A stretch of 64,000 nt of DNA from contig NZ_BJDQ01000003.1 in assembly GCF_005405225.1 (NCBI RefSeq), forward strand, positions 1 through 64,000. The letters run 5' to 3'. Positions 1-64,000 of this stretch are shown here, in pieces. Within the stretch, counting starts at the first letter, position 1. Each line of letters starts with the position of its first letter. Origin of the DNA: Enterococcus dongliensis (GTDB lineage: Bacteria; Bacillota; Bacilli; Lactobacillales; Enterococcaceae). Under the pieces are notes generated by a model. It was not told where the DNA came from. It made no database searches and saw nothing but the letters and a program-made list of their open reading frames with translations. The position numbers and the translations under genes are program-made.

Positions 1-63
1 AGTTCGATTCATTACTTAACTCCACAGGAGTTTGAAGATTTAGAAACAGAGAAAATGTCTTAG
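1..63 (+). pseudogene. C-terminal end of an IS3-family transposase (cut by window edge)
   Basis: The first 20 codons read SSIHYLTPQEFEDLETEKMS and stop at 61-63. The pattern IHYLTPxEFE is typical of the extreme C-terminus of IS3-family OrfB (DDE) transposases. Only this tail lies in the window, so whether the insertion sequence is intact is unknown. The terminal inverted repeat was not identified; it should lie shortly after the stop. The assignment rests on a short tail. Confidence 0.5.
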
Positions 64-178
64 CAGTCTCTACTAAAATATGTCCAAGATATTGACTCAA
101 ATCCATATAGTAATTTCGTATGCAATATTATTATTTATAAAAATATTCTATTTTAATTCTTTCCTTTGTAATTGGAGA

Positions 179-233
179 TAAAAAAAGAATGTGCTTCTAT
201 GACAAGTAGTTCTAGTCAGGAAACACATTCTTT
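179..233 (-). terminator. Terminator of the TVP38/lipoprotein operon
   Basis: AAAGAATGTG (184-193) pairs with CACATTCTTT (224-233), and on the minus strand the hairpin is followed by a T run. It lies just past the stop of the last gene of the minus-strand operon (291-2078). Confidence 0.6.
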
Positions 234-290
234 GGGAACGATTGGTCGCGCCAGAATGGCGATCAATGAGTTTAATAATATTTTTTTAAG

Positions 291-692
291 TTATTCTGTT
301 GACCTGGATCTAAAATTGCTCACAGCAATCAATCCTCCGCCGACTACCAACCAGATACTCAAGACCTGATTGATAACCGAAAAAGGCAAAGTTGTTTGAT
401 GCAGTCCTTCCCGAATCAATGATGCTGGTACAATAGACAAGCGTTGCCAGCCAATAACGAATATGCTGAGAGCAAAACAACCTACTGCATTAAAAAAAGC
501 AAACTGACCACTGATTAAATATAGGTGACGTGTCATAAAACGAGTTAACAGCAGCACTAGTAAAAGCCAGCTCCCAAAAAAGATCCAACCTGTGTTTATC
601 CGCATTTGCAGCCACTCGTTGCTAAAACAGATAAGTGCCAATGTCATCGCCCACCAAAAACTATTGTAAAGAATCGTTACTCCTTTCAGCAT
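291..692 (-). CDS. Small four-helix membrane protein, function unknown
   Basis: A 133-residue protein that is almost entirely hydrophobic, with about four predicted transmembrane segments and a short polar C-terminus (SNFRSRSTE). I do not recognise a family. It starts 5 nt after the stop of the YdjY-type lipoprotein gene, so it is probably translated from the same transcript and belongs to the same envelope system. An AAAGGAG motif lies inside the first codons, so the exact start is not certain; the ATG at 692 is the only conventional upstream choice. It may be a membrane partner of the lipoprotein (inference from position only). Confidence 0.6.
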   Translation of the reverse strand: MLKGVTILYNSFWWAMTLALICFSNEWLQMRINTGWIFFGSWLLLVLLLTRFMTRHLYLISGQFAFFNAVGCFALSIFVIGWQRLSIVPASLIREGLHQTTLPFSVINQVLSIWLVVGGGLIAVSNFRSRSTE

Positions 693-696
693 AGGC

Positions 697-1359
697 TTAT
701 TGAGCTAAACGAATGATGACTTGGACCGTCGTACCATCTTTTGGTAAGACTTTTTTGTTGCCATAAAAATTATTGACCTTTTGTTCTGTCGTTCCAACTG
801 GCCAAGCGGCGTCACTAACAATCCCCGTTGCACAACTATCTAAACAGATAACACAACCAGTATTGTTTTTCTTCGCACTTGCTAAGTTACCGCCAAATCG
901 AAAATCAGGTGTATAGTCTTTATCCGACTTAACCGCCTCTCTTGCCGGAATTTCATCATGGCCTTTCCATTTCAAGAAAACAGTTACTTTGTCGCCGTCA
1001 ATTTTTTTGCCGTCTTTATAATCAGCTTTCATATCCTTAGCGGTTAGATTGTCGCCAGATTCTGCCCCGATATCTTTGAGAGCTTGGTATACTTTCTTTT
1101 CATCCATTTGACCGCGCAAAATGGATTTTTCACCGTTAGCGCCTCCTTCATACACAACCAGGTGCCGAGTAGGTTCGCTAAAATATGTCCCGTTGACCGT
1201 TGCATCAAACATGATTTCTTTTTTATCCTTATTTACCACTAATTCTTTTTGATCTTTTCCTGAAGAATCTGAACTAGCAGACTTTTCGCCGCTCCCACAT
1301 GCACTTAATCCAACCAGTGCCACTGCTGCTAGAGTAATTAATAAACTAATTTTTTTCAT
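697..1359 (-). CDS. YdjY-domain lipoprotein
   Basis: 220 residues. The N-terminus is a lipoprotein signal peptide: MKK, a hydrophobic stretch, then lipobox LSAC with the lipidated cysteine near residue 21. A Ser/Gly/Asp-rich linker follows. The mature domain resembles the YdjY domain, including a C-terminal segment with two close cysteines (CVICLDSC) followed by ATGIVSDAAW. In E. coli, YdjY is encoded with the TVP38-family proteins YdjX and YdjZ; here the next gene upstream is also a TVP38 protein, so the pairing is conserved across phyla. The cysteine pair could bind metal or form a disulfide outside the membrane (inference). GGGG lies 9 nt before the ATG. Biochemical function is unknown. 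Confidence 0.75.
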   Translation of the reverse strand: MKKISLLITLAAVALVGLSACGSGEKSASSDSSGKDQKELVVNKDKKEIMFDATVNGTYFSEPTRHLVVYEGGANGEKSILRGQMDEKKVYQALKDIGAESGDNLTAKDMKADYKDGKKIDGDKVTVFLKWKGHDEIPAREAVKSDKDYTPDFRFGGNLASAKKNNTGCVICLDSCATGIVSDAAWPVGTTEQKVNNFYGNKKVLPKDGTTVQVIIRLAQ

Positions 1360-1376
1360 CGTTACTATCCCCTTTT

Positions 1377-2078
1377 TTAATGATGTGTGATCTTTTTAGA
1401 TCGTTCTTTGTATAATTTTCGAAGCAAAACGATTAATGCTGATAAAGCAAATAACACCAACAGTGCCGTTACCACCATCTGAGCGCCTCCTGTCAGCATG
1501 CCGCCAACATAAGAGTAAATGATCGTTGCCGGTAACTGACCCAACCCAGTTGCTACTAAGAAGCTGCCAAATGACATCGATGTTAAACCAGCCGCATAAC
1601 TGACAATATCAAAAGACATAAACGGCAATAGTCGTGCAATCAAGATACTCAATCGACCATACTTTTCAAAAAAATCATCGATTTGTTGTAAACCAGTCTT
1701 ACTTGTTAATTTTTCAACTACATCCCGTCCTAAGATTCGCGCAATAAAAAAACATAATACTGCTCCTGCCATCGCACTGACCCAAGATAAAATTGCGCCT
1801 TGCCACCAACCAAATAAATTCGCATTAGCAAATGTGATTAAAAATGCTGGCAGCGGTGCTGCAACTGATTGAAAAATCATCAAGAAAAAGGATACTAAAG
1901 CAGCGTATGCACCGTAAGACGCAACAAATCGGCGTATTATTTCAAAATCTCCACTAGCAAACATCTTTATAATCGTGTGAGTTCCCTCGTGTACTGAAGG
2001 AACAAACAGATACAACACAAGTAAAACTAAAATGATCCCTAACAACATACCTTTTTTACTTAAATTTTGTTTTTTCAT
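1377..2078 (-). CDS. TVP38/TMEM64 (DedA-superfamily) membrane protein
   Basis: About 233 residues with five to six transmembrane segments and the SNARE-associated/VTT core, including GWWQGAILSWVSAMAGAVL, a central FEKYGRLSILIARLLPFMSF and a GLGQLPATIIYSYVGG segment. The family is linked to lipid scrambling or transport across the membrane. The start at 2078 has GAGG 10 nt upstream. An upstream GTG at 2153 would add 25 residues but lacks a well-spaced Shine-Dalgarno and lies directly behind a terminator-like hairpin, so I prefer the shorter form. First gene of an operon with the YdjY lipoprotein and the small membrane protein. Confidence 0.8.
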   Translation of the reverse strand: MKKQNLSKKGMLLGIILVLLVLYLFVPSVHEGTHTIIKMFASGDFEIIRRFVASYGAYAALVSFFLMIFQSVAAPLPAFLITFANANLFGWWQGAILSWVSAMAGAVLCFFIARILGRDVVEKLTSKTGLQQIDDFFEKYGRLSILIARLLPFMSFDIVSYAAGLTSMSFGSFLVATGLGQLPATIIYSYVGGMLTGGAQMVVTALLVLFALSALIVLLRKLYKERSKKITHH

Positions 2079-2152
2079 TCGTTTTTTCCTCATCTTCTTT
2101 CTCAGTGCTAACAAAGCACCTATGATCAGTTGTTCACGTGAATTTCTAGCCA

Positions 2153-2344
2153 CAACAAAAAAACATACCTTATCGGGTATGCCTTCTCCAAAAACTGATC
2201 TTTAATCAAATACTTAAAAACCAGTTAAAATAGGTGAAGGAATGCTTTTCGTGATTTTTTGCTTAGAAACTCTAAGAATTCGTGATAGCCCAAATCAACG
2301 ACGACTTCTAATAAACATTCCCTCACCTCCAAAATTCCTATTTA
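2153..2344 (-). ncRNA. Structured 5' leader with attenuator-like hairpin, upstream of the TVP38 operon
   Basis: Read on the minus strand, the leader starts downstream of a good promoter. It carries a strong Shine-Dalgarno and an 8-codon ORF (2295-2318). A long-range stem pairs 2316-2327 (GGTGAGGGAATG) with 2233-2244 (CATTCCTTCACC), 12 pairs with one G-U. Inside lies a hairpin CTTAGA-GTT-TCTAAG. The leader ends with CATACC-CGATAA-GGTATG followed by seven T (about 2158-2180), an intrinsic-terminator shape, before the structural gene. This layout suggests transcription attenuation by a ligand or by translation of the leader peptide. I do not recognise a known riboswitch class. Confidence 0.6.
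2295..2318 (-). CDS. Putative leader peptide MFIRSRR
   Basis: ATG TTT ATT AGA AGT CGT CGT TGA, preceded by GGAGGTGAGGGA, a near-perfect ribosome binding site with good spacing. The site itself is one arm of a 12-bp long-range stem, so ribosome loading and RNA folding would compete. Three of the seven residues are arginine. The peptide is too short for homology; support is the ribosome binding site, its position in a structured leader and the following terminator-like hairpin. Confidence 0.45.
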   Translation of the reverse strand: MFIRSRR

Positions 2345-2353
2345 TTCGAACTA

Positions 2354-2382
2354 AGTATAGTGAAATAAAATACAAATTACAA
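2354..2382 (-). promoter_or_regulatory. Promoter of the TVP38 operon
   Basis: Minus-strand -35 TTGTAA (2377-2382), 17-bp spacer, -10 TATACT (2354-2359). The transcript would begin just before the leader peptide. Confidence 0.65.
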
Positions 2383-2457
2383 TGAAAATTTGAGTTTTTT
2401 TATAAAAAGAACCTTCAAGAAAGCTTTAAATTCAGCTTCTTTCTCCTCTATCAAGCA

Positions 2458-2495
2458 AAAAAGCTTAGTGAGTTTTTACTCACTAAGCTTTTTCT
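2458..2495. terminator. Bidirectional terminator after the displaced sufT 3' end
   Basis: A 13-bp perfect stem, AAGCTTAGTGAGT (2461-2473) with ACTCACTAAGCTT (2478-2490), loop TTTT, flanked by A and T runs on both sides. It lies just past the stop codon of the displaced host gene end, so it is probably the native terminator of the sufT-like gene. Confidence 0.8.
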
Positions 2496-2520
2496 ATTTT
2501 GCATTATTGATCAATGATCT

Positions 2521-2694
2521 CTATCTGATACCAAGTGCAATCCGTGCATAACGGCTCATCTTATCGGTCGTCCATGCTGGATACCAAACGAGTTTCACTT
2601 CAACATTGGTTACTTCTGGAATCTCAGCTAATGCTGATTGGATGTTGTCAGTCAAAATATCCGCTAACGGACAACCCATGGTGGTCAAGGTCAA
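2521..2694 (-). pseudogene. Displaced 3' end of the sufT-like gene (left element border)
   Basis: Encodes the last 50 or so residues (from LTTMGCPLAD to ARIALGIR and stop at 2521) of the sufT-like protein that is complete at 27446-27796. The peptide is identical but several codons differ, for example GGTATCAGATAG here versus GGGATTCGTTAA in the full gene. This is the expected footprint of an element that integrates in the 3' end of a gene and brings its own replacement end. Homology to the full gene stops at about 2694. Confidence 0.85.
2537..2694 (+). repeat. Left attachment repeat
   Basis: Direct repeat of 27462-27619. An uninterrupted identical core lies at 2561-2643 (matching 27486-27568), the likely zone of the crossover. 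Codon differences outside the core separate host-derived from element-borne sequence. Confidence 0.8.
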
Positions 2695-2849
2695 GTGCTG
2701 TTATATCAGCATTTCTATCGCTTTTTCCTGCGTTAAAGCGATAGCATCTCCTCGATTCCAGTGCATCTTAGAAACCAAAATTCTGTTCTTTTTATTAACT
2801 TCTGCGGATTCATTATACCTCAAAAAATAGTTGAATTGTCCCTTTAAAT

Positions 2850-2873
2850 GGCTTGGACTACATACTCAATGAG
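2850..2873 (+). repeat. Left copy of a 24-bp sub-terminal repeat (candidate integrase arm site)
   Basis: Starts GGCTTGGACTACATACTC and matches 27392-27415 at 22 of 24 positions, same orientation. A partial inverted copy (GTAGTCC) follows near 2890. Sub-terminal repeats near both ends are typical of arm-type binding sites of tyrosine integrases. The surrounding DNA from 2695 to 3041 shows no other gene. Confidence 0.45.
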
Positions 2874-3041
2874 GATTTTTTTACGCATCTTGTCTGTAGT
2901 CCAATTAAATTTTCTCAAAAAAACAAACAATTCATAATCTCAAATAATTCCAGAAATATGTCCTTAAATACAGCTCAAAATCAGCTTTAATTTTTCATTT
3001 TTTGTAACAAACATACAGATTTAAAATTGATAAATTTTATT

Positions 3042-3326
3042 TTAATGGATGAACTTTCTCTTATCCTTAGGGATTAAATCTATCAATAGGATTGCTGAAG
3101 GGTAATGTTTTTGCATATATTCCACAGCACCTAATGCATGTGAATCTTCAGAAGCATACAATTCGTCCTTTAATTGCCCCATATCTATTACAATACTTCC
3201 ACTTAGAAAATCAACTGCATCCTTAAATTCTTTATTTTCGTGATAAGTATCATAAAAATCGGCAAGCTGTTTACAAGTAACTACTCCATCTGTAATAAAA
3301 TTTAACAGAGATTTCTTAATGTCCAT
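3042..3326 (-). CDS. Hypothetical 94-aa protein, last gene of the Gabija-like operon
   Basis: The start MDIKKSLLNF has an AAGGAG Shine-Dalgarno located in the end of the helicase gene and begins only 1 nt beyond that gene's stop, so the two are translationally linked. A longer reading from 3398 would overlap the helicase by 70 nt and lacks such a site. The protein is soluble and acidic, with no motif I recognise (KQLADFYDTYHENKEFKDAVDFL in two helices, C-terminal LIDLIPKDKRKF). It may be an accessory or regulatory component of the two upstream genes, as judged by the tight spacing. Confidence 0.65.
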   Translation of the reverse strand: MDIKKSLLNFITDGVVTCKQLADFYDTYHENKEFKDAVDFLSGSIVIDMGQLKDELYASEDSHALGAVEYMQKHYPSAILLIDLIPKDKRKFIH

Positions 3327-3327
3327 A

Positions 3328-4446
3328 TCATTCTCCTTTTTCAATTCTTTGTTTATTGAATAAGTCAAAAAGACTTTTGGTACATATATATAGCTCATTA
3401 TTACTTCGAGTTAAAGCTACATATAATTTATTTGCTTCAGCTTGACTAGTATTCTTAGAAATTATATAATTTTCCTCACTAAATTTTTTATATGGTTCTG
3501 TTAATATTACTAAAACTTTTGAATAAGTATCTCCTTTACAATAACTCCAATTAATAGCAGGTTGATATGGAAAAGCTGAAGCTTTTCGATAAACTAATTT
3601 CACGCATCCTTCATCAATTAAAAGTTGTTCTAATTCATCAATATCAATAATATATTTAAAACTTCCTTTTTTCTCATTACAAGATAGTATGTCTATACCT
3701 AACTTCTTTTCAATAATTGAACAAATACTGCTTGGAACTCTTCGGCTTTTCTTTAAGGCTTCCTTATCAACTTCTAAAGATTTAGGTAGTGACAAACAAA
3801 ACTCTTCTTCAGTAAGAAATATTTTTTGTTTTTTATAAGGTTTACCACTTTTAGAAGATGTCATAGCAACAGAGTGTTGATAAAAATCTCCTACAGCAAC
3901 TGTATAAACTTTTTTTGATTTCATCAATAACATTAATAAATCAAAATCTTCCCCTTTAAAATCTTGAAACTCGTCAATATATATTGTATCAACAAGCAAT
4001 GATAATCTTTCTTCAATCAAAGGTTTTAGTATCTTTTTATTTTTTATTATCAACTTCGACATTCGACCAGAATAGTATCTATTATTATCAGGATTCAAAT
4101 AGTGTCCTATCTTGTCATCAGTAATGTATCCCTTTCTCGGTGGATTAGTACGAGGAACTGGTTCTTTAAAAATATCTACACCTCTACTTTTGATATTTTC
4201 AAATGGTAGAACTGCCTCTAAAGGTCTAATAATCCATGAATATAAGAAGCTACTATATGTGATTACTTCAACATTGTTGGGAATGCTATTATTAAATCTC
4301 TGCATAATTTCTTTTTTTATATTCGCCACGTTTTGATTGGTAAAAGTAATAAATAAAACTGATTTTTTCTCATCAAATGCATTAGCAATATGATACGTTT
4401 TTCCCGAACCTGCTCTTGCAAGAATTATTTTACCTGATTTAGCCAT
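3328..4446 (-). CDS. UvrD-like helicase, GajB-like component of a compact Gabija system
   Basis: 372 residues of helicase superfamily 1. Walker A is ARAGSGKT (10-17), Walker B/motif II is DEFQDF (158-163), and a motif VI-like VALTRS lies near residue 345. It overlaps the end of the OLD-family gene by 22 nt. In Gabija anti-phage systems an OLD/TOPRIM nuclease (GajA) is encoded with a UvrD-like protein (GajB), which matches this pair. The protein is clearly shorter than the prototype GajB of about 490 residues, so some accessory subdomains appear to be missing. Start chosen at ATG 4446 behind GAGGGG. Expected role: sensing or unwinding DNA ends and stimulating the nuclease (family knowledge). 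Confidence 0.75.
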   Translation of the reverse strand: MAKSGKIILARAGSGKTYHIANAFDEKKSVLFITFTNQNVANIKKEIMQRFNNSIPNNVEVITYSSFLYSWIIRPLEAVLPFENIKSRGVDIFKEPVPRTNPPRKGYITDDKIGHYLNPDNNRYYSGRMSKLIIKNKKILKPLIEERLSLLVDTIYIDEFQDFKGEDFDLLMLLMKSKKVYTVAVGDFYQHSVAMTSSKSGKPYKKQKIFLTEEEFCLSLPKSLEVDKEALKKSRRVPSSICSIIEKKLGIDILSCNEKKGSFKYIIDIDELEQLLIDEGCVKLVYRKASAFPYQPAINWSYCKGDTYSKVLVILTEPYKKFSEENYIISKNTSQAEANKLYVALTRSNNELYICTKSLFDLFNKQRIEKGE

Positions 4447-6038
4447 TTTAACCCCTCACTTATATACATTGGAACTTTTAAGTTATCAATATATTCAGAA
4501 TTTGTTGTTATCTCAATAGCAGAATCGGCTTTATTTTTCAACATATATGCTAATGCTTTGCTTTCTACATCTTCTTCTTTATAAATAGTAGATACATTTG
4601 AATTTTTTTTATAATCAGCTAATATTTTGATATTTTCATTAAATAGAACTCTTTCAAAAGTTGAATTCTCTATTTTCTCATCACACTTTATTAATATATT
4701 GCATCCATTTTCATTTAAACAATTATTCAATGCATCGATAGTCGTTATTCTCTCAGCATCTCCATCATTATCCGTAATAACTAAAAGTGGTTTTTGAATT
4801 TTTTTTGCAATTTCAACATAGTTTTTGTAAGTAATTCCTGACATCGATATTATATGCACACCAGATTCATCTATGCCTTTTCCACAAACAGTGTGATAAA
4901 AGTTAGGAATGTAAATATATTCCGTTGCACCTTCTACTAGAATTACTTTCTGAGATAAGATGAACTCTAGTAGGTTAGAATTATCTGATTTTTCAAAGAA
5001 TTTAGCTACTTTTTTATCTACATCATTTAATTTTACAGCTTTTTCATTTGGAGTTATCCATATAGTCTTTTGAATGTTTAGTCTAGATGTTATTAAAGGA
5101 TTATGAGTAGTAATAATTATTTGGGAATTATCTGACTCTACTTTTATTTTTTCAATTAATTTTTTTGTCATCGAATGGCTCAAATGGTTTTCTGGTTCTT
5201 CAACTAGAATAAGGCTTGAATCTATTTGCAATGCAACCTCAGTCTTAATAAAATTTTCTCTGCCTTTTCCCATATGTTGTATTGATATATTGTTTTCTCG
5301 GATATCAATTATTTTAGTAATACCAGATTTCTTCTCGTCAATAGAGATAGTTTGTTCACCTATTTTTAGTGATTCTTCTTCTGAATCTAAGAAGTCAGCA
5401 ATATGTGTTTTTAGCTTCATAGACAATTTTCTTCGGATATCATTTGGTATCTTATTCTCAAAAACTTGTTTAGTATAAGAACCATACAAATCATTCTTTA
5501 CAGATGAATTATCAATGAAAAGAGATTTTATTGGATTTTTCAATCTTTTATAGCTCCCACCTTGAAATGTAAGCCATTCAAATTTATAGAATTCTATAGG
5601 TATATTGGGATTTTCAGAAAAATTTAGTTTGTAAAAATCTTGTTCAAAATCACTATCAAAATGATACCAAAATTTTAAACCTGTTTTTTCTTCCTTCAAT
5701 ACTTTCCCATTCGTATAATCCAATCCCATAAAGTGTTGTTTACTTATTGGAAGCTCTGAATCCATATTTAAATATACTTCTATTAGAATTTCAGGTAGGT
5801 GAGAAAATTCAGGTTTGTTCTTGAATCGTTTAATATTATCTGCGTTAAATAATTGCTCATTATTTCCATCTATCAACCCATATATTTTTTGGTTTAAAGC
5901 TAAATCTATTGCTTCTAAAATTGTGCTTTTGCCTGCTTCATTCTCACCAACCAAAACATTCATATCTTTATTAAATATAATTTCAAAATCTTTAAATCTT
6001 TTAAAGCCGTGGATTATCATTTTTTCAATATAACTCAT
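4425..6038 (-). CDS. OLD-family ATPase-TOPRIM endonuclease, GajA-like
   Basis: 537 residues. N-terminal ABC/SMC-type ATPase: Walker A GENEAGKST (31-39), Walker B LVEEPE (278-283), H-loop TTH (310-312). C-terminal TOPRIM nuclease: EGATE (369-373) and the acidic DNDGD motif (423-427). This order and spacing is that of class 2 OLD nucleases, the GajA component of Gabija, which cut DNA when nucleotide pools fall during phage infection (family knowledge). The next gene is a UvrD-like helicase, the standard partner. Start at ATG 6038 behind GGGG; a GTG two codons upstream is possible. About 40 residues shorter than typical GajA. Confidence 0.8.
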   Translation of the reverse strand: MSYIEKMIIHGFKRFKDFEIIFNKDMNVLVGENEAGKSTILEAIDLALNQKIYGLIDGNNEQLFNADNIKRFKNKPEFSHLPEILIEVYLNMDSELPISKQHFMGLDYTNGKVLKEEKTGLKFWYHFDSDFEQDFYKLNFSENPNIPIEFYKFEWLTFQGGSYKRLKNPIKSLFIDNSSVKNDLYGSYTKQVFENKIPNDIRRKLSMKLKTHIADFLDSEEESLKIGEQTISIDEKKSGITKIIDIRENNISIQHMGKGRENFIKTEVALQIDSSLILVEEPENHLSHSMTKKLIEKIKVESDNSQIIITTHNPLITSRLNIQKTIWITPNEKAVKLNDVDKKVAKFFEKSDNSNLLEFILSQKVILVEGATEYIYIPNFYHTVCGKGIDESGVHIISMSGITYKNYVEIAKKIQKPLLVITDNDGDAERITTIDALNNCLNENGCNILIKCDEKIENSTFERVLFNENIKILADYKKNSNVSTIYKEEDVESKALAYMLKNKADSAIEITTNSEYIDNLKVPMYISEGLKWLNQVK

Positions 6039-6099
6039 TGTCACACCCCAATTTTAATAATAAGCATGTTGTAAGATTCACAATTTGTATTTCAATATA

Positions 6100-6123
6100 A
6101 TAAAAAGCCTAACTAAAGGCTTT
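6100..6123 (-). terminator. Terminator of the methyltransferase/DUF262-HNH operon
   Basis: AAAGCCT (6104-6110) pairs with AGGCTTT (6117-6123); on the minus strand it ends in TTTTTATT. The 259-bp gap between 6038 and 6298 otherwise shows only AT-rich DNA where the promoter of the Gabija-like operon must lie. Confidence 0.55.
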
Positions 6124-6297
6124 CATTTAAAAATGATTATTCAAACACTTTTTACAATGAAAATGTTCTTAATCATAACCACAAAAAATATTTGGTTTAA
6201 ACATATTTAAACTTATTTTGTAATATATTCGGAACTAAACGTGATGTATTTATTAAATCAACACAAATTATAACTTAATTGACTTTTACATTAATTG

Positions 6298-7467
6298 CTA
6301 GTAATTTGATTTCAAGCTATTGTGATGCTTACATAGCATTTGTAGATTGTTTCGTTCAGTTTTCCCACCTTTACTCCATGGTATTATATGGTCTCCTGCC
6401 ATCTCTTTGTATTTCCAAATATGTGTAGTATGTTCGTATTGTAAATCAGTTTTACAAATAGGACAGTTGGAACTATTATTTTTTTCCGCTTCATTAGTTT
6501 GTTCTCTATATTTAGACTTTTTATCTGTTTCTGAGAATGCCCGAATAGATAGCAGCTTAATAAATTCTGGTTTTTCACCACTTAGTATATACTCGAACAT
6601 ACCACTTTTCTTAGTTATGTCACTATCTTCATATAATTTTGAAATTTTATTTTCTACTTCAGTTGGATTATAAGAATTATTATGATATGTTTCATACAAT
6701 CTTCCCCATTCCAAACCACGCATTTCAGATTCAACGCTAGTAAAAACACTAGATACCCAATCTATAACTGTATTAAAATATGTTTTTAATTCATTAATAT
6801 TCGTATCATTTCGATGCTTTGACATATAATTATCAATTTCACCTTTACTTACCCAATTTAAAGCTTCTTGTAAAATCTCTTGCCTATTAACAACTCCCTT
6901 AATATAACTTTGCCATTTTTGTTGATTTGCATTTCCTGAATTTGAAAATTCCTTTTTCGCTTCTGATACAAAAGGGCCAGAATAAATTGCATTTCTCAGT
7001 TCTTGTTCATTAAGCGGTACTCCTGAAATATTAATCGTTTTAAACCATTCCTTTATTTCGCTTTCGCTTCCTTCACACTCATAGACTAAAAGTTCATAAT
7101 TTAATATCTTCTCCTGTTGGTCAATACTAAGTCCAGAAAAATAATTTCTGTTTCCATTAAAGTCCAATACAGCAAATTTCCCAGTGACAAAACGTCCTAT
7201 GGAGGTAATTCTTTGTTGCCCATCTAAAATCTCAAACGAATCATCTGAGATTTTATTGAAGTAGATTAGTCCTAAGGGATAACCTTTAAGAATAGATTCA
7301 ATACACGCCACATCTCTCTTTCCATCAGCATATATATAGTTCCGTTGATATTCAGGTTGGATGATTAACTTTCCAGATAATCCAAAAAGACCCTTTCCTT
7401 CAAAATCATTATATATAAACCCTCTGACAATTTCATCGACTGTATATGTTTTCAACTCCGTTCTCAT
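6298..7467 (-). CDS. DUF262 plus HNH nuclease protein
   Basis: 389 residues. N-terminal DUF262 (ParB/sulfiredoxin-like fold) with QPEYQRNY (37-44) and the signature DGQQR (82-86). A helical middle follows. The C-terminal HNH nuclease has a zinc-type CPIC knuckle, [17 protein letters not shown] and CKHHN. DUF262-HNH proteins occur in GmrSD, BrxU and other restriction systems where DUF262 uses NTP to control nuclease action. The ATG overlaps the stop of the methyltransferase by 4 nt, so the two are co-translated and the protein is the likely restriction partner (inference). It would cut DNA lacking, or alternatively carrying, the cognate methylation; the sequence alone cannot decide. Confidence 0.8.
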
Positions 7468-8768
7468 TTATTGCCACCTATCCTTTTCTTAATTAAAACT
7501 CTAGCATATGGTGCTATCAAATAATCTGCATTATCAGCACAGTAGTAAGTAGTATTAATATCAGGTTCGATAGTTTTCCTTATTGCCAAAACTTGATTGA
7601 TTGCTCCACCATTTACTATTTCTCTTGTTTTTTTCATTACTTTTTTGGGATTTATATAATCCTTGTTAGGAGTAAAATTTTCTCTACTATTTCCAAGACC
7701 TATTATTTCAAATTGTTCAGGATTATATTTATCTAAAAATGAAATAGGAACTCCCATTACTCCGTTATAATCTTTAGGTATCGCATCTGTAAATGGTACT
7801 TCGATACCATCTAAATTGTCATAATAGTCGTAGCTTTTCCCTTTAATACTTTTATGTTTACTAAACTTAATATTATCTTCCATAGTCATTAATGAAAGAA
7901 CTTGATGACGTTTTCCATGGTCTAAATTAGTTAACCATAGTGCATTATTTGTCGCTACAATCCTCTGCCCCTTTTCTATTCTAGCTTCTGAACCGTATAG
8001 TCCATAATTATCCGGTACAATAAAGCCTGAAATCCATCTTCCCATTCCTGTTCCTAGCCAAATTTTATTATCCTTTATCAATGGAAATACTTCTTTGTAG
8101 GTAATAGCATTCATATTTCCAATAATCAAAAATTGTTTCTCCAAAGGGTTAATCCAATTAAGAAATTCTCGAAACAAAGAGAACGGTGGATTTGTAATAA
8201 TAATATCTGCTTCCTCTCTAAGTTTCGATACTTCTTGACTTCGGAAATCTCCTGCTGAAAATCTTTCAATATTATCAGGATTTTTGTCACCTTCTAAATA
8301 AGATAAAATACTGCTTTTTCCGCCAGAATCAATTTTTTCTTTTTCTTTTTTCAATCTAGTAATTACGTCATTAATATTTACTGCACCAATACCATCTTCA
8401 TCTATTACTTCTGTTAGTTCTATCTTATAAGCTTCTTTGATATATTTATTTCGTCTACTATCAATTTCTTTTTCAGGTACTAATTCGGGTAGTAATGTAA
8501 GTTGAGTATTAACAATTGGGCTTGGTGCATATGACGTTGAAATTAATTTTTTAATTCCAAATTCATTGAATTTTGTAGCAAAAAACTTAAAAAAATTACT
8601 CTCGAATGGGTCATCTGCTGGTAAGAGAATTGTTTTTCCTAAAAAAACATTTGGATTATATTCTATATAGGCATTTATCTCTTTCTCTATATCTGACCAT
8701 TGAGTATAAAACTCATCATTCTTGCTTTTTTTGGCTTTTGTTAAATGTTGTCGACGTGAATTTGCCAT
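7464..8768 (-). CDS. EcoRI-type adenine-specific DNA methyltransferase
   Basis: 434 residues with the conserved N-terminal block of the EcoRI methylase family ([15 protein letters not shown] at 17-31; [17 protein letters not shown] at 48-64) and the catalytic amino-methyltransferase motif NPPF (193-196). It should transfer a methyl group from S-adenosylmethionine to N6 of adenine in a specific site. It is the first gene of a two-gene operon with the DUF262-HNH protein. Start ATG 8768 has GGAG upstream. An extended -10 (TGTTATACT) lies about 40 nt before it. Target sequence cannot be predicted from this; GAATTC would be the prototype but family members differ. Confidence 0.85.
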
Positions 8769-8833
8769 CCCACATAACTCCTTCGTAAAATATTCATTTT
8801 AAGTATAACAGCTTTCAACTTAATTTGGGATAT

Positions 8834-8864
8834 AAAAAAACTAGTCTAAAGCAGACTAGTTTTC
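8834..8864 (-). terminator. Terminator of the 70-aa gene
   Basis: CTAGTCT-AAAGC-AGACTAG stem; on the minus strand it is followed by seven T. It separates the small gene from the methyltransferase operon. Confidence 0.7.
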
Positions 8865-8887
8865 AATTTCTTCAATTTTTATAAACT

Positions 8888-9100
8888 TCAATACAGACTT
8901 CCTTCAATTTCTGGAAAACTTTCAATAATAGTCAATTCCATTTCTGAACTATTTATTGTTTGATGAATAATATTCTGCACAGTATTTCGATATACCTGAT
9001 TCCCCACACAATCATTAGACAATGAATCTAATACTAACAAAGAGAAAATAGCTTGTTTATAGCTTAGATTACTTGTAATAACAGTTACGCATTCATCCAT
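8888..9100 (-). CDS. Hypothetical 70-aa protein
   Basis: Begins MDECVTVITSNLSYKQ. The ATG at 9100 has GGAGG 8 nt upstream; an ATG five codons earlier is badly placed for that site. A strong terminator follows, so this is probably a single-gene unit. Soluble, no recognised motif. Position between two defence-like modules is the only hint of role. Confidence 0.5.
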   Translation of the reverse strand: MDECVTVITSNLSYKQAIFSLLVLDSLSNDCVGNQVYRNTVQNIIHQTINSSEMELTIIESFPEIEGSLY

Positions 9101-9194
9101 AATAATAGCCTCCATTCGTCTTAATGGTCCTGAAGATTATCATCCAAAGTTACTATAGTCAATAAAAAACAATATCTCTTATTCAATACTATAC

Positions 9195-9260
9195 AAAAAA
9201 GGCAAGTAGAATAAATCTACTTGCCCAAAAGGAAAGAGAACAGTGGACTAGACTGTTCTC
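9195..9260 (-). terminator. Two hairpins downstream of the small membrane protein gene
   Basis: GGCAAGTAG (9201-9209) pairs with CTACTTGCC (9217-9225) and is followed on the minus strand by a T run, a clear terminator. A second hairpin pairs 9236-9244 with 9252-9260 (GAGAACAGT / ACTGTTCTC). Confidence 0.6.
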
Positions 9261-9325
9261 TTAATTTAAATATGACTTTTTTTGTTTCGCATCTCTATAA
9301 ATAAGATAACATCCTATTTCTTACA

Positions 9326-9346
9326 TTGCAAATTTGTAGAACATTT
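9326..9346 (+). repeat. 21-bp direct repeat, copy 1
   Basis: TTGCAAATTTGTAGAACATT plus one T, identical to 24256-24276. It sits directly after the stop of the 60-aa membrane protein gene. Confidence 0.6.
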
Positions 9347-9347
9347 T

Positions 9348-9530
9348 TTAACCTGCAGGTGTAGATTTATAATTCAAGCTTGCTTCTGCTGTATCTGTGG
9401 CATTCTTGAAAATACCTGCTAATTTAGGTTGTAATGTCTCACGGAATAAAATATATGCGATTAATACGAAAATACCAAAAATTACCACCGCTACGATTAC
9501 AAAAAGTCCTTGTGAAGCTCCATCTGTCAT
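9348..9530 (-). CDS. 60-aa single-helix membrane protein, paralogue of the 226-aa protein
   Basis: MTDGASQGLFVIVAVVIFGI, a transmembrane helix, then LFRETLQPKLAGIF and a polar tail. The first 41 residues are clearly related to the N-terminus of the protein at 20494-21174 (MTNGTSQGLFIVVAIIIFGI ... LKPSLSGIF). Short leader, long hydrophobic helix and amphipathic continuation recall pilin-like proteins, but there is no prepilin cleavage site. Shine-Dalgarno AAAGGAGG, 9 nt spacing. Function unknown. Confidence 0.65.
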   Translation of the reverse strand: MTDGASQGLFVIVAVVIFGIFVLIAYILFRETLQPKLAGIFKNATDTAEASLNYKSTPAG

Positions 9531-9800
9531 GAAAAATGACCTCCTTTAATATAAAATTTTATACAAGAATAATGAATATTCATATTATATTTATATAGTA
9601 TCATCATCATTTTTAAATTGCAATTTTAACTGTCGTATCAACACTTCACATCTAACTTTACTTATTTATATAAATCTAATTATTTGTTATATTTAATAAA
9701 AAAGTAAAGGGTATTTTATTGCTTTAAAACAAACATGTATTAATTAATTCCTAACAGAAATTCATCTGATATAATAAAAGAAAATCACTTGGAGGACATT

Positions 9801-10316
9801 ATGAATCTCATACCCACTAAAAAAGCATTGCCTCTATTCTCAGTTTTTCCAAAATCACAAAATGAATCGCCTAATTTAGAACGTTCTTTTTATTCTTGGC
9901 ACGCAAACTACTTTACTTTTAACCGAAAAAAGATTTTGGTGCTAGTGAATGACAAATCCTTTTCGCCTATTGTATTAGCTGATATTAATGCTAAAAATAA
10001 AAAAGATTTAAACGATATGATTAAATCAGGAATTGAAGAAGTATTTAGTTATAGTAATATACCACCTGTTCAAATTAAAAAGTATTTTCTAAAAGCTGGT
10101 AGATTAGAAATTTCTTCAAATTATAATCGTTCAATTATCAGTATCAACAATAATATGATTCAACACTGTCAATTCTTTACTGAAGAAATTGATTTCCAAA
10201 CGAATCTACAACCAACTATTATGAAATTCTTAGCAAATACTCCTTATCGTAGCCAAACACCAGAATATTTTATCAGCACTGAAATTGTTGAAATCGAATT
10301 AAAGAAATTAATCTAA
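9801..10316 (+). CDS. DUF6933-like protein
   Basis: 171 residues starting MNLIPTKKALPLFSVFPKSQ; GGAGG lies 6 nt before the ATG at 9801 (a TTG four codons upstream overlaps that site and is unlikely). The pattern SWHANYFTFNRKKILVLVND followed by SPIVLADI matches a family I associate with DUF6933, whose function is unknown. It is a single-gene unit followed by the first small-RNA cassette. A TATCAAC motif lies in its upstream region (9635-9643). Confidence 0.6.
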   Translation: MNLIPTKKALPLFSVFPKSQNESPNLERSFYSWHANYFTFNRKKILVLVNDKSFSPIVLADINAKNKKDLNDMIKSGIEEVFSYSNIPPVQIKKYFLKAGRLEISSNYNRSIISINNNMIQHCQFFTEEIDFQTNLQPTIMKFLANTPYRSQTPEYFISTEIVEIELKKLI

Positions 10317-10422
10317 ATTGACTATTCAAAATTATGATTCTTTTTTATCTCAAAATTTTTGTAAAAATCCACTTAAAAAATGACCCTTAAAAAACCCTTA
10401 TTTATCAAGGGTTTTATACTTG

Positions 10423-10451
10423 TTGACAAAAACACAAGATTACTGTAATAT
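10423..10451 (+). promoter_or_regulatory. Strong promoter of small RNA A
   Basis: TTGACA (10423-10428), exactly 17 bp, TAATAT (10446-10451). The TATCAACG motif overlaps the last base of the -10 and the start region, a position where a repressor could act. Confidence 0.75.
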
Positions 10452-10457
10452 CAACGA

Positions 10458-10552
10458 TTTTTCAATGTATTTTAAAAAAAACACCTCTCAGATTCATTGA
10501 AGAAAAAAATGTGGGTAATTAACCACTTATTTTTATCTGGGAGGTGTTTTTT
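10458..10552 (+). ncRNA. Predicted small RNA A, about 95 nt
   Basis: Starts about 7 nt after the -10 and ends at a terminator formed by AACACCTCTCAGAT (10480-10493) and ATCTGGGAGGTGTT (10535-10548) with one G-U pair, then a T run. The loop of this long stem carries an inner hairpin GTGG-GTAATTAA-CCAC. No ORF of note. Not a class I recognise; it might be an antisense or regulatory RNA of the element. Confidence 0.6.
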
Positions 10553-10635
10553 AGATTAGATAAAAGTTGGAATGACTATAAAACACTGTTATACCAACCT
10601 TTTGTAATTATTTTCATTTAAAAATCTATCATTTC

Positions 10636-11568
10636 TTATTTTTCTATTTCTAATAAATTATCTCTTACTATTTTTAATAGGATTTTTTCTCTTTCTTCAA
10701 TAGAACTCGTTACATTTTCTAGAAAATCATCAATTTCTATTTTATTTTTAGGCAGTGAACATGCTTTATCGTCTAAGTGACCATTCCATAGCGAAATTGG
10801 GAAATCCCCTTCTATGAAAGGCTCTAAATGAAATCTCGTTACATAATCTTCCCAAGCATTAAAAGAATCCAAAAAGGTCTTTAAACTTTTTAATGCAAAA
10901 TCCCCATAGTCATTTGCTCCTCGACCACTATTAAACCCTTTAGGAACAACAATAATATTCCCTATACTATGAGTTAATCTTGCAAATGATAACAGTTTAG
11001 GATGCTTGTCATACACTTCACTAAATTTATCATGGTTATATAATAGAAAATCTACCCATGTATATTTTTCAGGAACTTCATTTGGTAGATACTCTGGAAA
11101 ACAAAGCTGGTAATATTCAATATATTTTTTGTGAATAACTAAATATTTATCGGAAGTATGTGGTGGGAAACGATTATCAATTTCAGGCAGATTCATTTTA
11201 TCTGGTTTTTCTAAAGGTATAACATTGCCCTTTTTTAAAGAACCTGAAGGTCTAAATAAATCTGGTCTTTCTAATTGCATCAATACTTTATATGTATGCC
11301 AGAAAGAGTGCAATACATCAGTATGTTCAATTGGTTTATCATCAGTTAAATGTTTAAACACTTCATCAACTACTCGATAATTTTCTATATGTCCTCTATA
11401 ACCTCTGCAATAATCCTTATTTATCCCTAATCCTTTAATATCTTGATAATATTTTTTTTCCTTTGCCATTAATATATTTTTAATAAAACTTTTTTCTTCA
11501 TCAATATAATTACTACCTAATAATTTTTTCTTCAAGTCTTTAAGAGAATCTAAATTTTCTTTATTCAT
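10636..11568 (-). CDS. Hypothetical 310-aa protein with HSIGN motif
   Basis: Soluble protein with a coiled, charged N-terminus (residues 1-45) and a conserved-looking block near residues 205-235, FARLTHSIGNIIVVP followed by GFNSGRGANDYGDFALKS. That block resembles hypothetical proteins of lactic acid bacteria and, loosely, the HxxGN part of DUF1524-type nucleases, but no catalytic set is evident. Single gene, ATG with AAGGAG 7 nt upstream. Function unknown. Confidence 0.65.
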   Translation of the reverse strand: MNKENLDSLKDLKKKLLGSNYIDEEKSFIKNILMAKEKKYYQDIKGLGINKDYCRGYRGHIENYRVVDEVFKHLTDDKPIEHTDVLHSFWHTYKVLMQLERPDLFRPSGSLKKGNVIPLEKPDKMNLPEIDNRFPPHTSDKYLVIHKKYIEYYQLCFPEYLPNEVPEKYTWVDFLLYNHDKFSEVYDKHPKLLSFARLTHSIGNIIVVPKGFNSGRGANDYGDFALKSLKTFLDSFNAWEDYVTRFHLEPFIEGDFPISLWNGHLDDKACSLPKNKIEIDDFLENVTSSIEEREKILLKIVRDNLLEIEK

Positions 11569-11900
11569 TTGTCAACTCCTTTTTAAAATTCTGTCATTCA
11601 AATTACACACCTAAAACACCATTAAATCTTTACAATCAATTCTATGCTGCTTAAAAAGCATTTTAAGCGGTTTTAAAATTTTATGTATAATTTATCGAAA
11701 ATGATTTTAAACGCTCTAACAAACAATAATAGGCTGTTTAAAACACACTATGCGTTATTTAAACCCTTGAATAGTTAAAAGAGAATAAAATATATCATTA
11801 ATGCTATATTATTGATACAGAGATGTTTCTTGGTGGTTTCCCAAAAATAAAAAAACAATACTGAATTATCAACATTTTGTTATATTTGTAAATATAGAGA

Positions 11901-12975
11901 GCAAATTTTAGCTATTTTACTAAACCTATAATTCTCTGTTTAATACGGTGGTAACACCACCGCCTTATCAATGCTTAAAAATAAAAATTCAAAAAAATGA
12001 AAATAAAGTTGCTCAAAAGTCGCTTTATTCTAGGTAAAAATTGCAGTTTGTTTTAGCGGTATATAATATTATAGAAAAAAATAGAATTTTTTTGAAAAAG
12101 ACCTTTAAAAACATCCCCTTTTTCTAGGAGAAAATCGAGATTCATTTTAGGGGTATAAAATAGAATATACTAATATATACCTCTAAAATGAATTGATAAA
12201 AACCTATTGATTTTATTGTCTTTTATTAACCTCTTTTTTCAAAAATTAAAAAAATTAGATGAAATTCAAGAAAATATTATCCCTAATTCTCCCTATTAAA
12301 TAAGCAAGATACAATCTTGCTGGAACTCAAAATACAAACACTGATATATCAACGTTTTATAGCTATTTTTATCACACAATTATCAAGTGTAAATAAGTTT
12401 TTGCGTAAAGATATGTGTGAAAACAGGTAAATTACCCTAGAATCTATTGACTTTTTTTGACCTTCCCATTATACACATCTAGAGGGAATATAAAAAGTGC
12501 GTATTGATTTTAGAAAAAACACGTAGTTTTCTATTGATTTTATTGGCTTTTATAAGCCTCCTCATTATACACATCTAGAGGGAATATCTTATATAGATGT
12601 GTATAATGATTTCTATCAATTATGCCAGTATTTTCTAGGGAAAACTATACGTATTCTTCCTGACTAATACGCAGTTTTGATTTGATATAAAAAGATAATA
12701 TTCTTAATACGATAGAAATAATCCTTTATCATCATAGGTTATTAATAAAAAAAACAGATAGAAATACTACCTGTCTAATATGCTAATTCATTTTATATAT
12801 AACATTCTTAGATGAATACTTCTCCTTAATCTCTAACTGATTATACAATTCTTTAGTCAGTCTACACGTATTCAAACCATATTTATTGTATACATCAGCT
12901 CTAATTTTCTGAAAGTTATTTTGAATAATTCTGTTCTTTATTTTTCTCACTCTAGCAAGTTTAGATATTAAATCT
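11901..12975. repeat. Origin-like unit 1 (diverged tandem copy)
   Basis: Homologous, with an offset of 1080 bp at the left end, to 12981-14035. Contains the hairpin CGGTGGT-AAC-ACCACCG (11946-11962); a motif in two direct copies plus one inverted copy (TTTTAGCGGTATA near 12050, CATTTTAGGGGTATA near 12143, inverted TATACCTCTAAAATG near 12178); hairpin AGCAAGATACAATCTTGCT (12303-12321); and a second motif, CATTATACACATCTAGAGGG, at 12468 and 12563 with a perfect 15-bp inverted copy at 12594-12608. It ends with a truncated copy of the replication gene. No intact gene is present. Confidence 0.75.
12783..12975 (-). pseudogene. Truncated duplicate of the 3' end of the primase-like replication gene
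   Basis: Translates to DLISKLARVRKIKNRIIQNN and onwards to EKYSSKNVIYKMN and a stop at 12783, aligning with the C-terminal 60 or so residues of the protein at 13849-15690 (DLISKLARVRKTKKSITQNN to EKYSSKVVLYK). There is no upstream part, so it is a remnant of the tandem duplication. Confidence 0.85.
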
Positions 12976-12980
12976 AGGCA

Positions 12981-14035
12981 GCAAATTTTAGCTATTTGAC
13001 TAAACCTATAATTCTCTGTTTAATAAGGTGGTTTCACCACCTGCTTATCAATGCTTAAAAATAAAAATTCAAAAAAATGAAAATAAAGTTGCTCAAAAGT
13101 CGCTTTTTTCTAGGGGAATATTCAAGTTCATTTTATGACAATAGAATATTATATAAAAAAATCAATTTTTTTTGAAAAACACCTTTAAAAACAGCCCTTT
13201 TTTCTAGGGAAATATTCAGGTTCAATTTATGACAATAGAATAGAATATACTTATATATTGTCATAAATTGAACTGATAAAAACCTATTGATTTTATTGAC
13301 TTTTATTAACCTCTTTTTTTAAAAATGAAAAAAATTAGACGAAATTCAAGAGAATACTATTCCTAAATCTCTCTATTAAGTAAGCAAGATTATATCTTGC
13401 TGTCACAAAAAAATAGAAATACTTATATACCAACGTTTTATAGCTATTTTAATCACACAATTATCAAATGTAAATAGTTTTTTGCGTAAATAATAGTGTG
13501 AAAACAAGTAGATTTCCCTAGAATTTATTGGGTTTTTTTAACTAATTTGTTTTACACTAATAGAAGTAGTATGTAAAAATGGAACAAATCCTTTGAAAAT
13601 ACCTATGAAAAACCCTTGATTTTATTGACTTTTTTAAACCAATTCGTTTTACACTAATAGAATTAGTATATATTATTATATTATTGTAAAATGAAATAGC
13701 TAAAAAAAGACAGTATTTATGGGAACTTTCTATACATATTCACACTATTATTTACACTATAACCTATTTACAATTAAGATATGTCTGATAATAGCTATAC
13801 AAAACATAGAAAAAAACAGGTATATAATTCTACCTGTTTAATAGCTTACTATTTATAAAGAACAACTTTAGATGAATATTTCTCTTCTATACCCAATTCA
13901 TAATATAATTCCTTCGTCAATCGTTCTCTTTTAATTCCATAATTATTATAAATATCAGCTCTAATTTTCTGAAAGTTATTTTGAGTGATGCTCTTCTTTG
14001 TTTTCCTCACTCTAGCAAGTTTAGATATTAAATCT
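12981..14035. repeat. Origin-like unit 2
   Basis: Same scaffold as 11901-12975: hairpin AGGTGGT-TTC-ACCACCT (13026-13042), CTAGGG-type boxes, AGCAAGATTATATCTTGCT, and runs of TTGATTTTATTGACTTTT. The motif copies differ from unit 1 in concert: CATTTTATGACAATA and CAATTTATGACAATA with inverted TATTGTCATAAATTG near 13255; and TTTTACACTAATAGAA twice (near 13550 and 13648). It runs into the 3' end of the intact replication gene. Probable replication origin of the element (inference). Confidence 0.75.
13810..13838 (-). terminator. Terminator of the replication gene
   Basis: CAGGTA (13817-13822) pairs with TACCTG (13831-13836); minus-strand T run follows. A decayed version lies at 12754-12774 behind the truncated copy. 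Confidence 0.6.
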
Positions 14036-15690
14036 GATTCATACATATATCCTTGTTCTTCAATCTGAGTCATAAGAATTTTTACAGCTGATTTCTCTAA
14101 TGCCACACTAGCCTTAGTTAAATTTCTATCTCTTTTACTCATGCTCACTAAACCTCTGTCTTCCAGTGGTTTATATGCTTGTGGAAAGTCTTGGTTTGCT
14201 TTTTCCTCTCCAAATAATCTATAAACCAAGTTATAACCTAATCCTGAAATCGTAACATTATTTTTCACCATTTCCTTAGCTAATATTTGAGAGTTTTCAA
14301 TATTTACCACTGGATAATATACATTACTTGTTCTTATTTGCCCAGAATTCTCTTGTTGATTTAAAATCAACTTTTCCTTCAGGTCTAAAGGTATGGATTT
14401 TGACTCTGCCTTACGAATCAGTTCTGTGACGGTCACTACATTTAAAATATTCCACATTTTCCCTTCGGATATTTTATATCCCAAATTTTCTTTTACTAAC
14501 TTAGCATACGTTTTTAAAGAAATGAAATTCATATATTTCACTTCCCCAGTCTCTTTATCCATATACGTATAATCAAAAATTAAGTCTAAAAGTAAATCTA
14601 TTTCTTGTCTGTAATTATACAAATATTTATTTAAATCAGGATAGTTTAACCTTAAAGTATTACGTTTTAATGCTTTTTGTAGTTCCATTGCATTATATCT
14701 TGCTTCTCCAATTTCACTCTTCCAATTTATTTCACTATTTGTAATCGTTATCAGAACTTCAATAACTTTTGTATAGGATTTAATATTGAGCAACTTCCTT
14801 ATAACTCTTATAATATCTCCTTGGAAAGGAGATTGTTCACTGAAGCACTTATATAAATAAATATCGTATTCTTCATTTAGATAGACACTTGCACTTGGGT
14901 TTATTTCCTCATGGAAAATATCTAAAAATGGATTCGTATCTGGAAGTTCCAATATTTCTACCATATCTATAGTTTTAAAAAAGTTCCCTGCAACAATAGG
15001 GTCAGAAAATTCACCAGAAAAATTATTTCCTAGTTTTTCTGCAATAATATCAAATTTTCCTAATTTTAATAGTTCATAATTTGGTATTGAATCATGCACT
15101 ATTTCATTGTTTGAATCTTCTATTACCAGAGAATTTTCAACATTTATGTTTCTCAACAGCTCAGAAACATCTAACCGATTATCCCAATCAATCACTTCAT
15201 ATCCAGAGTTGCTTCCGAAAAATAATCTACTCGTTTGCCCAATACTAGTGTCTGCTTGAGGATATAATTTAAATAATTCTTGATATATTTGTTCAATTTC
15301 TTTATTAGAAGTAACCACTCTATCTAATCGAAAAACCACACGAAATTTATCTACGTTAGAATTTTTATCACTAAATGTTTTATATATAAAACAAGCATAT
15401 TCTTGCATCAACGAATCTTGCTCAAAATCCTCAATCGTATACAAATTATTTTCATCTTTATTATCAAAATCAAGCATTATTAATTCTTGACCAATAATCT
15501 CTGTATACTTAGACAACTTAGGCTCTTTTAATTCAGCTAAAACAACGGTTTTACCATTCAAAGTTAGTTCTTCTGCAAAATCCTGAATAGAAATCTCTAC
15601 TAACGTGTTCATAATAGTGTTAGATATTTTACGAATGGTAATTGGATTGGGCTTTTCTTTATTAGTAATATTACTTAGATAACACTTCAT
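13849..15690 (-). CDS. Primase-like replication protein (archaeo-eukaryotic primase fold)
   Basis: 613 residues. The N-terminal part shows features of AEP-type primase/Rep proteins: a catalytic-like DFD (74-76) in LIMLDFDNKD, then FRVVFRLD (117-124) and QTSRLFFGS (152-160). The remainder is helical; the C-terminal part (MSKRDRN ... DLISKLARVRKTKK ... NNFQKIRADIYNNYGIKRERL) looks like DNA-binding helices. Start at ATG 15690 with GGAGG 9 nt upstream; a GTG two codons earlier is too near the site. It reads away from a small HTH gene and ends in origin-like repeats, so it probably initiates replication of the excised element there. No helicase domain recognised. Confidence 0.65.
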   Translation of the reverse strand: MKCYLSNITNKEKPNPITIRKISNTIMNTLVEISIQDFAEELTLNGKTVVLAELKEPKLSKYTEIIGQELIMLDFDNKDENNLYTIEDFEQDSLMQEYACFIYKTFSDKNSNVDKFRVVFRLDRVVTSNKEIEQIYQELFKLYPQADTSIGQTSRLFFGSNSGYEVIDWDNRLDVSELLRNINVENSLVIEDSNNEIVHDSIPNYELLKLGKFDIIAEKLGNNFSGEFSDPIVAGNFFKTIDMVEILELPDTNPFLDIFHEEINPSASVYLNEEYDIYLYKCFSEQSPFQGDIIRVIRKLLNIKSYTKVIEVLITITNSEINWKSEIGEARYNAMELQKALKRNTLRLNYPDLNKYLYNYRQEIDLLLDLIFDYTYMDKETGEVKYMNFISLKTYAKLVKENLGYKISEGKMWNILNVVTVTELIRKAESKSIPLDLKEKLILNQQENSGQIRTSNVYYPVVNIENSQILAKEMVKNNVTISGLGYNLVYRLFGEEKANQDFPQAYKPLEDRGLVSMSKRDRNLTKASVALEKSAVKILMTQIEEQGYMYESDLISKLARVRKTKKSITQNNFQKIRADIYNNYGIKRERLTKELYYELGIEEKYSSKVVLYK

Positions 15691-15763
15691 ATTCACTATC
15701 CTCCAGCATTAGAAGTCTCCCATATTTCATCACAATCACTTTCTCTAATAATATCGTTTTTTC

Positions 15764-15940
15764 TTATGTCAATCCACGCTTTCCCTTCCTAAAATTATGT
15801 AGGTTTTGATTGTGAACACCTATGGATTTAGAAAAAACAGTCATTTTTACCCCATAGATTTTGTCCAATATATGTAGCCAAGTCTTTACCTTTTCTTGTT
15901 TCTCCGTCAATTCCTCTTCTGTTATTTTTTTTGAATTCAT
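15764..15940 (-). CDS. 58-aa helix-turn-helix protein upstream of the replication gene
   Basis: MNSKKITEEELTEKQEK, a linker, then MTVFSKSIGVHNQNLHNF and RKGKRGL, a pattern like a phage-type helix-turn-helix (FSKSIGVHNQNLHNFRKGKR). GGAGG lies 8 nt before the ATG at 15940. The stop at 15764 is 73 nt before the replication gene on the same strand, so the two are probably co-transcribed and the protein may set its copy number (inference). Confidence 0.55.
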   Translation of the reverse strand: MNSKKITEEELTEKQEKVKTWLHILDKIYGVKMTVFSKSIGVHNQNLHNFRKGKRGLT

Positions 15941-16169
15941 TCAATTTATCCTCCAGAAATTATTTTATTAATCAATTTAGGTCCGGACTATATCATCAAT
16001 TATCAACTGAAGTCAAGAATGAGTCTCATCTCCTTTTAGCAAAAATATAACCAGTGTATTTTTATAAAAAGAATACTCTTATTTTTTTATTCCGTTCTTA
16101 GATATATCAAAACTATTAAAATCATTGATATATCAAAGCTTATTCTATTTTCTATCTTAAACCCAAACT

Positions 16170-16264
16170 AAAAAACACCTTAAATTGAACATGTAGTGGA
16201 TAATTCCCCATAAAATTTTTTTCGTGATGTCTGAGAGGCATATTTTCAAAAATCCATTGAAAAA
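16170..16264 (-). ncRNA. Predicted small RNA B
   Basis: Minus-strand promoter TTGACA (16294-16299), 17 bp, TAATAT (16271-16276). Transcript runs to AAGGTGTTTTTT near 16170. The 5' arm reads GCCTCTCAGA rather than ACACCTCTCAGA, so its lower stem is weaker than in A and C. Possibly decaying. Confidence 0.5.
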
Positions 16265-16384
16265 TCATTGATATTACAGTAATCTTGTATTTCTGTCAAC
16301 AAGTATAAAACCCTTGATAAATAAGGCTTTTTTAAGGGTCATTTTTTAAGTGGTTTCTGATGATAATTTTGAGATATATTTTAT
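16170..16384 (-). repeat. Small-RNA cassette, copy B
   Basis: Inverted relative to copy A. Shares with A the promoter region almost base for base (AAGATTACTGTAATATCAA) and with C the 3' part (GGGGAATTATCCACT). The upstream hairpin pairing AACCCTT-like arms is imperfect here. Lies behind the Fic operon and that operon's own terminator. The rest of 15941-16449 is AT-rich and includes a TTGATATATCAA palindrome at 16125-16136. Confidence 0.75.
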
Positions 16385-16390
16385 CAAAAT

Positions 16391-16432
16391 AAAAAAATAT
16401 TGGAACGAGCATCTCACTCACCTTCCAATATT
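16391..16432 (-). terminator. Terminator of the Fic operon
   Basis: AATATTGGAA pairs with TTCCAATATT around a 15-20 nt loop, with a minus-strand T run. Confidence 0.65.
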
Positions 16433-16449
16433 TTCTTCAATAAGCTATT

Positions 16450-16926
16450 TTACAATTTTAGTTCCAACCATTTTTTATTTTTATTGATATTTTTTCTCAT
16501 GTATAAATCTTTTTGGCTATAATCTAATAATTTGTCCTTAGATAATAATACACCTTTTGAACGGATTCTTAATCGCATATTTTCAATAATATACATATAA
16601 TCACTTTTTTCTTTTGGTGGTTCGTTAGATAGTATGTCCTTTTTCACTTCTTCTTCACTTTTATTGAAAAACCTAGCTATTCTATGAACAGTTAATTTTA
16701 AGTTTTCTTCTACATCACTATTATCAATGCCAAAACACCGTATCAACACACGCATCATTTTGTCAAATGTTTCTAAATTATCAAAACTACCAAAGTCATA
16801 GTCTCTAAGTGTTCCTTCAATTTCTGCTTGTATAATTTCTTCAGGATAAGAAGGAAGTAATTGCTTTGCTAGAATAGGTAAAGAAACACTGTTACTTAAT
16901 AACTGGTCATCTGATATCACTTCCAT
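16450..16926 (-). CDS. Hypothetical 158-aa protein, partner of the Fic protein
   Basis: Soluble, acidic, helical protein; starts 2 nt after the Fic stop, with AAGAAGG before its ATG. It contains SEEEVKKDILSNEPPKEK and a basic C-terminus (KNINKNKKWLELKL). No known antitoxin family recognised. By position it could be the immunity or regulatory partner of the Fic protein. Confidence 0.6.
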   Translation of the reverse strand: MEVISDDQLLSNSVSLPILAKQLLPSYPEEIIQAEIEGTLRDYDFGSFDNLETFDKMMRVLIRCFGIDNSDVEENLKLTVHRIARFFNKSEEEVKKDILSNEPPKEKSDYMYIIENMRLRIRSKGVLLSKDKLLDYSQKDLYMRKNINKNKKWLELKL

Positions 16927-16928
16927 AA

Positions 16929-17570
16929 TTACACCTTCTTTAGAAAATATTTTTTCAAATAGGAAATGAATGATTGATATTCTCCTTTTTCATACCAGCT
17001 CTTCAGATATTCATACCATTTTTTTCCATTATCACTTGGTAAATACAACACACCTAAATTACTATTCATTAATAAATGGTTTGTTAGCAAATACGCTGAA
17101 CGTTTGTTGCCATCGTTGAAATATTGTTGCTTCATTAAAATAAGATACATATACAAAATAGAATCTACACTCAGTTTCACTTGATTAAACAGATGATTCA
17201 ATTCTGCCACTGATTCAGAATAACTTCTAACAGGGGGAATGTAAGATGAACCACTGATAGTTATTGTTTTTATTCTAATCTGTCCTTCTTCCATAGGATT
17301 ATAAAAAGTTCTATCCGTCAATGATTCATTGATATCTGAGTAAAAATCAATAGTGGGTTTTCCCGCTTCTTTTGCTAATATCATTTTCCAAGAAGCATAA
17401 ATATTAAGTAGAATAATTTTATCTTTACCAACCAGACTACTCACTTTACCATTACTTAATAACTCAGCAGTTTGAAATCGAGTAGCAATTTTCCCTTCAA
17501 GTAAAGATGTTCGATAAACCAAATCTACTTTATGTTGTTTAAAGTATTCAATGTATTTTTTCTGAACCAT
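16929..17570 (-). CDS. Fic-family protein with an altered active-site motif
   Basis: 213 residues. The Fic core motif HxFx(D/E)GN(G/K)R appears as QYFNDGNKRSA (from residue 149), with glutamine at the position of the catalytic histidine. The rest of the Fic fold is plausible, with the upstream FNQVKLSVDSILYMYLILMK helix and the downstream helix pair. Normal Fic proteins transfer AMP or other groups to proteins; loss of the histidine should impair this. Start ATG 17570 has AAAGGAGG 9 nt upstream. First gene of a two-gene operon that resembles a toxin-antitoxin or defence module. Confidence 0.7.
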   Translation of the reverse strand: MVQKKYIEYFKQHKVDLVYRTSLLEGKIATRFQTAELLSNGKVSSLVGKDKIILLNIYASWKMILAKEAGKPTIDFYSDINESLTDRTFYNPMEEGQIRIKTITISGSSYIPPVRSYSESVAELNHLFNQVKLSVDSILYMYLILMKQQYFNDGNKRSAYLLTNHLLMNSNLGVLYLPSDNGKKWYEYLKSWYEKGEYQSFISYLKKYFLKKV

Positions 17571-17804
17571 GTATTTCATCCTCCTTTCTAAAAGCAATCT
17601 CACTTACCTTCATTATCTTCTATTAATCTTCATATAAAATTGCAAGCTACTTTCTCAGTATCACTCAATTTTCTTCAAGTTTTACTTTATCTATTTTTTT
17701 TGTCCTGAAAGCTTTCCAATACAACATGACCTTACCATCATCTAGAACTGAAGTAAAGTCTTTGATTTATCAACATTTTAGTTGCTTATTCTCATTTCTA
17801 TATA

Positions 17805-17900
17805 CAAAAAACACCTTAAATTGAACAAGAAGTGGATAATTCCCCACAAAAAAATTTTATTGAAGTCTGAGAGGTGTTTTTTGAAAAATAGTGCTTTAAA
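17805..17900 (-). ncRNA. Predicted small RNA C
   Basis: Minus-strand promoter TTGACA (17930-17935), 17 bp, TTACAT (17907-17912), weaker -10 than A and B. Transcript has AACACCTCTCAGA, inner hairpin GTGG-GGAATTAT-CCAC and ends AAGGTGTTTTTT. ATCAACG follows the -10 as in copy A. Confidence 0.55.
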
Positions 17901-18010
17901 ACGTTGATGTAACAGCAATCTATTAATTTTGTCAACAAGTATAAAACCCTTGATAAATAAGGCTTTTTTAAGGGTTATTTTTTAAGTGGTTTTTGATGAT
18001 AATTTTGAGA
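17805..18010 (-). repeat. Small-RNA cassette, copy C
   Basis: Same orientation as copy B, shares its 3' half and the upstream AACCCTT/AAGGGTT-type hairpin. Located behind the two-gene unit 18045-19362. The remaining part of 17571-18044 holds a TTTGATTTATCAACATTTTA motif at 17761-17780. Confidence 0.75.
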
Positions 18011-18025
18011 TAATTTTTGAATAAA

Positions 18026-18054
18026 AAAAGAGATATGAATTTATTCATATCTCT
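18026..18054 (-). terminator. Terminator overlapping the end of the 81-aa gene
   Basis: AGAGATATGAAT pairs with ATTCATATCTCT; minus-strand T run of seven follows. Confidence 0.7.
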
Positions 18055-18290
18055 TCTAATAATTCTGTATTCATTTTATTCATGTGCATATTCCACAATT
18101 TAATCACTAAATCCTCGGAAAATATCAATTTTTCCTGCTGCTTATCAGATAGTTTTTCAAATTGACTATATAATTCATTTGCCAATTTATTTAAAACAAT
18201 CTTAGGAATGGTTACATTGGCTCTCATAAACGTTCGCTTTACTTTATTTTGCACATATTTCTTCTTATCTAAATTATTCATCCGCATCAT
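18045..18290 (-). CDS. Hypothetical 81-aa protein
   Basis: Charged, helical small protein (NNLDKKKYVQNKVKRTFMRA ... EKLSDKQQEKLIF). It overlaps the end of the membrane-anchored gene by 17 nt; no clear Shine-Dalgarno, so translational coupling is likely and the start could be any of the three clustered ATG codons (18290, 18287, 18281). Function unknown. Confidence 0.5.
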   Translation of the reverse strand: MMRMNNLDKKKYVQNKVKRTFMRANVTIPKIVLNKLANELYSQFEKLSDKQQEKLIFSEDLVIKLWNMHMNKMNTELLEEI

Positions 18291-19362
18291 CTGTTGTGAT
18301 TTCCAACCATTGACCTAAGGTATCATTTATACGAAAAGTAAATAGAGCATTTTCAATTTTTCCTAACTTTTTAATCTTTTTATCAAAGAATATCAAATCA
18401 GATTCTTTTTCATACTTTTCTTTGTCATCAATAATTTGTTGATTCCATTCTGATATATCTTCTCCTAAAGCTTCCTTTTCATTCTCAGAAACGCTATATG
18501 TTCGCATATATAAGCTCATTGGACTGTATGTTGGTAAGCCAAAATCTTCTGGAACTACATACCCTGTTCTTCTGAAATCATAATTGCCTCTAGCAAAATA
18601 TCCTTTTTTTAACTTTTCAGAATATTGACCTTCAAAAGGTGTTGCATTTAAAATTTCTACTTTTCTTGGAACATTTCCTCTCACTTTTGTTACTAAATAG
18701 GTAAAATCTTTTGGTGATAATTCATTCGTGATTAAGCTTGAAACATATTCACTGATGGTTGAATACCCACCTTTAACTGATTTTTCATTATAACCTGTAT
18801 AATCCAATTCAGAAGTAAAATCGCGTGAAAAGAAACACTTTTCCTTTGCAAACTTTTCATAATTATCAATATCATGTTTTTTCATATAATTTTTAGGAAT
18901 TGCTATCCAATAATAATTTTCATCTTCAAACTTATCAGCTAACAATTCTTGAAATCTATAGGGGTTATAGGAATATTGACCATCTCCTGTATTAACGAAC
19001 TTCATGATTTCTGGTCGAACAGCTTCTTTTAAATCAACAGTATATTGAACTTTATCTTTTGAATCTAATGCTAGTTTAGTCAACTCATCATTTTGAGAAT
19101 TATAGAGATAATACTCCATTTTTTGTCGTTTATTATCATCAATATACTCTTTGTTGAACTTAAATGTCATCACTAATTGACCATCTTCATCTGAATAAGT
19201 TTTACCTACTGCAGAAAACGGTCTTAAATCTTTTGTTTCTTCAATTGTTAGCTCTCTTTTCAACTCTTTTTGTTTCTGAACATAGGTGTAAACTCCCCAA
19301 CTAGAAATTAGAATTGCTCCTATTATTCCTATACCAATCTTTGCACGTTTACTTAGTCCCAC
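18274..19362 (-). CDS. Membrane-anchored 362-aa protein, function unknown
   Basis: N-terminal transmembrane anchor at about residues 9-27 (IGIGIIGAILISSWGVYTYV), then a long hydrophilic domain predicted outside the membrane, rich in aromatic and acidic residues. No lipobox and no motif I recognise. GTG start with AAGGA 8 nt upstream. In an operon with the 81-aa gene and followed by a small-RNA cassette. It could be a surface or adhesion-like factor of the element, but this is only a guess from topology. Confidence 0.6.
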   Translation of the reverse strand: MGLSKRAKIGIGIIGAILISSWGVYTYVQKQKELKRELTIEETKDLRPFSAVGKTYSDEDGQLVMTFKFNKEYIDDNKRQKMEYYLYNSQNDELTKLALDSKDKVQYTVDLKEAVRPEIMKFVNTGDGQYSYNPYRFQELLADKFEDENYYWIAIPKNYMKKHDIDNYEKFAKEKCFFSRDFTSELDYTGYNEKSVKGGYSTISEYVSSLITNELSPKDFTYLVTKVRGNVPRKVEILNATPFEGQYSEKLKKGYFARGNYDFRRTGYVVPEDFGLPTYSPMSLYMRTYSVSENEKEALGEDISEWNQQIIDDKEKYEKESDLIFFDKKIKKLGKIENALFTFRINDTLGQWLEITTDDADE

Positions 19363-19392
19363 AAAACCAATCCTTTCTCACTCTCATTCGAT

Positions 19393-19522
19393 GCAATAAA
19401 TCAACGTTTTTTCTGCACAAAAATAAGACCACTGAATCAACTTCTGAAATGTTGATACAATCGTCTTTTTTATGTAAATTATTTTTTTAATTTGGTATCG
19501 GTAAAAAACGTTGATTTATTGC
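19393..19522. repeat. Perfect 20-bp inverted repeats between membrane protein and resolvase genes
   Basis: GCAATAAATCAACGTTTTTT at 19393-19412 and its exact reverse complement at 19503-19522, 90 bp apart. Between them lie ATCAAC and GTTGAT half sites (about 19434-19455). The region is next to the serine resolvase and upstream of the GTG-started membrane protein, so it may be a res-type site or an operator. Confidence 0.7.
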
Positions 19523-19581
19523 CGGTTAATTACCAACTTATACTACTAAATTCTATCGTTTGTCCATTGAAATGACAAGTC

Positions 19582-20151
19582 TCATTTTCTGGACAAGCCT
19601 GCTTTTTTAGCAATGTTATAAACAGTTTTTTCGGATACTCCACATTTTACTGCAATTTCTTTCAAAGATAGCTGATTTTCTTGATACAAAACAATAATTC
19701 TTTTGCGTTTATTTTTCTTAATCGGTGGTCTACCCAACTGTTTATCCGAGTTAGCTAACGCTTCTTTTGTTCGTAAACTAATACTTTCTGCTTCAAATTC
19801 TGCTATACCTGCTAAAACGGTGAAGAATAGTCGTCCGCTCGCTGTTCTGGTATCAATGGATTCTTGAATACTTTTCAGATATATCTCTTTCTCATTCAGT
19901 TCAGACATAAGATTTACCAATTGCCTAGATGACCTGCTTAACCGAGCTAAATTATAAATTAGTAAGGTATCTCCTTTTTCTAAACGTTTCAATGCTTTGT
20001 CAAGTTCTGTTCGATGTTCCTTTCTTCCACTAATCTGCTCAGAAAATAATTCATCAGGTTCAAACTTTTCCAATGCCTTTCTCTGCACTTCTAGTCCTAA
20101 GTCCTGCGTATTTTTGCTAGTGCGAATATAGCCAATCGTTTTATTTTTCAT
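19582..20151 (-). CDS. Serine recombinase (plasmid resolvase type)
   Basis: 189 residues. N-terminal catalytic domain begins MKNKTIGYIRTSKNTQD with the nucleophile Ser12, followed by YNLARLSRSSRQL, the typical arginine-rich R-x-S-R block. C-terminal helix-turn-helix LSLKEIAVKCGVSEKTVY. Size and order match resolvase/invertases that separate plasmid multimers. AAGGAGG precedes the ATG. Its likely target lies in the 19.39-19.52 kb inverted-repeat region. Supports the view that the element has a plasmid-like circular form. Confidence 0.85.
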   Translation of the reverse strand: MKNKTIGYIRTSKNTQDLGLEVQRKALEKFEPDELFSEQISGRKEHRTELDKALKRLEKGDTLLIYNLARLSRSSRQLVNLMSELNEKEIYLKSIQESIDTRTASGRLFFTVLAGIAEFEAESISLRTKEALANSDKQLGRPPIKKNKRKRIIVLYQENQLSLKEIAVKCGVSEKTVYNIAKKAGLSRK

Positions 20152-20493
20152 TCGAGGTTTCCTCCTTTCTTTTCCTTAGTTTAATAATTTATTTTTAAAT
20201 ACAAAAATACCCTGACTAGTGGGAAATAGACAGGGTAAATGAAAAAACATTTAAAACCATAGAGGCGATTCAAATGGTTCTCGTCAAGGTAGTTTTATTA
20301 TCACATAAAAAATAACAATTGTCTAGTAAATAAATCATCACTTTACTTTTCTATTATTTCTTATTTTTTTAAACGAAAAAACACATAAGAACTTATGTAT
20401 CAACATTTATAACGTATTAAAAAATTTATATCAACTCCATTATATGCTATAATAACATATGTATTAAAAAACAAAAAGGAGGAATTTTTATCA
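20152..20493. promoter_or_regulatory. Intergenic region with hairpin, TATCAAC motif and promoter of the 226-aa gene
   Basis: TACCCTG (20208-20214) pairs with CAGGGTA (20231-20237). TATGTATCAACATTTATAACG starts at 20394 (motif quoted in part: TATCAACATTTAT). A promoter for the plus-strand gene reads TTTATA (20425-20430), 17 bp, TATAAT (20448-20453). Confidence 0.5.
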
Positions 20494-21174
20494 ATGACAA
20501 ATGGAACAAGTCAAGGACTATTCATAGTCGTTGCAATTATAATATTCGGTATTTTTATATTTATAAGTTATTTACTTTTTATGGATAATTTAAAACCTAG
20601 TCTGTCAGGAATATTTACAGATGGTTTAGAACAATCTGTAAATAGTTTAGATAATTACGATGGAAAAAATCACATTGGAAATGAATTAACCATCACTAGA
20701 GGATATGTTTCTAATTATTTACATGACAAAGGTACTCCAATTAGTGGTGAGAACTCTGTCTATTTAAAAAATAAAGACTTAAACATCATTGAGTTAACTT
20801 CTGAAGAAGCAAGTGAAAAATGGAATTATTCAGTAAATAGCAATACTATTACTATCAAAGGTATTGGAGTGCTTTATAAAAATGTTTATAGTAAATCTTT
20901 AGAAAAATATTTAGATGAAGAAACACAAAATGCAACTTTCACTCAAAAAATAACTGGTGATATTACAAACTTCACAAGTACTAATAAATTTATAGACCGT
21001 AAGTCAATAAAAAATAATCGTTCAGAAGATGCTGCTGGGCTGCATAATTCTTCAGGCTACTCTATCCAACTAGATAAAGAATATACTTTCACACAAACTT
21101 TAACTAATAATTATAGTGGTAAAGTAACTCAAGAAACTTACAAGTTTAAGTTTATAATTAATGATAATAAATAA
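20494..21174 (+). CDS. 226-aa single-helix exported protein, pilin-like layout
   Basis: Short N-terminus (MTNGTSQGLF), one long hydrophobic helix (about 10-30) and an amphipathic continuation LKPSLSGIF, then about 170 residues rich in Ser, Thr and Asn that would lie outside the cell. N-terminus is paralogous to the 60-aa protein at 9348-9530. No prepilin peptidase site, lipobox or sortase motif. AAGGAGG is 12 nt before the ATG, a wide spacing. The gene is followed by remnants of a possible second gene and a terminator. Function unknown; a surface or contact role is an inference from topology. Confidence 0.65.
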   Translation: MTNGTSQGLFIVVAIIIFGIFIFISYLLFMDNLKPSLSGIFTDGLEQSVNSLDNYDGKNHIGNELTITRGYVSNYLHDKGTPISGENSVYLKNKDLNIIELTSEEASEKWNYSVNSNTITIKGIGVLYKNVYSKSLEKYLDEETQNATFTQKITGDITNFTSTNKFIDRKSIKNNRSEDAAGLHNSSGYSIQLDKEYTFTQTLTNNYSGKVTQETYKFKFIINDNK

Positions 21175-21195
21175 TTATAGGAGGTTTTATACTTC

Positions 21196-21491
21196 ATGAA
21201 GTCATTCGTTTTAATGTTATGGGTATATTAAACGCTCAGGAATATGAATCTATAAAACCTGATACTTATACCATCAGCTCATCAGCCACTCATTTATAAA
21301 TATGAAAAAGAATCTAGTTTATAAAATACTTATCAAAATATATTCTATGTTAAATACATTCAAAAATTGATAAAGTCATTCGTGGAGATGTTGAAATGAG
21401 TGATGGTTCCACTGCAACTAACACTTCTGGAATACACCCAAAAGCTATTAAATTGGCTAATGGTAGTTGGTATGATGGGTCTAATGCCTAA
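21196..21491 (+). pseudogene. Decayed gene behind the 226-aa gene
   Basis: TAGGAGG precedes an ATG at 21196 but the frame closes after 11 codons (MKSFVLMLWVY). Other frames give RFNVMGILNAQEYESIKPDT and, up to the stop at 21489-21491, VIRGDVEMSDGSTATNTSGI then HPKAIKLANGSWYDGSNA. These protein-like pieces in different frames suggest frameshifts or an internal deletion in a former gene of the same operon. Confidence 0.5.
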
Positions 21492-21517
21492 TTAATCTTA
21501 TAAAACAGAAAAATCAT

Positions 21518-21558
21518 GAGACAATAATCAAAAAAATGAGTTATTGTCTCCTTTTTTT
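21518..21558 (+). terminator. Terminator of the 226-aa operon
   Basis: GAGACAATAA (21518-21527) pairs with TTATTGTCTC (21541-21550), followed by C and seven T. Confidence 0.8.
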
Positions 21559-21707
21559 ATTTTAAAATTTTATAAAAACCACGTTTTATACCACTGTATA
21601 TATAATTTAATGATGTATTTATCTTTTTTTGTCAACAAATCTTTACATGTCATTCAAATTTCCATCTGTAATTTATCGATGCTATAATGAAGGGGTGATG
21701 TAGGTGT

Positions 21708-22052
21708 GGGATACTTTTAATATTAGGATACTTTCAAGGGATAGTTTCGAGAATTAATAGCTTTTTTTAATGATGTAAAAACCCTGCATAAACCCTACAT
21801 TCTTAGCTAATCATACCCTACACAATCCCTACATTAACCCTACATAAGTATTTTTTTCAAGAAGTTAGATGATAACAAAATGAGAACTTTTGTGAGAACT
21901 TTTTTAAAACTACAGGAATTCTGAGGGTATTTTTGAAAAATCCCAATGGAAACCTCCGTAAAATTTTCAAAATAGCTGCCCCATTAAAATTTCACAAAAT
22001 TTCAAACTACTAACACCCCTATTTAGAAAGGGATAGTTTAGAGGGGATACTT
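21708..22052 (+). repeat. GGGATACTT-type motif cluster, left group
   Basis: GGGATACTTTTA (21708), AGGATACTTTC (21725), GGGATAGTTT (21738), GGGATAGTTT (22030) and GGGATACTT (22044), all in one orientation. The same motif forms inverted pairs at 24113-24221 beside the short tyrosine recombinase. Confidence 0.6.
21782..21844 (+). repeat. Iteron array, five CCCTACA units phased at 11 bp
   Basis: CCCTRCA begins at 21782, 21793, 21816, 21827 and 21838: spacings 11, 23, 11, 11. The consensus unit is AACCCTACATT. Helically phased repeats upstream of a winged-helix protein gene are typical of a plasmid initiator or autoregulator binding region. Confidence 0.7.
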
Positions 22053-22126
22053 ATGAGAGTAAATATTTAATTCTAATAATAAGCAAAATAAAAAATATAT
22101 ATACAAAATTATAGGAGGGAGTGAAA

Positions 22127-23044
22127 TTGAACACACTAAGTGTAAACAAAAGAGCAATAGATTCTGATGAATTATTTCAACTAATAAATTGTTCAAATGG
22201 CATATATGAATCCACACTAATAAAGCTACTTCAATGTAATCGTATTAGTTTAGAAAGTCGGTTACAAACACTTGAAAACAACAAAATGATTACTAAACAA
22301 AAGTTAGGAAAATATTTTTACTATACTAATAGCTTTGAATCTAATAATTTACAACTATTAGATATACAAGCAGACGTTATTCAGAAATTAATCAAATATG
22401 CTATTTTTATGGATAATATTCAACTTATTACTAATCACAATAAACAAAAAGAATTACTTATTTCTTGCCATTCATCAGGAAGAACAAATTTTTCGACTAA
22501 CGAACAGTTAAAACAACAAGCAAATACACTATATAATCAATTAGCTTCTACTGAAAAAAAGGAAATATTTTTAGAGTTTGTTAAAAATGAACTTACTAAA
22601 TTCCCAATGAAAATTTCTGCTATTACCAATAAAGTAAACATTGATTATCATACAAGTTCTTTAGATACTATTGAAATTTTAGCTATTCCTAATGCTGAAT
22701 ACTTACCTATTATTGAAGCAAGACTAGATGATTTTTCATATAAAAAACTTGAAAAAAATACTCAATTTATTCGTGATGACATTTTAGTCTATATAAAATC
22801 TTTAAATAGATTTTATTATTTTGATAAAAACCAGAATAGACAGTATGAAACTAAAAAAATTGACTCGATTATGGATTTCTATTATGTGTTAAGTAAGTAT
22901 TCAAAATCTAAAAACTCTTTCTATTTTTCCTTAGATAAAAATGATTTTAACGCTGCACATTATCTTTACTATAAAAGTGATTCAAACAGGCAAAAATATA
23001 ATACTGTTCAGATAAAAAGAAACAAACAAAAAGCACACTCTTAA
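22127..23044 (+). CDS. Winged-helix protein, candidate iteron-binding initiator or regulator
   Basis: 305 residues. N-terminal winged-helix-like block (residues about 8-70: SDELFQLINCSNG, ESTLIKLLQCNRISLESRLQ, LENNKMITKQKLGKYFYYTN). The rest has no motif I recognise. TTG start at 22127 has AGGAGG 8 nt upstream, better than the GTG at 22121 that nearly touches it. It lies behind the 11-bp iterons and the GGGATACTT cluster, so it may bind one of them. Could be a second replication initiator or a transcription regulator. Confidence 0.55.
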   Translation: MNTLSVNKRAIDSDELFQLINCSNGIYESTLIKLLQCNRISLESRLQTLENNKMITKQKLGKYFYYTNSFESNNLQLLDIQADVIQKLIKYAIFMDNIQLITNHNKQKELLISCHSSGRTNFSTNEQLKQQANTLYNQLASTEKKEIFLEFVKNELTKFPMKISAITNKVNIDYHTSSLDTIEILAIPNAEYLPIIEARLDDFSYKKLEKNTQFIRDDILVYIKSLNRFYYFDKNQNRQYETKKIDSIMDFYYVLSKYSKSKNSFYFSLDKNDFNAAHYLYYKSDSNRQKYNTVQIKRNKQKAHS

Positions 23045-23060
23045 TTGACTGTGCTTTTTA
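23028..23060. terminator. Shared terminator of convergent genes
   Basis: AAAAGCACA (23029-23037) pairs with TGTGCTTTT (23050-23058), overlapping the end of the winged-helix gene and serving the DUF1304 gene on the other strand. Confidence 0.65.
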
Positions 23061-23065
23061 TTTGC

Positions 23066-23425
23066 TTAAAAGAATGTTGAAATAAGTGCTAAAATAGCTA
23101 AACCGCCTTGGGTTAGAATAATTTTTTTATCACTTGTAAAACTGCCATATAATGCCACTAAAATAATATAAATTAATAATAATCGGCTAATTTCAATTGA
23201 ATTACTTGAAAGAAAAACACTATATAATAACCCAATACCAATCAAACCATTATAAATACCCTGATTTTTAAAAAGTGTGTTTAAAGCTTTGCCTTTTAAC
23301 TCTTCTTTTGTCATGTTAAATACTCGACTTGTAGCGTCTGAAGTTGTAGCAAACGTTTCTAAATATAGGATATAGAAAAATTCCAAAGCTACTAAAACAA
23401 TCAATACTGTTGATAAAATTGACAT
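23066..23425 (-). CDS. DUF1304 family membrane protein
   Basis: 119 residues, four transmembrane helices, with the family pattern ALEFFYILYLE near the start and FKNQGIYNGLIGIGLLYS in the middle. DUF1304 proteins are small integral membrane proteins of unknown function, usually chromosomal; here it is cargo or a relict in the element. AAGGAG precedes the ATG. Single-gene unit. Confidence 0.75.
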   Translation of the reverse strand: MSILSTVLIVLVALEFFYILYLETFATTSDATSRVFNMTKEELKGKALNTLFKNQGIYNGLIGIGLLYSVFLSSNSIEISRLLLIYIILVALYGSFTSDKKIILTQGGLAILALISTFF

Positions 23426-23513
23426 TTTTTCTCCTTTCTTAACGATTTATTTTTATTACTATCAAATTATATGTTATTTTAAGTGAGTTGTAAAATATCT
23501 TGTAACCACCAAT

Positions 23514-24086
23514 TTAATCTAAAGGATTAAACTTGTCTAAACTTGCTCGAATTTCTTCCTCTTCTAAACCAATATATCTAATAGTTATTGCTTGACTAGA
23601 ATGATTCAAAATCTTCATTAATGTGGGAATATCCTTGAATTGGCGATAGTATTTATAACCAAATGTCTTCCGCATCGTGTGTGTGCCAATATAATCTAAT
23701 TCAAGGATAGTTGCGACTCTTTGCAAGACTTTATAGTATTGATGGGTTCCTAACGGTTTAGAATGGTCAGAAGGTCTATAAAATAACCAATTAGATTGTC
23801 CATCATGATAAGAATTTAAATAATCAATTATTAAACTAGTCAAATTGGATAGATTTAATTCTCTTTGTTTATTTGTCTTTTTCTCGACAATGACTGTAGT
23901 AGTCTTATTTTGAACATCAGACACTTTTAAATTCAAAATATCAGAAATTCGTAAACCTGTATAAATACCAATGACAAAAATCAGATGGTCTCTTTTTCCA
24001 TGTTTTCCTTTTTTCAATTCCGTTAAAAAATCTAACATCACTTGTTTATCTTTTATAGGTTTTACATTAATAATATTTCGTGTCAT
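23514..24086 (-). CDS. Short tyrosine recombinase
   Basis: 190 residues, phage-integrase catalytic domain: first arginine in YTGLRISDILNLK, HTMRKTFG (HxxR), then LMKILNHSSQAITIRYIGL with the distal H and nucleophilic Tyr. It lacks the usual arm-binding N-terminal domain, so it resembles the short recombinases on lactic-acid-bacterial plasmids rather than an integrase. AGGAGG precedes the ATG. Inverted GGGATACT motifs in its upstream region (24113-24221) are the likely binding or crossover sites (inference). Confidence 0.8.
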   Translation of the reverse strand: MTRNIINVKPIKDKQVMLDFLTELKKGKHGKRDHLIFVIGIYTGLRISDILNLKVSDVQNKTTTVIVEKKTNKQRELNLSNLTSLIIDYLNSYHDGQSNWLFYRPSDHSKPLGTHQYYKVLQRVATILELDYIGTHTMRKTFGYKYYRQFKDIPTLMKILNHSSQAITIRYIGLEEEEIRASLDKFNPLD

Positions 24087-24112
24087 TTTACCTCCTCCTA
24101 TGCTGTTTTAAA

Positions 24113-24221
24113 GGGATACTTTTACATTGAATAATAGTTAAAGTATCCTTTTCATCTTTGTGGTCTGTTTCGATGTTGATAAATCAACATCTTCAAGGGA
24201 TACTAATTACAAAAGTATCCC
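24113..24221. repeat. Inverted GGGATACT pairs and a perfect palindrome upstream of the short recombinase
   Basis: GGGATACT at 24113 with AAAGTATCC at 24140-24148, and GGGATACT at 24197 with AAGTATCCC at 24213-24221. Between the pairs lies GATGTTGATAAATCAACATC (24172-24191), a perfect palindrome of the TATCAAC-type motif. Confidence 0.65.
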
Positions 24222-24255
24222 TTACACGGACCTTTATAGCATCATAATTTGGAGG

Positions 24256-24276
24256 TTGCAAATTTGTAGAACATTT
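24256..24276 (+). repeat. 21-bp direct repeat, copy 2
   Basis: Identical to 9326-9346. Located about 45 bp past the stop of the HEPN-type gene. Confidence 0.6.
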
Positions 24277-24321
24277 AAAATACAACTTATAAATTTCTAA
24301 TGTCATTCTATAATTTTAAGA

Positions 24322-26223
24322 TTAATTACTCTTGTAACAGTCCAATTCTTCATTTATTCTAACAGTAAATATTATCAGAATCATAAGCAGTTCCAAGTAA
24401 TAACTCTTATAATCACTGTCTTGTTTTTTCCCATAGCTACCATGAGTAATCTTGTTTCGAATTGCCAATGCATTGCTAAATTTTTTATTATCCATTATAT
24501 ATGAAATATAATCACTCTCTTGTTTAGAAAATAAAGTATTACTATATTTAACATTTCCTTTCACATTTTCTTCCTCAATAACTTTTAAATCTGATTCTGA
24601 CAGGTATAGAGTAGATAAATAACCTTTCTCCCACAACAAATAATAAAAACTTATACTTGTAGGATTTGTAAATCTTATTTGGTTAGCCAAATTAATATAC
24701 AAAACTTTATCCTTTATAAGAGAATCTATCACTTTCTTCTGATACTCATAGAAATCATTAATCGAAATTCCATATTGAACATACTCATAAAAATTCTTTC
24801 TACCTTTTTTCTTTTCTGGGAATGATAAATTCGATTGGCTGTTAAAGATTAATTTACAAAAATTTAGCTTTTCTTTTGAATCAAAGTAGACAAATTTTTT
24901 TTCACTCAATGATTTAATTTCCTGATAGTTAGTAATTTTTGAATCCAATTCGAAAACATCAGAATCAATTTCACCATATCTCTGAACAAAATCAAATTGT
25001 TTTAATAAACTATCCAGTTCTGGAATTAACAGTTTACATCTTTCATAATAAGTATAGCTTTTCGAACTTGCATTAAAGAAAAAATCAGGAAAACCATACT
25101 CAGATTTTAAATGTTCATTGTAGTAAAAAGCGAAAACTTCTTCCAAATCAATTTTTAAGAAGGTTAAATAATCAAAGTATGCTAATAAAGAAAGCTTATA
25201 AAAATTGTTTTGGTATTCAGATATGAGTGTTTGATTATAAGCATAATTTGATTTAGTTTGAAATATCTCTAACAAACCGCCATGTTCATATGGTGAATCA
25301 ATCATAGAAAATTGAAAGAAATGGTTAAAAAAACCAAAAAAATAAATAAAATTATTCAAAATTGTAGGGTAATCATGTTCCTCATCAATCCAATCTTTAG
25401 ATAACAAAAATTGCAAATCTCTAGAACTTTCTTGCACAAATTCAAAGTCTGTTTTTAAGCCTTCTTTAAGACCTACTGCCATTTTCCAAGATACTCCATT
25501 TTTTAAGGACATCGTCTTTTCAGTTTGTTCTATTTTTTTCTTTCTTGCTTTTGAAATTATTCTTGAATCAAGTTTATATTCATGATGTAAGCTCCAATAT
25601 GAAATTCGCTCTAAGTAGTTAATATTCGCTTCATCAAGTTCACAATATCTTCTAGCCCAGTCATTTATTTCTTCATCAGATAAGTTATCTGGTAAATAAA
25701 TGTTTTTAATATTAGGAGAATCATACTTATCAAGAAAAAACTCAAAGTAAACAGGATTTGACAATAGTTTCTTCTTAAAAAACAATTTATACTTTTCACA
25801 TATTTTTTGATATTCTAATAATAAATGAATAGGTATTTTATATTCATCAATAATTTTCTCGAAGTCAACATATTCTGTCCTCTTTATTACCTTGAACCTA
25901 ACAAATATATCCCAAAAATCTGATTGATATTGAAAGTGTAAATCACTATATTCTGTTATGTATTCTGACAATTCTCCTTTACCGAAATATTCGTTTAATA
26001 GTCGATGAGAACTTTTTCTACATTCAGAAATTTTTTCTGATGACATTTCCTTAAAATAACCCAAATCCAAAAACTTTAACACATTATATATCTCAATTGC
26101 TTCATTAAGAGTATTGATTATAGGGTTTAAAATAAAGTCATTGATAAAAGTTTCTACATTACTTAAATCTAATCCAGTTGATAAATCATTTTCGCCATAA
26201 AACTTAATCCAATTATTTTTCAT
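24322..26223 (-). CDS. Large protein with C-terminal HEPN-type motif, defence candidate
   Basis: 633 residues, soluble, mostly helical, many aromatic residues. Near the C-terminus RNKITH (589-594) fits the Rx4-6H signature of HEPN ribonucleases, followed by a hydrophobic helix (YYLELLMILIIFTVRINEEL) as in the last helix of HEPN folds. No other domain recognised in residues 1-560. Single gene between the short recombinase and the integrase, a typical place for variable cargo. If HEPN is right, it may cleave RNA in an abortive response. AAAGGTG lies before the ATG. Confidence 0.5.
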   Translation of the reverse strand: MKNNWIKFYGENDLSTGLDLSNVETFINDFILNPIINTLNEAIEIYNVLKFLDLGYFKEMSSEKISECRKSSHRLLNEYFGKGELSEYITEYSDLHFQYQSDFWDIFVRFKVIKRTEYVDFEKIIDEYKIPIHLLLEYQKICEKYKLFFKKKLLSNPVYFEFFLDKYDSPNIKNIYLPDNLSDEEINDWARRYCELDEANINYLERISYWSLHHEYKLDSRIISKARKKKIEQTEKTMSLKNGVSWKMAVGLKEGLKTDFEFVQESSRDLQFLLSKDWIDEEHDYPTILNNFIYFFGFFNHFFQFSMIDSPYEHGGLLEIFQTKSNYAYNQTLISEYQNNFYKLSLLAYFDYLTFLKIDLEEVFAFYYNEHLKSEYGFPDFFFNASSKSYTYYERCKLLIPELDSLLKQFDFVQRYGEIDSDVFELDSKITNYQEIKSLSEKKFVYFDSKEKLNFCKLIFNSQSNLSFPEKKKGRKNFYEYVQYGISINDFYEYQKKVIDSLIKDKVLYINLANQIRFTNPTSISFYYLLWEKGYLSTLYLSESDLKVIEEENVKGNVKYSNTLFSKQESDYISYIMDNKKFSNALAIRNKITHGSYGKKQDSDYKSYYLELLMILIIFTVRINEELDCYKSN

Positions 26224-26286
26224 TCTTTAAATCACCTTTCAAATTCTATAAATTTAGTATACCAAGTTTTATTAAAAATTGGACTT

Positions 26287-27264
26287 CTATAATGTTTGCA
26301 ATGGTGAAAAATTTACCGCTTTACTAATTTCATCTTCAATATTTAAACTTCTTAGATAAACTTCCGTTGTTTTTATTGAAGCATGTCCTAGTAGTTTCTG
26401 AATTCTATAAATATCAGTTCCATTCCGAACTAATTTTTGGGCAAAATAATGTCGAAAACTGTGTGGACTTACCCGAATAGACTTTCTAATTTCACACTGA
26501 TTCCCAATTTTTATGATTGCTCGTTCAGCTAAAATATAGTTGTATTGTTTACCTTCTCTTGTTAAAAATACATAATTGTCTATATTCTCTATTTCATTAT
26601 ATTCAAAAAAGGAATTTGCTACTCGCTTGTATTTTATATATTCTTTGTAAATCAACGGTGAGCAATGAACAATCCTATCTTTCTTCCCTTTCCCATTTTC
26701 AACAAATAACTCTTTATTAGTAATGTGAACATCTTTTAAGTTCATTACCTCATTAATCCTAAGTCCTGTGTCTATAAGAATTAGTAAGAGCAAATAATCC
26801 CTTTGATTTGTGAATTTTGTTTGATAGCCAGTATGTTGCTTATCCATTTTCTGAGGTTTAAAGAAAGTTAACTTCTTTGCTACTCGCAACATCTCTTTGA
26901 TTTCCATATCATTAAATGTCTGAATAATTACCTTACGCTCTTTTACCCATTTAACACGCATACAGGGGTTTCTATCGTATCGGATATAATCTTCATCTAC
27001 ACAATACTTAAAATACGCTCTGATGCTTCTTAGATGGCTATTCACATATGTTTCAGCACATCCCTCTTCTAATTTCATCAACATGAATTGCCGAATGCTT
27101 TTTGGAGTCACGTCTTCAATAAAGTATATCTGCTCTTTTTTCAAAAATTCAAAGAACAGTTTCAAAAACTTCTGATGCTTCTTTATCGTCTTTTGTGAGA
27201 TTCCTCTGGCTTTTTCGTTGAATAACATTTCTTCTAATAGTTCCTCTAACATGAAATTTTGCAA
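26287..27264 (-). CDS. int: Tyrosine integrase of the element
   Basis: 325 residues: N-terminal SAM-like core-binding domain (about 10-100), catalytic domain with IDTGLRINEVMNLK (first Arg), SPHSFRHYFAQKL (HxxR), LLGHASIKTTEVYLRS (His and nucleophilic Tyr). TTG start at 27264 with AAAGGAG 8 nt upstream. It lies 200 bp inside the right border, reading away from it, the usual arrangement for site-specific integration; it should recombine the 3' end of the sufT-like gene with the element's copy. No excisionase was identified. Confidence 0.85.
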   Translation of the reverse strand: MQNFMLEELLEEMLFNEKARGISQKTIKKHQKFLKLFFEFLKKEQIYFIEDVTPKSIRQFMLMKLEEGCAETYVNSHLRSIRAYFKYCVDEDYIRYDRNPCMRVKWVKERKVIIQTFNDMEIKEMLRVAKKLTFFKPQKMDKQHTGYQTKFTNQRDYLLLLILIDTGLRINEVMNLKDVHITNKELFVENGKGKKDRIVHCSPLIYKEYIKYKRVANSFFEYNEIENIDNYVFLTREGKQYNYILAERAIIKIGNQCEIRKSIRVSPHSFRHYFAQKLVRNGTDIYRIQKLLGHASIKTTEVYLRSLNIEDEISKAVNFSPLQTL

Positions 27265-27391
27265 AACAAAAACTCCTTTACCAACTTTTTCTAAAAGTTA
27301 ATAAAAGAGTTCAGAAATTGTCTTCTCATAAAGTATGGTATCCGTATCGAAAATACCCTCATTTTATCTGGTATCCGAAGTCCGAAAAATC

Positions 27392-27415
27392 GGCTTAGAC
27401 TACATACTAAATGAG
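27392..27415 (+). repeat. Right copy of the 24-bp sub-terminal repeat
   Basis: GGCTTAGACTACATACTAAA and four more bases; 22 of 24 match 2850-2873. Located between the integrase gene and the right attachment repeat. Confidence 0.45.
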
Positions 27416-27445
27416 TGAGAAACGCTGTTAAATCAACACGAATCC

Positions 27446-27796
27446 TTAACGAATCCCCAACGCAATCCGTGCATAACGGCTCATTTTATCGGTCGTCCAT
27501 GCTGGATACCAAACGAGTTTCACTTCAACATTGGTTACTTCTGGAATCTCAGCTAATGCTGATTGGATATTGTCAGTCAAAATATCCGCTAACGGACAAC
27601 CCATAGTGGTCAAAGTCATCTTGATCACAGTGTTACCAGTTTGTTCAAATTCTACTTCATATATTAAGCCAAGATTCACGATATCAATACCTAATTCTGG
27701 GTCAATTACTGACTCCAAAGCAGTCAAAATCGTTTCTTTGATTTCAGCTACTTCTGTATCGGTCCATTTTGGTGCATTCTCTTCCACTTGATCCAC
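27446..27796 (-). CDS. sufT: MIP18/SufT-like iron-sulfur cluster assembly factor (insertion target)
   Basis: 116 residues of the DUF59/MIP18 family (YitW, SufT). The conserved part reads ESVIDPELGIDIVNLGLIYE, with TTMGCPLADIL containing the family cysteine. These proteins help transfer Fe-S clusters to target enzymes. The last third is supplied by the integrated element (right repeat 27462-27619) and keeps the same protein sequence as the displaced host end at 2521-2694, so the gene stays functional. Confidence 0.85.
   Translation of the reverse strand: MDQVEENAPKWTDTEVAEIKETILTALESVIDPELGIDIVNLGLIYEVEFEQTGNTVIKMTLTTMGCPLADILTDNIQSALAEIPEVTNVEVKLVWYPAWTTDKMSRYARIALGIR
27462..27619 (+). repeat. 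Right attachment repeat
   Basis: Direct repeat of 2537-2694, inside the sufT-like coding region. Identical core 27486-27568. Confidence 0.8.
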
Positions 27797-27947
27797 TCCC
27801 TTTCGAGTTTCAACAGTATTTTACTCTATCTGCAAACATTTGTAAATGATAATTAGCTTTTGAATACACTCGTCACCTTCACTGATTTGGTCTTTCACAC
27901 TTTCCAAAGTATCGGTCTTCTCTCATGGGAAAAAGCTGCTGACCTGG

Positions 27948-28976
27948 TTATTTTTCTAAGGCAAGGGTGATACTTTTTTCAATTAATTGAGAAATAGATA
28001 TTCCTGCTGCTTTCATCATTCTAGGATAACGACTATAGGAAGTGAATCCCGGCATTGTATTAATCTCATTAATCACCAATCGTCCATCGTCTGTTAAGAA
28101 CAAATCGATACGCGCAAGTCCGATACAGCCTAAACAGTTATAGATATTTTTTGCTGTTTGCTGAATCTCTCTTTGTTTTTCCAAAGGCAAAGCTGCAGGT
28201 ACAGTGAAAAAGGAGTTTTCTGACCCTTTATCGGGATCTTTTTCTTGATGAATCTTAAAAAAACCATGACTTAATGTAATTTGATCGACCTCTCCAGTAA
28301 ACAATTGCGTGTGATTTCCTAATACTGCACAACCTACCTCGATCCCTGAAACGGCTTCTTCAATCAAGATTTTTTGATCGTAATTTCTAGCAATCTCAAT
28401 AGCTTGGTGTAATTCTGATTTTCGAGATACTTTGGTGATGCCAAACGATGAACCAGACCGAGCAGGTTTGACAAAAACTGGATAAGTTAATGATTGATCA
28501 GTGATTTGTTCATCTTGTTGTAAGATCAAAAAATTCGGTGTATGAAATCCAGCATCTCTAGTAATGAGATAAGTCAGTGCTTTGTCCATGCACAAAACAG
28601 AACTTGGAATGTCACAGCCTACATAAGGAATCCCTGAAAATTCAAACAAACCTTGGATAGCCCCGTCTTCCCCGGTTTTTCCATGTAATACTGAAAAGAC
28701 CACATCAATATGGATTATTTGATAGTTTCCATTCGTTAAAAGCACTAGCCCATGAATCATTTGATCTGGCACTAAAACTATCGTAGGCAGCTCTGCTGGA
28801 TTTAAAAACTCTTCAGGCTCTGCACACCTTTTCCATTGACCGTCTGTTGTAATGCCTACATAAATTGGTTGATATTTTGCTACATCGATATTGGCAGCAA
28901 TTTCTTTTGCTGATTTGATTGAAACTTCATGTTCTTCTGACATGCCTCCAAATAAAATAGCAATCGTTTTTTTCAT
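27948..28976 (-). CDS. Van-type D-Ala-D-Lac ligase
   Basis: 342 residues, ATP-grasp. It resembles VanA/VanB throughout: SEEHEVSIKSAKEIAANI (13-30), GKTGEDGAIQGLFEFSGIPYVGCDI region (99-123), VFVKPARSGSSFG (167-179). The omega-loop has KIHQEKDPDKGSEN with His243, equivalent to VanA His244, the residue that favours D-lactate over D-alanine; D-Ala-D-Ala ligases carry an aromatic residue in another sequence there. C-terminal NEINTMPGFTSYSRYPRMM closes the active site. It should make the depsipeptide D-Ala-D-Lac for peptidoglycan. It follows the VanZ-VanY fusion gene by 38 nt. No vanH or vanX is adjacent, which is odd for this ligase type. Confidence 0.8.
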   Translation of the reverse strand: MKKTIAILFGGMSEEHEVSIKSAKEIAANIDVAKYQPIYVGITTDGQWKRCAEPEEFLNPAELPTIVLVPDQMIHGLVLLTNGNYQIIHIDVVFSVLHGKTGEDGAIQGLFEFSGIPYVGCDIPSSVLCMDKALTYLITRDAGFHTPNFLILQQDEQITDQSLTYPVFVKPARSGSSFGITKVSRKSELHQAIEIARNYDQKILIEEAVSGIEVGCAVLGNHTQLFTGEVDQITLSHGFFKIHQEKDPDKGSENSFFTVPAALPLEKQREIQQTAKNIYNCLGCIGLARIDLFLTDDGRLVINEINTMPGFTSYSRYPRMMKAAGISISQLIEKSITLALEK

Positions 28977-29014
28977 CTAAATCCTTCTTTCAATTTTTTT
29001 GATAGTTTTTCTTG

Positions 29015-30088
29015 TTATCCCAACACGTATTCTTCTAAGCACAAGCCTTGTGCAGAAATTTTTGTTGCCGCATCAATCCCGACGTAGCGATAATGCCACG
29101 GTTCGTTAATGACACCAGTTATCGCTGTTTTATCAACTGGATAACGATTGATAAAACCAAACTTATGCGCATGTTGCTTCAACCAGTTATACACTTCAGT
29201 CGAAGAAGAGTGAAATTTATCTTCATTGATATCTACCGCGATCCCTAATTGATGTTCACTAGTTCCCGGTACAGCCACCCACTGCTCAGCTTTTTCTTTT
29301 GCTTGTTTTTCAGAATATCCCTCGGCCAGATAGGCTGATTTTTTTTCATCTAATATTTTTTGTTGTTCTTTTGCACTGCGATAACCAGAAACAACAATAG
29401 GATAAACGCCCTCCTTTCTAGCCGCATCAAACATTTTTTGTAAAGGCGAGTAAATCCTTTGATCGATCATTTGTCCATTTGAAAGTTTTTTGAGAGTCAC
29501 CTCGTAATTTTTAGGAATCGGATGTGATTGATTGACTAACAAAAGCTCCCAATCTTGATTATTTTCTATTTCTGATTGAGCTTCGGCAGTAAATGCACCA
29601 AAAGACGTCTGGTGAATTATGTGGGAAAAAGTAAGATACAGCCCTAGACTCAATACTAAAACTAGGCTAGTCATGATCTGGTAATTCTTTTGTCGAAAAA
29701 AGGTTGTTAGAAGTAAAAATCCCCCGACTCCCAGACCGCTTCCGATACTTGCCGTAATCAAATCGTCTATATCTGCAGTTCCTTTAGCCAAAATAAACTG
29801 AATAAATTCGATACTTAGACTTACCCAAAAAGCTCTCAGCAAAATCACCCAAAGTTGACGCGAGCCAGAATATAAACCAGTTAGGATGTAGCCAAGCGGC
29901 AGAAATAAAAATATATTTTCAAGCCATTCAAATCCGTTACTAAAACTTCCATTATTTGAAAAAGGAATAACATTAATACTTCGTCCGCCCAGATTCTCTG
30001 TTTGACTGATGATCGCTCCAATGACTATTGATAAGTAAACGAGTAGCAAACCAACTAGAACTACTTGTCTATACTTTCTTTCCTTCAT
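29015..30088 (-). CDS. VanZ-VanY fusion: membrane domain plus D,D-carboxypeptidase
   Basis: 357 residues. Residues about 1-150 form a VanZ-like membrane domain with four helices (NVIPF near residue 34, GFEWLENIFLFLPLGYIL, FIQFILAKGTADIDDLI). The outer C-terminal domain is a VanY-type zinc peptidase: SEHQLGIAVD (277-286) with His279 and Asp286, and EPWHYRYVG with Glu329 and His332. It should remove the terminal D-Ala from peptidoglycan precursors. VanZ-type domains raise teicoplanin tolerance. Start ATG 30088 with GGAGGAG upstream, rather than seven codons earlier. Inducible by the adjacent two-component system, judged by direct repeats in its promoter region. Confidence 0.85.
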   Translation of the reverse strand: MKERKYRQVVLVGLLLVYLSIVIGAIISQTENLGGRSINVIPFSNNGSFSNGFEWLENIFLFLPLGYILTGLYSGSRQLWVILLRAFWVSLSIEFIQFILAKGTADIDDLITASIGSGLGVGGFLLLTTFFRQKNYQIMTSLVLVLSLGLYLTFSHIIHQTSFGAFTAEAQSEIENNQDWELLLVNQSHPIPKNYEVTLKKLSNGQMIDQRIYSPLQKMFDAARKEGVYPIVVSGYRSAKEQQKILDEKKSAYLAEGYSEKQAKEKAEQWVAVPGTSEHQLGIAVDINEDKFHSSSTEVYNWLKQHAHKFGFINRYPVDKTAITGVINEPWHYRYVGIDAATKISAQGLCLEEYVLG

Positions 30089-30143
30089 ACTATCTCCTCC
30101 ATAAGGCAATGAATTTCTTTTACCATTGCAGTATGTCAGATCA

Positions 30144-30183
30144 ATCTGTAAACAAACTGGATACTATCTGTAGTTTCCCTGTA
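30144..30183 (-). promoter_or_regulatory. Candidate VanR operator before the vanYZ-ligase unit
   Basis: ATCTGTA at 30144-30150 and 30166-30172, and CCCTGTA at 30177-30183: spacings of 22 and 11 bp, helical phasing typical of OmpR-family sites. The linker GTTT is shared with the site before the regulator gene. Confidence 0.6.
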
Positions 30184-30190
30184 GACAAAA

Positions 30191-30219
30191 AAGAACAACA
30201 GTGGTCAACTGTTGTTCTT
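30191..30219. terminator. Terminator at the end of the sensor kinase gene
   Basis: AAGAACAACAGT pairs with ACTGTTGTTCTT, with a minus-strand T run after it. It overlaps the last codons of the kinase gene and separates it from the vanYZ-ligase unit, which therefore needs its own promoter. Confidence 0.7.
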
Positions 30220-31572
30220 GCTTGCTTCTTCTTTTGGGAAATCTACGTAAAATCGAACACCTTCTGAAGTATTTTCTAATGAAAAAGAGAGCTTCATCTC
30301 TTGTAATAATTTTTGGACAATCGTCAGTCCCAAACCACTACGTGTGTTCTTATCAGTCCGTGCTTTATCGACTTTGTAAAATGGGGCAAAAATTTTTGTA
30401 AGTGTCTCTGGTGCAATAGCTGATTTTGTATTTAAGATATTTAGTCGACAGCTACCACTTTGCTCTTCTGTCCAAATACGGATTAACGCTTCTTCTGGCG
30501 AATTTTGTACAGCATTTGCTAGCACATTTGACAAGATCTTCTTTAAACTATTCTGATCACAAAAAACAACGATGTCAGCGGGAATAGTTACTTCTATTCG
30601 TTGGTTTGCCGCAGTAATCTGTGACTGATAAGAAAGAAGTGTCGCTTCAATGATTTCCCGTAACTTTACCTTTTCAAAAGTAAAAAGTACTTTTCCTTCA
30701 TTCAATTTGACGATCTCTAAAATTTCAGAGACTAACTCACTTTGTTTGTCCATCAGATCTAAACATTCTCGTAAATATTTTGGATGATTCTTGTAATCAC
30801 CAATGTTTGCTAGCATCCCTTCTAATAAAATACTAGTAGCTGCTATCGGAGTTTTTAATTCGTGGGACGCCGCTGAAAAGAAATACCGCTGATTTGCTTC
30901 AATTTCTTGCTCTCTTAAAATCTCATCTTGCTGATGAGCGATAGTCTTTTTTAGTTTGCGATACATCAAATGAACGTCTCGCGATAAGTCCCCTAACTCA
31001 TCTTTTCGCTCTGGAAAACGTGGCTGGACTTCTTGGAGATCCGCCATATTTTTTGTATCTTTTGCTAAACTTTTTATGGGATCAACCAGCTGTCTAGTAA
31101 AAAGATACCCGATTACTAGGCATAGACTGACTATAAATAAAAAAATAAGCAAGGCACGCAGAATCATCTCATGATAAAATTTTGTCAGTGTCGGTCTGGT
31201 CAGCGCGATGATTGAATAACCCGTCGTCTCATCTTTATCTACTACAAAGAAAAAATCTCTTTGTGTACTCAATGATTGTTCTTCCGCTTTTGGAGTTGAA
31301 AATAGCGTTTCTCCATTTTTATCAGTGATCATAAATTCAAATGACCGATTCTTTTGGTAAAAATCCTGAGCAGTTTGTGAAATCGTCTCAAACTGACCAT
31401 CTTTTACTTTATTTACCAATGGTTGATAGGATTCATAAATAGATCGCCGCTCTACAGATTTATAAAGCGTTGAAAATTGATTAAAAAATAATCCTGCAGT
31501 TATTAACACTAAAAACAACATGGCAATAATCGTGTAACTAAAGATTTTAAGAAAGATGCCGTATTTTCTCAT
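30205..31572 (-). CDS. VanS-type (VanB-like) sensor histidine kinase
   Basis: 455 residues. Two transmembrane helices (about 10-30 and 140-160) flank an outer sensor domain; then HAMP, H-box FSAASHELKTPIAA with the phosphorylated His, N-box NVLANAVQNSPEE and G-box SGLGLTIVQKLL. Sequence blocks shared with VanSB include FSYTII at the N-terminus, SYQPLV, SFEF, and LLEGML-NIGDYK after the H-box. Its ATG overlaps the regulator stop by 4 nt. It probably senses glycopeptide or cell-wall damage and phosphorylates the regulator. Confidence 0.85.
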   Translation of the reverse strand: MRKYGIFLKIFSYTIIAMLFLVLITAGLFFNQFSTLYKSVERRSIYESYQPLVNKVKDGQFETISQTAQDFYQKNRSFEFMITDKNGETLFSTPKAEEQSLSTQRDFFFVVDKDETTGYSIIALTRPTLTKFYHEMILRALLIFLFIVSLCLVIGYLFTRQLVDPIKSLAKDTKNMADLQEVQPRFPERKDELGDLSRDVHLMYRKLKKTIAHQQDEILREQEIEANQRYFFSAASHELKTPIAATSILLEGMLANIGDYKNHPKYLRECLDLMDKQSELVSEILEIVKLNEGKVLFTFEKVKLREIIEATLLSYQSQITAANQRIEVTIPADIVVFCDQNSLKKILSNVLANAVQNSPEEALIRIWTEEQSGSCRLNILNTKSAIAPETLTKIFAPFYKVDKARTDKNTRSGLGLTIVQKLLQEMKLSFSLENTSEGVRFYVDFPKEEASKNNS

Positions 31573-32231
31573 ACCGGCTCCTCCAAATAATACCCTATCC
31601 CTCGGACTGTTTTTATCATTTTTTCTGGTAATTTTCGCCGCAGATTTTTGATATGAGTATGAATCGTACTCTCATCCCCGTTAAAATCATAGCCCCAGAT
31701 TCGAGACAAAATGATTTCATGGGAAAGTGTCTGACCCTTATTCTGAGCCAACAACATCAAGATTTCAAATTCTTTTACCGTTAATCTCAACTCTTCTTCT
31801 GCATAAACTGCTTTAAAACTTTCAGGAAAAAGTGTCAATTTTCCTATATAAATCACTTTTTCTAAACTACCTGAACGTCTTAACAACGCCTCAACTCTTT
31901 TTAGCAATACTTGAATCCTAAAAGGTTTGGTTACATAATCATCGGCTTTTTCATCAAAAGCTTTGATCTCATTTTCATCACCAGAAAGAGCAGTCATCAT
32001 CAAAATCGGTGTATTATTTAATTGGCGAAATTCACGCAACAATTGATATCCATCCATACCAGGCAATAAGATATCGAGAATGACCAATTGATACGTTTGC
32101 TCATAAAATTTTTCATGTGCAACATTTCCATCAGAACATGCATCTACTTCATATCCTGCTTCAATCAAAAAAGCTTTTACTGTGTTACGGATCGTTTCAT
32201 CGTCTTCTACAAGTAAAATTCGTATAACCAT
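31569..32231 (-). CDS. VanR-type (VanB-like) response regulator
   Basis: 220 residues, OmpR family: receiver domain with phospho-Asp53 in LVILDILLPGMDGYQLLREF and Lys in DDYVTKPF, and a winged-helix output domain (EIILSRIWGYDFNGDESTIH, KTVRGIGYYLEE). Same length as VanRB and closely similar over the whole sequence. Likely activates its own operon and the vanYZ-ligase unit through the ATCTGTA repeats. GGAGGG precedes the ATG. Confidence 0.85.
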   Translation of the reverse strand: MVIRILLVEDDETIRNTVKAFLIEAGYEVDACSDGNVAHEKFYEQTYQLVILDILLPGMDGYQLLREFRQLNNTPILMMTALSGDENEIKAFDEKADDYVTKPFRIQVLLKRVEALLRRSGSLEKVIYIGKLTLFPESFKAVYAEEELRLTVKEFEILMLLAQNKGQTLSHEIILSRIWGYDFNGDESTIHTHIKNLRRKLPEKMIKTVRGIGYYLEEPV

Positions 32232-32266
32232 ACTGTTTATCCCTCCAAAAGAAGTTTATACCAGAA

Positions 32267-32284
32267 ATCTGTAGTTTATCTGTA
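32267..32284 (-). promoter_or_regulatory. Candidate VanR operator before the regulator gene
   Basis: ATCTGTA (32267-32273), GTTT, ATCTGTA (32278-32284): two perfect direct repeats at 11 bp, the same arrangement as before the vanYZ gene. A -10 TATACT (minus strand) lies about 25 bp further upstream. Confidence 0.6.
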
Positions 32285-32353
32285 TTGTTATTAATTTCCT
32301 ACGCAGTATAAGTCTAGCTTTTTCCCTACAAAATTCATTTCATTGATTATACT

Positions 32354-32395
32354 AAAAAATAGGTGATCTGAAGTACTTCAGATCACCTATTTTTT
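32354..32395. terminator. Palindromic terminator between yitT-like and vanR-like genes
   Basis: A 21-bp perfect palindrome arm on each side (AAAAAATAGGTGATCTGAAG and complement), T run on both strands. It ends the YitT-family gene. Confidence 0.85.
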
Positions 32396-32409
32396 CTAAT
32401 CTTGAATCT

Positions 32410-33309
32410 TTATTTATCAATTTGCGATTTTTTTAATAATTGTTGTTCGTCTTGTGTTAAAAAGCTTCCTACAACAGAATCAGTTGCTACGATATTGGTA
32501 AATGAATTTGGATCTACATCTGCTACGACTTGTTTTAAAGTGTATAGTTCATAGCGCGTAAACACAATCATGATGACTTCCCGCTCACTAGAACTAAATC
32601 CCCCACGAGCTGGGATTACCGTCAAACCTCGAAGCAATTCACTACTTAAAACTGCACGCATCTCACTGCTTTTACTAGTACTGATAAATGCTGTCATTTT
32701 TTGGTGACTCGTATGGACATAATCGACTACTGTACTCATCGTAAAAATCGTGATAATCGTATATAAGGCACTTTCCCAAGCAAAGAAAAATCCTGCTACG
32801 ATTACGATTACACCATTTAACAACATCATATAATTTCCAACAGTTCGACCAGTTGTTTTAGATAACAACAAAGAAACAATATCTAAACCGCCAGTGGTGA
32901 ATCCAAATTTCAACGAAAACCCTGCCCCAATTCCAAGCAAGACCCCACCAGTGATGGCATTCATCAGTACATTGTCCGTCACTTGACCAACAGGCACTAA
33001 TGTCGTGAAAAAGGACATCGAAATCACATTAGCAAAACTTAGAATCATCGCAGATTTTCCTAATTTAATAAAACCTAAAATAAATACTGGAACATTCAGA
33101 AGAAAAATCAAGATCCCGGTATCAATCGATAAACCAGTAGTAGATAATAAATGTTCCGCAATTTGGGCAATCCCGGTCATTCCTGCTGAAAATACATTTG
33201 CTGGGATCAAAAAATAATTTAATCCGACTGCACCAGTCAAACCGGTAAATAAAATGACAAAGATTTTTTTCGCTAAATCTTTTGATGTATAATTGATAAC
33301 CTTCCGCAT
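32410..33309 (-). CDS. YitT-family membrane protein (DUF161/DUF2179)
   Basis: 299 residues with five to six transmembrane segments in the first 200 residues (for example FKLIPANVFSAGMTGIAQ-like LIPANVFSAGMTGIAQI, GIGAGFSLKFGFTTGGLDIV) and a soluble C-terminal DUF2179 domain (REVIMIVFTRYELYTLKQVV, DPNSFTNI). Function of the family is not established. Own terminator; single-gene unit. Confidence 0.8.
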   Translation of the reverse strand: MRKVINYTSKDLAKKIFVILFTGLTGAVGLNYFLIPANVFSAGMTGIAQIAEHLLSTTGLSIDTGILIFLLNVPVFILGFIKLGKSAMILSFANVISMSFFTTLVPVGQVTDNVLMNAITGGVLLGIGAGFSLKFGFTTGGLDIVSLLLSKTTGRTVGNYMMLLNGVIVIVAGFFFAWESALYTIITIFTMSTVVDYVHTSHQKMTAFISTSKSSEMRAVLSSELLRGLTVIPARGGFSSSEREVIMIVFTRYELYTLKQVVADVDPNSFTNIVATDSVVGSFLTQDEQQLLKKSQIDK

Positions 33310-33456
33310 CTGATAATCCTCCTTTAATTCAAACCTATAATAGAGTAACAGGTTCTTTCATTATTAATCAATCGTTTTCAACAACTTATTGGAGAATAAT
33401 CATAACTTTCTTAGCATTTTTTGATAAACTATAAGAAAAGAATTAGGAGGACAACT

Positions 33457-33948
33457 ATGGTTAAAGATGCAAGCTTCGATATTGTTTCAGAATTAAACAA
33501 AGAAGAGGTCAAAAACGGGATTCAAATCGCCTTGAAAGAATTAAAAAATCGGTTTGATTTTAAAGGAAGCCCATTTGAAATCAAACTAGAAGCAAATCAA
33601 TTAGTAATCAAAGCAGAAGATGACTACAAATTAGAACAAGTCAAAGACGTACTGTTCAGCAAATTGATCAAGCGCGGAGTTCCGTTAAAAAATATTCAAT
33701 TTTCGTCTTCTGAACACGCCTTAGGTGGCAATGCACGCCAAAGTGCTGAACTTGTCAATGGTATCGATAAAGACAGCGCAAAAAAAATTACCACAGCAAT
33801 CAAAAACAGCAAAATAAAAGTCAAAGTTCAAATTCAAGATGATCAACTGCGAATCACTGGAAAAAGTCGAGATGATCTACAAAAAGTTATCTCATTAGTA
33901 AAAGAACTTGAACTACCTATAGATGTACAATTTAGTAATTTTCGTTAA
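33457..33948 (+). CDS. yajQ: YajQ/DUF520 nucleotide-binding protein
   Basis: 163 residues, begins MVKDASFDIVSELNKEEVKN with AGGAGG 8 nt before the ATG at 33457. Full-length YajQ: two ferredoxin-like domains, RFDFKGS, QEDDYKLEQ-like AEDDYKLEQVKDVL and a conserved C-terminal SRDDLQKVI. The family binds nucleotides, including cyclic di-GMP in some bacteria. Confidence 0.85.
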   Translation: MVKDASFDIVSELNKEEVKNGIQIALKELKNRFDFKGSPFEIKLEANQLVIKAEDDYKLEQVKDVLFSKLIKRGVPLKNIQFSSSEHALGGNARQSAELVNGIDKDSAKKITTAIKNSKIKVKVQIQDDQLRITGKSRDDLQKVISLVKELELPIDVQFSNFR

Positions 33949-33976
33949 AGTCGACAACATAAGTCGACTTTTTTGT
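33946..33976 (+). terminator. Terminator of yajQ
   Basis: AAGTCGAC and GTCGACTT separated by 7-8 nt, then a T run. Confidence 0.75.
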
Positions 33977-34113
33977 TGGTGATCTCTAGCTAGTGAAGTT
34001 GAGAATCAAATGTTTTTATATATTTTGTTTGCGATATTTATAGCTCTTTATTTACAAAAATACCAACCATTAAAAGTTAGAAGTTTAATCTAGCCTTTAA
34101 TAGTTGGTTCTTT

Positions 34114-36456
34114 TTATCTATTATTCTGCCAAAAATCGTTGGCTGTTTTGTTAATATCTTCTGAATTATAAACGACTTTACGATCTGACCAGTTAATTGG
34201 TAATAAGTTTTGATAATGCGGATTTGTATAACGTTGATCTAATAATAAAATAATCCCTCGATCTGACATCGTACGAATAACGCGCCCAGCAGCTTGTATG
34301 ACTTTATTCATCCCTGGCAACTGATAAGCATAACTAAATCCTCGATTTTGTTTTTCATCGTAATACTCTTTGATCAACTCTTGTTCATGGTTAATTTGCG
34401 GCAAGCCCACTCCAACTACGATTGTACCAATCAAACGGTCACCGACCAAATCGATACCTTCAGAAAATATTCCGCCTAATACGCAAAAACCAATCATCGT
34501 TTTTTCAGGTCGCTCATCAAAGGATGCTAAAAATGCTTCTCTTTCTACTTCACTCAACTTTGTGCCTTGAATTTGAATCGTAATTTCTGGGTAAACTTCA
34601 TGAAAATAAGCTGCCACTTGATCAAGATACTGAAAAGAAGGGAAGAAAACGAGATAATTACCTGTTTTGCTCCTCACCAATGCCTCAATCGATGAAACGA
34701 TTTTAGGAATACTTTGTGTTCTTTTTTGATAAGTTGTTTGAATGCTTGCATCTACCATCACTAGACGATTTTTTGCAGGGAATGGATTAGGTAACCGATA
34801 ACTGAGACTTTCCTCACCACCACCTAAGACTTCTTGATAATAATCTAAGGGAGAAAAACTAGCCGAAAATAAAATGCTGCTACCGACTTTCTCCATTGTT
34901 TGCTCCAAAAACCAAGACGGATCAATACAAAATTCTTTAACAATCAAATCATAACGTTTGTGCTCTACCGTTGTTTGATAATGATCATCATAATATTCAC
35001 TCATTCTTGTAAACCGTAAAATCTCAAAATAAATCGGCAGCATCTTTTGTTGGACTGGATGATCTGGATATTCTGCTAACCACTCTTTAATTTGTTCTTG
35101 TAATTTAAAAAGACTATTAATAAGGCTATCTGGTGCCATTTGTTGGTGATGATATGCTTTTCCATCTAAAGATTGTAAAATTAATTCGAACTCATTATCG
35201 ACTTTTTTAAAAGCTTTAATTAGTTTTCTAAAAGTTTTATCTAAGTCTTTTTGAATTCTTGCGATAGTTTCTCGTGAAATACTCGCTGAATACATTTCTT
35301 TTGAACGATTGACCAAATTGTGAGCTTCATCAACTAAAACTAAATTTGTTTTATCTTCTTCTTCAAAAAAACGACGTAAATAGACTGTCGGATCAAATAA
35401 ATAATTGTAGTCACCAATGACCAGATCACAAAAACGACTCACATCTAAAGAAAGTTCAAATGGACAAAGCTCGTGTTTTTGTGCGTATTTTTCAATAACC
35501 GGTCTTGTGTATTGATCCTCGTTATTCAACATGTCCCACAAGCCATCATTGACTCGATCATAATAGCCTTTCGCAAATGGACAATGTTCAGGTGTACAAT
35601 TTCGTTCAGTTAAAAAACAAATTTTGTCTTTTGCTGTGATTGTAACGCTTTTAATGCGCGCTCCTTTTTTCGTAAGTTTCGTCACTGTTTCCTCAGCGAC
35701 TTGACGAGTAATCGTTTTGGCGGTCAAATAAAAAATACGTTCTCCCAACTCTTCTCCCATGGCTTTGAATGTCGGAAAAAGTGTCGACATCGTCTTTCCC
35801 GTGCCCGTTGGTGCTTCAACAAATAGTTTCTGCTGAGCATGAATAGTCTTATAAACCGCAGCAGCTAATTCTCTTTGTCCCGCACGATAACTATCAAATG
35901 GAAAGGTTAATGATTTTAATGAATCATTTCGTGTTTTACGCCATTGTATTTGGAAGACCAGCCAATTTTCGTAACGTTCGATTAAATCATTAAAAAAATC
36001 AGTCAATTCAACAAAGGTAAATACCCGAATTTCTCGAGTGATTTTTTCTTCAGTTGTTTGGAAATAGGTCAATCGTGTGCTGATCTCGGTTAATTCTTCT
36101 TGTTCACTATAAATATAAGCGTAAACCATGGCTTGATAAAAGTATAGGTTGATGATTCCTGGCTCTAGTTCCTCAAAAGGCGTCTCTGATGTTTTAATTT
36201 CATCAATAAATACTTGATCCTCTTTGCGATAAATTCCATCTGCACGTCCTTCGATTTGGACCGTGGTTTCTGCAATTTCAAGTACTTTTTTTAACCAAAC
36301 TTCTTTTTGATAGTCAGGACCTGCTTCTTTTTGCAGTTTCCGATGAATTCTGGCACCTTCTTGTGGTGTGTGATTGCTGCTTTTTCCTTCGTTGATACTA
36401 CCACTTCGTAAGATAAATTCGACCAGTTCACGAATCGCCAATTTCTTTACTGCCAT
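34114..36456 (-). CDS. DinG/XPD-like DNA helicase with N-terminal PD-(D/E)XK domain
   Basis: 780 residues. N-terminal Cas4/PD-(D/E)XK-like nuclease domain with GRADGIY and the catalytic-type DEIKTSETP near residues 88-95. Then superfamily 2 helicase: Walker A APTGTGKT, iron-sulfur cysteines in CFLTERNCTPEHC and CPFELSLDVSRFC, motif II DEAHN, and C-terminal motifs QAAGRVIRT. Such fused proteins are common in Firmicutes and act in DNA repair. Start behind GAGGGG. Separated from its neighbours. Confidence 0.85.
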   Translation of the reverse strand: MAVKKLAIRELVEFILRSGSINEGKSSNHTPQEGARIHRKLQKEAGPDYQKEVWLKKVLEIAETTVQIEGRADGIYRKEDQVFIDEIKTSETPFEELEPGIINLYFYQAMVYAYIYSEQEELTEISTRLTYFQTTEEKITREIRVFTFVELTDFFNDLIERYENWLVFQIQWRKTRNDSLKSLTFPFDSYRAGQRELAAAVYKTIHAQQKLFVEAPTGTGKTMSTLFPTFKAMGEELGERIFYLTAKTITRQVAEETVTKLTKKGARIKSVTITAKDKICFLTERNCTPEHCPFAKGYYDRVNDGLWDMLNNEDQYTRPVIEKYAQKHELCPFELSLDVSRFCDLVIGDYNYLFDPTVYLRRFFEEEDKTNLVLVDEAHNLVNRSKEMYSASISRETIARIQKDLDKTFRKLIKAFKKVDNEFELILQSLDGKAYHHQQMAPDSLINSLFKLQEQIKEWLAEYPDHPVQQKMLPIYFEILRFTRMSEYYDDHYQTTVEHKRYDLIVKEFCIDPSWFLEQTMEKVGSSILFSASFSPLDYYQEVLGGGEESLSYRLPNPFPAKNRLVMVDASIQTTYQKRTQSIPKIVSSIEALVRSKTGNYLVFFPSFQYLDQVAAYFHEVYPEITIQIQGTKLSEVEREAFLASFDERPEKTMIGFCVLGGIFSEGIDLVGDRLIGTIVVGVGLPQINHEQELIKEYYDEKQNRGFSYAYQLPGMNKVIQAAGRVIRTMSDRGIILLLDQRYTNPHYQNLLPINWSDRKVVYNSEDINKTANDFWQNNR

Positions 36457-36544
36457 GTTGTCCCCTCATTCTCTGTTTCAATCTTGTATTTTTTCAAGAG
36501 CATTGTTGTTCCACCATAGAAGAAATTCTCTTTTCCGTCAAGTT

Positions 36545-36916
36545 TTATTCGTCTTTCTCCTGCTTGAATATTTGCTGTAGAAACCTTTGAAAAATTTCTG
36601 TTTTAAGTCCCATTTTTTCATAATTTTCTAAGATCGAATGCAATTCCATCAAAAGAAAGGATAGATAAAAAGCATACAATAATAAACTGCCTGCTTGTAA
36701 TGGAATTAGACTTGAAACTGGTAAGAAAAACAATAGCAGTAAAATACTGGCAATTTTTCGCAAAATCCCATTGATTCCAATCTTTGAAGAAATTTGTTTT
36801 GTCAACTTAGCAGCGATCAATCCAGTCAACAAATCTAACAACATTGCGGCTGAGATCAACGCCAACACAAAAAGGAGCTTAGGTTCTTTTTCTATCATTT
36901 TCATCCAGTCTGTCAT
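36545..36916 (-). CDS. Phage-holin-family small membrane protein
   Basis: 123 residues with four hydrophobic segments; pattern LFVLALISAAMLLDLLTGLI-AAK, then SSKIGINGILRKIASILLLL, matches the TcdE/phage holin 4 family. No endolysin or phage gene is nearby, so it may have a chromosomal role in export or be a prophage relic. GGAGG precedes the ATG. Confidence 0.7.
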   Translation of the reverse strand: MTDWMKMIEKEPKLLFVLALISAAMLLDLLTGLIAAKLTKQISSKIGINGILRKIASILLLLFFLPVSSLIPLQAGSLLLYAFYLSFLLMELHSILENYEKMGLKTEIFQRFLQQIFKQEKDE

Positions 36917-37074
36917 TTTGATTCCTCCAATATTTTTTGGTTTTCTATCTCTTCACTATTTTTATAAAGAGTCCACTGTTTCTTCCTTTACAACTATTAA
37001 CGAAAGTTTTTAGGAAAATGCGTACATGAAAAGCAAAATCATTCGTAGAAGTCACAATTTTTTTCCTTTTAAGG

Positions 37075-37080
37075 TATAAT
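37075..37080 (+). promoter_or_regulatory. -10 element of the MBL/phosphatase operon
   Basis: TATAAT in AAGGTATAATAAAG, about 110 nt before the MBL gene; the matching -35 is weak. The 36917-37190 gap shows nothing else. Confidence 0.4.
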
Positions 37081-37190
37081 AAAGAAGGACTTTGCAATGC
37101 TGATTTTTACTGATTAAAAGCTTTTGCTCTGTCAGTAAGTATAAATCGACTCAGAAAAATTTATTTATTAGTCTTTTAGGGAGGAAAATA

Positions 37191-37817
37191 ATGATTCAAA
37201 TCGAAGGCTTTGTTACTGGAATCGCGCAAGAAAATTGCTATTTGATTCATAATGAACACTATTTGCTCATCGTCGATCCAGGTTCGGAAGGCGATCGATT
37301 AAGTCAAGAAATCACTCGAATTGGTAAAACACCCTGTGGGATTCTTTTGACTCATACTCATTTTGACCATATCGGTGCAGTTGAGCAATTACGAAATACC
37401 TATAATATCCCCGTATACGTTAGTCCATTAGAACAAAAATGGCTAGGAGATCCTATTTTGAATCTCTCTGGTTTAGGACGACACGACGACATGCCTGATT
37501 TGATTGTTCAACCAGCCGAACATGAATTTGAATTGAAAGAGTACACAATCGGGGGGATGACTTTCCAAGTTGTACCGACACCGGGACATTCAATCGGCAG
37601 CGTCAGTTTTATTTTCGATGATTTTGTCGTTGTTGGTGATGCATTATTCAAAGGAAGCATCGGCCGGACAGATCTTCATACCGGTGATTTGCAACAATTG
37701 TTATACAGTATCAAAAACTATCTTTTCACCTTGCCTCGTGAATTGCCGGCTTATCCTGGCCATGGCGAAGCAACAACAATCGGTCATGAGATTGATACAA
37801 ATCCATTCTTTAATTAA
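37191..37817 (+). CDS. Metallo-beta-lactamase-fold hydrolase (glyoxalase II-like, YqgX type)
   Basis: 208 residues with the zinc ligand motif HTHFDH in LLTHTHFDHIGAV, a further ligand in PTPGHSIGSV, FVVVGDALF and a final YPGHGE. Short form without the C-terminal extension of GloB, typical of YqgX-type hydrolases acting on thioesters of glutathione, bacillithiol or similar. First gene of an operon with the phosphatase, GGGAGG before the ATG. Confidence 0.8.
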   Translation: MIQIEGFVTGIAQENCYLIHNEHYLLIVDPGSEGDRLSQEITRIGKTPCGILLTHTHFDHIGAVEQLRNTYNIPVYVSPLEQKWLGDPILNLSGLGRHDDMPDLIVQPAEHEFELKEYTIGGMTFQVVPTPGHSIGSVSFIFDDFVVVGDALFKGSIGRTDLHTGDLQQLLYSIKNYLFTLPRELPAYPGHGEATTIGHEIDTNPFFN

Positions 37818-37841
37818 TCAACTTTATTGGAGGTTTTAAAT

Positions 37842-38546
37842 ATGGCAGAGACAAATCTTTATATTGTTCGACACGGTAAAACAATGTTCAATACACTTGC
37901 TCGGGTACAAGGCTGGTGTGACACCCCATTGACAAAAACAGGGCGTGAAGGTATCCATTACGTTGGTCTAGGCTTGCAAGATACTAAGTTTGAAGAAGCC
38001 TATTCGAGTGATTCTGGTCGAGCGATTGAAACGATGCGGATTCTTTTGAGTGAACATCCTGAAGGCAAAGACATCCCTTATCATGTAGATCCGCGTATTC
38101 GTGAATGGTGTTTTGGTTCTTTAGAAGGCGCATATGATGCGGAGATGTGGGGGGTATTGCCGCGAGTATTAAACTTCAAAACAGAAGATGATCTATTTGC
38201 GACTGATGTTACCTTTGAAGAGATTGCTCACGCAGTCGAAGGTGCTGATACAGCCAACTGGGCAGAACCTTATGCACAATTAAGAGATCGTGTTTGGAAT
38301 GGGTTTGAAGACATCGCTCAAAATCGTGAAAAACAAGGCGGCGGAAACGTCCTGATTGTTTCTCATGGATTGACGATTGCCTTTCTACTTAGTTTGATTG
38401 ATTCTAATCAACCGGTGCGAGCAAACTTATTAAATGGTAGTATCAATCGTTTAGCCTACGAAGATGGTGAATTTTCAATCCGGGCAATCAATGATATCAG
38501 CTACATGGAACGCGGCAAAACGATTTCTGATCATACCGATGCTTAG
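37842..38546 (+). CDS. Histidine phosphatase (GpmB-like)
   Basis: 234 residues. Catalytic RHG in LYIVRHGKTMFN, second-His region VSHGLTIAFLLS. Histidine phosphatase superfamily, annotated as phosphoglycerate mutase-like in related bacteria, though most act as broad phosphatases. ATG at 37842 with GGAGG; a TTG five codons upstream overlaps that site. 24 nt behind the MBL gene. Confidence 0.8.
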   Translation: MAETNLYIVRHGKTMFNTLARVQGWCDTPLTKTGREGIHYVGLGLQDTKFEEAYSSDSGRAIETMRILLSEHPEGKDIPYHVDPRIREWCFGSLEGAYDAEMWGVLPRVLNFKTEDDLFATDVTFEEIAHAVEGADTANWAEPYAQLRDRVWNGFEDIAQNREKQGGGNVLIVSHGLTIAFLLSLIDSNQPVRANLLNGSINRLAYEDGEFSIRAINDISYMERGKTISDHTDA

Positions 38547-38554
38547 AACCTTAA

Positions 38555-38582
38555 CTGTCAGCTTTTGCTGACAGTTTTTTTC
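38555..38582 (+). terminator. Terminator of the MBL/phosphatase operon
   Basis: CTGTCAGC-TTTT-GCTGACAG followed by seven T. Confidence 0.9.
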
Positions 38583-38670
38583 TTATAAAAAGCTTAGCCT
38601 TTTTTCGATGGTCTTTTCAAAGATGAAACGGTATACTGATTATTGTTATTAATTTGAAAGGACGTACATT

Positions 38671-39504
38671 ATGCTTATTGCCAATATTTTTAAAGCAATT
38701 ATTTTAGGGATTGTCGAAGGTATTACCGAATGGCTGCCGATTTCTTCTACAGGACATTTAATCTTAGCTGATGAATTTATCAAATTAAATATGAGTTCAG
38801 CTTTTATTGAGATGTTTAATGTAGTAATTCAACTAGGAGCGATCTTAGCCGTTGTGGTGCTTTATTTTACTAAATTGAATCCCTTTGCCCCTAGTAAGAC
38901 CACTGCAGAAAAAAACGATACATGGACATTGTGGTTTAAAGTAATCATTGCTTGCTTGCCTGCAGCGGTGATTGGATTACCATTAGATGACTTTTTAGAG
39001 GCCCATTTCCATAAATTTTTACCGGTAGCAATTATGTTGATCGTCTATGGGATTGCATTTATCGTAGTGGAGCGACAAAATAAAACAAAGACTCCCAAGT
39101 GCACTAGCTTAAATGACTTCACTTATAAAGCCGCATTGATTGTTGGTGCTTTTCAGCTACTTTCACTGATTCCTGGAACATCTCGCTCAGGTGCAACGAT
39201 TCTTGGTGCAATTATTATCGGCTGTTCACGTTATGTTGCGACAGAATTCTCATTTTTCCTCGGAATCCCAGTCATGTTTGGTGCTAGCGGTTTGAAAATC
39301 GTCAAATTTTTACTGAAAGGAAATTCTTTTGGTATTTCTGAGATTATTGTTCTTTTAATCGGTATGGTAACTGCCTTTATTGTTTCAATTATCGCGATTA
39401 AATTCTTATTAAACTACATCAAGCGAAACGATTTTACAGTCTTTGGCTGGTATCGAATCGTCTTAGGAATCATTTTGATCGGTTATTGGCTGATCGCTAT
39501 GTAA
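38671..39504 (+). CDS. uppP: Undecaprenyl-diphosphatase
   Basis: 277 residues, about eight transmembrane helices. Family signatures [18 protein letters not shown] (13-30) and [15 protein letters not shown] (near 165-180) supply the catalytic Glu, Ser and Arg residues. It recycles the lipid carrier by removing a phosphate from undecaprenyl diphosphate, and gives bacitracin tolerance (BacA). Single gene with AAAGGA before the ATG and its own terminator. Confidence 0.9.
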
Positions 39505-39506
39505 GG

Positions 39507-39532
39507 TCTGCAATTTTGCAGATCTTTTTTTA
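39507..39532 (+). terminator. Terminator of uppP
   Basis: TCTGCAA-TT-TTGCAGA stem followed by a T run. Confidence 0.75.
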
Positions 39533-39541
39533 CATAAAGCT

Positions 39542-39708
39542 AACGATAATCATTCTAAATAATATTTTCCGTTCTGTTTTAATGAAATATTGGCAATTCC
39601 TATATTTATTAAAACAAATACAAATGATAGTCATTCTCAATACTAATTGATAATTACTTTCGTTCTCAATTATCTTATTTTATTATCATTTACTTTATCT
39701 CCTATGAT
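39542..39708 (+). promoter_or_regulatory. Fur-like boxes and promoter of the metal ATPase gene
   Basis: Three sites resembling GATAATNATTATC: CGATAATCATTCTAAAT (39544), AATGATAGTCATTCTCAAT (39622) and TTGATAATTACTTTC with CTCAATTATC (39647-39674). A -10 TATGAT lies at 39703-39708 with TTATTA 17 bp upstream. Suggests control by Fur, PerR or Zur. Confidence 0.55.
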
Positions 39709-39773
39709 ATGATGAATTTGAAAGAACTTCTAGTTTGTACAAATTCTTATACTATTAGAAAGGAGAATGTACG

Positions 39774-41657
39774 ATGAGTAAAGAAGAAAAAAAAGCTTTT
39801 TTCTCTACCCTCTTCTGTTTATTATTTTTGATTGGCGGTAAGCTTCTGATGGCCCTCTCACAACCGCTATATCCACTCTTGTTTGTTTTAGCAATTATTA
39901 GTGGCGGCTGGAAGCAAACCTTTGAAGGCATCAGCGAATTGATCAATGAGCGAACATTAAATGTCGATCTATTGATGGCTTTAGCTGCCATTGGCGCCTG
40001 TTTGATTGGCAATTGGTTTGAAGGTGCGATGCTGACTTTTATTTTTTGCCTAAGCGGTGCTTTAGAAGAATATGCGACCAATAAAAGTACAAAAGAAATC
40101 ACTGCTTTGATGAATGTAGCTCCTAATGAAGCGTTGAAAATTTGTGGTGATGAACACGTTACTGTCCCAGTAGAAGAATTAAAATTGGGCGATCTAGTCT
40201 TTGTACCAAAAGGACAAGCAATCCCAATCGATGGCCGAATGCTGAACACCTCTTTAATTGATGAATCAGCCATCTCTGGTGAATCAGTCCCTGTAGAAAA
40301 AAATATTGATGATGATGCTTTTAGCGGCACGATTAATTTAGGTCAAGCCTTTACCCTAGAAGTCACTAAGACTAGTGATAATACTTTATTTGCTCATATT
40401 CTACGACTCGTTGAACATGCCCAAAATGAGCAGAGTGCAACTGCTACATTTATTGAAAAAATCGAAAATGTTTATGTCAAAATTGTTTTATGTGCGGTTC
40501 CTTTAATGATCCTCTTTACTCATTTTTTAATCGGTTGGAGTTTTTCCGAAAGTTTTTATCGGGGTATGGTATTGCTAGTTGTCGCCTCCCCTTGTGCGTT
40601 AGTTGCATCGGCTACACCTGCAACATTAGCAGCAATATCCAATGGTGCTAAAAAAGGACTTCTGTTTAAGTCTGGAAAAACATTGGAAAAATTAGCTGAT
40701 CTTCAGGTCATCTCATTTGATAAAACAGGAACTTTGACCCAGGGCAAACCACGCGTGACTGATTATGAAAGTTTTTTTGATGATCCGATAATCCCACAGC
40801 TATTCTTTTCAATGGAAAGACAATCAACTCATCCACTTGCAGTAGCAATCACGACGTTTTTTAATAATGAGAATACGTTGGAGCTTCAGGTAGAAGAAAA
40901 AGCTGGATTTGGCTTAGAAACAAAGCATATGAACCAAATATGGCGCTTAGGAAAACCTACTGAGAAACAAATGCATCCATTAATTGAACGGTGGCACAAT
41001 GAAGGAAAAACCGTAGTTGTTCTTAGTCGAAATAATCAAATCGCTGCACTACTTGCTTTAATCGATTTACCTAAACCTCATACAAAAGAAGTTATCGAAT
41101 ACTTTCAAGAAGAAAATATCCAGACCATCATGCTCACAGGAGATAACTTTGGTGCAGCTAGTTATGTTGCTCAAGAGATTGGCTTAAATGATTTTCACAG
41201 CGGTTGTCTTCCTACCGATAAAACTACTTTAGTAAAAGAACAACAAAAGAAATACACGATCAATGCGATGGTCGGTGATGGGATCAACGATGCACCAGCT
41301 TTAGCAACCGCTAGTATCGGAATTGCAATGGGTGAAGGGACCGATGTTGCGATGGAAGTGGCCGATATGGTCCTGATGAAAAATGATCTGACTAAACTAA
41401 CTTACAGTCATCGCTTAGCCAAAAAAATGAAACGAATCATTCGACAAAACATCGTATTTTCTCTAAGTGTGATCCTTTTACTGATTGCTAGTAATTTTCT
41501 TCAGTTTCTGACCCTACCACTTGGTGTGATTGGTCATGAAGGCAGCACCATCTTAGTCATCTTAAACGGCTTGCGCTTATTACTTCCATTAAAAGAATTA
41601 AATCGTTTTGATGAAACGCCCTGTGAGACTTGTCCTTTGTATAAAACAGCTCGTTGA
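39774..41657 (+). CDS. P1B-4-type metal-efflux ATPase (PfeT/FrvA-like)
   Basis: 627 residues. No N-terminal metal-binding domain. SGES actuator loop (169-172), transmembrane metal-site motif SPC (272-274, in VVASPCALVASA), phosphorylation motif DKTGT (316-320), MVGDGINDAPAL, and HEGST (588-592) in the last membrane helix pair, which defines the P1B-4 group. Members export Fe2+ or Co2+; PfeT of Bacillus and FrvA of Listeria are iron exporters linked to Fur and PerR. Fur-like boxes upstream fit iron efflux. The CPLYK tail with CETCP may bind metal. AAAGGAG precedes the ATG. Confidence 0.85.
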   Translation: MSKEEKKAFFSTLFCLLFLIGGKLLMALSQPLYPLLFVLAIISGGWKQTFEGISELINERTLNVDLLMALAAIGACLIGNWFEGAMLTFIFCLSGALEEYATNKSTKEITALMNVAPNEALKICGDEHVTVPVEELKLGDLVFVPKGQAIPIDGRMLNTSLIDESAISGESVPVEKNIDDDAFSGTINLGQAFTLEVTKTSDNTLFAHILRLVEHAQNEQSATATFIEKIENVYVKIVLCAVPLMILFTHFLIGWSFSESFYRGMVLLVVASPCALVASATPATLAAISNGAKKGLLFKSGKTLEKLADLQVISFDKTGTLTQGKPRVTDYESFFDDPIIPQLFFSMERQSTHPLAVAITTFFNNENTLELQVEEKAGFGLETKHMNQIWRLGKPTEKQMHPLIERWHNEGKTVVVLSRNNQIAALLALIDLPKPHTKEVIEYFQEENIQTIMLTGDNFGAASYVAQEIGLNDFHSGCLPTDKTTLVKEQQKKYTINAMVGDGINDAPALATASIGIAMGEGTDVAMEVADMVLMKNDLTKLTYSHRLAKKMKRIIRQNIVFSLSVILLLIASNFLQFLTLPLGVIGHEGSTILVILNGLRLLLPLKELNRFDETPCETCPLYKTAR

Positions 41658-41663
41658 TCTTCT

Positions 41664-41700
41664 AAAATAGGCTGTAGCATAAAAGCTACAGCCTATTTTT
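41664..41700. terminator. Terminator between the ATPase and phosphate transport genes
   Basis: AAAATAGGCTGTAGC pairs with GCTACAGCCTATTTT, serving both convergent genes. Confidence 0.85.
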
Positions 41701-41708
41701 ATCTATTT

Positions 41709-42332
41709 CTATGAATTTTTGATAACTAATCCTTCGATGACATCAGCAGCAACTTCACAAGCGTCTGTAATCTTCTCAAGGTGATTATAAATATCTCGCC
41801 ATTTAATCACTTCAATTGGATCTTTCTCATTGGCAAATAGATCTTGGACAAGCGAACTGTATAAACGATCCGCCTCTGATTCAGTCTTATTTACTTGCTC
41901 AATATATTGTTTCAATACTTTTGAATGTTTGAATTTTGCGAATTCTTTCGTTGCTTGGACCACATCTGCGGTTGCAGTAACAACCAATTGTAGAAACTTA
42001 TCGGTATTGGGACGAATTGTGTATACTAAAAGATTTTCAAATAGATAGGTCGTTGCATTTAATTCATCCAAAATATCATCTAAACAATTTGTGATCATCA
42101 CGATATCTTCGCGATCGATTGGGGTAATAAACGCATCATAAAGTTCGGTCATGATCTCTTTTGAAATTCGATCACCATACCCTTCTAAACGATGGATTTT
42201 TTCTGATTTATCAATAAATTTCTCTGTCGAGTAATCCAGGATCAGATCTAATAACAGTGTGGCCGACTCTGAAGAATACTGTGCCATTTTTTCTAACTTA
42301 CCAAAATAATCAAATTGTTTTTTTCTAACCAT
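41709..42332 (-). CDS. DUF47/PhoU-like accessory protein of Pit
   Basis: 207 residues, all-helical PhoU-related DUF47 protein (FDYFGKLEKMAQYSSESA, IHRLEGYGDRI, MITNCLDDILDELN). Usually encoded with Pit transporters and thought to control their activity. It begins 18 nt after the Pit gene stop. Confidence 0.85.
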   Translation of the reverse strand: MVRKKQFDYFGKLEKMAQYSSESATLLLDLILDYSTEKFIDKSEKIHRLEGYGDRISKEIMTELYDAFITPIDREDIVMITNCLDDILDELNATTYLFENLLVYTIRPNTDKFLQLVVTATADVVQATKEFAKFKHSKVLKQYIEQVNKTESEADRLYSSLVQDLFANEKDPIEVIKWRDIYNHLEKITDACEVAADVIEGLVIKNS

Positions 42333-42349
42333 TGTCTGAAATCCCCTTT

Positions 42350-43363
42350 TTAAAAAATTGCAACAAATACTTTAGCCATAATAAACGCGATCGCTCCGCA
42401 ACCAGGAAAAGTCAATACCCAGGCACTGATCATTTCTTTTACGATACTCCAATCGACACTTGAAGGTCGTTTAGCAGCCCCAGCTCCCATAATCGCTGTT
42501 GTTTTGGTATGAGTAGTCGATACCGGAACACCAAAAATAGATGCTAGGAAAAGACAGATCGCTGCACTTAGATCCGCAGCAAATCCTTGATAACGTTCTA
42601 GTCTTACCATATCCATCCCTACTGATTTGATGATCTTCATTCCTCCTACAGATGTACCAAAGCCCATCGTCAACGAGCACAGTACCATTACCCACAGCGG
42701 GATAACAAAACCATTCCCTGTTTTCTCCGCTAAATTATTATAAAAAAGCCCAAGCATAAAAACACCCATAAATTTCTGCCCGTCTTGAGCTCCGTGTAAA
42801 AACGCATTCATTCCAGCGCTAACTGCTTGACCAACAGTGAATACATGATTGGCAATTCGTCTTGAGACTCCCTGAAAAATCAGTACAATCAACTTCGTCA
42901 CTAACCAACCGCCACCAAAACCCATGATAGTCGAAACTACTAGACCAACGATGACTTTCAGCCATTCTGTCCCGCTAACCGCTTCCAATCCACCCATCGC
43001 CATTGCTGAACCTGTCAATCCAGCGATCAATGCATGAGATTCGCTTGTCGGAATACCAAAATACCAGGCTGCAACCGCCCAAACAACGATCGAAAATAAA
43101 GAGGCTGCCAATGCAACTTGTGCGGCATTTCCTGCGCCTTCAAAAGTAACAATATTACTGATTGTCTCAGCAACTTGTGAATTAAAATAAGTCATGACCA
43201 ACGCGCCTAGAAAATTCATCCCAACAGCCATCCAAATAGCAACATTTGGTTTTAATACACGTGTTGAAACCGCTGTAGCAATTGCATTTGGCGCATCTGT
43301 CCACCCATTAACAAAAACAACTCCCATAACCAACGTTATTGTAATAACCAAAGCAATACTCAT
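42350..43363 (-). CDS. pit: Low-affinity inorganic phosphate transporter
   Basis: 337 residues, ten or so transmembrane helices in two repeats with PiT signatures GWTDAPNAIATAVSTRVL (near residue 18) and GVPVSTTHTKTTAIMGAG (near 283). Phosphate/cation symport across the membrane. Start ATG at 43363 behind GGTGG; the 12 codons upstream are unlikely. Operon with the DUF47 gene. Confidence 0.9.
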   Translation of the reverse strand: MSIALVITITLVMGVVFVNGWTDAPNAIATAVSTRVLKPNVAIWMAVGMNFLGALVMTYFNSQVAETISNIVTFEGAGNAAQVALAASLFSIVVWAVAAWYFGIPTSESHALIAGLTGSAMAMGGLEAVSGTEWLKVIVGLVVSTIMGFGGGWLVTKLIVLIFQGVSRRIANHVFTVGQAVSAGMNAFLHGAQDGQKFMGVFMLGLFYNNLAEKTGNGFVIPLWVMVLCSLTMGFGTSVGGMKIIKSVGMDMVRLERYQGFAADLSAAICLFLASIFGVPVSTTHTKTTAIMGAGAAKRPSSVDWSIVKEMISAWVLTFPGCGAIAFIMAKVFVAIF

Positions 43364-43578
43364 ACTGCACCACCCATTTTTTATTTCCCCAACAATCATA
43401 GCATAACCATAACCTCTCGTCCTTAAAAATCTTAATTTGTCTCTTTTTTCTATTTATTTTCTGTTAAGGAAAAAAACTTGTCACGATTTTATTGCATTAA
43501 AAAGCGGCTTTATGTATAATGAGTAATGTTGAATTGTACGGCTCTAGTCGTATAAGACTGAATTCGGAGGTGAAATCC

Positions 43579-43833
43579 ATGCCAAACATTGAATCTGCAA
43601 TCAAACGTGCACGCACTAGTGAAGCTGCTAACGCTAAAAACTCATCACAATTGAGCGCAATGCGTACTACTGTTAAGAAATTTGAAGAAGCTGCTGCTGC
43701 TGGCGCTGAAAATATGAACGACCTTTATAACGAAGCTGCTAAAGCAATCGATATGGCTGAATCAAAAGGTTTGATTCACAAAAACAAAGCAAATCGTGAC
43801 AAAGCACGTCTTGCTAAAAAATTAGCTAAATAA
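43579..43833 (+). CDS. rpsT: 30S ribosomal protein S20
   Basis: 84 residues: [20 protein letters not shown] and the alanine/lysine-rich C-terminus [18 protein letters not shown]. Start at 43579 behind GGAGG. Isolated plus-strand gene with its own terminator. Confidence 0.95.
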
Positions 43834-43835
43834 TA

Positions 43836-43862
43836 AAAACCGATCATTTGATCGGTTTTTTT
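43836..43862. terminator. Terminator of rpsT
   Basis: AAAACCGATC-ATT-TGATCGGTTTTTTT; also ends the convergent minus-strand oxidoreductase operon. Confidence 0.85.
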
Positions 43863-43879
43863 ATTTGGCTTTTTAGTTA

Positions 43880-45292
43880 CTATTTCACTGGTTCCCCTTG
43901 CTTTATTTTTTGGATGTATTGATCCATCTCCGTTGCTGCAATTTTCCCGGCACCCATGGCTAAAATAACAGTAGCCGCACCAGTCACAATATCTCCGCCA
44001 GCAAAGATCCCAGGAATCGAAGTTGCACAAGTCTCTTCATCGGCATCGATGTAGCCCCATTTATTCAATGCTAATTCAGGGAATGTATCTAGCAACACTT
44101 TATTAGCTCCTTGTCCAATCGCCTCAATCGCGGTATCTGCCTCGATGATAAATTCACTATCAGGGATTGTGACGGGGCGGCGACGACCAGACTCATCTGG
44201 TTCACCCAGCTCCATTTGAACACATTTTACAGCTGCTAATCGACCCGTCCCATCATCGATGTATTCAATCGGATTACTCAACCAATGATAGTCGATTCCT
44301 TCTTCAACTGAATGATGATATTCTTCTTGGCGTGCCGGCAGTTCTTCCAATGAGCGGCGATAAACAATCGATACTTTTTCAGCTCCTAAACGCTTTGCCG
44401 AGCGTGCCGCATCCATCGCAACATTTCCGCCGCCAATAACTACAACGTTTTTCGATTCTTGAACAGGTGTATCATATTTAGGAAATTGATATCCATGCAT
44501 CAAATTGACTCGTGTCAAATATTCACTTGAAGAATACACTCCATTCAATGCCGTGCCTTTGATTCCTTGAAATTTCGGTGCACCCGCTCCGACAGAAAGA
44601 TAACACGCATCAAAATCCGTCATTATCTCATCCATCGTTAGTGTTTTACCAACGACTACATTGGTTTCAATCTTTACACCTTGCGCTATGATCCGCTCAA
44701 TTTCCTGCTTCACGATCCGCTTTGGTAAGCGAAATTCAGGGATTCCATAAGTCAAGACGCCGCCAGGAGCATGTAAAGCTTCATAAACTGTCACATCATA
44801 TCCTAGTTTTGCTAAATCACCGGCTGCCGTTAATCCCGATGGGCCAGAACCAATTACAGCTACACGACCTTTTTCGCCGGAGACTTCATTGTATTCTACT
44901 GGTTGCTCCAAAGACCAATCAGCCACGAGACGTTCTAATTTTCCGATGGCTACCGGTTCAAATTTTTTCGAACGGCCTAATCGGCAGACCATTTCACATT
45001 GTTTTTCCTGCGGACAGACCCGTCCACAAATAGCAGGTAAATTGGTGTAACGACTTAAAATTTCATACGCCATCGGCATATTATTTTCTTCAACTGCTTT
45101 AATAAATCCTGGAATATCAATCATTACTGGACAATTCGTGATACACGGGGCATTTTTACATTGTAGACAACGGCTAGCCTCTAACCGCCCTTCTGCCAAG
45201 GTATATCCTAAAGCCACTTCTTCGAAATTTTGGTTGCGAATCTCTGGTGCTTGTTCTCTCATAGGGGTTTTGGTATAACTGCGTTTAGCCAT
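43880..45292 (-). CDS. NfnB/SudA/GltD-type NADPH oxidoreductase large subunit
   Basis: 470 residues. N-terminal cysteine clusters CLQCKNAPCITNC and CGRVCPQEKQCEMVC bind two 4Fe-4S clusters; FAD fold VIGSGPSGLTAAG (about 147-159); NAD(P) fold VVIGGGNVAMDAA (about 283-295); C-terminal GIFAGGDIVTGAATVI. Together with the next gene this matches NfnAB (ferredoxin:NADP+ transhydrogenase) or SudAB. It could also be named glutamate synthase small subunit, but no large subunit gene is adjacent. Overlaps its partner by 8 nt. Confidence 0.8.
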   Translation of the reverse strand: MAKRSYTKTPMREQAPEIRNQNFEEVALGYTLAEGRLEASRCLQCKNAPCITNCPVMIDIPGFIKAVEENNMPMAYEILSRYTNLPAICGRVCPQEKQCEMVCRLGRSKKFEPVAIGKLERLVADWSLEQPVEYNEVSGEKGRVAVIGSGPSGLTAAGDLAKLGYDVTVYEALHAPGGVLTYGIPEFRLPKRIVKQEIERIIAQGVKIETNVVVGKTLTMDEIMTDFDACYLSVGAGAPKFQGIKGTALNGVYSSSEYLTRVNLMHGYQFPKYDTPVQESKNVVVIGGGNVAMDAARSAKRLGAEKVSIVYRRSLEELPARQEEYHHSVEEGIDYHWLSNPIEYIDDGTGRLAAVKCVQMELGEPDESGRRRPVTIPDSEFIIEADTAIEAIGQGANKVLLDTFPELALNKWGYIDADEETCATSIPGIFAGGDIVTGAATVILAMGAGKIAATEMDQYIQKIKQGEPVK

Positions 45293-46121
45293 TTGAAATC
45301 ACCTGCTCTTCATACCTTTTGTTCGCCAGTAATTCTTCTGGCCGATATTGCTGCATCCGATTGACAAACTCATCCCAGTTGACTTCCTCACCTAAAAATT
45401 CTGGCCCGTCAACACAAGCAAATTTAATGGAATCAGCAACAGTTACTCGACAGCCGCCGCACATCCCTGTCCCATCAATCATGATTGGATTTAATGACAC
45501 ATAGATCGGCACTTTATATTTTTGCGCAGTCAATGTACAAAACTTCATCATGATACTCGGTCCAATCGCCCAAACCGTTGAAATTTTCTCGCGTTGAAAG
45601 ACTTCTTCCATTGCATCCGTCACTAGTCCCTGCTTCCCGATGGAACCATCATCTGTCATCAAAATCAACTCATCGGAATACTGAGCACATTCTTCTTGAA
45701 GAATCAACAAGTTTTGGTTTTTGGCACCAAGAATAGTAATTACACGATTGCCAGCCTCTTTTAGTCCTTTGACGATTGGAAATAATGCAGCAATACCTAC
45801 ACCACCGCCAACTAAGAGAACGGTTCCATAATTTTCAATTTCCGTTGCCTTTCCTAATGGTCCGACAACATCTTTCAAGTATTCTCCAGTCGTCACCGTC
45901 GCAAGCTGAGCTGTTGATTTGCCGATTACTTGAAAAATCAATCGAATCCAACCTGCATGTTTATCCCTGTCAACAATAGTCAATGGGATTCGCTCTCCAT
46001 ATTCGTCAATCCTTAAGATCACAAATTGTCCCGGTTTTGCTTTACTAGCAATTCGTGGTGCATCAACTAAAATTTCATACTCAGTCGGCGCCAACTCCCT
46101 ACGTTCTAATACTTTAAACAA
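45285..46121 (-). CDS. NfnA/SudB-type flavoprotein small subunit
   Basis: 278 residues, ferredoxin-NADP reductase fold of the dihydroorotate dehydrogenase electron-transfer type: FAD-binding RIPLTIVD, NAD-binding VLLVGGGVGIAALFPIV, and a C-terminal 2Fe-2S cysteine set in MCGGCRVTVADSIKFACVDG. Forms the electron-bifurcating partner of NfnB in anaerobes. TTG start at 46121 with GGAG 7 nt upstream. It lies between the flavodoxin and large-subunit genes in one operon. Confidence 0.8.
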   Translation of the reverse strand: MFKVLERRELAPTEYEILVDAPRIASKAKPGQFVILRIDEYGERIPLTIVDRDKHAGWIRLIFQVIGKSTAQLATVTTGEYLKDVVGPLGKATEIENYGTVLLVGGGVGIAALFPIVKGLKEAGNRVITILGAKNQNLLILQEECAQYSDELILMTDDGSIGKQGLVTDAMEEVFQREKISTVWAIGPSIMMKFCTLTAQKYKVPIYVSLNPIMIDGTGMCGGCRVTVADSIKFACVDGPEFLGEEVNWDEFVNRMQQYRPEELLANKRYEEQVISNG

Positions 46122-46150
46122 ACCCTCACTCCGTTCTTTTCTTGCACCCC

Positions 46151-46600
46151 TTACTCTGCTGCTGCCACTAACGCTTTTACAAAATCATTTAAAACTTCTT
46201 CATCTTCATCGTCTGCTTCATTTTCGATTTTTACTGTCTCGACAACTTTTTTTGCGCCCGTTTTCGCGAAGGCTTCATCAAATGCGATCGCTGCTTGACA
46301 GAAATAATCTGGATATAATTCACTGTCACCGCTTCCAACAACACCGTAAATTTTTCCTGAGAGATCTTCATCTGGCAACTCTTCATGCAAATCTTCCAAA
46401 TCAAATGGCAGTTCGCCATCTCCATCAGTATACGTAGCTAGAACACAAATATCAGCATCTTCGTAAAAATCTGCTTCTGCGTCATCTGCTTCAACGCGTT
46501 CTACGTCAATTCCCATTTCGTCGAAAGCATCCTCTAAAATTTCAGAAATTCCTTCCGTATTTCCTGTGTTTGTGGCATAAACGATCTTTGCTAATGTCAT
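46151..46600 (-). CDS. Flavodoxin
   Basis: 149 residues, acidic. FMN phosphate loop ATNTGNTEGI near residues 9-18 and isoalloxazine loops TYTDGDGELP and GSGDSELYPDYFC. Small low-potential electron carrier. Start ATG 46600 with AGGAAGG and proper spacing; the ATG three codons earlier is too near the site. First gene of an operon with the NfnAB-like genes, so it may replace ferredoxin as their partner (inference). Confidence 0.85.
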   Translation of the reverse strand: MTLAKIVYATNTGNTEGISEILEDAFDEMGIDVERVEADDAEADFYEDADICVLATYTDGDGELPFDLEDLHEELPDEDLSGKIYGVVGSGDSELYPDYFCQAAIAFDEAFAKTGAKKVVETVKIENEADDEDEEVLNDFVKALVAAAE

Positions 46601-46966
46601 TTTATTCATCCTTCCTATCGTCAGTTCGTTTATTTGTAATACTTATATAAAGCCAGCCAAGCCGACTATTATCAATTGAAAATGAATGAAGTTACTACTT
46701 TCGTCACAAAAAAATCTGACCTGTTCATTTGAAATTTATGAACAAAATATTTTGATTATCCAAATTTAAGTAGCAGATACCTTTGTTTTATCATACCTTA
46801 AAAATGTGAATTATTAAACATTACGAAGATCATTTTAGCCAAAAAATTCAAAAAATCTCTTTTCACTCAGAATTTGTTACAGAGTTTCTTTTTGATAATT
46901 AAAAAAACTGACTGATGAAATGATTCATCAATCAGTCTTTTTGTTCGTTATTAAATAGAAAGCTAG
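46601..46966. terminator. Intergenic region with holA terminator and flavodoxin promoter region
   Basis: GACTGATTGATGAATCA-type inverted repeat at 46901-46943 (AAAAAACTGACTGATGAAAT opposite ATTCATCAATCAGTCTTT) ends holA on the minus strand. Between 46640 and 46680 a TTGATA ... TTTATA pair could be the flavodoxin promoter; a Fur-like ATTATCAATTGAAAATGA overlaps it weakly. Nothing else seen. Confidence 0.55.
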
Positions 46967-47995
46967 CTATTTTTTGATTTTTTCTGTTGTTTTCAAAATA
47001 AATAGTTGGAAGTTTAGCTCTTTGTCTGCTTGACCGGTCTTTACTTCATAGTCATTTTCGACTAGCTCATCATACATCGATACTAATAAATCTAGAGGAA
47101 ATTTTGCAACTTGTTGTAGAGCCAACTTCACTCGATAAGGATGCACGCCTAATGTTTCAGCAATGTTTGCTTGTTGGTACCCGATTTTTTGTAACAATTT
47201 TGTTTGTAAGAGCAGGCGGATCTGACCAATCAAAATAGCCGTCAATTTGATCGTTTCTTCGCCTTGCAAATGCAATTCTTTATACGTTTGATACGCTTTT
47301 GCCGTATCACCTTTTAGAATTTGTTCGGTCAGTTCGAAAATATTGTGCTCCAACGTTTTAGGAACTAAATCTTGAACCAATTGAAGCGTGATAGTCCCTT
47401 CAGATCCTGCCAACAACAATAATTTCTCCAGTTCATTCATAGCTTTTGATAAATCATAATCTGTTAATCGCAAAAACAGATCAAAGGCTTCTTTTGAAAT
47501 TTTTACATTCTCATTGCTGATGTATCGCTGTAAAAAATTCCGCAAGTCACGTTCTTGTAATGCTGCGGCGTCGATAGTTGTCGTTTTTTTCAACGCCTTC
47601 GTAATTTTTTTGCGGGCATCGAGTTTTGGATAACTTGCCCAGAAAACAATAATTGACGTATCTAATGGGTGTTTTAAATATTCTATCAACCCAACAGTGT
47701 CCTGTTCTGGAACATTATTTTTCTTTTCTCCAGTCAAAAAATAGGGTTTTTCAACAAAAATCAACCGATAATCTCCAAAAAATGGCAATGTCTCTGCTTC
47801 ATCGATTACTGCGCCTAAGCTATTTTCTTCCATATCAAAAGCCATGAAGTTCAATTCTTCTAAATCATCTTTTTTCATTCGATCAAAAAAAGCTTGGCGA
47901 ATCTCTTGAATTAAATAGTCTTCTGTTCCAGTCACAAGATAGACTGGCTTTAAGGGGGCATTTCTAATTTGTTGAAGTGCTTCTTGTGTATTCAT
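46967..47995 (-). CDS. holA: DNA polymerase III delta subunit
   Basis: 342 residues with the HolA clamp-loader features: PVYLVTGTEDYLIQEIRQAF at the N-terminus and a C-terminal helical domain ending in ELNFQLFILKTTEK. Loads the sliding clamp at the replication fork. Downstream of comEC as in other Bacilli. Confidence 0.9.
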   Translation of the reverse strand: MNTQEALQQIRNAPLKPVYLVTGTEDYLIQEIRQAFFDRMKKDDLEELNFMAFDMEENSLGAVIDEAETLPFFGDYRLIFVEKPYFLTGEKKNNVPEQDTVGLIEYLKHPLDTSIIVFWASYPKLDARKKITKALKKTTTIDAAALQERDLRNFLQRYISNENVKISKEAFDLFLRLTDYDLSKAMNELEKLLLLAGSEGTITLQLVQDLVPKTLEHNIFELTEQILKGDTAKAYQTYKELHLQGEETIKLTAILIGQIRLLLQTKLLQKIGYQQANIAETLGVHPYRVKLALQQVAKFPLDLLVSMYDELVENDYEVKTGQADKELNFQLFILKTTEKIKK

Positions 47996-48110
47996 TCAGG
48001 TACTCCTAATTCGATAGTAAGAATTAAAAAAATAGGTATTTTCGCAGATATCATCACTGATCATTTTTATAAAACGACCTACGATATCCTGACTACTCAT
48101 GCTACCACGA

Positions 48111-50318
48111 TTAATCCAGAAAATCTATTAGGACTTTTATTCTCCCTCGTTTTGTTATTGCTGACCATTCATAATAAACCATTCCTTGGCGGTCTGTCCG
48201 AAAAACATTTACTTGGTACTTTTCTAACTTCAGTAAAGTTTCTTCTGTAGGGTGACCATAGCGGTTCTTTTTTCCTACAGAAATAATTGCATAGTTAGGC
48301 TGAAGGTTTTTCAACAGTTCATCTCCAGTTGACGTATTACTGCCGTGGTGGCCAATTTTTAAAAAATCAGTTTTTAACTGTGGATAATTTTTCAATAACT
48401 CCGTTTCTCCGGATACTTCCAAATCACCAGTCAATAAAAAACGTTGCTGATTCAAGTAAAAATAAGTAACCAAAGAATCATTATTAGTTCCTTGACTTTT
48501 TTGAGGTGAAAGAATCTGCATTTTTAACCGTCTTCCGATTGTATCCCCTTTTTTTACCAACTGGATATTAGTCTCATTTAGTTCATTCAAATATTTCTTT
48601 AATCCTAGCTGTGATCCTTCTGCTAAATAGAGATTGCTCACCTTAATTTTTTTCAATACATGGATTAACTCCCCCATATGATCGGAATCGTTATGGGTAA
48701 TCAGCAAATGGTCGATTTTGCTGCATCCAAGTGATTTTAATAAAGGCAAAAGATTATAATCAGACACCTGATTTGTTTGTCGAATTTGCCATCTTTGTTG
48801 TTTGAAATTCAAGCGTCCTCCTGTATCAATCAAAAAGGTCTCCTGTTTGAAAGGTAATTTGATAAAAATACTATCGCCTTGACCAACGTCAATAAAAGCA
48901 ATCATACCGCTAGCTGAGTAAGGCGTCGCAGTTAATAGCACCAGCGCACCACCTAAAAGCCAATAACATTTTTGCTGATTTTTTAGCCGATCGAAACTTA
49001 GAAAAACGAGGAACAAAAGAAGTAAAAAAACAATAAAAATCGGTTTTCCAATCGTTATATTGGCGGCTGTCATTTGCCCCAAGCTCTTTTCTATTAATTG
49101 AAAAAAATGATCTAACAAACTATTGAAAAGATCCGGAATAGGCAAAAAACAGCCTAGAAAAAGCAAGATACATCCTGGTAGAATAATCCATTCAAAAAGT
49201 GGAAATGCCAGCAACGTCAATAATCCGCCAAGGATACTCCATTCACTGAAATGATAAACTAACATAGGCAATGAAAGAAATGAGAATAAGAAGATTCGTT
49301 GCCAATTTTTGAGGTGCAGATCATTTAGATATAGTAATACTATCGCAAAATACAAACTCAGCTGAGCTGCGACTGACCAAAATAATAGCGGAAAACAGAG
49401 GAACATCAAGAACAAGATGATACTCCATTGATCGAGCTTAGCCAGTCGCAGCTCAAAGGTCAAACAAATAAAGGTGATCAGAAAACTTAATACTGCTCGG
49501 ATTGTACTAAAACTTTCACCTGTTGCATAAATCAATGCAATCCCCAAAATGCTTAATAAACCAAGTCGTATTTTTCTAGTCAAACCGAACCTTTTTAATA
49601 ATAGATGGAACATCCCTAAATAAAATTGGATATGTAAACCGGATAAAGTAAAGAGATGGAGCAGTCCGGTCATCTTGTAAGCAGCCGTGTATTCTGAAAA
49701 CCATTCATCTTTATAGCCAATCACTATCGCTTTGACATAACTAGCAACCCTTTGAGAGTAACGCTGGTCGATTTTCCAGATCAAATATCGTCGAAAGTCT
49801 TTCAATGTCTTTTTTCTGTGTTTAAAAACTTCTAGTGATTGTACATAGATTTTTTGGCTGATACCTAAACTTTGGTAATACTTTTTTTCATCAAAGCCAT
49901 TTAAGTTTCTAGCATTTGTGAATTTTTCTGATTCACCACTGATTAAAACCAGCGTCGGCAACTCTTTATTTTGCCAGACAGCTTTTTCTACAGGAGATTG
50001 CAACGTGTAGTACATTAAGTATTTCTTATTTTGTATTTGCCCTATCCCTTTTAACAAGTTGCCATCCACTTTTACAGTATCTGCTTGAATCGATACTAAT
50101 TGATTGGCAAGTTTTTTTTCGCTGCCTATTAAATCGTTGACATAAAAATAGGTTCGCGGTATTAAAAAAAGACTGCACAAAAAGACCAGCATCAATAGCT
50201 TGTAATTTTTCATGCAGATAATCCGAATCAGCAAAATATTCAATAGCACAACGTTCCATAAAGCAGGCTGATAAATCAAACTTGCTAATAAAACAGCGGC
50301 TAAGATCGGTAAGATCAA
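48111..50318 (-). CDS. comEC: ComEC competence DNA channel
   Basis: 735 residues: N-terminal membrane helices and OB-like region, central competence domain (YTAAYKMTGLLHLFTLSGLH, the LFxLSGLHI signature), and a C-terminal metallo-beta-lactamase-like domain with HNDSDHMGE. Forms the channel for single-stranded DNA uptake. The TTG at 50318 is the first usable start but has no clear Shine-Dalgarno; an upstream rare start cannot be excluded. The 120 bp to holA contain no gene. Confidence 0.9.
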   Translation of the reverse strand: MILPILAAVLLASLIYQPALWNVVLLNILLIRIICMKNYKLLMLVFLCSLFLIPRTYFYVNDLIGSEKKLANQLVSIQADTVKVDGNLLKGIGQIQNKKYLMYYTLQSPVEKAVWQNKELPTLVLISGESEKFTNARNLNGFDEKKYYQSLGISQKIYVQSLEVFKHRKKTLKDFRRYLIWKIDQRYSQRVASYVKAIVIGYKDEWFSEYTAAYKMTGLLHLFTLSGLHIQFYLGMFHLLLKRFGLTRKIRLGLLSILGIALIYATGESFSTIRAVLSFLITFICLTFELRLAKLDQWSIILFLMFLCFPLLFWSVAAQLSLYFAIVLLYLNDLHLKNWQRIFLFSFLSLPMLVYHFSEWSILGGLLTLLAFPLFEWIILPGCILLFLGCFLPIPDLFNSLLDHFFQLIEKSLGQMTAANITIGKPIFIVFLLLLFLVFLSFDRLKNQQKCYWLLGGALVLLTATPYSASGMIAFIDVGQGDSIFIKLPFKQETFLIDTGGRLNFKQQRWQIRQTNQVSDYNLLPLLKSLGCSKIDHLLITHNDSDHMGELIHVLKKIKVSNLYLAEGSQLGLKKYLNELNETNIQLVKKGDTIGRRLKMQILSPQKSQGTNNDSLVTYFYLNQQRFLLTGDLEVSGETELLKNYPQLKTDFLKIGHHGSNTSTGDELLKNLQPNYAIISVGKKNRYGHPTEETLLKLEKYQVNVFRTDRQGMVYYEWSAITKRGRIKVLIDFLD

Positions 50319-50335
50319 ATAATTGCGGATAGAAC

Positions 50336-50824
50336 CTATCCTTTAGGTAATGCGGCAGCATCTTCTCCTAATTGTAATTTGGTGAAGTATTTACTTTCTA
50401 AATGAACTTGATGGGCACTGGCTCCCACTTGATTGATCAATTCAATCGCATAAGGATCATTTCGATAATCTTTCAAATAATGAATTTTTTTGATCCCTGC
50501 TTGCAATAAAGCTTTCGTACATGCCAAACAAGGAAAATGTGTAACATACACTTCTGCTTGATCAGTAGCAATCCCTAGTTTTGCACATTGTAATAAGGCA
50601 TTCATTTCGGCATGAATCGTCCGTAGACAATGCCCATCTACAACGTAGCAACCTTCATCGATACAATGGACATCGCCGCTGACTGAGCCGTTATAGCCTC
50701 CTGCAATGATTCTTTTGTCACGAACAATCGTTGCCCCTACTTCTAATCGTGCACAAGTGCTTCGTAAAGATAATAATACCGCCTGCGCCATAAAGTACTG
50801 ATCCCAAGGGATTCTTTTCATCAT
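50336..50824 (-). CDS. comEB: ComEB deoxycytidylate deaminase
   Basis: 162 residues, zinc deaminase with [11 protein letters not shown] and CLACTKALL. Makes dUMP from dCMP; its link to competence is by operon position. ATG chosen at 50824 behind GAGG. Confidence 0.85.
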
Positions 50825-50851
50825 CAAATTCTTCCTCTCTTTTGAACTCTC

Positions 50852-51439
50852 TTATATTGTAATCGAGTCTTTCAGATTTTCAAGCGTCTTTTCGCCAATA
50901 CCAGTTACTTTGGTCAAATCCTCTATCGCTTGAAAGCTGCCGTTTTCTTCGCGATATTTAACAATGTCTGCCGCACGTTTTTCACCGATCCCTGATAATT
51001 GCTGTAATTCATCCACATCTGCTGTATTGATATTGATTTTCTCGACAGTTTTTGCTGCTGTTTCTTTGTTTGGCGCCTCGTGACTAACAGAAACTTCTTC
51101 TCCGATTCTTGGCACATAAATGATCTCTTGATCAGCCAATAATTTGGAAAAATTCATTTGATTCTGATCTGCTTCTGCTGTGAACCCTCCAGCTAGATCT
51201 ATCACATCCATTAAACGCATCCCCGGATTGATTCTATACATCCCGGCTTTATTCACTGCACCCTTTACATCAACATACCATTCACTACTAGATTGTTCAG
51301 TTTCTTGAACACTGCTCTGAGTAGTAAAGACCATCGGCTCGGCTTCTTCGGGTTCATTTTGAACAAATAAAAATAAAATGAGCACTGTAATCAATGGTAC
51401 CGCAAACAAGTATGGGTATTTCTTCAAATACTCTCTCAT
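50852..51439 (-). CDS. comEA: ComEA competence DNA-binding protein
   Basis: 195 residues: N-terminal membrane anchor (about 8-27), Ser/Glu-rich linker, SLBB-like domain (YVDVKGAVNKAGMYRINPGM) and a C-terminal double helix-hairpin-helix (ININTADVDELQQLSGIGEK). Binds incoming DNA outside the membrane. Start ATG 51439 behind AAGGAGGG; the 15 codons upstream do not fit. First gene of the comE operon. Confidence 0.9.
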   Translation of the reverse strand: MREYLKKYPYLFAVPLITVLILFLFVQNEPEEAEPMVFTTQSSVQETEQSSSEWYVDVKGAVNKAGMYRINPGMRLMDVIDLAGGFTAEADQNQMNFSKLLADQEIIYVPRIGEEVSVSHEAPNKETAAKTVEKININTADVDELQQLSGIGEKRAADIVKYREENGSFQAIEDLTKVTGIGEKTLENLKDSITI

Positions 51440-51468
51440 AGCTCCCTCCTTATCTTCAATATACGCAA

Positions 51469-51503
51469 AAAGAGTGATCTTCATTGCTGATGATCACTCT
51501 TTG
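51469..51503 (-). terminator. Terminator of the rsmD-coaD-sepM operon side upstream of comEA
   Basis: AAAGAGTGATC pairs with GATCACTCTTT, T run on the minus strand. It lies just past sepM and before comEA, so comEA needs its own promoter. Confidence 0.75.
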
Positions 51504-51509
51504 TCTGAA

Positions 51510-53593
<2,084 letters not shown>

Positions 53594-53657
53594 GGTTTGC
53601 TTGCCCCTTTCTGCTTGCTTTTTGTTATAGTTCATTAAATTTATTTTTTATTATCAA

Positions 53658-53699
53658 ATAAAAAGATGAAAAATGTTTGAATAAATCAGACATTTTTCA
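53658..53699 (-). terminator. Terminator of ylbFG
   Basis: TGAAAAATGT (53667-53676) pairs with ACATTTTTCA (53690-53699), minus-strand T run. Confidence 0.65.
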
Positions 53700-53715
53700 C
53701 CTTATCTCGATTGAC

Positions 53716-54057
53716 TTAAACTGTTTCAGCTAAGCGAATCTCTGTATTGGCTTCTACTACATCCAACTCATCATCATCTTTTACTTGATAAGCAGCTTTT
53801 GTTCCGATCCGATCCGCAAAATTCATTTCGATATCTGGTCGATAAGACCGTTCAACTTGACGAACAAAATGGAGTGTCCGCAATTTTTCTTCTGTTTCAT
53901 CTGCCATTTCTTCGTTCACATACAATACGACATATTTCATCTTTCTTGAAACAAAATGAACCAAGCCATATCGTTTCAAGGTTTTCAATTGTTTCAAGGA
54001 ATATACCCAAACAATCATTCCTCGTCTTTTTTGTATGACAAAATCAGTATTATCCAT
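53716..54057 (-). CDS. ylbG: YlbG family protein (DUF2129)
   Basis: 113 residues from MDNTDFVIQKRRGMIVWVYS. Conserved RRGMIVWVYSLK and VLYVNEEMADETEEKL. Function unknown; always near ylbF. Start overlaps the ylbF stop by 8 nt. The longer upstream reading runs antisense-free within ylbF and is unlikely. Confidence 0.8.
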   Translation of the reverse strand: MDNTDFVIQKRRGMIVWVYSLKQLKTLKRYGLVHFVSRKMKYVVLYVNEEMADETEEKLRTLHFVRQVERSYRPDIEMNFADRIGTKAAYQVKDDDELDVVEANTEIRLAETV

Positions 54058-54484
54058 GACAATTCCCCTCACAACTATGATTCTTTGTTTCAAAAAAAGG
54101 ATTTCCCGCATCAACTTTGATCTCTGAAGAAACTGTCTGTGCCAAACATTGACTAATCTCATCCAATAATTGTTGAAGATCCGTCTCCGCTACACGAAAG
54201 GACGCTACTTTCTCATTCAAGTCAAGGGCACGTTTGCTTGCGCGGACTTTACGCTGTTGCATGCGATAATCAGGTGCGTATTTCCCATATTCAGCAATTC
54301 GTTCAAATTTATCCTTTTCACTTTGAAAAGTTCTCTTAAGTTCTGCTACTTCTGTACAGTCGTTCATCTGTTTTTTTTTCTGTAGATAGATATTATAGCT
54401 TTGACTCGCTAAAATCGCTTGGATCAACACCTGATTCTGATCTTCCAGTTGAAAAAAAGCTTCATTAATAATCAATCTATTCAC
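54050..54484 (-). CDS. ylbF: YlbF family protein (RicF-like)
   Basis: 144 residues, coiled helical YlbF/YmcA family (FRVAETDLQQLLDEISQCLA), with C-terminal cysteines in HSCEGNCHG. In Bacillus the Y-complex (YlbF, YmcA, YaaT) carries Fe-S clusters and controls RNase Y and competence. Overlaps the CAP-associated gene by 8 nt. Confidence 0.8.
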   Translation of the reverse strand: MNRLIINEAFFQLEDQNQVLIQAILASQSYNIYLQKKKQMNDCTEVAELKRTFQSEKDKFERIAEYGKYAPDYRMQQRKVRASKRALDLNEKVASFRVAETDLQQLLDEISQCLAQTVSSEIKVDAGNPFFETKNHSCEGNCHG

Positions 54485-55583
54485 TATCCTTTGTTTTTTC
54501 TGACTCTTGTAACAAGACTAGCACATTTTCTTGATCAATTGCAACGCCAAGTTCTGATGCTGGTGCATCAATAACCTTGTTCAAATGATCTTGACTGATC
54601 CAGTTAAACAAATTAAATAATGGATCGATAGTCGGCGAGTAGAAGAACCCCTCTGTGTAATCGATGTCGTCACGTTTTGCTAATTCATTAAACTCTGCTG
54701 GGGACAACTCAAAAGCTAAATTGCTCAAATGGGCTTCTTGATCCATTTGCCATTCTTCCAGGCGGTCATTGGTCAACACTTTTTTAGGGGTTGTTAAAAA
54801 ACTTTTTAACAACTTTTCACTGTCATCTGTTACATGCTCTCCTGTTGTGAAACTTGGCTGTTTATACAAATTACGGTAACGATTTATCGCTTCGATTAAT
54901 CGTGATTGTTTTTGTCGATTTAAAAGTTCCCAATCAAGGCTGCTTTCCTGTACACGATTAGCTAAAGGATTGCCGCTATTAATTTGATAGGGCATCAACC
55001 GTAAAAGGTTTTCTAGATCCAGATAGACTGCACCGATCATTTTTTCATTTTCTCCGTTAAAAAAAACCATCGCAAACGTCCGATTATCAAATGCCACTAA
55101 AGGGCGGAAACGCATATCATTTTCACTCAACTCAATCGCTACAGGCTCTTCATCATAATTTAAGGCAAAGTTAGCAGATAAATTGATCTGATCTGAAAAT
55201 TGACTGCTAGTCATGCCGAATTTAAACGGCGTAATTTCAGTTTTTTTTGCCATCACCTTGATTACACTAACTTTGCCCGCCTCTACATTGACTTCTAAGA
55301 TTCCTTGATCAAAGGCATAATTGCGTGTTTCAAAAAAGAAGCCGCTATTTTCTACTTTTATTGGCTCACCAAACGTTTTTTCAAAGTTTTCGATTGGTTG
55401 CAAAATATAATTGGCAAATCCTTCCGCCTTGATTGTCTGATGTTTCAATGCTTTATGATGGACAGTTTGATTGGTCTGATTGACTGGAATCTTTTTTTGT
55501 GTTGGCGGAAAGAGGACCGGCTGCAAATAGTAGCCAATCAAAACTAAAAATAGAATACTTAGAAAACCGATCACTCTTTTCAC
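54477..55583 (-). CDS. CAP-associated-domain membrane protein (YlbC-like)
   Basis: 368 residues: N-terminal membrane anchor (residues about 5-22), CAP-associated domain (IENFEKTFGEPIKVENSGFF to about residue 190) and a C-terminal CAP/SCP-like region (LIEAINRYRNLYKQPSF, QEAHLSNLAFE, ELGVAIDQENVLV) whose active-site residues look incomplete. GTG start at 55583 behind GGAGG. Same place as ylbC in Bacillus. Function unknown. Confidence 0.75.
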   Translation of the reverse strand: MKRVIGFLSILFLVLIGYYLQPVLFPPTQKKIPVNQTNQTVHHKALKHQTIKAEGFANYILQPIENFEKTFGEPIKVENSGFFFETRNYAFDQGILEVNVEAGKVSVIKVMAKKTEITPFKFGMTSSQFSDQINLSANFALNYDEEPVAIELSENDMRFRPLVAFDNRTFAMVFFNGENEKMIGAVYLDLENLLRLMPYQINSGNPLANRVQESSLDWELLNRQKQSRLIEAINRYRNLYKQPSFTTGEHVTDDSEKLLKSFLTTPKKVLTNDRLEEWQMDQEAHLSNLAFELSPAEFNELAKRDDIDYTEGFFYSPTIDPLFNLFNWISQDHLNKVIDAPASELGVAIDQENVLVLLQESEKTKDSE

Positions 55584-55632
55584 ACGACTTCCCTCCAATC
55601 ATAGCTATTCAAGAACTTCTTGATGATCAATC

Positions 55633-58600
55633 TTATTTTTCTTTTACTTCAATCAATAAATCTCCAGAAGCGATGCTTTCGCCTTCTTCTACATATAAAT
55701 GAGAAACTTTTCCAGCAAAACGGGCATCGATCGACGTTTCCATCTTCATTGCCTCAGTAATTAGTAACGGTTGCCCTTTTTCTACATAATCACCTTTTTT
55801 GACTAAAACTTTCAAAACAGAACCAGTCATTGTCGCACCGATTTGTTCACGATTAGTTGGTTCAACTTTACGTTTTGTTTGGACTGCACTCTTGATTGAA
55901 GCATCTTTGATAACAATCTCACGACGTTGACCATTCAAGTTAAAGAACAAGGTACGATTTCCTTCGACATCTGCTTCACCGATCTCATCTAAACGAATAA
56001 TCAATATTTTCCCTTTTTCGATCTGGACATTGATTGTTTCACCAAGACGCATCCCAGAAAAGAACGTTGGTGTATCCAACAATGTAACGTCTGCAAACTG
56101 TTCATATGCTTTTTGATAATCTAAAAATACTTGCGGATACATCAAGTAGCTTAAAACATCTGTTTTACTTGGTTCAAAACCAATCAATTCTTGCAGTTCT
56201 TGTTTTACTTTTTCAAAATCAACTGGTTCAGCAAATTTCCCAGGGCGTTCTGTCATAGCTGGTCGTCCGTGTAAAATAATCTGCTGTAATTTTTCAGGGA
56301 ACCCGCCAACTGGCTGACCTAGCTCTCCTTGGAAGAAACTTATCACTGAATCAGGGTAACTTAATTCCTCACCACGATCATAGATATCTTGTTCAGTCAG
56401 ATTATTTTGGACCATAAATAATGCCATGTCTCCCACAACTTTCGAAGATGGAGTAACTTTTACGATATCTCCGAACATCAGATTGACTGATTGATACATG
56501 TCTTTGATTTCATCCCACTTATCGCCTAGTCCAACTGCTTTAGCTTGCTGTTGTAGGTTTGAGTACTGTCCACCTGGCATTTCGTGATCATAGACCTCTG
56601 TTTGAGCTGCTACGATTCCATTTTCAAAACTTGCATAATAAGGACGAACATCTTCCCAGTAATGGTTTAATTGGCGAACATTTTTCAAATTCACTTTCGG
56701 TGTTCGGTCGCCATATTGCAATGCGTAATACAAGCTACTGATACTTGGTTGACTCGTTGCTCCACTCATTGCACTCGTTGCAACATCAACGATGTCTACA
56801 CCCGCTTTGACAGCCGCAGAAAGTGTAATAATCCCATTTCCAGCTGTGTCATGTGTATGCAGATGAATTGGTAGATCCGTTGTTTCTTTTAACTCACTGA
56901 TTAAACGGAAAGCAGCTTGCGGTTTCAACAAGCCGGCCATATCTTTGATTGCAATCATATGGGCCCCGATTGCTTCCAATTCTTTGGCCATCTCTTTGTA
57001 GTATTGAACATTATATTTTGTTCGATTTGGATCTAAGATATCGCCAGTATAACAAATAGTTCCTTCAGCGATCTTTCCAGCATCACGAACGTATTGAATA
57101 CTCTTTTCCATTTGCGGAATCCAGTTCAAACTGTCAAAGATTCGGAAAACATCAATCCCATTATGTGCTGCTTCTTTGATAAATTCTTCCAATACATTGT
57201 CTGGATAATTTGAATAACCGACTGCATTGGAACCACGGAAAAGCATTTGCAATAACGTATTAGGCATTGCTTTACGCAATAATTTTAGGCGTTTCCAAGG
57301 ATTTTCAGTCAAGAAACGATATGCGACGTCAAATGTCGCTCCCCCCCACATCTCACTTGAGAACAATTCAGGGATTCCTTCGCCAGTTGCTTGCGCTATA
57401 TTTAGCAAGTCATGTGTTCGAACACGAGTAGCTAACAAACTTTGATGAGCATCACGGAAAGTCGTATCCGTCAATAAAACAGATTCTTGTTTTTTGACCC
57501 ACTTAGCTACTGCCTCGGGACCGTCTTGATCCAAAATATTTTTTGCAGTAATCATTGGATTTTGTTCAACTTTAGGTAAACGAGGTGTTTCAAAATAGCG
57601 TTTTTCTTGTTTTTCGATACCCGGGAAACCGTTGACCGTAATCTCAGAAATATACCGCATCGTTTTGTTGCCGCGATCTCGGATGCGAGGAAATTCAAAT
57701 AGTTCGGGTGTGTTGTCAATAAATGTTGTTTTGGCATCCCCACTTTGGAAAACAGGATGACTAATGACGTTATGCATAAACGGAATATTTGTTTTTACAC
57801 CGCGAATACGAAATTCAATCAGGCAGCGTTGCATTTTTTCAATTGCTTGATCAAAACTCAAGGCATACGTACATACTTTTACTAATAATGAATCAAAATA
57901 AGGTGTTACCGTTGCGCCTGCATAGGCGTTACCAACATCTAGACGCACTCCAAAACCACCTGGGGAACGATACGTATCGATTTTACCTGTATCAGGCATA
58001 AAACCGTTCAATGGGTCTTCTGTCGTTATACGGCACTGGATAGCTGCTCCAGAGACATGAATGTCTTCTTGTTTAGGTAGTCCAATCTCAGTGTGTAAAT
58101 CTTGCCCTTGGGCAATCATTAATTGTGAAGTAACAATATCAATCCCCGTAATCAGCTCAGTAATCGTATGTTCTACTTGCACTCGTGGATTTACTTCAAT
58201 AAAGTAAAAATTATCGCCTTCAACTAAAAATTCAACGGTTCCGGCATTGACATACCCTACATGTTTCATCAACTGAACAGCAGCCTGACAGATTTTTTCC
58301 CGTTGCTCTGTATTTAAAGAGATACAAGGGGCAACTTCAACGACTTTTTGATGACGACGTTGAACTGAACAGTCACGTTCGAATAAATGGATGACGTTGC
58401 CATGAGTATCCCCTAAGATCTGTACCTCGATATGTTTAGGATTGGCAACATATTTTTCAACATAGATCTCATCGTTACCAAAAGCTGCTTTGGCTTCACT
58501 TTTAGCTCGATCATAGCCTTCGCGTGCTTCTTTTTCATCGTGAGCGACCCGCATACCACGCCCGCCGCCGCCTAAAGCAGCTTTGATCATGATTGGATAC

Positions 58601-59055
58601 CCATGTGATTCAGCAAATTCTAAGACACCTTCGATTGTATCAACCGGACCATCAGAACCAGGAATTGACGGAATCCCAGCTTCTAATGCTGCAGCTTTGG
58701 CCTTGATTTTATCACCAAAAATATCTAAATGGTGCAATTCTGGACCCACAAAAATAAGTCCTTCTTCACGACACCGTTTAGCAAATTCTAAGTTTTCTGA
58801 AAGGAAACCATAGCCTGGATGAATCGCATCTACTTCTGCTTCTTTAGCTACCCGAATAATGTCTTCAATATCTAAATAAGCATCAATCGGTTTTTTCCCT
58901 TTACCGACTAAATATGCTTCATCTGATTTAAAACGATGAACGGAATACTGATCTTCTTCTGCAAAGATCGCTACCGTTTTAATGTTTAATTCGCTACATG
59001 CGCGAAAGACGCGTGTTGCAATTTCTCCTCTATTTGCTACCAATACTTTTTTCAT
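55633..59055 (-). CDS. pyc: Pyruvate carboxylase
   Basis: 1140 residues, full length. Biotin carboxylase (1-450, MKKVLVANRGEIATRVFRAC; GGGGRGMRVA), carboxyltransferase (about 530-800, LLTDTTFRDAHQSLLATRVR region; Zn ligands HLHTHDTAG), allosteric linker, and C-terminal biotin carrier with EAMKMET, biotinylated Lys1104. Makes oxaloacetate from pyruvate and bicarbonate with ATP. Five nt behind ftsW, as in the Bacillus order ylaN-ftsW-pycA. Confidence 0.95.
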   Translation of the reverse strand: MKKVLVANRGEIATRVFRACSELNIKTVAIFAEEDQYSVHRFKSDEAYLVGKGKKPIDAYLDIEDIIRVAKEAEVDAIHPGYGFLSENLEFAKRCREEGLIFVGPELHHLDIFGDKIKAKAAALEAGIPSIPGSDGPVDTIEGVLEFAESHGYPIMIKAALGGGGRGMRVAHDEKEAREGYDRAKSEAKAAFGNDEIYVEKYVANPKHIEVQILGDTHGNVIHLFERDCSVQRRHQKVVEVAPCISLNTEQREKICQAAVQLMKHVGYVNAGTVEFLVEGDNFYFIEVNPRVQVEHTITELITGIDIVTSQLMIAQGQDLHTEIGLPKQEDIHVSGAAIQCRITTEDPLNGFMPDTGKIDTYRSPGGFGVRLDVGNAYAGATVTPYFDSLLVKVCTYALSFDQAIEKMQRCLIEFRIRGVKTNIPFMHNVISHPVFQSGDAKTTFIDNTPELFEFPRIRDRGNKTMRYISEITVNGFPGIEKQEKRYFETPRLPKVEQNPMITAKNILDQDGPEAVAKWVKKQESVLLTDTTFRDAHQSLLATRVRTHDLLNIAQATGEGIPELFSSEMWGGATFDVAYRFLTENPWKRLKLLRKAMPNTLLQMLFRGSNAVGYSNYPDNVLEEFIKEAAHNGIDVFRIFDSLNWIPQMEKSIQYVRDAGKIAEGTICYTGDILDPNRTKYNVQYYKEMAKELEAIGAHMIAIKDMAGLLKPQAAFRLISELKETTDLPIHLHTHDTAGNGIITLSAAVKAGVDIVDVATSAMSGATSQPSISSLYYALQYGDRTPKVNLKNVRQLNHYWEDVRPYYASFENGIVAAQTEVYDHEMPGGQYSNLQQQAKAVGLGDKWDEIKDMYQSVNLMFGDIVKVTPSSKVVGDMALFMVQNNLTEQDIYDRGEELSYPDSVISFFQGELGQPVGGFPEKLQQIILHGRPAMTERPGKFAEPVDFEKVKQELQELIGFEPSKTDVLSYLMYPQVFLDYQKAYEQFADVTLLDTPTFFSGMRLGETINVQIEKGKILIIRLDEIGEADVEGNRTLFFNLNGQRREIVIKDASIKSAVQTKRKVEPTNREQIGATMTGSVLKVLVKKGDYVEKGQPLLITEAMKMETSIDARFAGKVSHLYVEEGESIASGDLLIEVKEK

Positions 59056-59060
59056 ACACT

Positions 59061-60251
59061 TTACTCCTGACTTTTTAAGTATTCATACTCGATTGCCAAT
59101 TTCGTGCGCTTTTCATCTGCACTGATATTTAGTGCAAAGGCCACCCCAACGGACAATACAAGTAAGCTATTTCCTCCTTGACTCAAAAATGGGAACGTGA
59201 TCCCGGTCAATGGAATAATTCCTAAAATACCACCAAGATTAATAAAAACTTGTAATAACAACAAACTTCCAATCCCAATACAAATCAATGAATTGAAAGG
59301 TTTTTTTGAACGAATCCCAACCAAGTAGATCCGCGCAATCATAAAAATCAAAATTGCTAAAATTATTAAAGCACCGATCAAACCGACTTCTTCTATGACG
59401 ATAGAAAAAATAAAGTCTGTATGAGCTTCACTTAAAAATCCTTTTTTTTCGATACTATTCCCTAATCCACGACCAAACCAGCCGCCATTAAACATCGCAT
59501 AATACCCATTGACCATTTGATGGCCTTGATCCAACTCATATTTGAAAGGATTTTTAAAACTTTCAAAACGGCTGACGATGTACTGCAGTTTCTCTGGAAG
59601 AATCGCTGAGCCAAAACGAGTCAAAAATTCAATCGCAAGAAAACTACCAACGATACCTACTCCGCCTACAATCAGGCTGATGACCCAATTAATCCCACTA
59701 GCTAAAAGCAAAACCAATGCCAACAATGTAATGATTGCAGCATTTCCCATGTCAGGCTGTACTGCTACCAAAAAGATCATAGCAAAAACTAAGATCAATG
59801 GACGTTTGATATCGGTGACAAAATTATCTTGAATCGTTTCTTGACGTTTGGACAAAATATAAGAAAGATACCAAACAACCATAATTTTTAAATACTCTGC
59901 CGGCTGCATACTAAAAGAACCGATCCGAATCCAACCTTTGGCTCCGTTGACTTCATCTCCAATAAAAAAGACAACAATCAACAGCGCAAAAATGAAATAA
60001 GTCGCAACGATAATTAATTGCTGACTTTTCAATACGTCTGTTTTCATCTTGTACATCAAACTAATCATGATTAAACTTAAGACCCAAAAGATTCCTTGGT
60101 TCATCACCAAACTCGCTGGGTTCGCATCATTTGTAATCAATAAATAGGAAGTTGAACTATATACAAAAATCAAGCCGATTACGGTCAAAATCAAATATGG
60201 AATCAAAATACTATAATCTAAAAAGTGACGTTTTTTTATCTTACTAGGCAA
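59061..60251 (-). CDS. ftsW: FtsW peptidoglycan glycosyltransferase
   Basis: 396 residues, ten transmembrane helices of the SEDS family: FSMQPAEYLKIMVVWYLSY, TDFIFSIVIEEVGLIGA, SQGGNSLLVLSVGVAFALNI. Polymerises septal peptidoglycan with its cognate PBP. TTG start at 60251 behind GGAGG. Synteny next to ylaN and pyc supports FtsW over RodA. Confidence 0.9.
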   Translation of the reverse strand: MPSKIKKRHFLDYSILIPYLILTVIGLIFVYSSTSYLLITNDANPASLVMNQGIFWVLSLIMISLMYKMKTDVLKSQQLIIVATYFIFALLIVVFFIGDEVNGAKGWIRIGSFSMQPAEYLKIMVVWYLSYILSKRQETIQDNFVTDIKRPLILVFAMIFLVAVQPDMGNAAIITLLALVLLLASGINWVISLIVGGVGIVGSFLAIEFLTRFGSAILPEKLQYIVSRFESFKNPFKYELDQGHQMVNGYYAMFNGGWFGRGLGNSIEKKGFLSEAHTDFIFSIVIEEVGLIGALIILAILIFMIARIYLVGIRSKKPFNSLICIGIGSLLLLQVFINLGGILGIIPLTGITFPFLSQGGNSLLVLSVGVAFALNISADEKRTKLAIEYEYLKSQE

Positions 60252-60254
60252 CGG

Positions 60255-60557
60255 CTAAGCCTCCCAGCCGGTATCCGTCAGATCCTGACGAGTTTCGTAC
60301 AAATCTGTATATAAACGATTCAACTCGGCTTCTAATTCACTAAGCATTCGTTGCCCTTCGCCTTGCTTCAAGATCCCTACCTTTTCAGCAAAAAAGACTT
60401 GACGTGAGAAGCCATACATTTGTGTATCAACGACTTCTTCAAAAGCTTTACATTGAGAGATACACAAACTATTTGTTTGATTCCGAATCAACAGTTTGAT
60501 TCGATCAGCATCCTCTTGCAACACCTTAATGGCAAAATCAGAAGAAATATTTTCCAT
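60255..60557 (-). CDS. ylaN: YlaN family protein (UPF0358)
   Basis: 100 residues, matching the whole YlaN family: FAIKVLQEDADRIKLLIRNQ, MYGFSRQVFFAEKVGIL, ELNRLYTDLYETRQ. YlaN is required under iron limitation in Bacillus and Staphylococcus and has been linked to Fur (family knowledge). First gene of the ylaN-ftsW-pyc unit. An extended -10 TGTTATAAT lies at 60586-60594. Confidence 0.9.
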   Translation of the reverse strand: MENISSDFAIKVLQEDADRIKLLIRNQTNSLCISQCKAFEEVVDTQMYGFSRQVFFAEKVGILKQGEGQRMLSELEAELNRLYTDLYETRQDLTDTGWEA

Positions 60558-60870
60558 TTTGCTTCCCTCCTATCTTGATTTCAACATTATAACATAGAAA
60601 AAAATCAAAAAGGAAAAAAAAACGTGAGACTAAGCTTTTTCTAAACTCTTCGTTCGGATTTTGACTTTTACACAGCTTACGAAATATTACATATAGATTA
60701 CAAACAAGAAATCTTAACTGAAAACGCGAAAAATCAATTCTTTTATTCAAACACCCTGTGAAACAAATGTTAAATATGAAACATAACAGTTTTTTATCAT
60801 TTAAAAATGTTCGCATTATGTTTAAAAAAATGAAAAAAAGACTACACCGATGAAGTGTAGTCTTAAACGA
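60558..60870 (-). terminator. Intergenic region with typA terminator and ylaN promoter
   Basis: AAGACTACAC (60838-60847) pairs with GTGTAGTCTT (60855-60864) with a minus-strand T run, ending typA. The AT-rich rest contains the -10 TATAAT for ylaN (60586-60591) and no credible gene; a 92-codon frame here lacks a start site and protein-like content. Confidence 0.7.
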
Positions 60871-62709
60871 TTATTCAGCTACTTTACGTTTTTTCGCTGC
60901 TTTTTCACGTTCTGATTTGTTCAAGATTTGTTTACGCAGACGGATGGTTTCTGGCGTGATTTCGCAGTATTCATCGTCATTTAAGAATTCTAAAGATTCT
61001 TCTAAAGTCAAGATCCGTGGTTTTTTGATCACTGACGTTTGGTCTTTGTTAGCTGAACGAACGTTGGTCATTTGTTTTGCTTTTGTGATATTGACACCTA
61101 AGTCTTTATCACGGCTGTTTTCACCAACAATCATTCCTTCATAAATTTCTGTTCCTGGTTCAACGAAGACAGTTCCACGTTCTTCAACGCTCATGATTGA
61201 GTACATCGTTGCTTTACCTGCATCAACAGAAACTAGTGCACCATTACGACGTCCGCCAATTACGCTTTGAATCACTGGTAAGTATTGATCGAAGGTGTGG
61301 CTCATGATTCCGTACCCACGAGTCATTGATAAGAATTCAGTCGTAAATCCTAATAGACCACGAGCAGGCGCTAAGAAGACCAAACGAATTTGTCCGTTAC
61401 CAGAATGGACCATGTCTTGCATTTCTGCTTTACGTTGACCTAATGCTTCAATCACGCTTCCCATGTATTCTTCAGGTGTGTCGATTTGAACTCGTTCGAA
61501 CGGTTCGCATTTTACACCGTCTACGATTTTTTCGATAACTTCTGGACGTGATACTTGTAATTCATAGCCTTCACGACGCATATTTTCAATTAAGATAGAT
61601 AAATGCAATTCCCCACGGCCTGAAACAGTCCAAGCATCTGGTGAATCAGTTTGTTCAACACGCAGTGAAACGTCTGTATGCAATTCTGACATCAATCGTT
61701 CTTCGATCTTACGAGATGTCACATATTTTCCTTCGCGACCAGCAAATGGTGAATTGTTAACTAAGAAGGTCATTTGCAAGGTTGGTTCATCGATGTGTAA
61801 TACTGGTAATGCTTCTTGGTGATCGATAGGTGTGACTGTCTCTCCAACGAAGATATCTTCCATACCAGAAACAGCAATCAAGTCGCCGGCTTGTGCTTCT
61901 TGGACTTCCAAACGTTGTAAACCGAAGAAACCAAAGATTTTTGTTACACGGAAGTTTTTAATCGAACCATCAAGTTTCATAACTGATACTTGGTCGCCGA
62001 CTTTCATTTTTCCCCGGAACACACGACCAATCCCAATACGTCCAACATAGTCATTATAATCTAATAATGATACTTGGAATTGTAGTGGTTCATCGCTATT
62101 ATCAACTGGTGCAGGAATCTTTTCGATAATCGTATCGAAGATCGGTACCATTGTTGATTCTTGTGACGTTGGATCATCTGATAGACTAGAAGTTCCGTTG
62201 ATTGCTGAAGCATATACAACTGGGAAATCTAATTGATCATCATCCGCACCTAGTTCGATAAACAATTCTAAGACTTCGTCCACAACTTCTTCTGGACGAG
62301 CAGAAGGTTTATCGATTTTATTTACGACTACGATTGGTGTTAAATGTTGTTCCAATGCTTTTTTCAAAACAAAACGTGTTTGAGGCATCGTTCCTTCATA
62401 AGCATCGACAACTAATAATACACCATCAACCATTTTCATGATCCGCTCAACTTCGCCACCGAAATCGGCATGCCCAGGAGTGTCCATAATGTTGATTTTA
62501 TAATCTTTATAGTTTACGGCTGTATTTTTTGCTAAGATCGTGATTCCACGTTCTTTTTCTAATGCATTTGAATCCATTGCCCGTTCTTGTAACTGAACAT
62601 GGCTATCAAGGGTATCTGATTGTTTTAACATTTCATCAACTAAAGTTGTTTTACCATGGTCAACGTGGGCGATAATAGCCACGTTGCGGATATCTTCTCT
62701 GTATTTCAA
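60871..62709 (-). CDS. typA: Ribosome-associated GTPase TypA/BipA
   Basis: 612 residues, translational GTPase: G1 AHVDHGKT (14-21), [23 protein letters not shown], then domains II, III, V and the BipA C-terminal domain ([39 protein letters not shown]). Acts in ribosome assembly and stress. TTG start with AAGGAG 9 nt upstream. Confidence 0.95.
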
Positions 62710-62819
62710 TTTAATTGCTCCTTTTCTTGTAGCGCGAGACTCACTCGATTGACAATTATAACAGAAAAACCGCGAGAGTGTTAGTAAAACATTTTCATTT
62801 TTTCAGAAAAATAATTTTT

Positions 62820-63584
62820 TTAATGTTTTCCCTTGTGAAATGCTTGGATATCGGTCATGGTTGCTTGTGTTCCACCAATAAAAAACTCACGTTTACGAAA
62901 AGTCAACGGCTGTTTATCCGCTCCCCACGATGGCATGCCTAACTGATCCATCATAATTTTACCTGCAGCATAGTCCCAGGGACTCAGCACGCTGACATAG
63001 CCAATTTGAGTCCCTTTAATCATGGCAATAAATTCCAGACCCGCACAACCTAAAATACGGATGCCCATCGAGGTATTTCCAATCTCTTGTGCGTGATACA
63101 GATTTTGCCGATACAATGCTGCATTCATTCCAATCAAACCTTGACTTAAATGTTTATTTTCTGGAGCCGAGATTTCTTTCTTATTAAAAAAGACCTTACC
63201 GACTTTTGCCCCACCCCAAAAAAGTTCATCTCGCATAACATCATAAATAAAACCTAACTGACCTACGCCATCTTCATAGACAGCAATCATGATACAAAAA
63301 TTTTCTTGTTGCATGACAAAGTTCAATGTCCCATCAATCGGATCAATTACAAAAACACGCCCGCAATCAATAGCTGTTTGATCTAATCCATTCTCTTCAC
63401 CTAAAATTTTTGCTGTTGAATCATAAGCCTTGATCTTTTCAACTAAAAAATTTTGTACCTCTTTATCCACATTTGTCACTAAATCCGTTCGACCATTTTT
63501 TTGATCCACCTTCAGCGCCTCACCCAAACCTGTTTTGATTCTTTCGGCTGCTTCGTAGATCCAACTAATAATCTCTTTTTCCAC
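62820..63584 (-). CDS. Inositol monophosphatase family protein (YktC/SuhB-like)
   Basis: 254 residues with metal-binding LGEENGLD (near 68) and FVIDPIDGTLNFV (near 88), and C-terminal SPWDYAAGKIMMDQLG. Lithium-sensitive phosphatase fold; substrate may be inositol phosphate, 3'-phosphoadenosine phosphate or fructose bisphosphate. GTG start at 63584 with GGGGGAG 6 nt upstream fits better than the frame opening at 63611. Confidence 0.85.
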   Translation of the reverse strand: MEKEIISWIYEAAERIKTGLGEALKVDQKNGRTDLVTNVDKEVQNFLVEKIKAYDSTAKILGEENGLDQTAIDCGRVFVIDPIDGTLNFVMQQENFCIMIAVYEDGVGQLGFIYDVMRDELFWGGAKVGKVFFNKKEISAPENKHLSQGLIGMNAALYRQNLYHAQEIGNTSMGIRILGCAGLEFIAMIKGTQIGYVSVLSPWDYAAGKIMMDQLGMPSWGADKQPLTFRKREFFIGGTQATMTDIQAFHKGKH

Positions 63585-63644
63585 TAAGATCTCCCCCTGA
63601 TTCATGACCACTCGCTTGAATAAATCCGACTATTTTTGACATAT

Positions 63645-63926
63645 TTATGAATCCATTGACATTTTGAATCGTTTGCCAGTAGCAGATTTAGCTCGTTGTA
63701 CCGTATGATAGATCGAATACCCGCTGACTTCTTGAAATTTTCGTCCAATTCGCTTTTCTTCACCAATACTTTTAATGACCGTTTTAAATTTTTTATAACC
63801 AGCTAAAAACGCTGCATTTTCTACCCCGGTTTCATTTGCTTCCTCAACTAAATTAAAAAAATCAATAACTATCGCGATTTCTTCATGTGTCCAATCTTCT
63901 TCAATCGGATAACTATAATTTGCCAT
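63645..63926 (-). CDS. UPF0223 family protein (YktA-like)
   Basis: 93 residues starting MANYSYPIEEDWTHEEIAIV with GAGGTG upstream; matches UPF0223 over its whole length (SIGEEKRIGRKFQEVSGYSIY). Function unknown. Next to the inositol monophosphatase gene as in Bacillus (yktA, yktC). Confidence 0.85.
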   Translation of the reverse strand: MANYSYPIEEDWTHEEIAIVIDFFNLVEEANETGVENAAFLAGYKKFKTVIKSIGEEKRIGRKFQEVSGYSIYHTVQRAKSATGKRFKMSMDS

Positions 63927-64000
63927 TTCTCTACACCTCACTTGAAAACAGTTTACCATAGATTCAGAAAAGCTTTGATCAAAAGCTGTTCATATTTTTT

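Follow-up and report, generated by a model that had tools for sequence, protein, structure and literature searches.

Single-strand initiation signals are represented by the ssi or G-site signals of R1 and RSF1010 and by ssoA and ssoU of rolling-circle plasmids, and pdif sites are Xer sites of about 28 bp that occur in alternating orientation. In two reports on Acinetobacter plasmids, accessory modules of the dif (pdif) kind sit between repeats of a short site (PMC13141974, PMC12907356), and oriT mimics have been described from staphylococcal plasmids (PMC4652767, PMC8136818). The window analyzed here, a stretch of 64,000 nt from Enterococcus dongliensis (NZ_BJDQ01000003.1), contains an integrative element of ~25 kb housing three cassettes (A, B and C), each a rigid non-coding unit of 206 bp, which surround the replication region of this Enterococcus mobile element (Table 1). 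As in the pdif modules, the cassette copies flank modules that differ among relatives; unlike pdif sites, the cassettes are 206 bp long, keep a single orientation on each side of rep and have scattered crossover ends. A dif-like core was not found, as the best match to a Firmicutes dif sequence averages 15.6 of 28 positions in 39 copies versus 16.5 in shuffled ones. Similar to ssi and sso signals, the cassette is hairpin-like, polar relative to the origin and close to a primase-type rep, but its arms are often mismatched and the single sso motif checked, the CS-6 motif TAGCG, is absent (0 of 39 copies, either strand). The cassette resembles the staphylococcal oriT mimics in being an inverted-repeat site on elements typed as non-mobilizable (four of the five plasmid records with A); it differs in that the staphylococcal core occurs on only four plasmid records and in that, among the records with A, NZ_CP137463 is typed as conjugative with a MOBP relaxase.

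Table 1. Features of the cassette-bearing region, in window coordinates.
Feature	Position	Strand	Basis or remark
Cassette A (206-bp unit)	10347..10552	+	homology search and landmark ends
Cassette B (206-bp unit; mismatched arms, no stable stem)	16170..16375	-	homology search and landmark ends
Cassette C (206-bp unit; mismatched arms, weak stem)	17806..18011	-	homology search and landmark ends
77-bp arm1-core-arm2 inverted repeat of A	10476..10552	+	alignment, folds
77-bp arm1-core-arm2 of B	16170..16246	-	alignment, folds
77-bp arm1-core-arm2 of C	17806..17882	-	alignment, folds
Promoter-like TTGACA-17-TAATAT of A	10423..10451	+	predicted only
Promoter-like TTGACA-17-TAATAT of B	16271..16299	-	predicted only
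Rep-like protein, presumably primase-polymerase-like by motif	13849..15696	-	no Pfam match
Origin-core copy 1 (palindrome at 12337, 2 mismatches)	12296..12408	-	putative origin, based on repeats downstream of rep
Origin-core copy 2	13376..13489	-	inferred
Palindrome like AACGTTGATATATCAACGTT, right of A	10582..10601		5 mismatches of 20
Palindrome like AACGTTGATATATCAACGTT, downstream of B	16121..16140		4 mismatches
Palindrome like AACGTTGATATATCAACGTT, downstream of C	17758..17777		5 mismatches
Fic-containing module between C and B	16450..17603	-	domain matches; missing from the E. italicus slot

The initial annotation had placed three homologous copies at these sites, and B and C are indeed 82% (E 5.8e-55) and 80% (E 9.9e-45) identical to A. 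Its limits for A stand, while the landmarks move the end of B from 16384 to 16375 and shift C by one position from 17805–18010. The mosaic relationship it described, with the promoter half common to A and B and the 3' half common to B and C, was confirmed by comparison of the copies. Few gaps interrupt the cassette, in which a conserved upstream stretch is followed by promoter-like sequence and a nested inverted repeat, and stop codons occur in every frame of all 33 copies. Of 105 Enterococcaceae genomes, 14 contain the core, a conservation that excludes chance likeness. Relatives of A include a 97% copy in Enterococcus italicus (G058) and a 98.9% copy on NZ_CP137463, and a 77-bp form is present in staphylococcal phage-plasmids.

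In a class-wide search, 14 of 398 genomes matched at E ≤ 0.01, 12 of them below 20 bits and taken as chance on score alone. Among viral contigs, the exact hairpin pattern was found in 25 stretches (best cassette-profile score 22.3 bits), the looser arm pattern in 93 stretches, and the upstream-block pattern in none; the core pattern matched two contigs: L146, from a phage of staphylococcal type and also included in the 93, represents a relative, and L145 is probably a chance match. The looser arm pattern matched a single genome (G419) among 395 from Lactobacillales, and as the reversed pattern used as control matched two genomes, the G419 match is accepted on the basis of the core model (E 3.6e-5). 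As an indirect view of possible antisense action on element genes, the cassette profile (E ≤ 1) gave within the element loci only partial matches of at most 18 bits beyond the cassettes and their reverse self-matches.

We propose, with a probability of about 0.45, that the cassette acts in cis, as a DNA unit within the region for replication and maintenance of the element, and that its copies double as exchange points. Its conservation was assessed in 33 non-redundant copies, in which related copies are not independent. The lengths between landmarks are nearly fixed, at 22 bp (33/33 copies), 54 bp (29/33), 23 bp (32/33), 30 bp (31/33), 35 bp (31/33), 25 bp (30/33) and 17 bp (31/33), unlike the length after the T-run, which varies. 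Conservation is 0.71–0.73 in the upstream blocks versus 0.68–0.72 in the putative RNA part, spacing is equally rigid outside and inside that part, and the arm centers lie ~51 bp apart, corresponding to five helical turns. The low number of gaps could also reflect recent spread. Folding below z −2 was seen for 24 of the 33 copies on the top strand and 23 on the bottom strand (paired test p 0.52), and in the 24 copies with matching arms G-T fills 20 and A-C 31 of 432 cells; a bias of pairing toward the transcribed strand, with G-U tolerated and A-C not, was found neither in these 24 copies nor in the 33-copy strand test. With a stem kept irrespective of strand and equal rigidity outside the RNA part, a DNA site would fit at least as well as a transcript. 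Proteins would then bind the cassette as double-stranded DNA, as the fixed spacing, the distance between arm centers and the lack of strand preference suggest, and the cassette would serve replication or maintenance, with a short transcript perhaps being fired toward the origin. A DnaA box was considered and dropped: 8 of 9 positions are matched in the core of 18 of the 33 copies and anywhere in the unit in 20, with 8.9 expected from shuffled units, and no core matches all 9.

The rep-like protein is, we assume from its motif, primase-polymerase-like; its relatives in L065 and L068 match PHROG 25531, and a sequence search against solved structures gave just weak, unrelated-looking matches. Rep and the inferred origin are approached from both sides: 28 of 29 copies face rep, 20 of 21 face the best origin-core match above 60 bits, and in loci with both sides visible the copies face inward. 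This orientation appears to go back to about two ancestral positions, with L123 as the one exception, and this small number, together with the nine of 33 copies with mismatched arms, speaks against a DNA site. When the two samples of 395 Lactobacillales genomes (for the rep and core searches) are taken as one set, the core is present in each of the 10 genomes that have rep at E ≤ 1e-150, versus three of the other 385. The association with this rep has exceptions, which likewise weigh against the DNA-site reading: cassettes are also carried by a Rep_3 plasmid and the core alone by phage-plasmids, without the rep of the window. The palindrome AACGTTGATATATCAACGTT is found 13 times in the element versus 5 in the longer chromosomal part at ≤6 mismatches of 20, and 8 times versus 0 at ≤5, base composition being uncontrolled in both counts. 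A role in plasmid control, judged from sequence, would be plausible because the unit brackets rep and origin and shares this palindrome with the origin.

That the copies serve as module-exchange sites, as the initial annotation had suggested, is supported by one clean case and by the distribution of modules among loci. The module between C and B encodes a Fic match (E 8e-5; 23.8 bits, slightly below the Pfam cut-off of 24) and a PDC-S04 match (E 2e-6). In E. italicus the module is missing and a single cassette is present, C-like on the left and B-like on the right; the likeness of its upstream flank is 94.6% to C and 56.8% to B, and that of its downstream flank 88.8% to B and 54.1% to C. Among 12 loci with a visible slot, nine have a lone cassette without a module, and the other three, two of them near-identical, have two cassettes with one module, a pattern of one more site than modules. 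Copy-to-copy exchange appears to add or remove gene modules: same-side copies are direct repeats, so recombination between them would gain or lose the module in between and leave mosaic cassettes. Segment ends are scattered among the copies, which rules out one fixed crossover point and favors general recombination over a dedicated recombinase; ordinary homologous recombination is the most likely route of exchange. Placement behind a cargo operon of the same direction holds for all three copies in the window but fails as a rule (21 of 34 copies examined), and of the proposed link to defence what remains is that the neighbors are defence-like cargo, but a fixed pairing of a cassette with a particular defence gene was not seen. 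It is quite unlikely, though conceivable, that the cassette represents a class not yet described in Gram-positive mobile elements, namely an origin-flanking, replication-essential nucleoprotein site of 206 bp that has also become a docking point, with any cassette-bearing module able to enter next to a resident cassette by recombination; the outcome would be integron-like without requiring an integrase.

An alternative that we regard as possible but unlikely is that the cassette is a small-RNA gene, with an RNA of ~95 nt running from the TTGACA/TAATAT promoter to the T-run and the copies supplying the element with a family of regulatory RNAs. TTGACA in 34 of 39 copies and the 17-bp spacer in 38 would, by sequence, give the cassette a promoter of its own, and a run of six T is present in 32. 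The consensus promoter reported for A and B was found as described, and C has TTGACA-17-TTACAT. Comparable hexamer matches are not rare in the AT-rich window (52 versus 57.7 in shuffles), and their weight therefore lies in their conservation among copies. A promoter so strikingly kept would not be needed by a pure DNA site. The terminator stem fares unevenly: A folds well beyond shuffles (z −5.8), C weakly (z about −2.0 to −1.91) and B not at all (z about +0.7 to +0.86; 152 of 200 shuffles fold equally well), because the two arms are of different types in B and C, two of the nine mismatched copies. The arms covary among homologues, one of the properties by which the initial annotation would judge its proposal (score 0.179 versus 0.118 shuffled, reached by 0 of 500 shuffles), and this covariation confirms the inverted repeat as genuine. 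A and C have the short hairpin as first described, GTGG..CCAC, but B has ATGG..CCAC, and in 12 of 33 copies a G-A mismatch occupies the fourth pair. A small-RNA gene is further disfavored by nearly constant loop lengths and by the staphylococcal relatives, which lack the T-run and, judged by eye, the promoter. Rfam 15 (4,227 families) gave no match to the 64-kb window at gathering score, the best sub-threshold matches on A being far under the cut-off (e.g. 27.2 versus 87 bits). The pairing without bias to the transcribed strand argues against a small-RNA gene and bears likewise on the cross-acting regulatory RNAs suggested by the initial annotation.

It is improbable that the inverted repeat acts like the ssi or G-site signals of other plasmids, in single strands (the lagging-strand template or incoming DNA), to load a primase or RNA polymerase for synthesis toward the origin. 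If replication begins next to rep, nearly all copies, in facing rep, point the way that lagging-strand synthesis runs, the inverted repeat is kept on both strands, and the replication protein is presumably primase-like, but the orientation reduces to about two ancestral positions, the arms are mismatched in some copies and the sso motif is missing. Predicted ssDNA folds of seven copies, both strands, are also unfavorable, as the partners of −35 and −10 vary by copy. A single-strand promoter of the Frpo type was rejected on the same folds: no consistent duplex was seen, and in none did −35 and −10 share a duplex with a third segment. A recognition site at which the small tyrosine recombinase of cluster c5 would resolve plasmids or shuffle modules is very improbable: c5 is present in 9 of 21 mapped loci (some end before its place), pWBG758 and pC15 carry a c5 relative 1.3–2.5 kb from the core, and a core-like site ~200 bp upstream of the c5 relative in L195 made this partner appealing, but the core lies within 900 bp of none of eight other relatives of the L195 recombinase (from 1,933 records), no c5 relative was found at E ≤ 1e-3 in pVB3378_p2 and NZ_CP120061, two complete records with cassettes or core, and both the scattered segment ends and the lack of a dif-like match speak against it.

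Should the cis-acting DNA unit proposed here also have a priming or control function, this would indicate a mode of replication not matched to a known one. As a repeated unit bracketing the origin, the cassette would help to locate the borders of modules in islands that lack annotation. The enterococcal elements with the cassette carry defence-like and other cargo, and a unit marking the boundaries of modules would help to explain how such cargo is swapped.

Cassettes A, B and C of the window were each found to be a copy of one 206-bp unit, which bears out the homology proposed in the initial annotation, and the copies are both related and mosaic. An alignment started from 11 copies was used in a profile search that returned 34 copies of at least 90 bits in 21 loci; later finds raised the number to 39, of which 33 were kept after removal of near-identical copies (≥93%). 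The 5' part of the unit comprises, in order, ATCTCAAAA, CCACTTAAAAAATGACC and a box ending ATCAAGGGTTTT, which forms a hairpin in some copies only. The promoter-like part consists of TTGTTGACA, 17 bp and T(A/T)ATATCAACG, and the 3' part of arm 1 (AAAAAACACCTCTCAGA), a core TGTGGG(T/G)AATT..(C)CACT and arm 2 (TCTGAGAGGTGTTTTTT). A palindrome resembling AACGTTGATATATCAACGTT sits 3' of the unit at variable distance. No open frame was found in the frames of the aligned copies, and the portions of the literature covered by the search held no recognised match to the 206-bp unit.

Direct repeats (153/157 identical) border the integrative element that holds the cassettes; its contig, C3, belongs to an Enterococcaceae genome that is fragmentary and 74% complete.

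Features of the integrative element and its surroundings, in window coordinates
Feature	Position	Strand	Remarks
Left direct repeat	2537–2693		Element border
Defence-like cargo left of A	3328–8768		Gabija-like pair (GajA E 3e-89, GajB E 5e-47); EcoRI-type methylase with GmrSD/HNH nuclease
Two proteins with alike N-terminal membrane leaders	9348–9530; 20494–21174		Motif SQGLF plus hydrophobic run; leucine-rich-repeat annotation on some relatives
Cassette A	10347–10552	+	
Origin cores (putative)	12296–12408; 13376–13489		Origin region duplicated; two cores also in L064 and L067
rep 3'-end remnant	12786–12977		Between the origin cores
rep (c2)	13849–15696	-	Primase-polymerase-like by motif
Cassette B	16170–16375	-	Arm types 1/2
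Fic module	16450–17603	-	
Cassette C	17806–18011	-	Arm types 1/2
Palindrome outside cassettes and origin	2694; 24172; 27421		
633-aa protein	24322–26223		Matches PDC-S56, a PADLOC candidate, at E 3e-129; nothing in Pfam at E ≤ 0.01
Tyrosine integrase	26287–27264		
Right direct repeat	27462–27618		Element border
Putative DUF59-like gene	27446–27796		Named from its translation; element border in its 3' end
Genes right of the insertion	27948–32231		Putative D-Ala-D-Ala-type ligase, VanZ/VanY-like fusion and two-component system, read from translations

Elements of the window type share a backbone of protein clusters in the order c5 (small tyrosine recombinase), c3, c0 (surface-type protein, leucine-rich in named relatives), c1 (serine resolvase), c6, c9, c4 and a cassette, followed by c7 (HTH protein), rep and the origin; beyond the origin, loci with both sides visible carry a cassette in opposite orientation and then cargo. 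Single loci deviate, with L064 and L066 having an extra long gene after c4. The relatives of rep match PHROG 25531 and show 26–33% identity to staphylococcal and Bacillus plasmid proteins, two of these plasmids (pWBG758 and pTAB7B) having phage genes. At E ≤ 1e-150, rep was detected in 10 of 395 genomes of the order, all ten of which contain the 77-bp arm1-core-arm2 repeat, as do three of the remaining 385 (G032, with a different primase-like protein at the locus; G025, with a truncated rep; and G419). In 16 further loci with distant rep relatives (L124–L139) no cassette was found. The cassette points toward rep in 28/29 copies with rep in the locus (the exception being a diverged copy in L123) and toward the best origin-core hit above 60 bits in 20/21, the exception lying in L063, where an N run masks the origin beside rep and the scored hit is elsewhere; the copies apparently go back to about two ancestral positions, which makes this rule weaker than the counts imply. 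The earlier observation that each cassette follows a cargo operon in the same direction extended to only part of the copies, the upstream neighbour being codirectional in 21/34. On the Rep_3 plasmid L140, two cassettes share one direction around the circle.

Searched with blastn at E ≤ 1e-3, A matched 25 of the 105 family genomes, 11 of them in short stretches only, and the 77-bp model matched 14/105 at E ≤ 1e-4; the order yielded 13/395 matching genomes and a class sample 14/398 at E ≤ 0.01 (two strong). Five of 72,556 plasmid records contained A, and a sixth, from Vagococcus, had a short match to B. The 77-bp repeat, with the same arms 43–44 bp apart, also occurs in the S. aureus phage-plasmid pWBG758, two Mammaliicoccus sciuri phage-plasmids, one M. 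sciuri resistance plasmid and one IMG/VR contig, all of which lack the T-run and, by eye, an evident promoter. It was not found in the phage records searched. One Lactobacillales genome of another family has a lone core-like site (L195, 9697–9877), lying upstream of a 197-aa tyrosine recombinase at a distance of about 200 bp.

Different cargo between cassettes, as anticipated for a module-exchange site, was found in the slot that separates the backbone operon from c7-rep, considering loci with both c4 and this rep (thus leaving out e.g. L068, L070, L075 and L123). Two cassettes enclose near-identical copies of a Fic module in the window and L067, and two small genes (one DUF2089) in L066; nine loci (L063, L064, L065, L072, L074, L076, L077, L079 and L122) have one cassette and no module. 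The single cassette of L063 (E. italicus) resembles C in its left part (94.6% for the flank, 98.6% for the promoter part) and B in its right part (88.8% for the flank), which represents either the product expected of a single C x B crossover or the state before module entry. L074 and L079 follow this trend at lower identity, while L065, L122 and L066 are too diverged for the comparison. Across the origin, four of five loci (the window, L005, L063 and L067, not L078) have a cassette match that starts 7–8 bp past DUF6933. Near-identical segments between copies stop at many places, making a single dedicated crossover point unlikely.

The inverted repeat is genuine, with pairing and covariation across 28 sequences above every one of 500 column shuffles and every slid version, and with own arms matching better than swapped arms (118/5000 shuffles as good). 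Pairs with two-sided changes (n=10) were not above shuffles, 178/500 of which reach 10. Among the 33 copies, arm types were 1/1 in 20, 2/2 in four, 1/2 in nine and 2/1 in none, although two in the last group, 1/2 (L066_6987 and L075_11744), look more like decayed copies than like clear cases of type 2. B, with its unlike arms, thus has no stable stem, and the terminator stem originally assigned to every cassette fails there.

That the unit specifies a small RNA is unlikely, but the proposal is retained because the promoter, with its -35/-10-like elements, is so well kept across copies. An RNA structure is disfavoured since, among the 24 copies whose arms match, RNA-tolerated G-T mismatches (20 cells) are not commoner than A-C (31 cells), and since both strands fold equally (z below -2 in 24/33 copies on one and 23/33 on the other; p 0.52), although this strand test is evidence rather than proof given that the copies are related and mosaic. 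The near-constant spacings argue in the same direction, as does the block that precedes the promoter, which equals the putative transcript in rigidity and conservation.

The palindrome of the cassette end is also present in the origin cores and just upstream of c5, which suggests a putative element-wide DNA-binding protein; near both element ends it is weak (6/20 mismatches), a level also found in the chromosome. Our favoured reading, with a probability of roughly 45%, is that the unit is an origin-flanking site that serves maintenance at the level of DNA, with module exchange following from the repeats.
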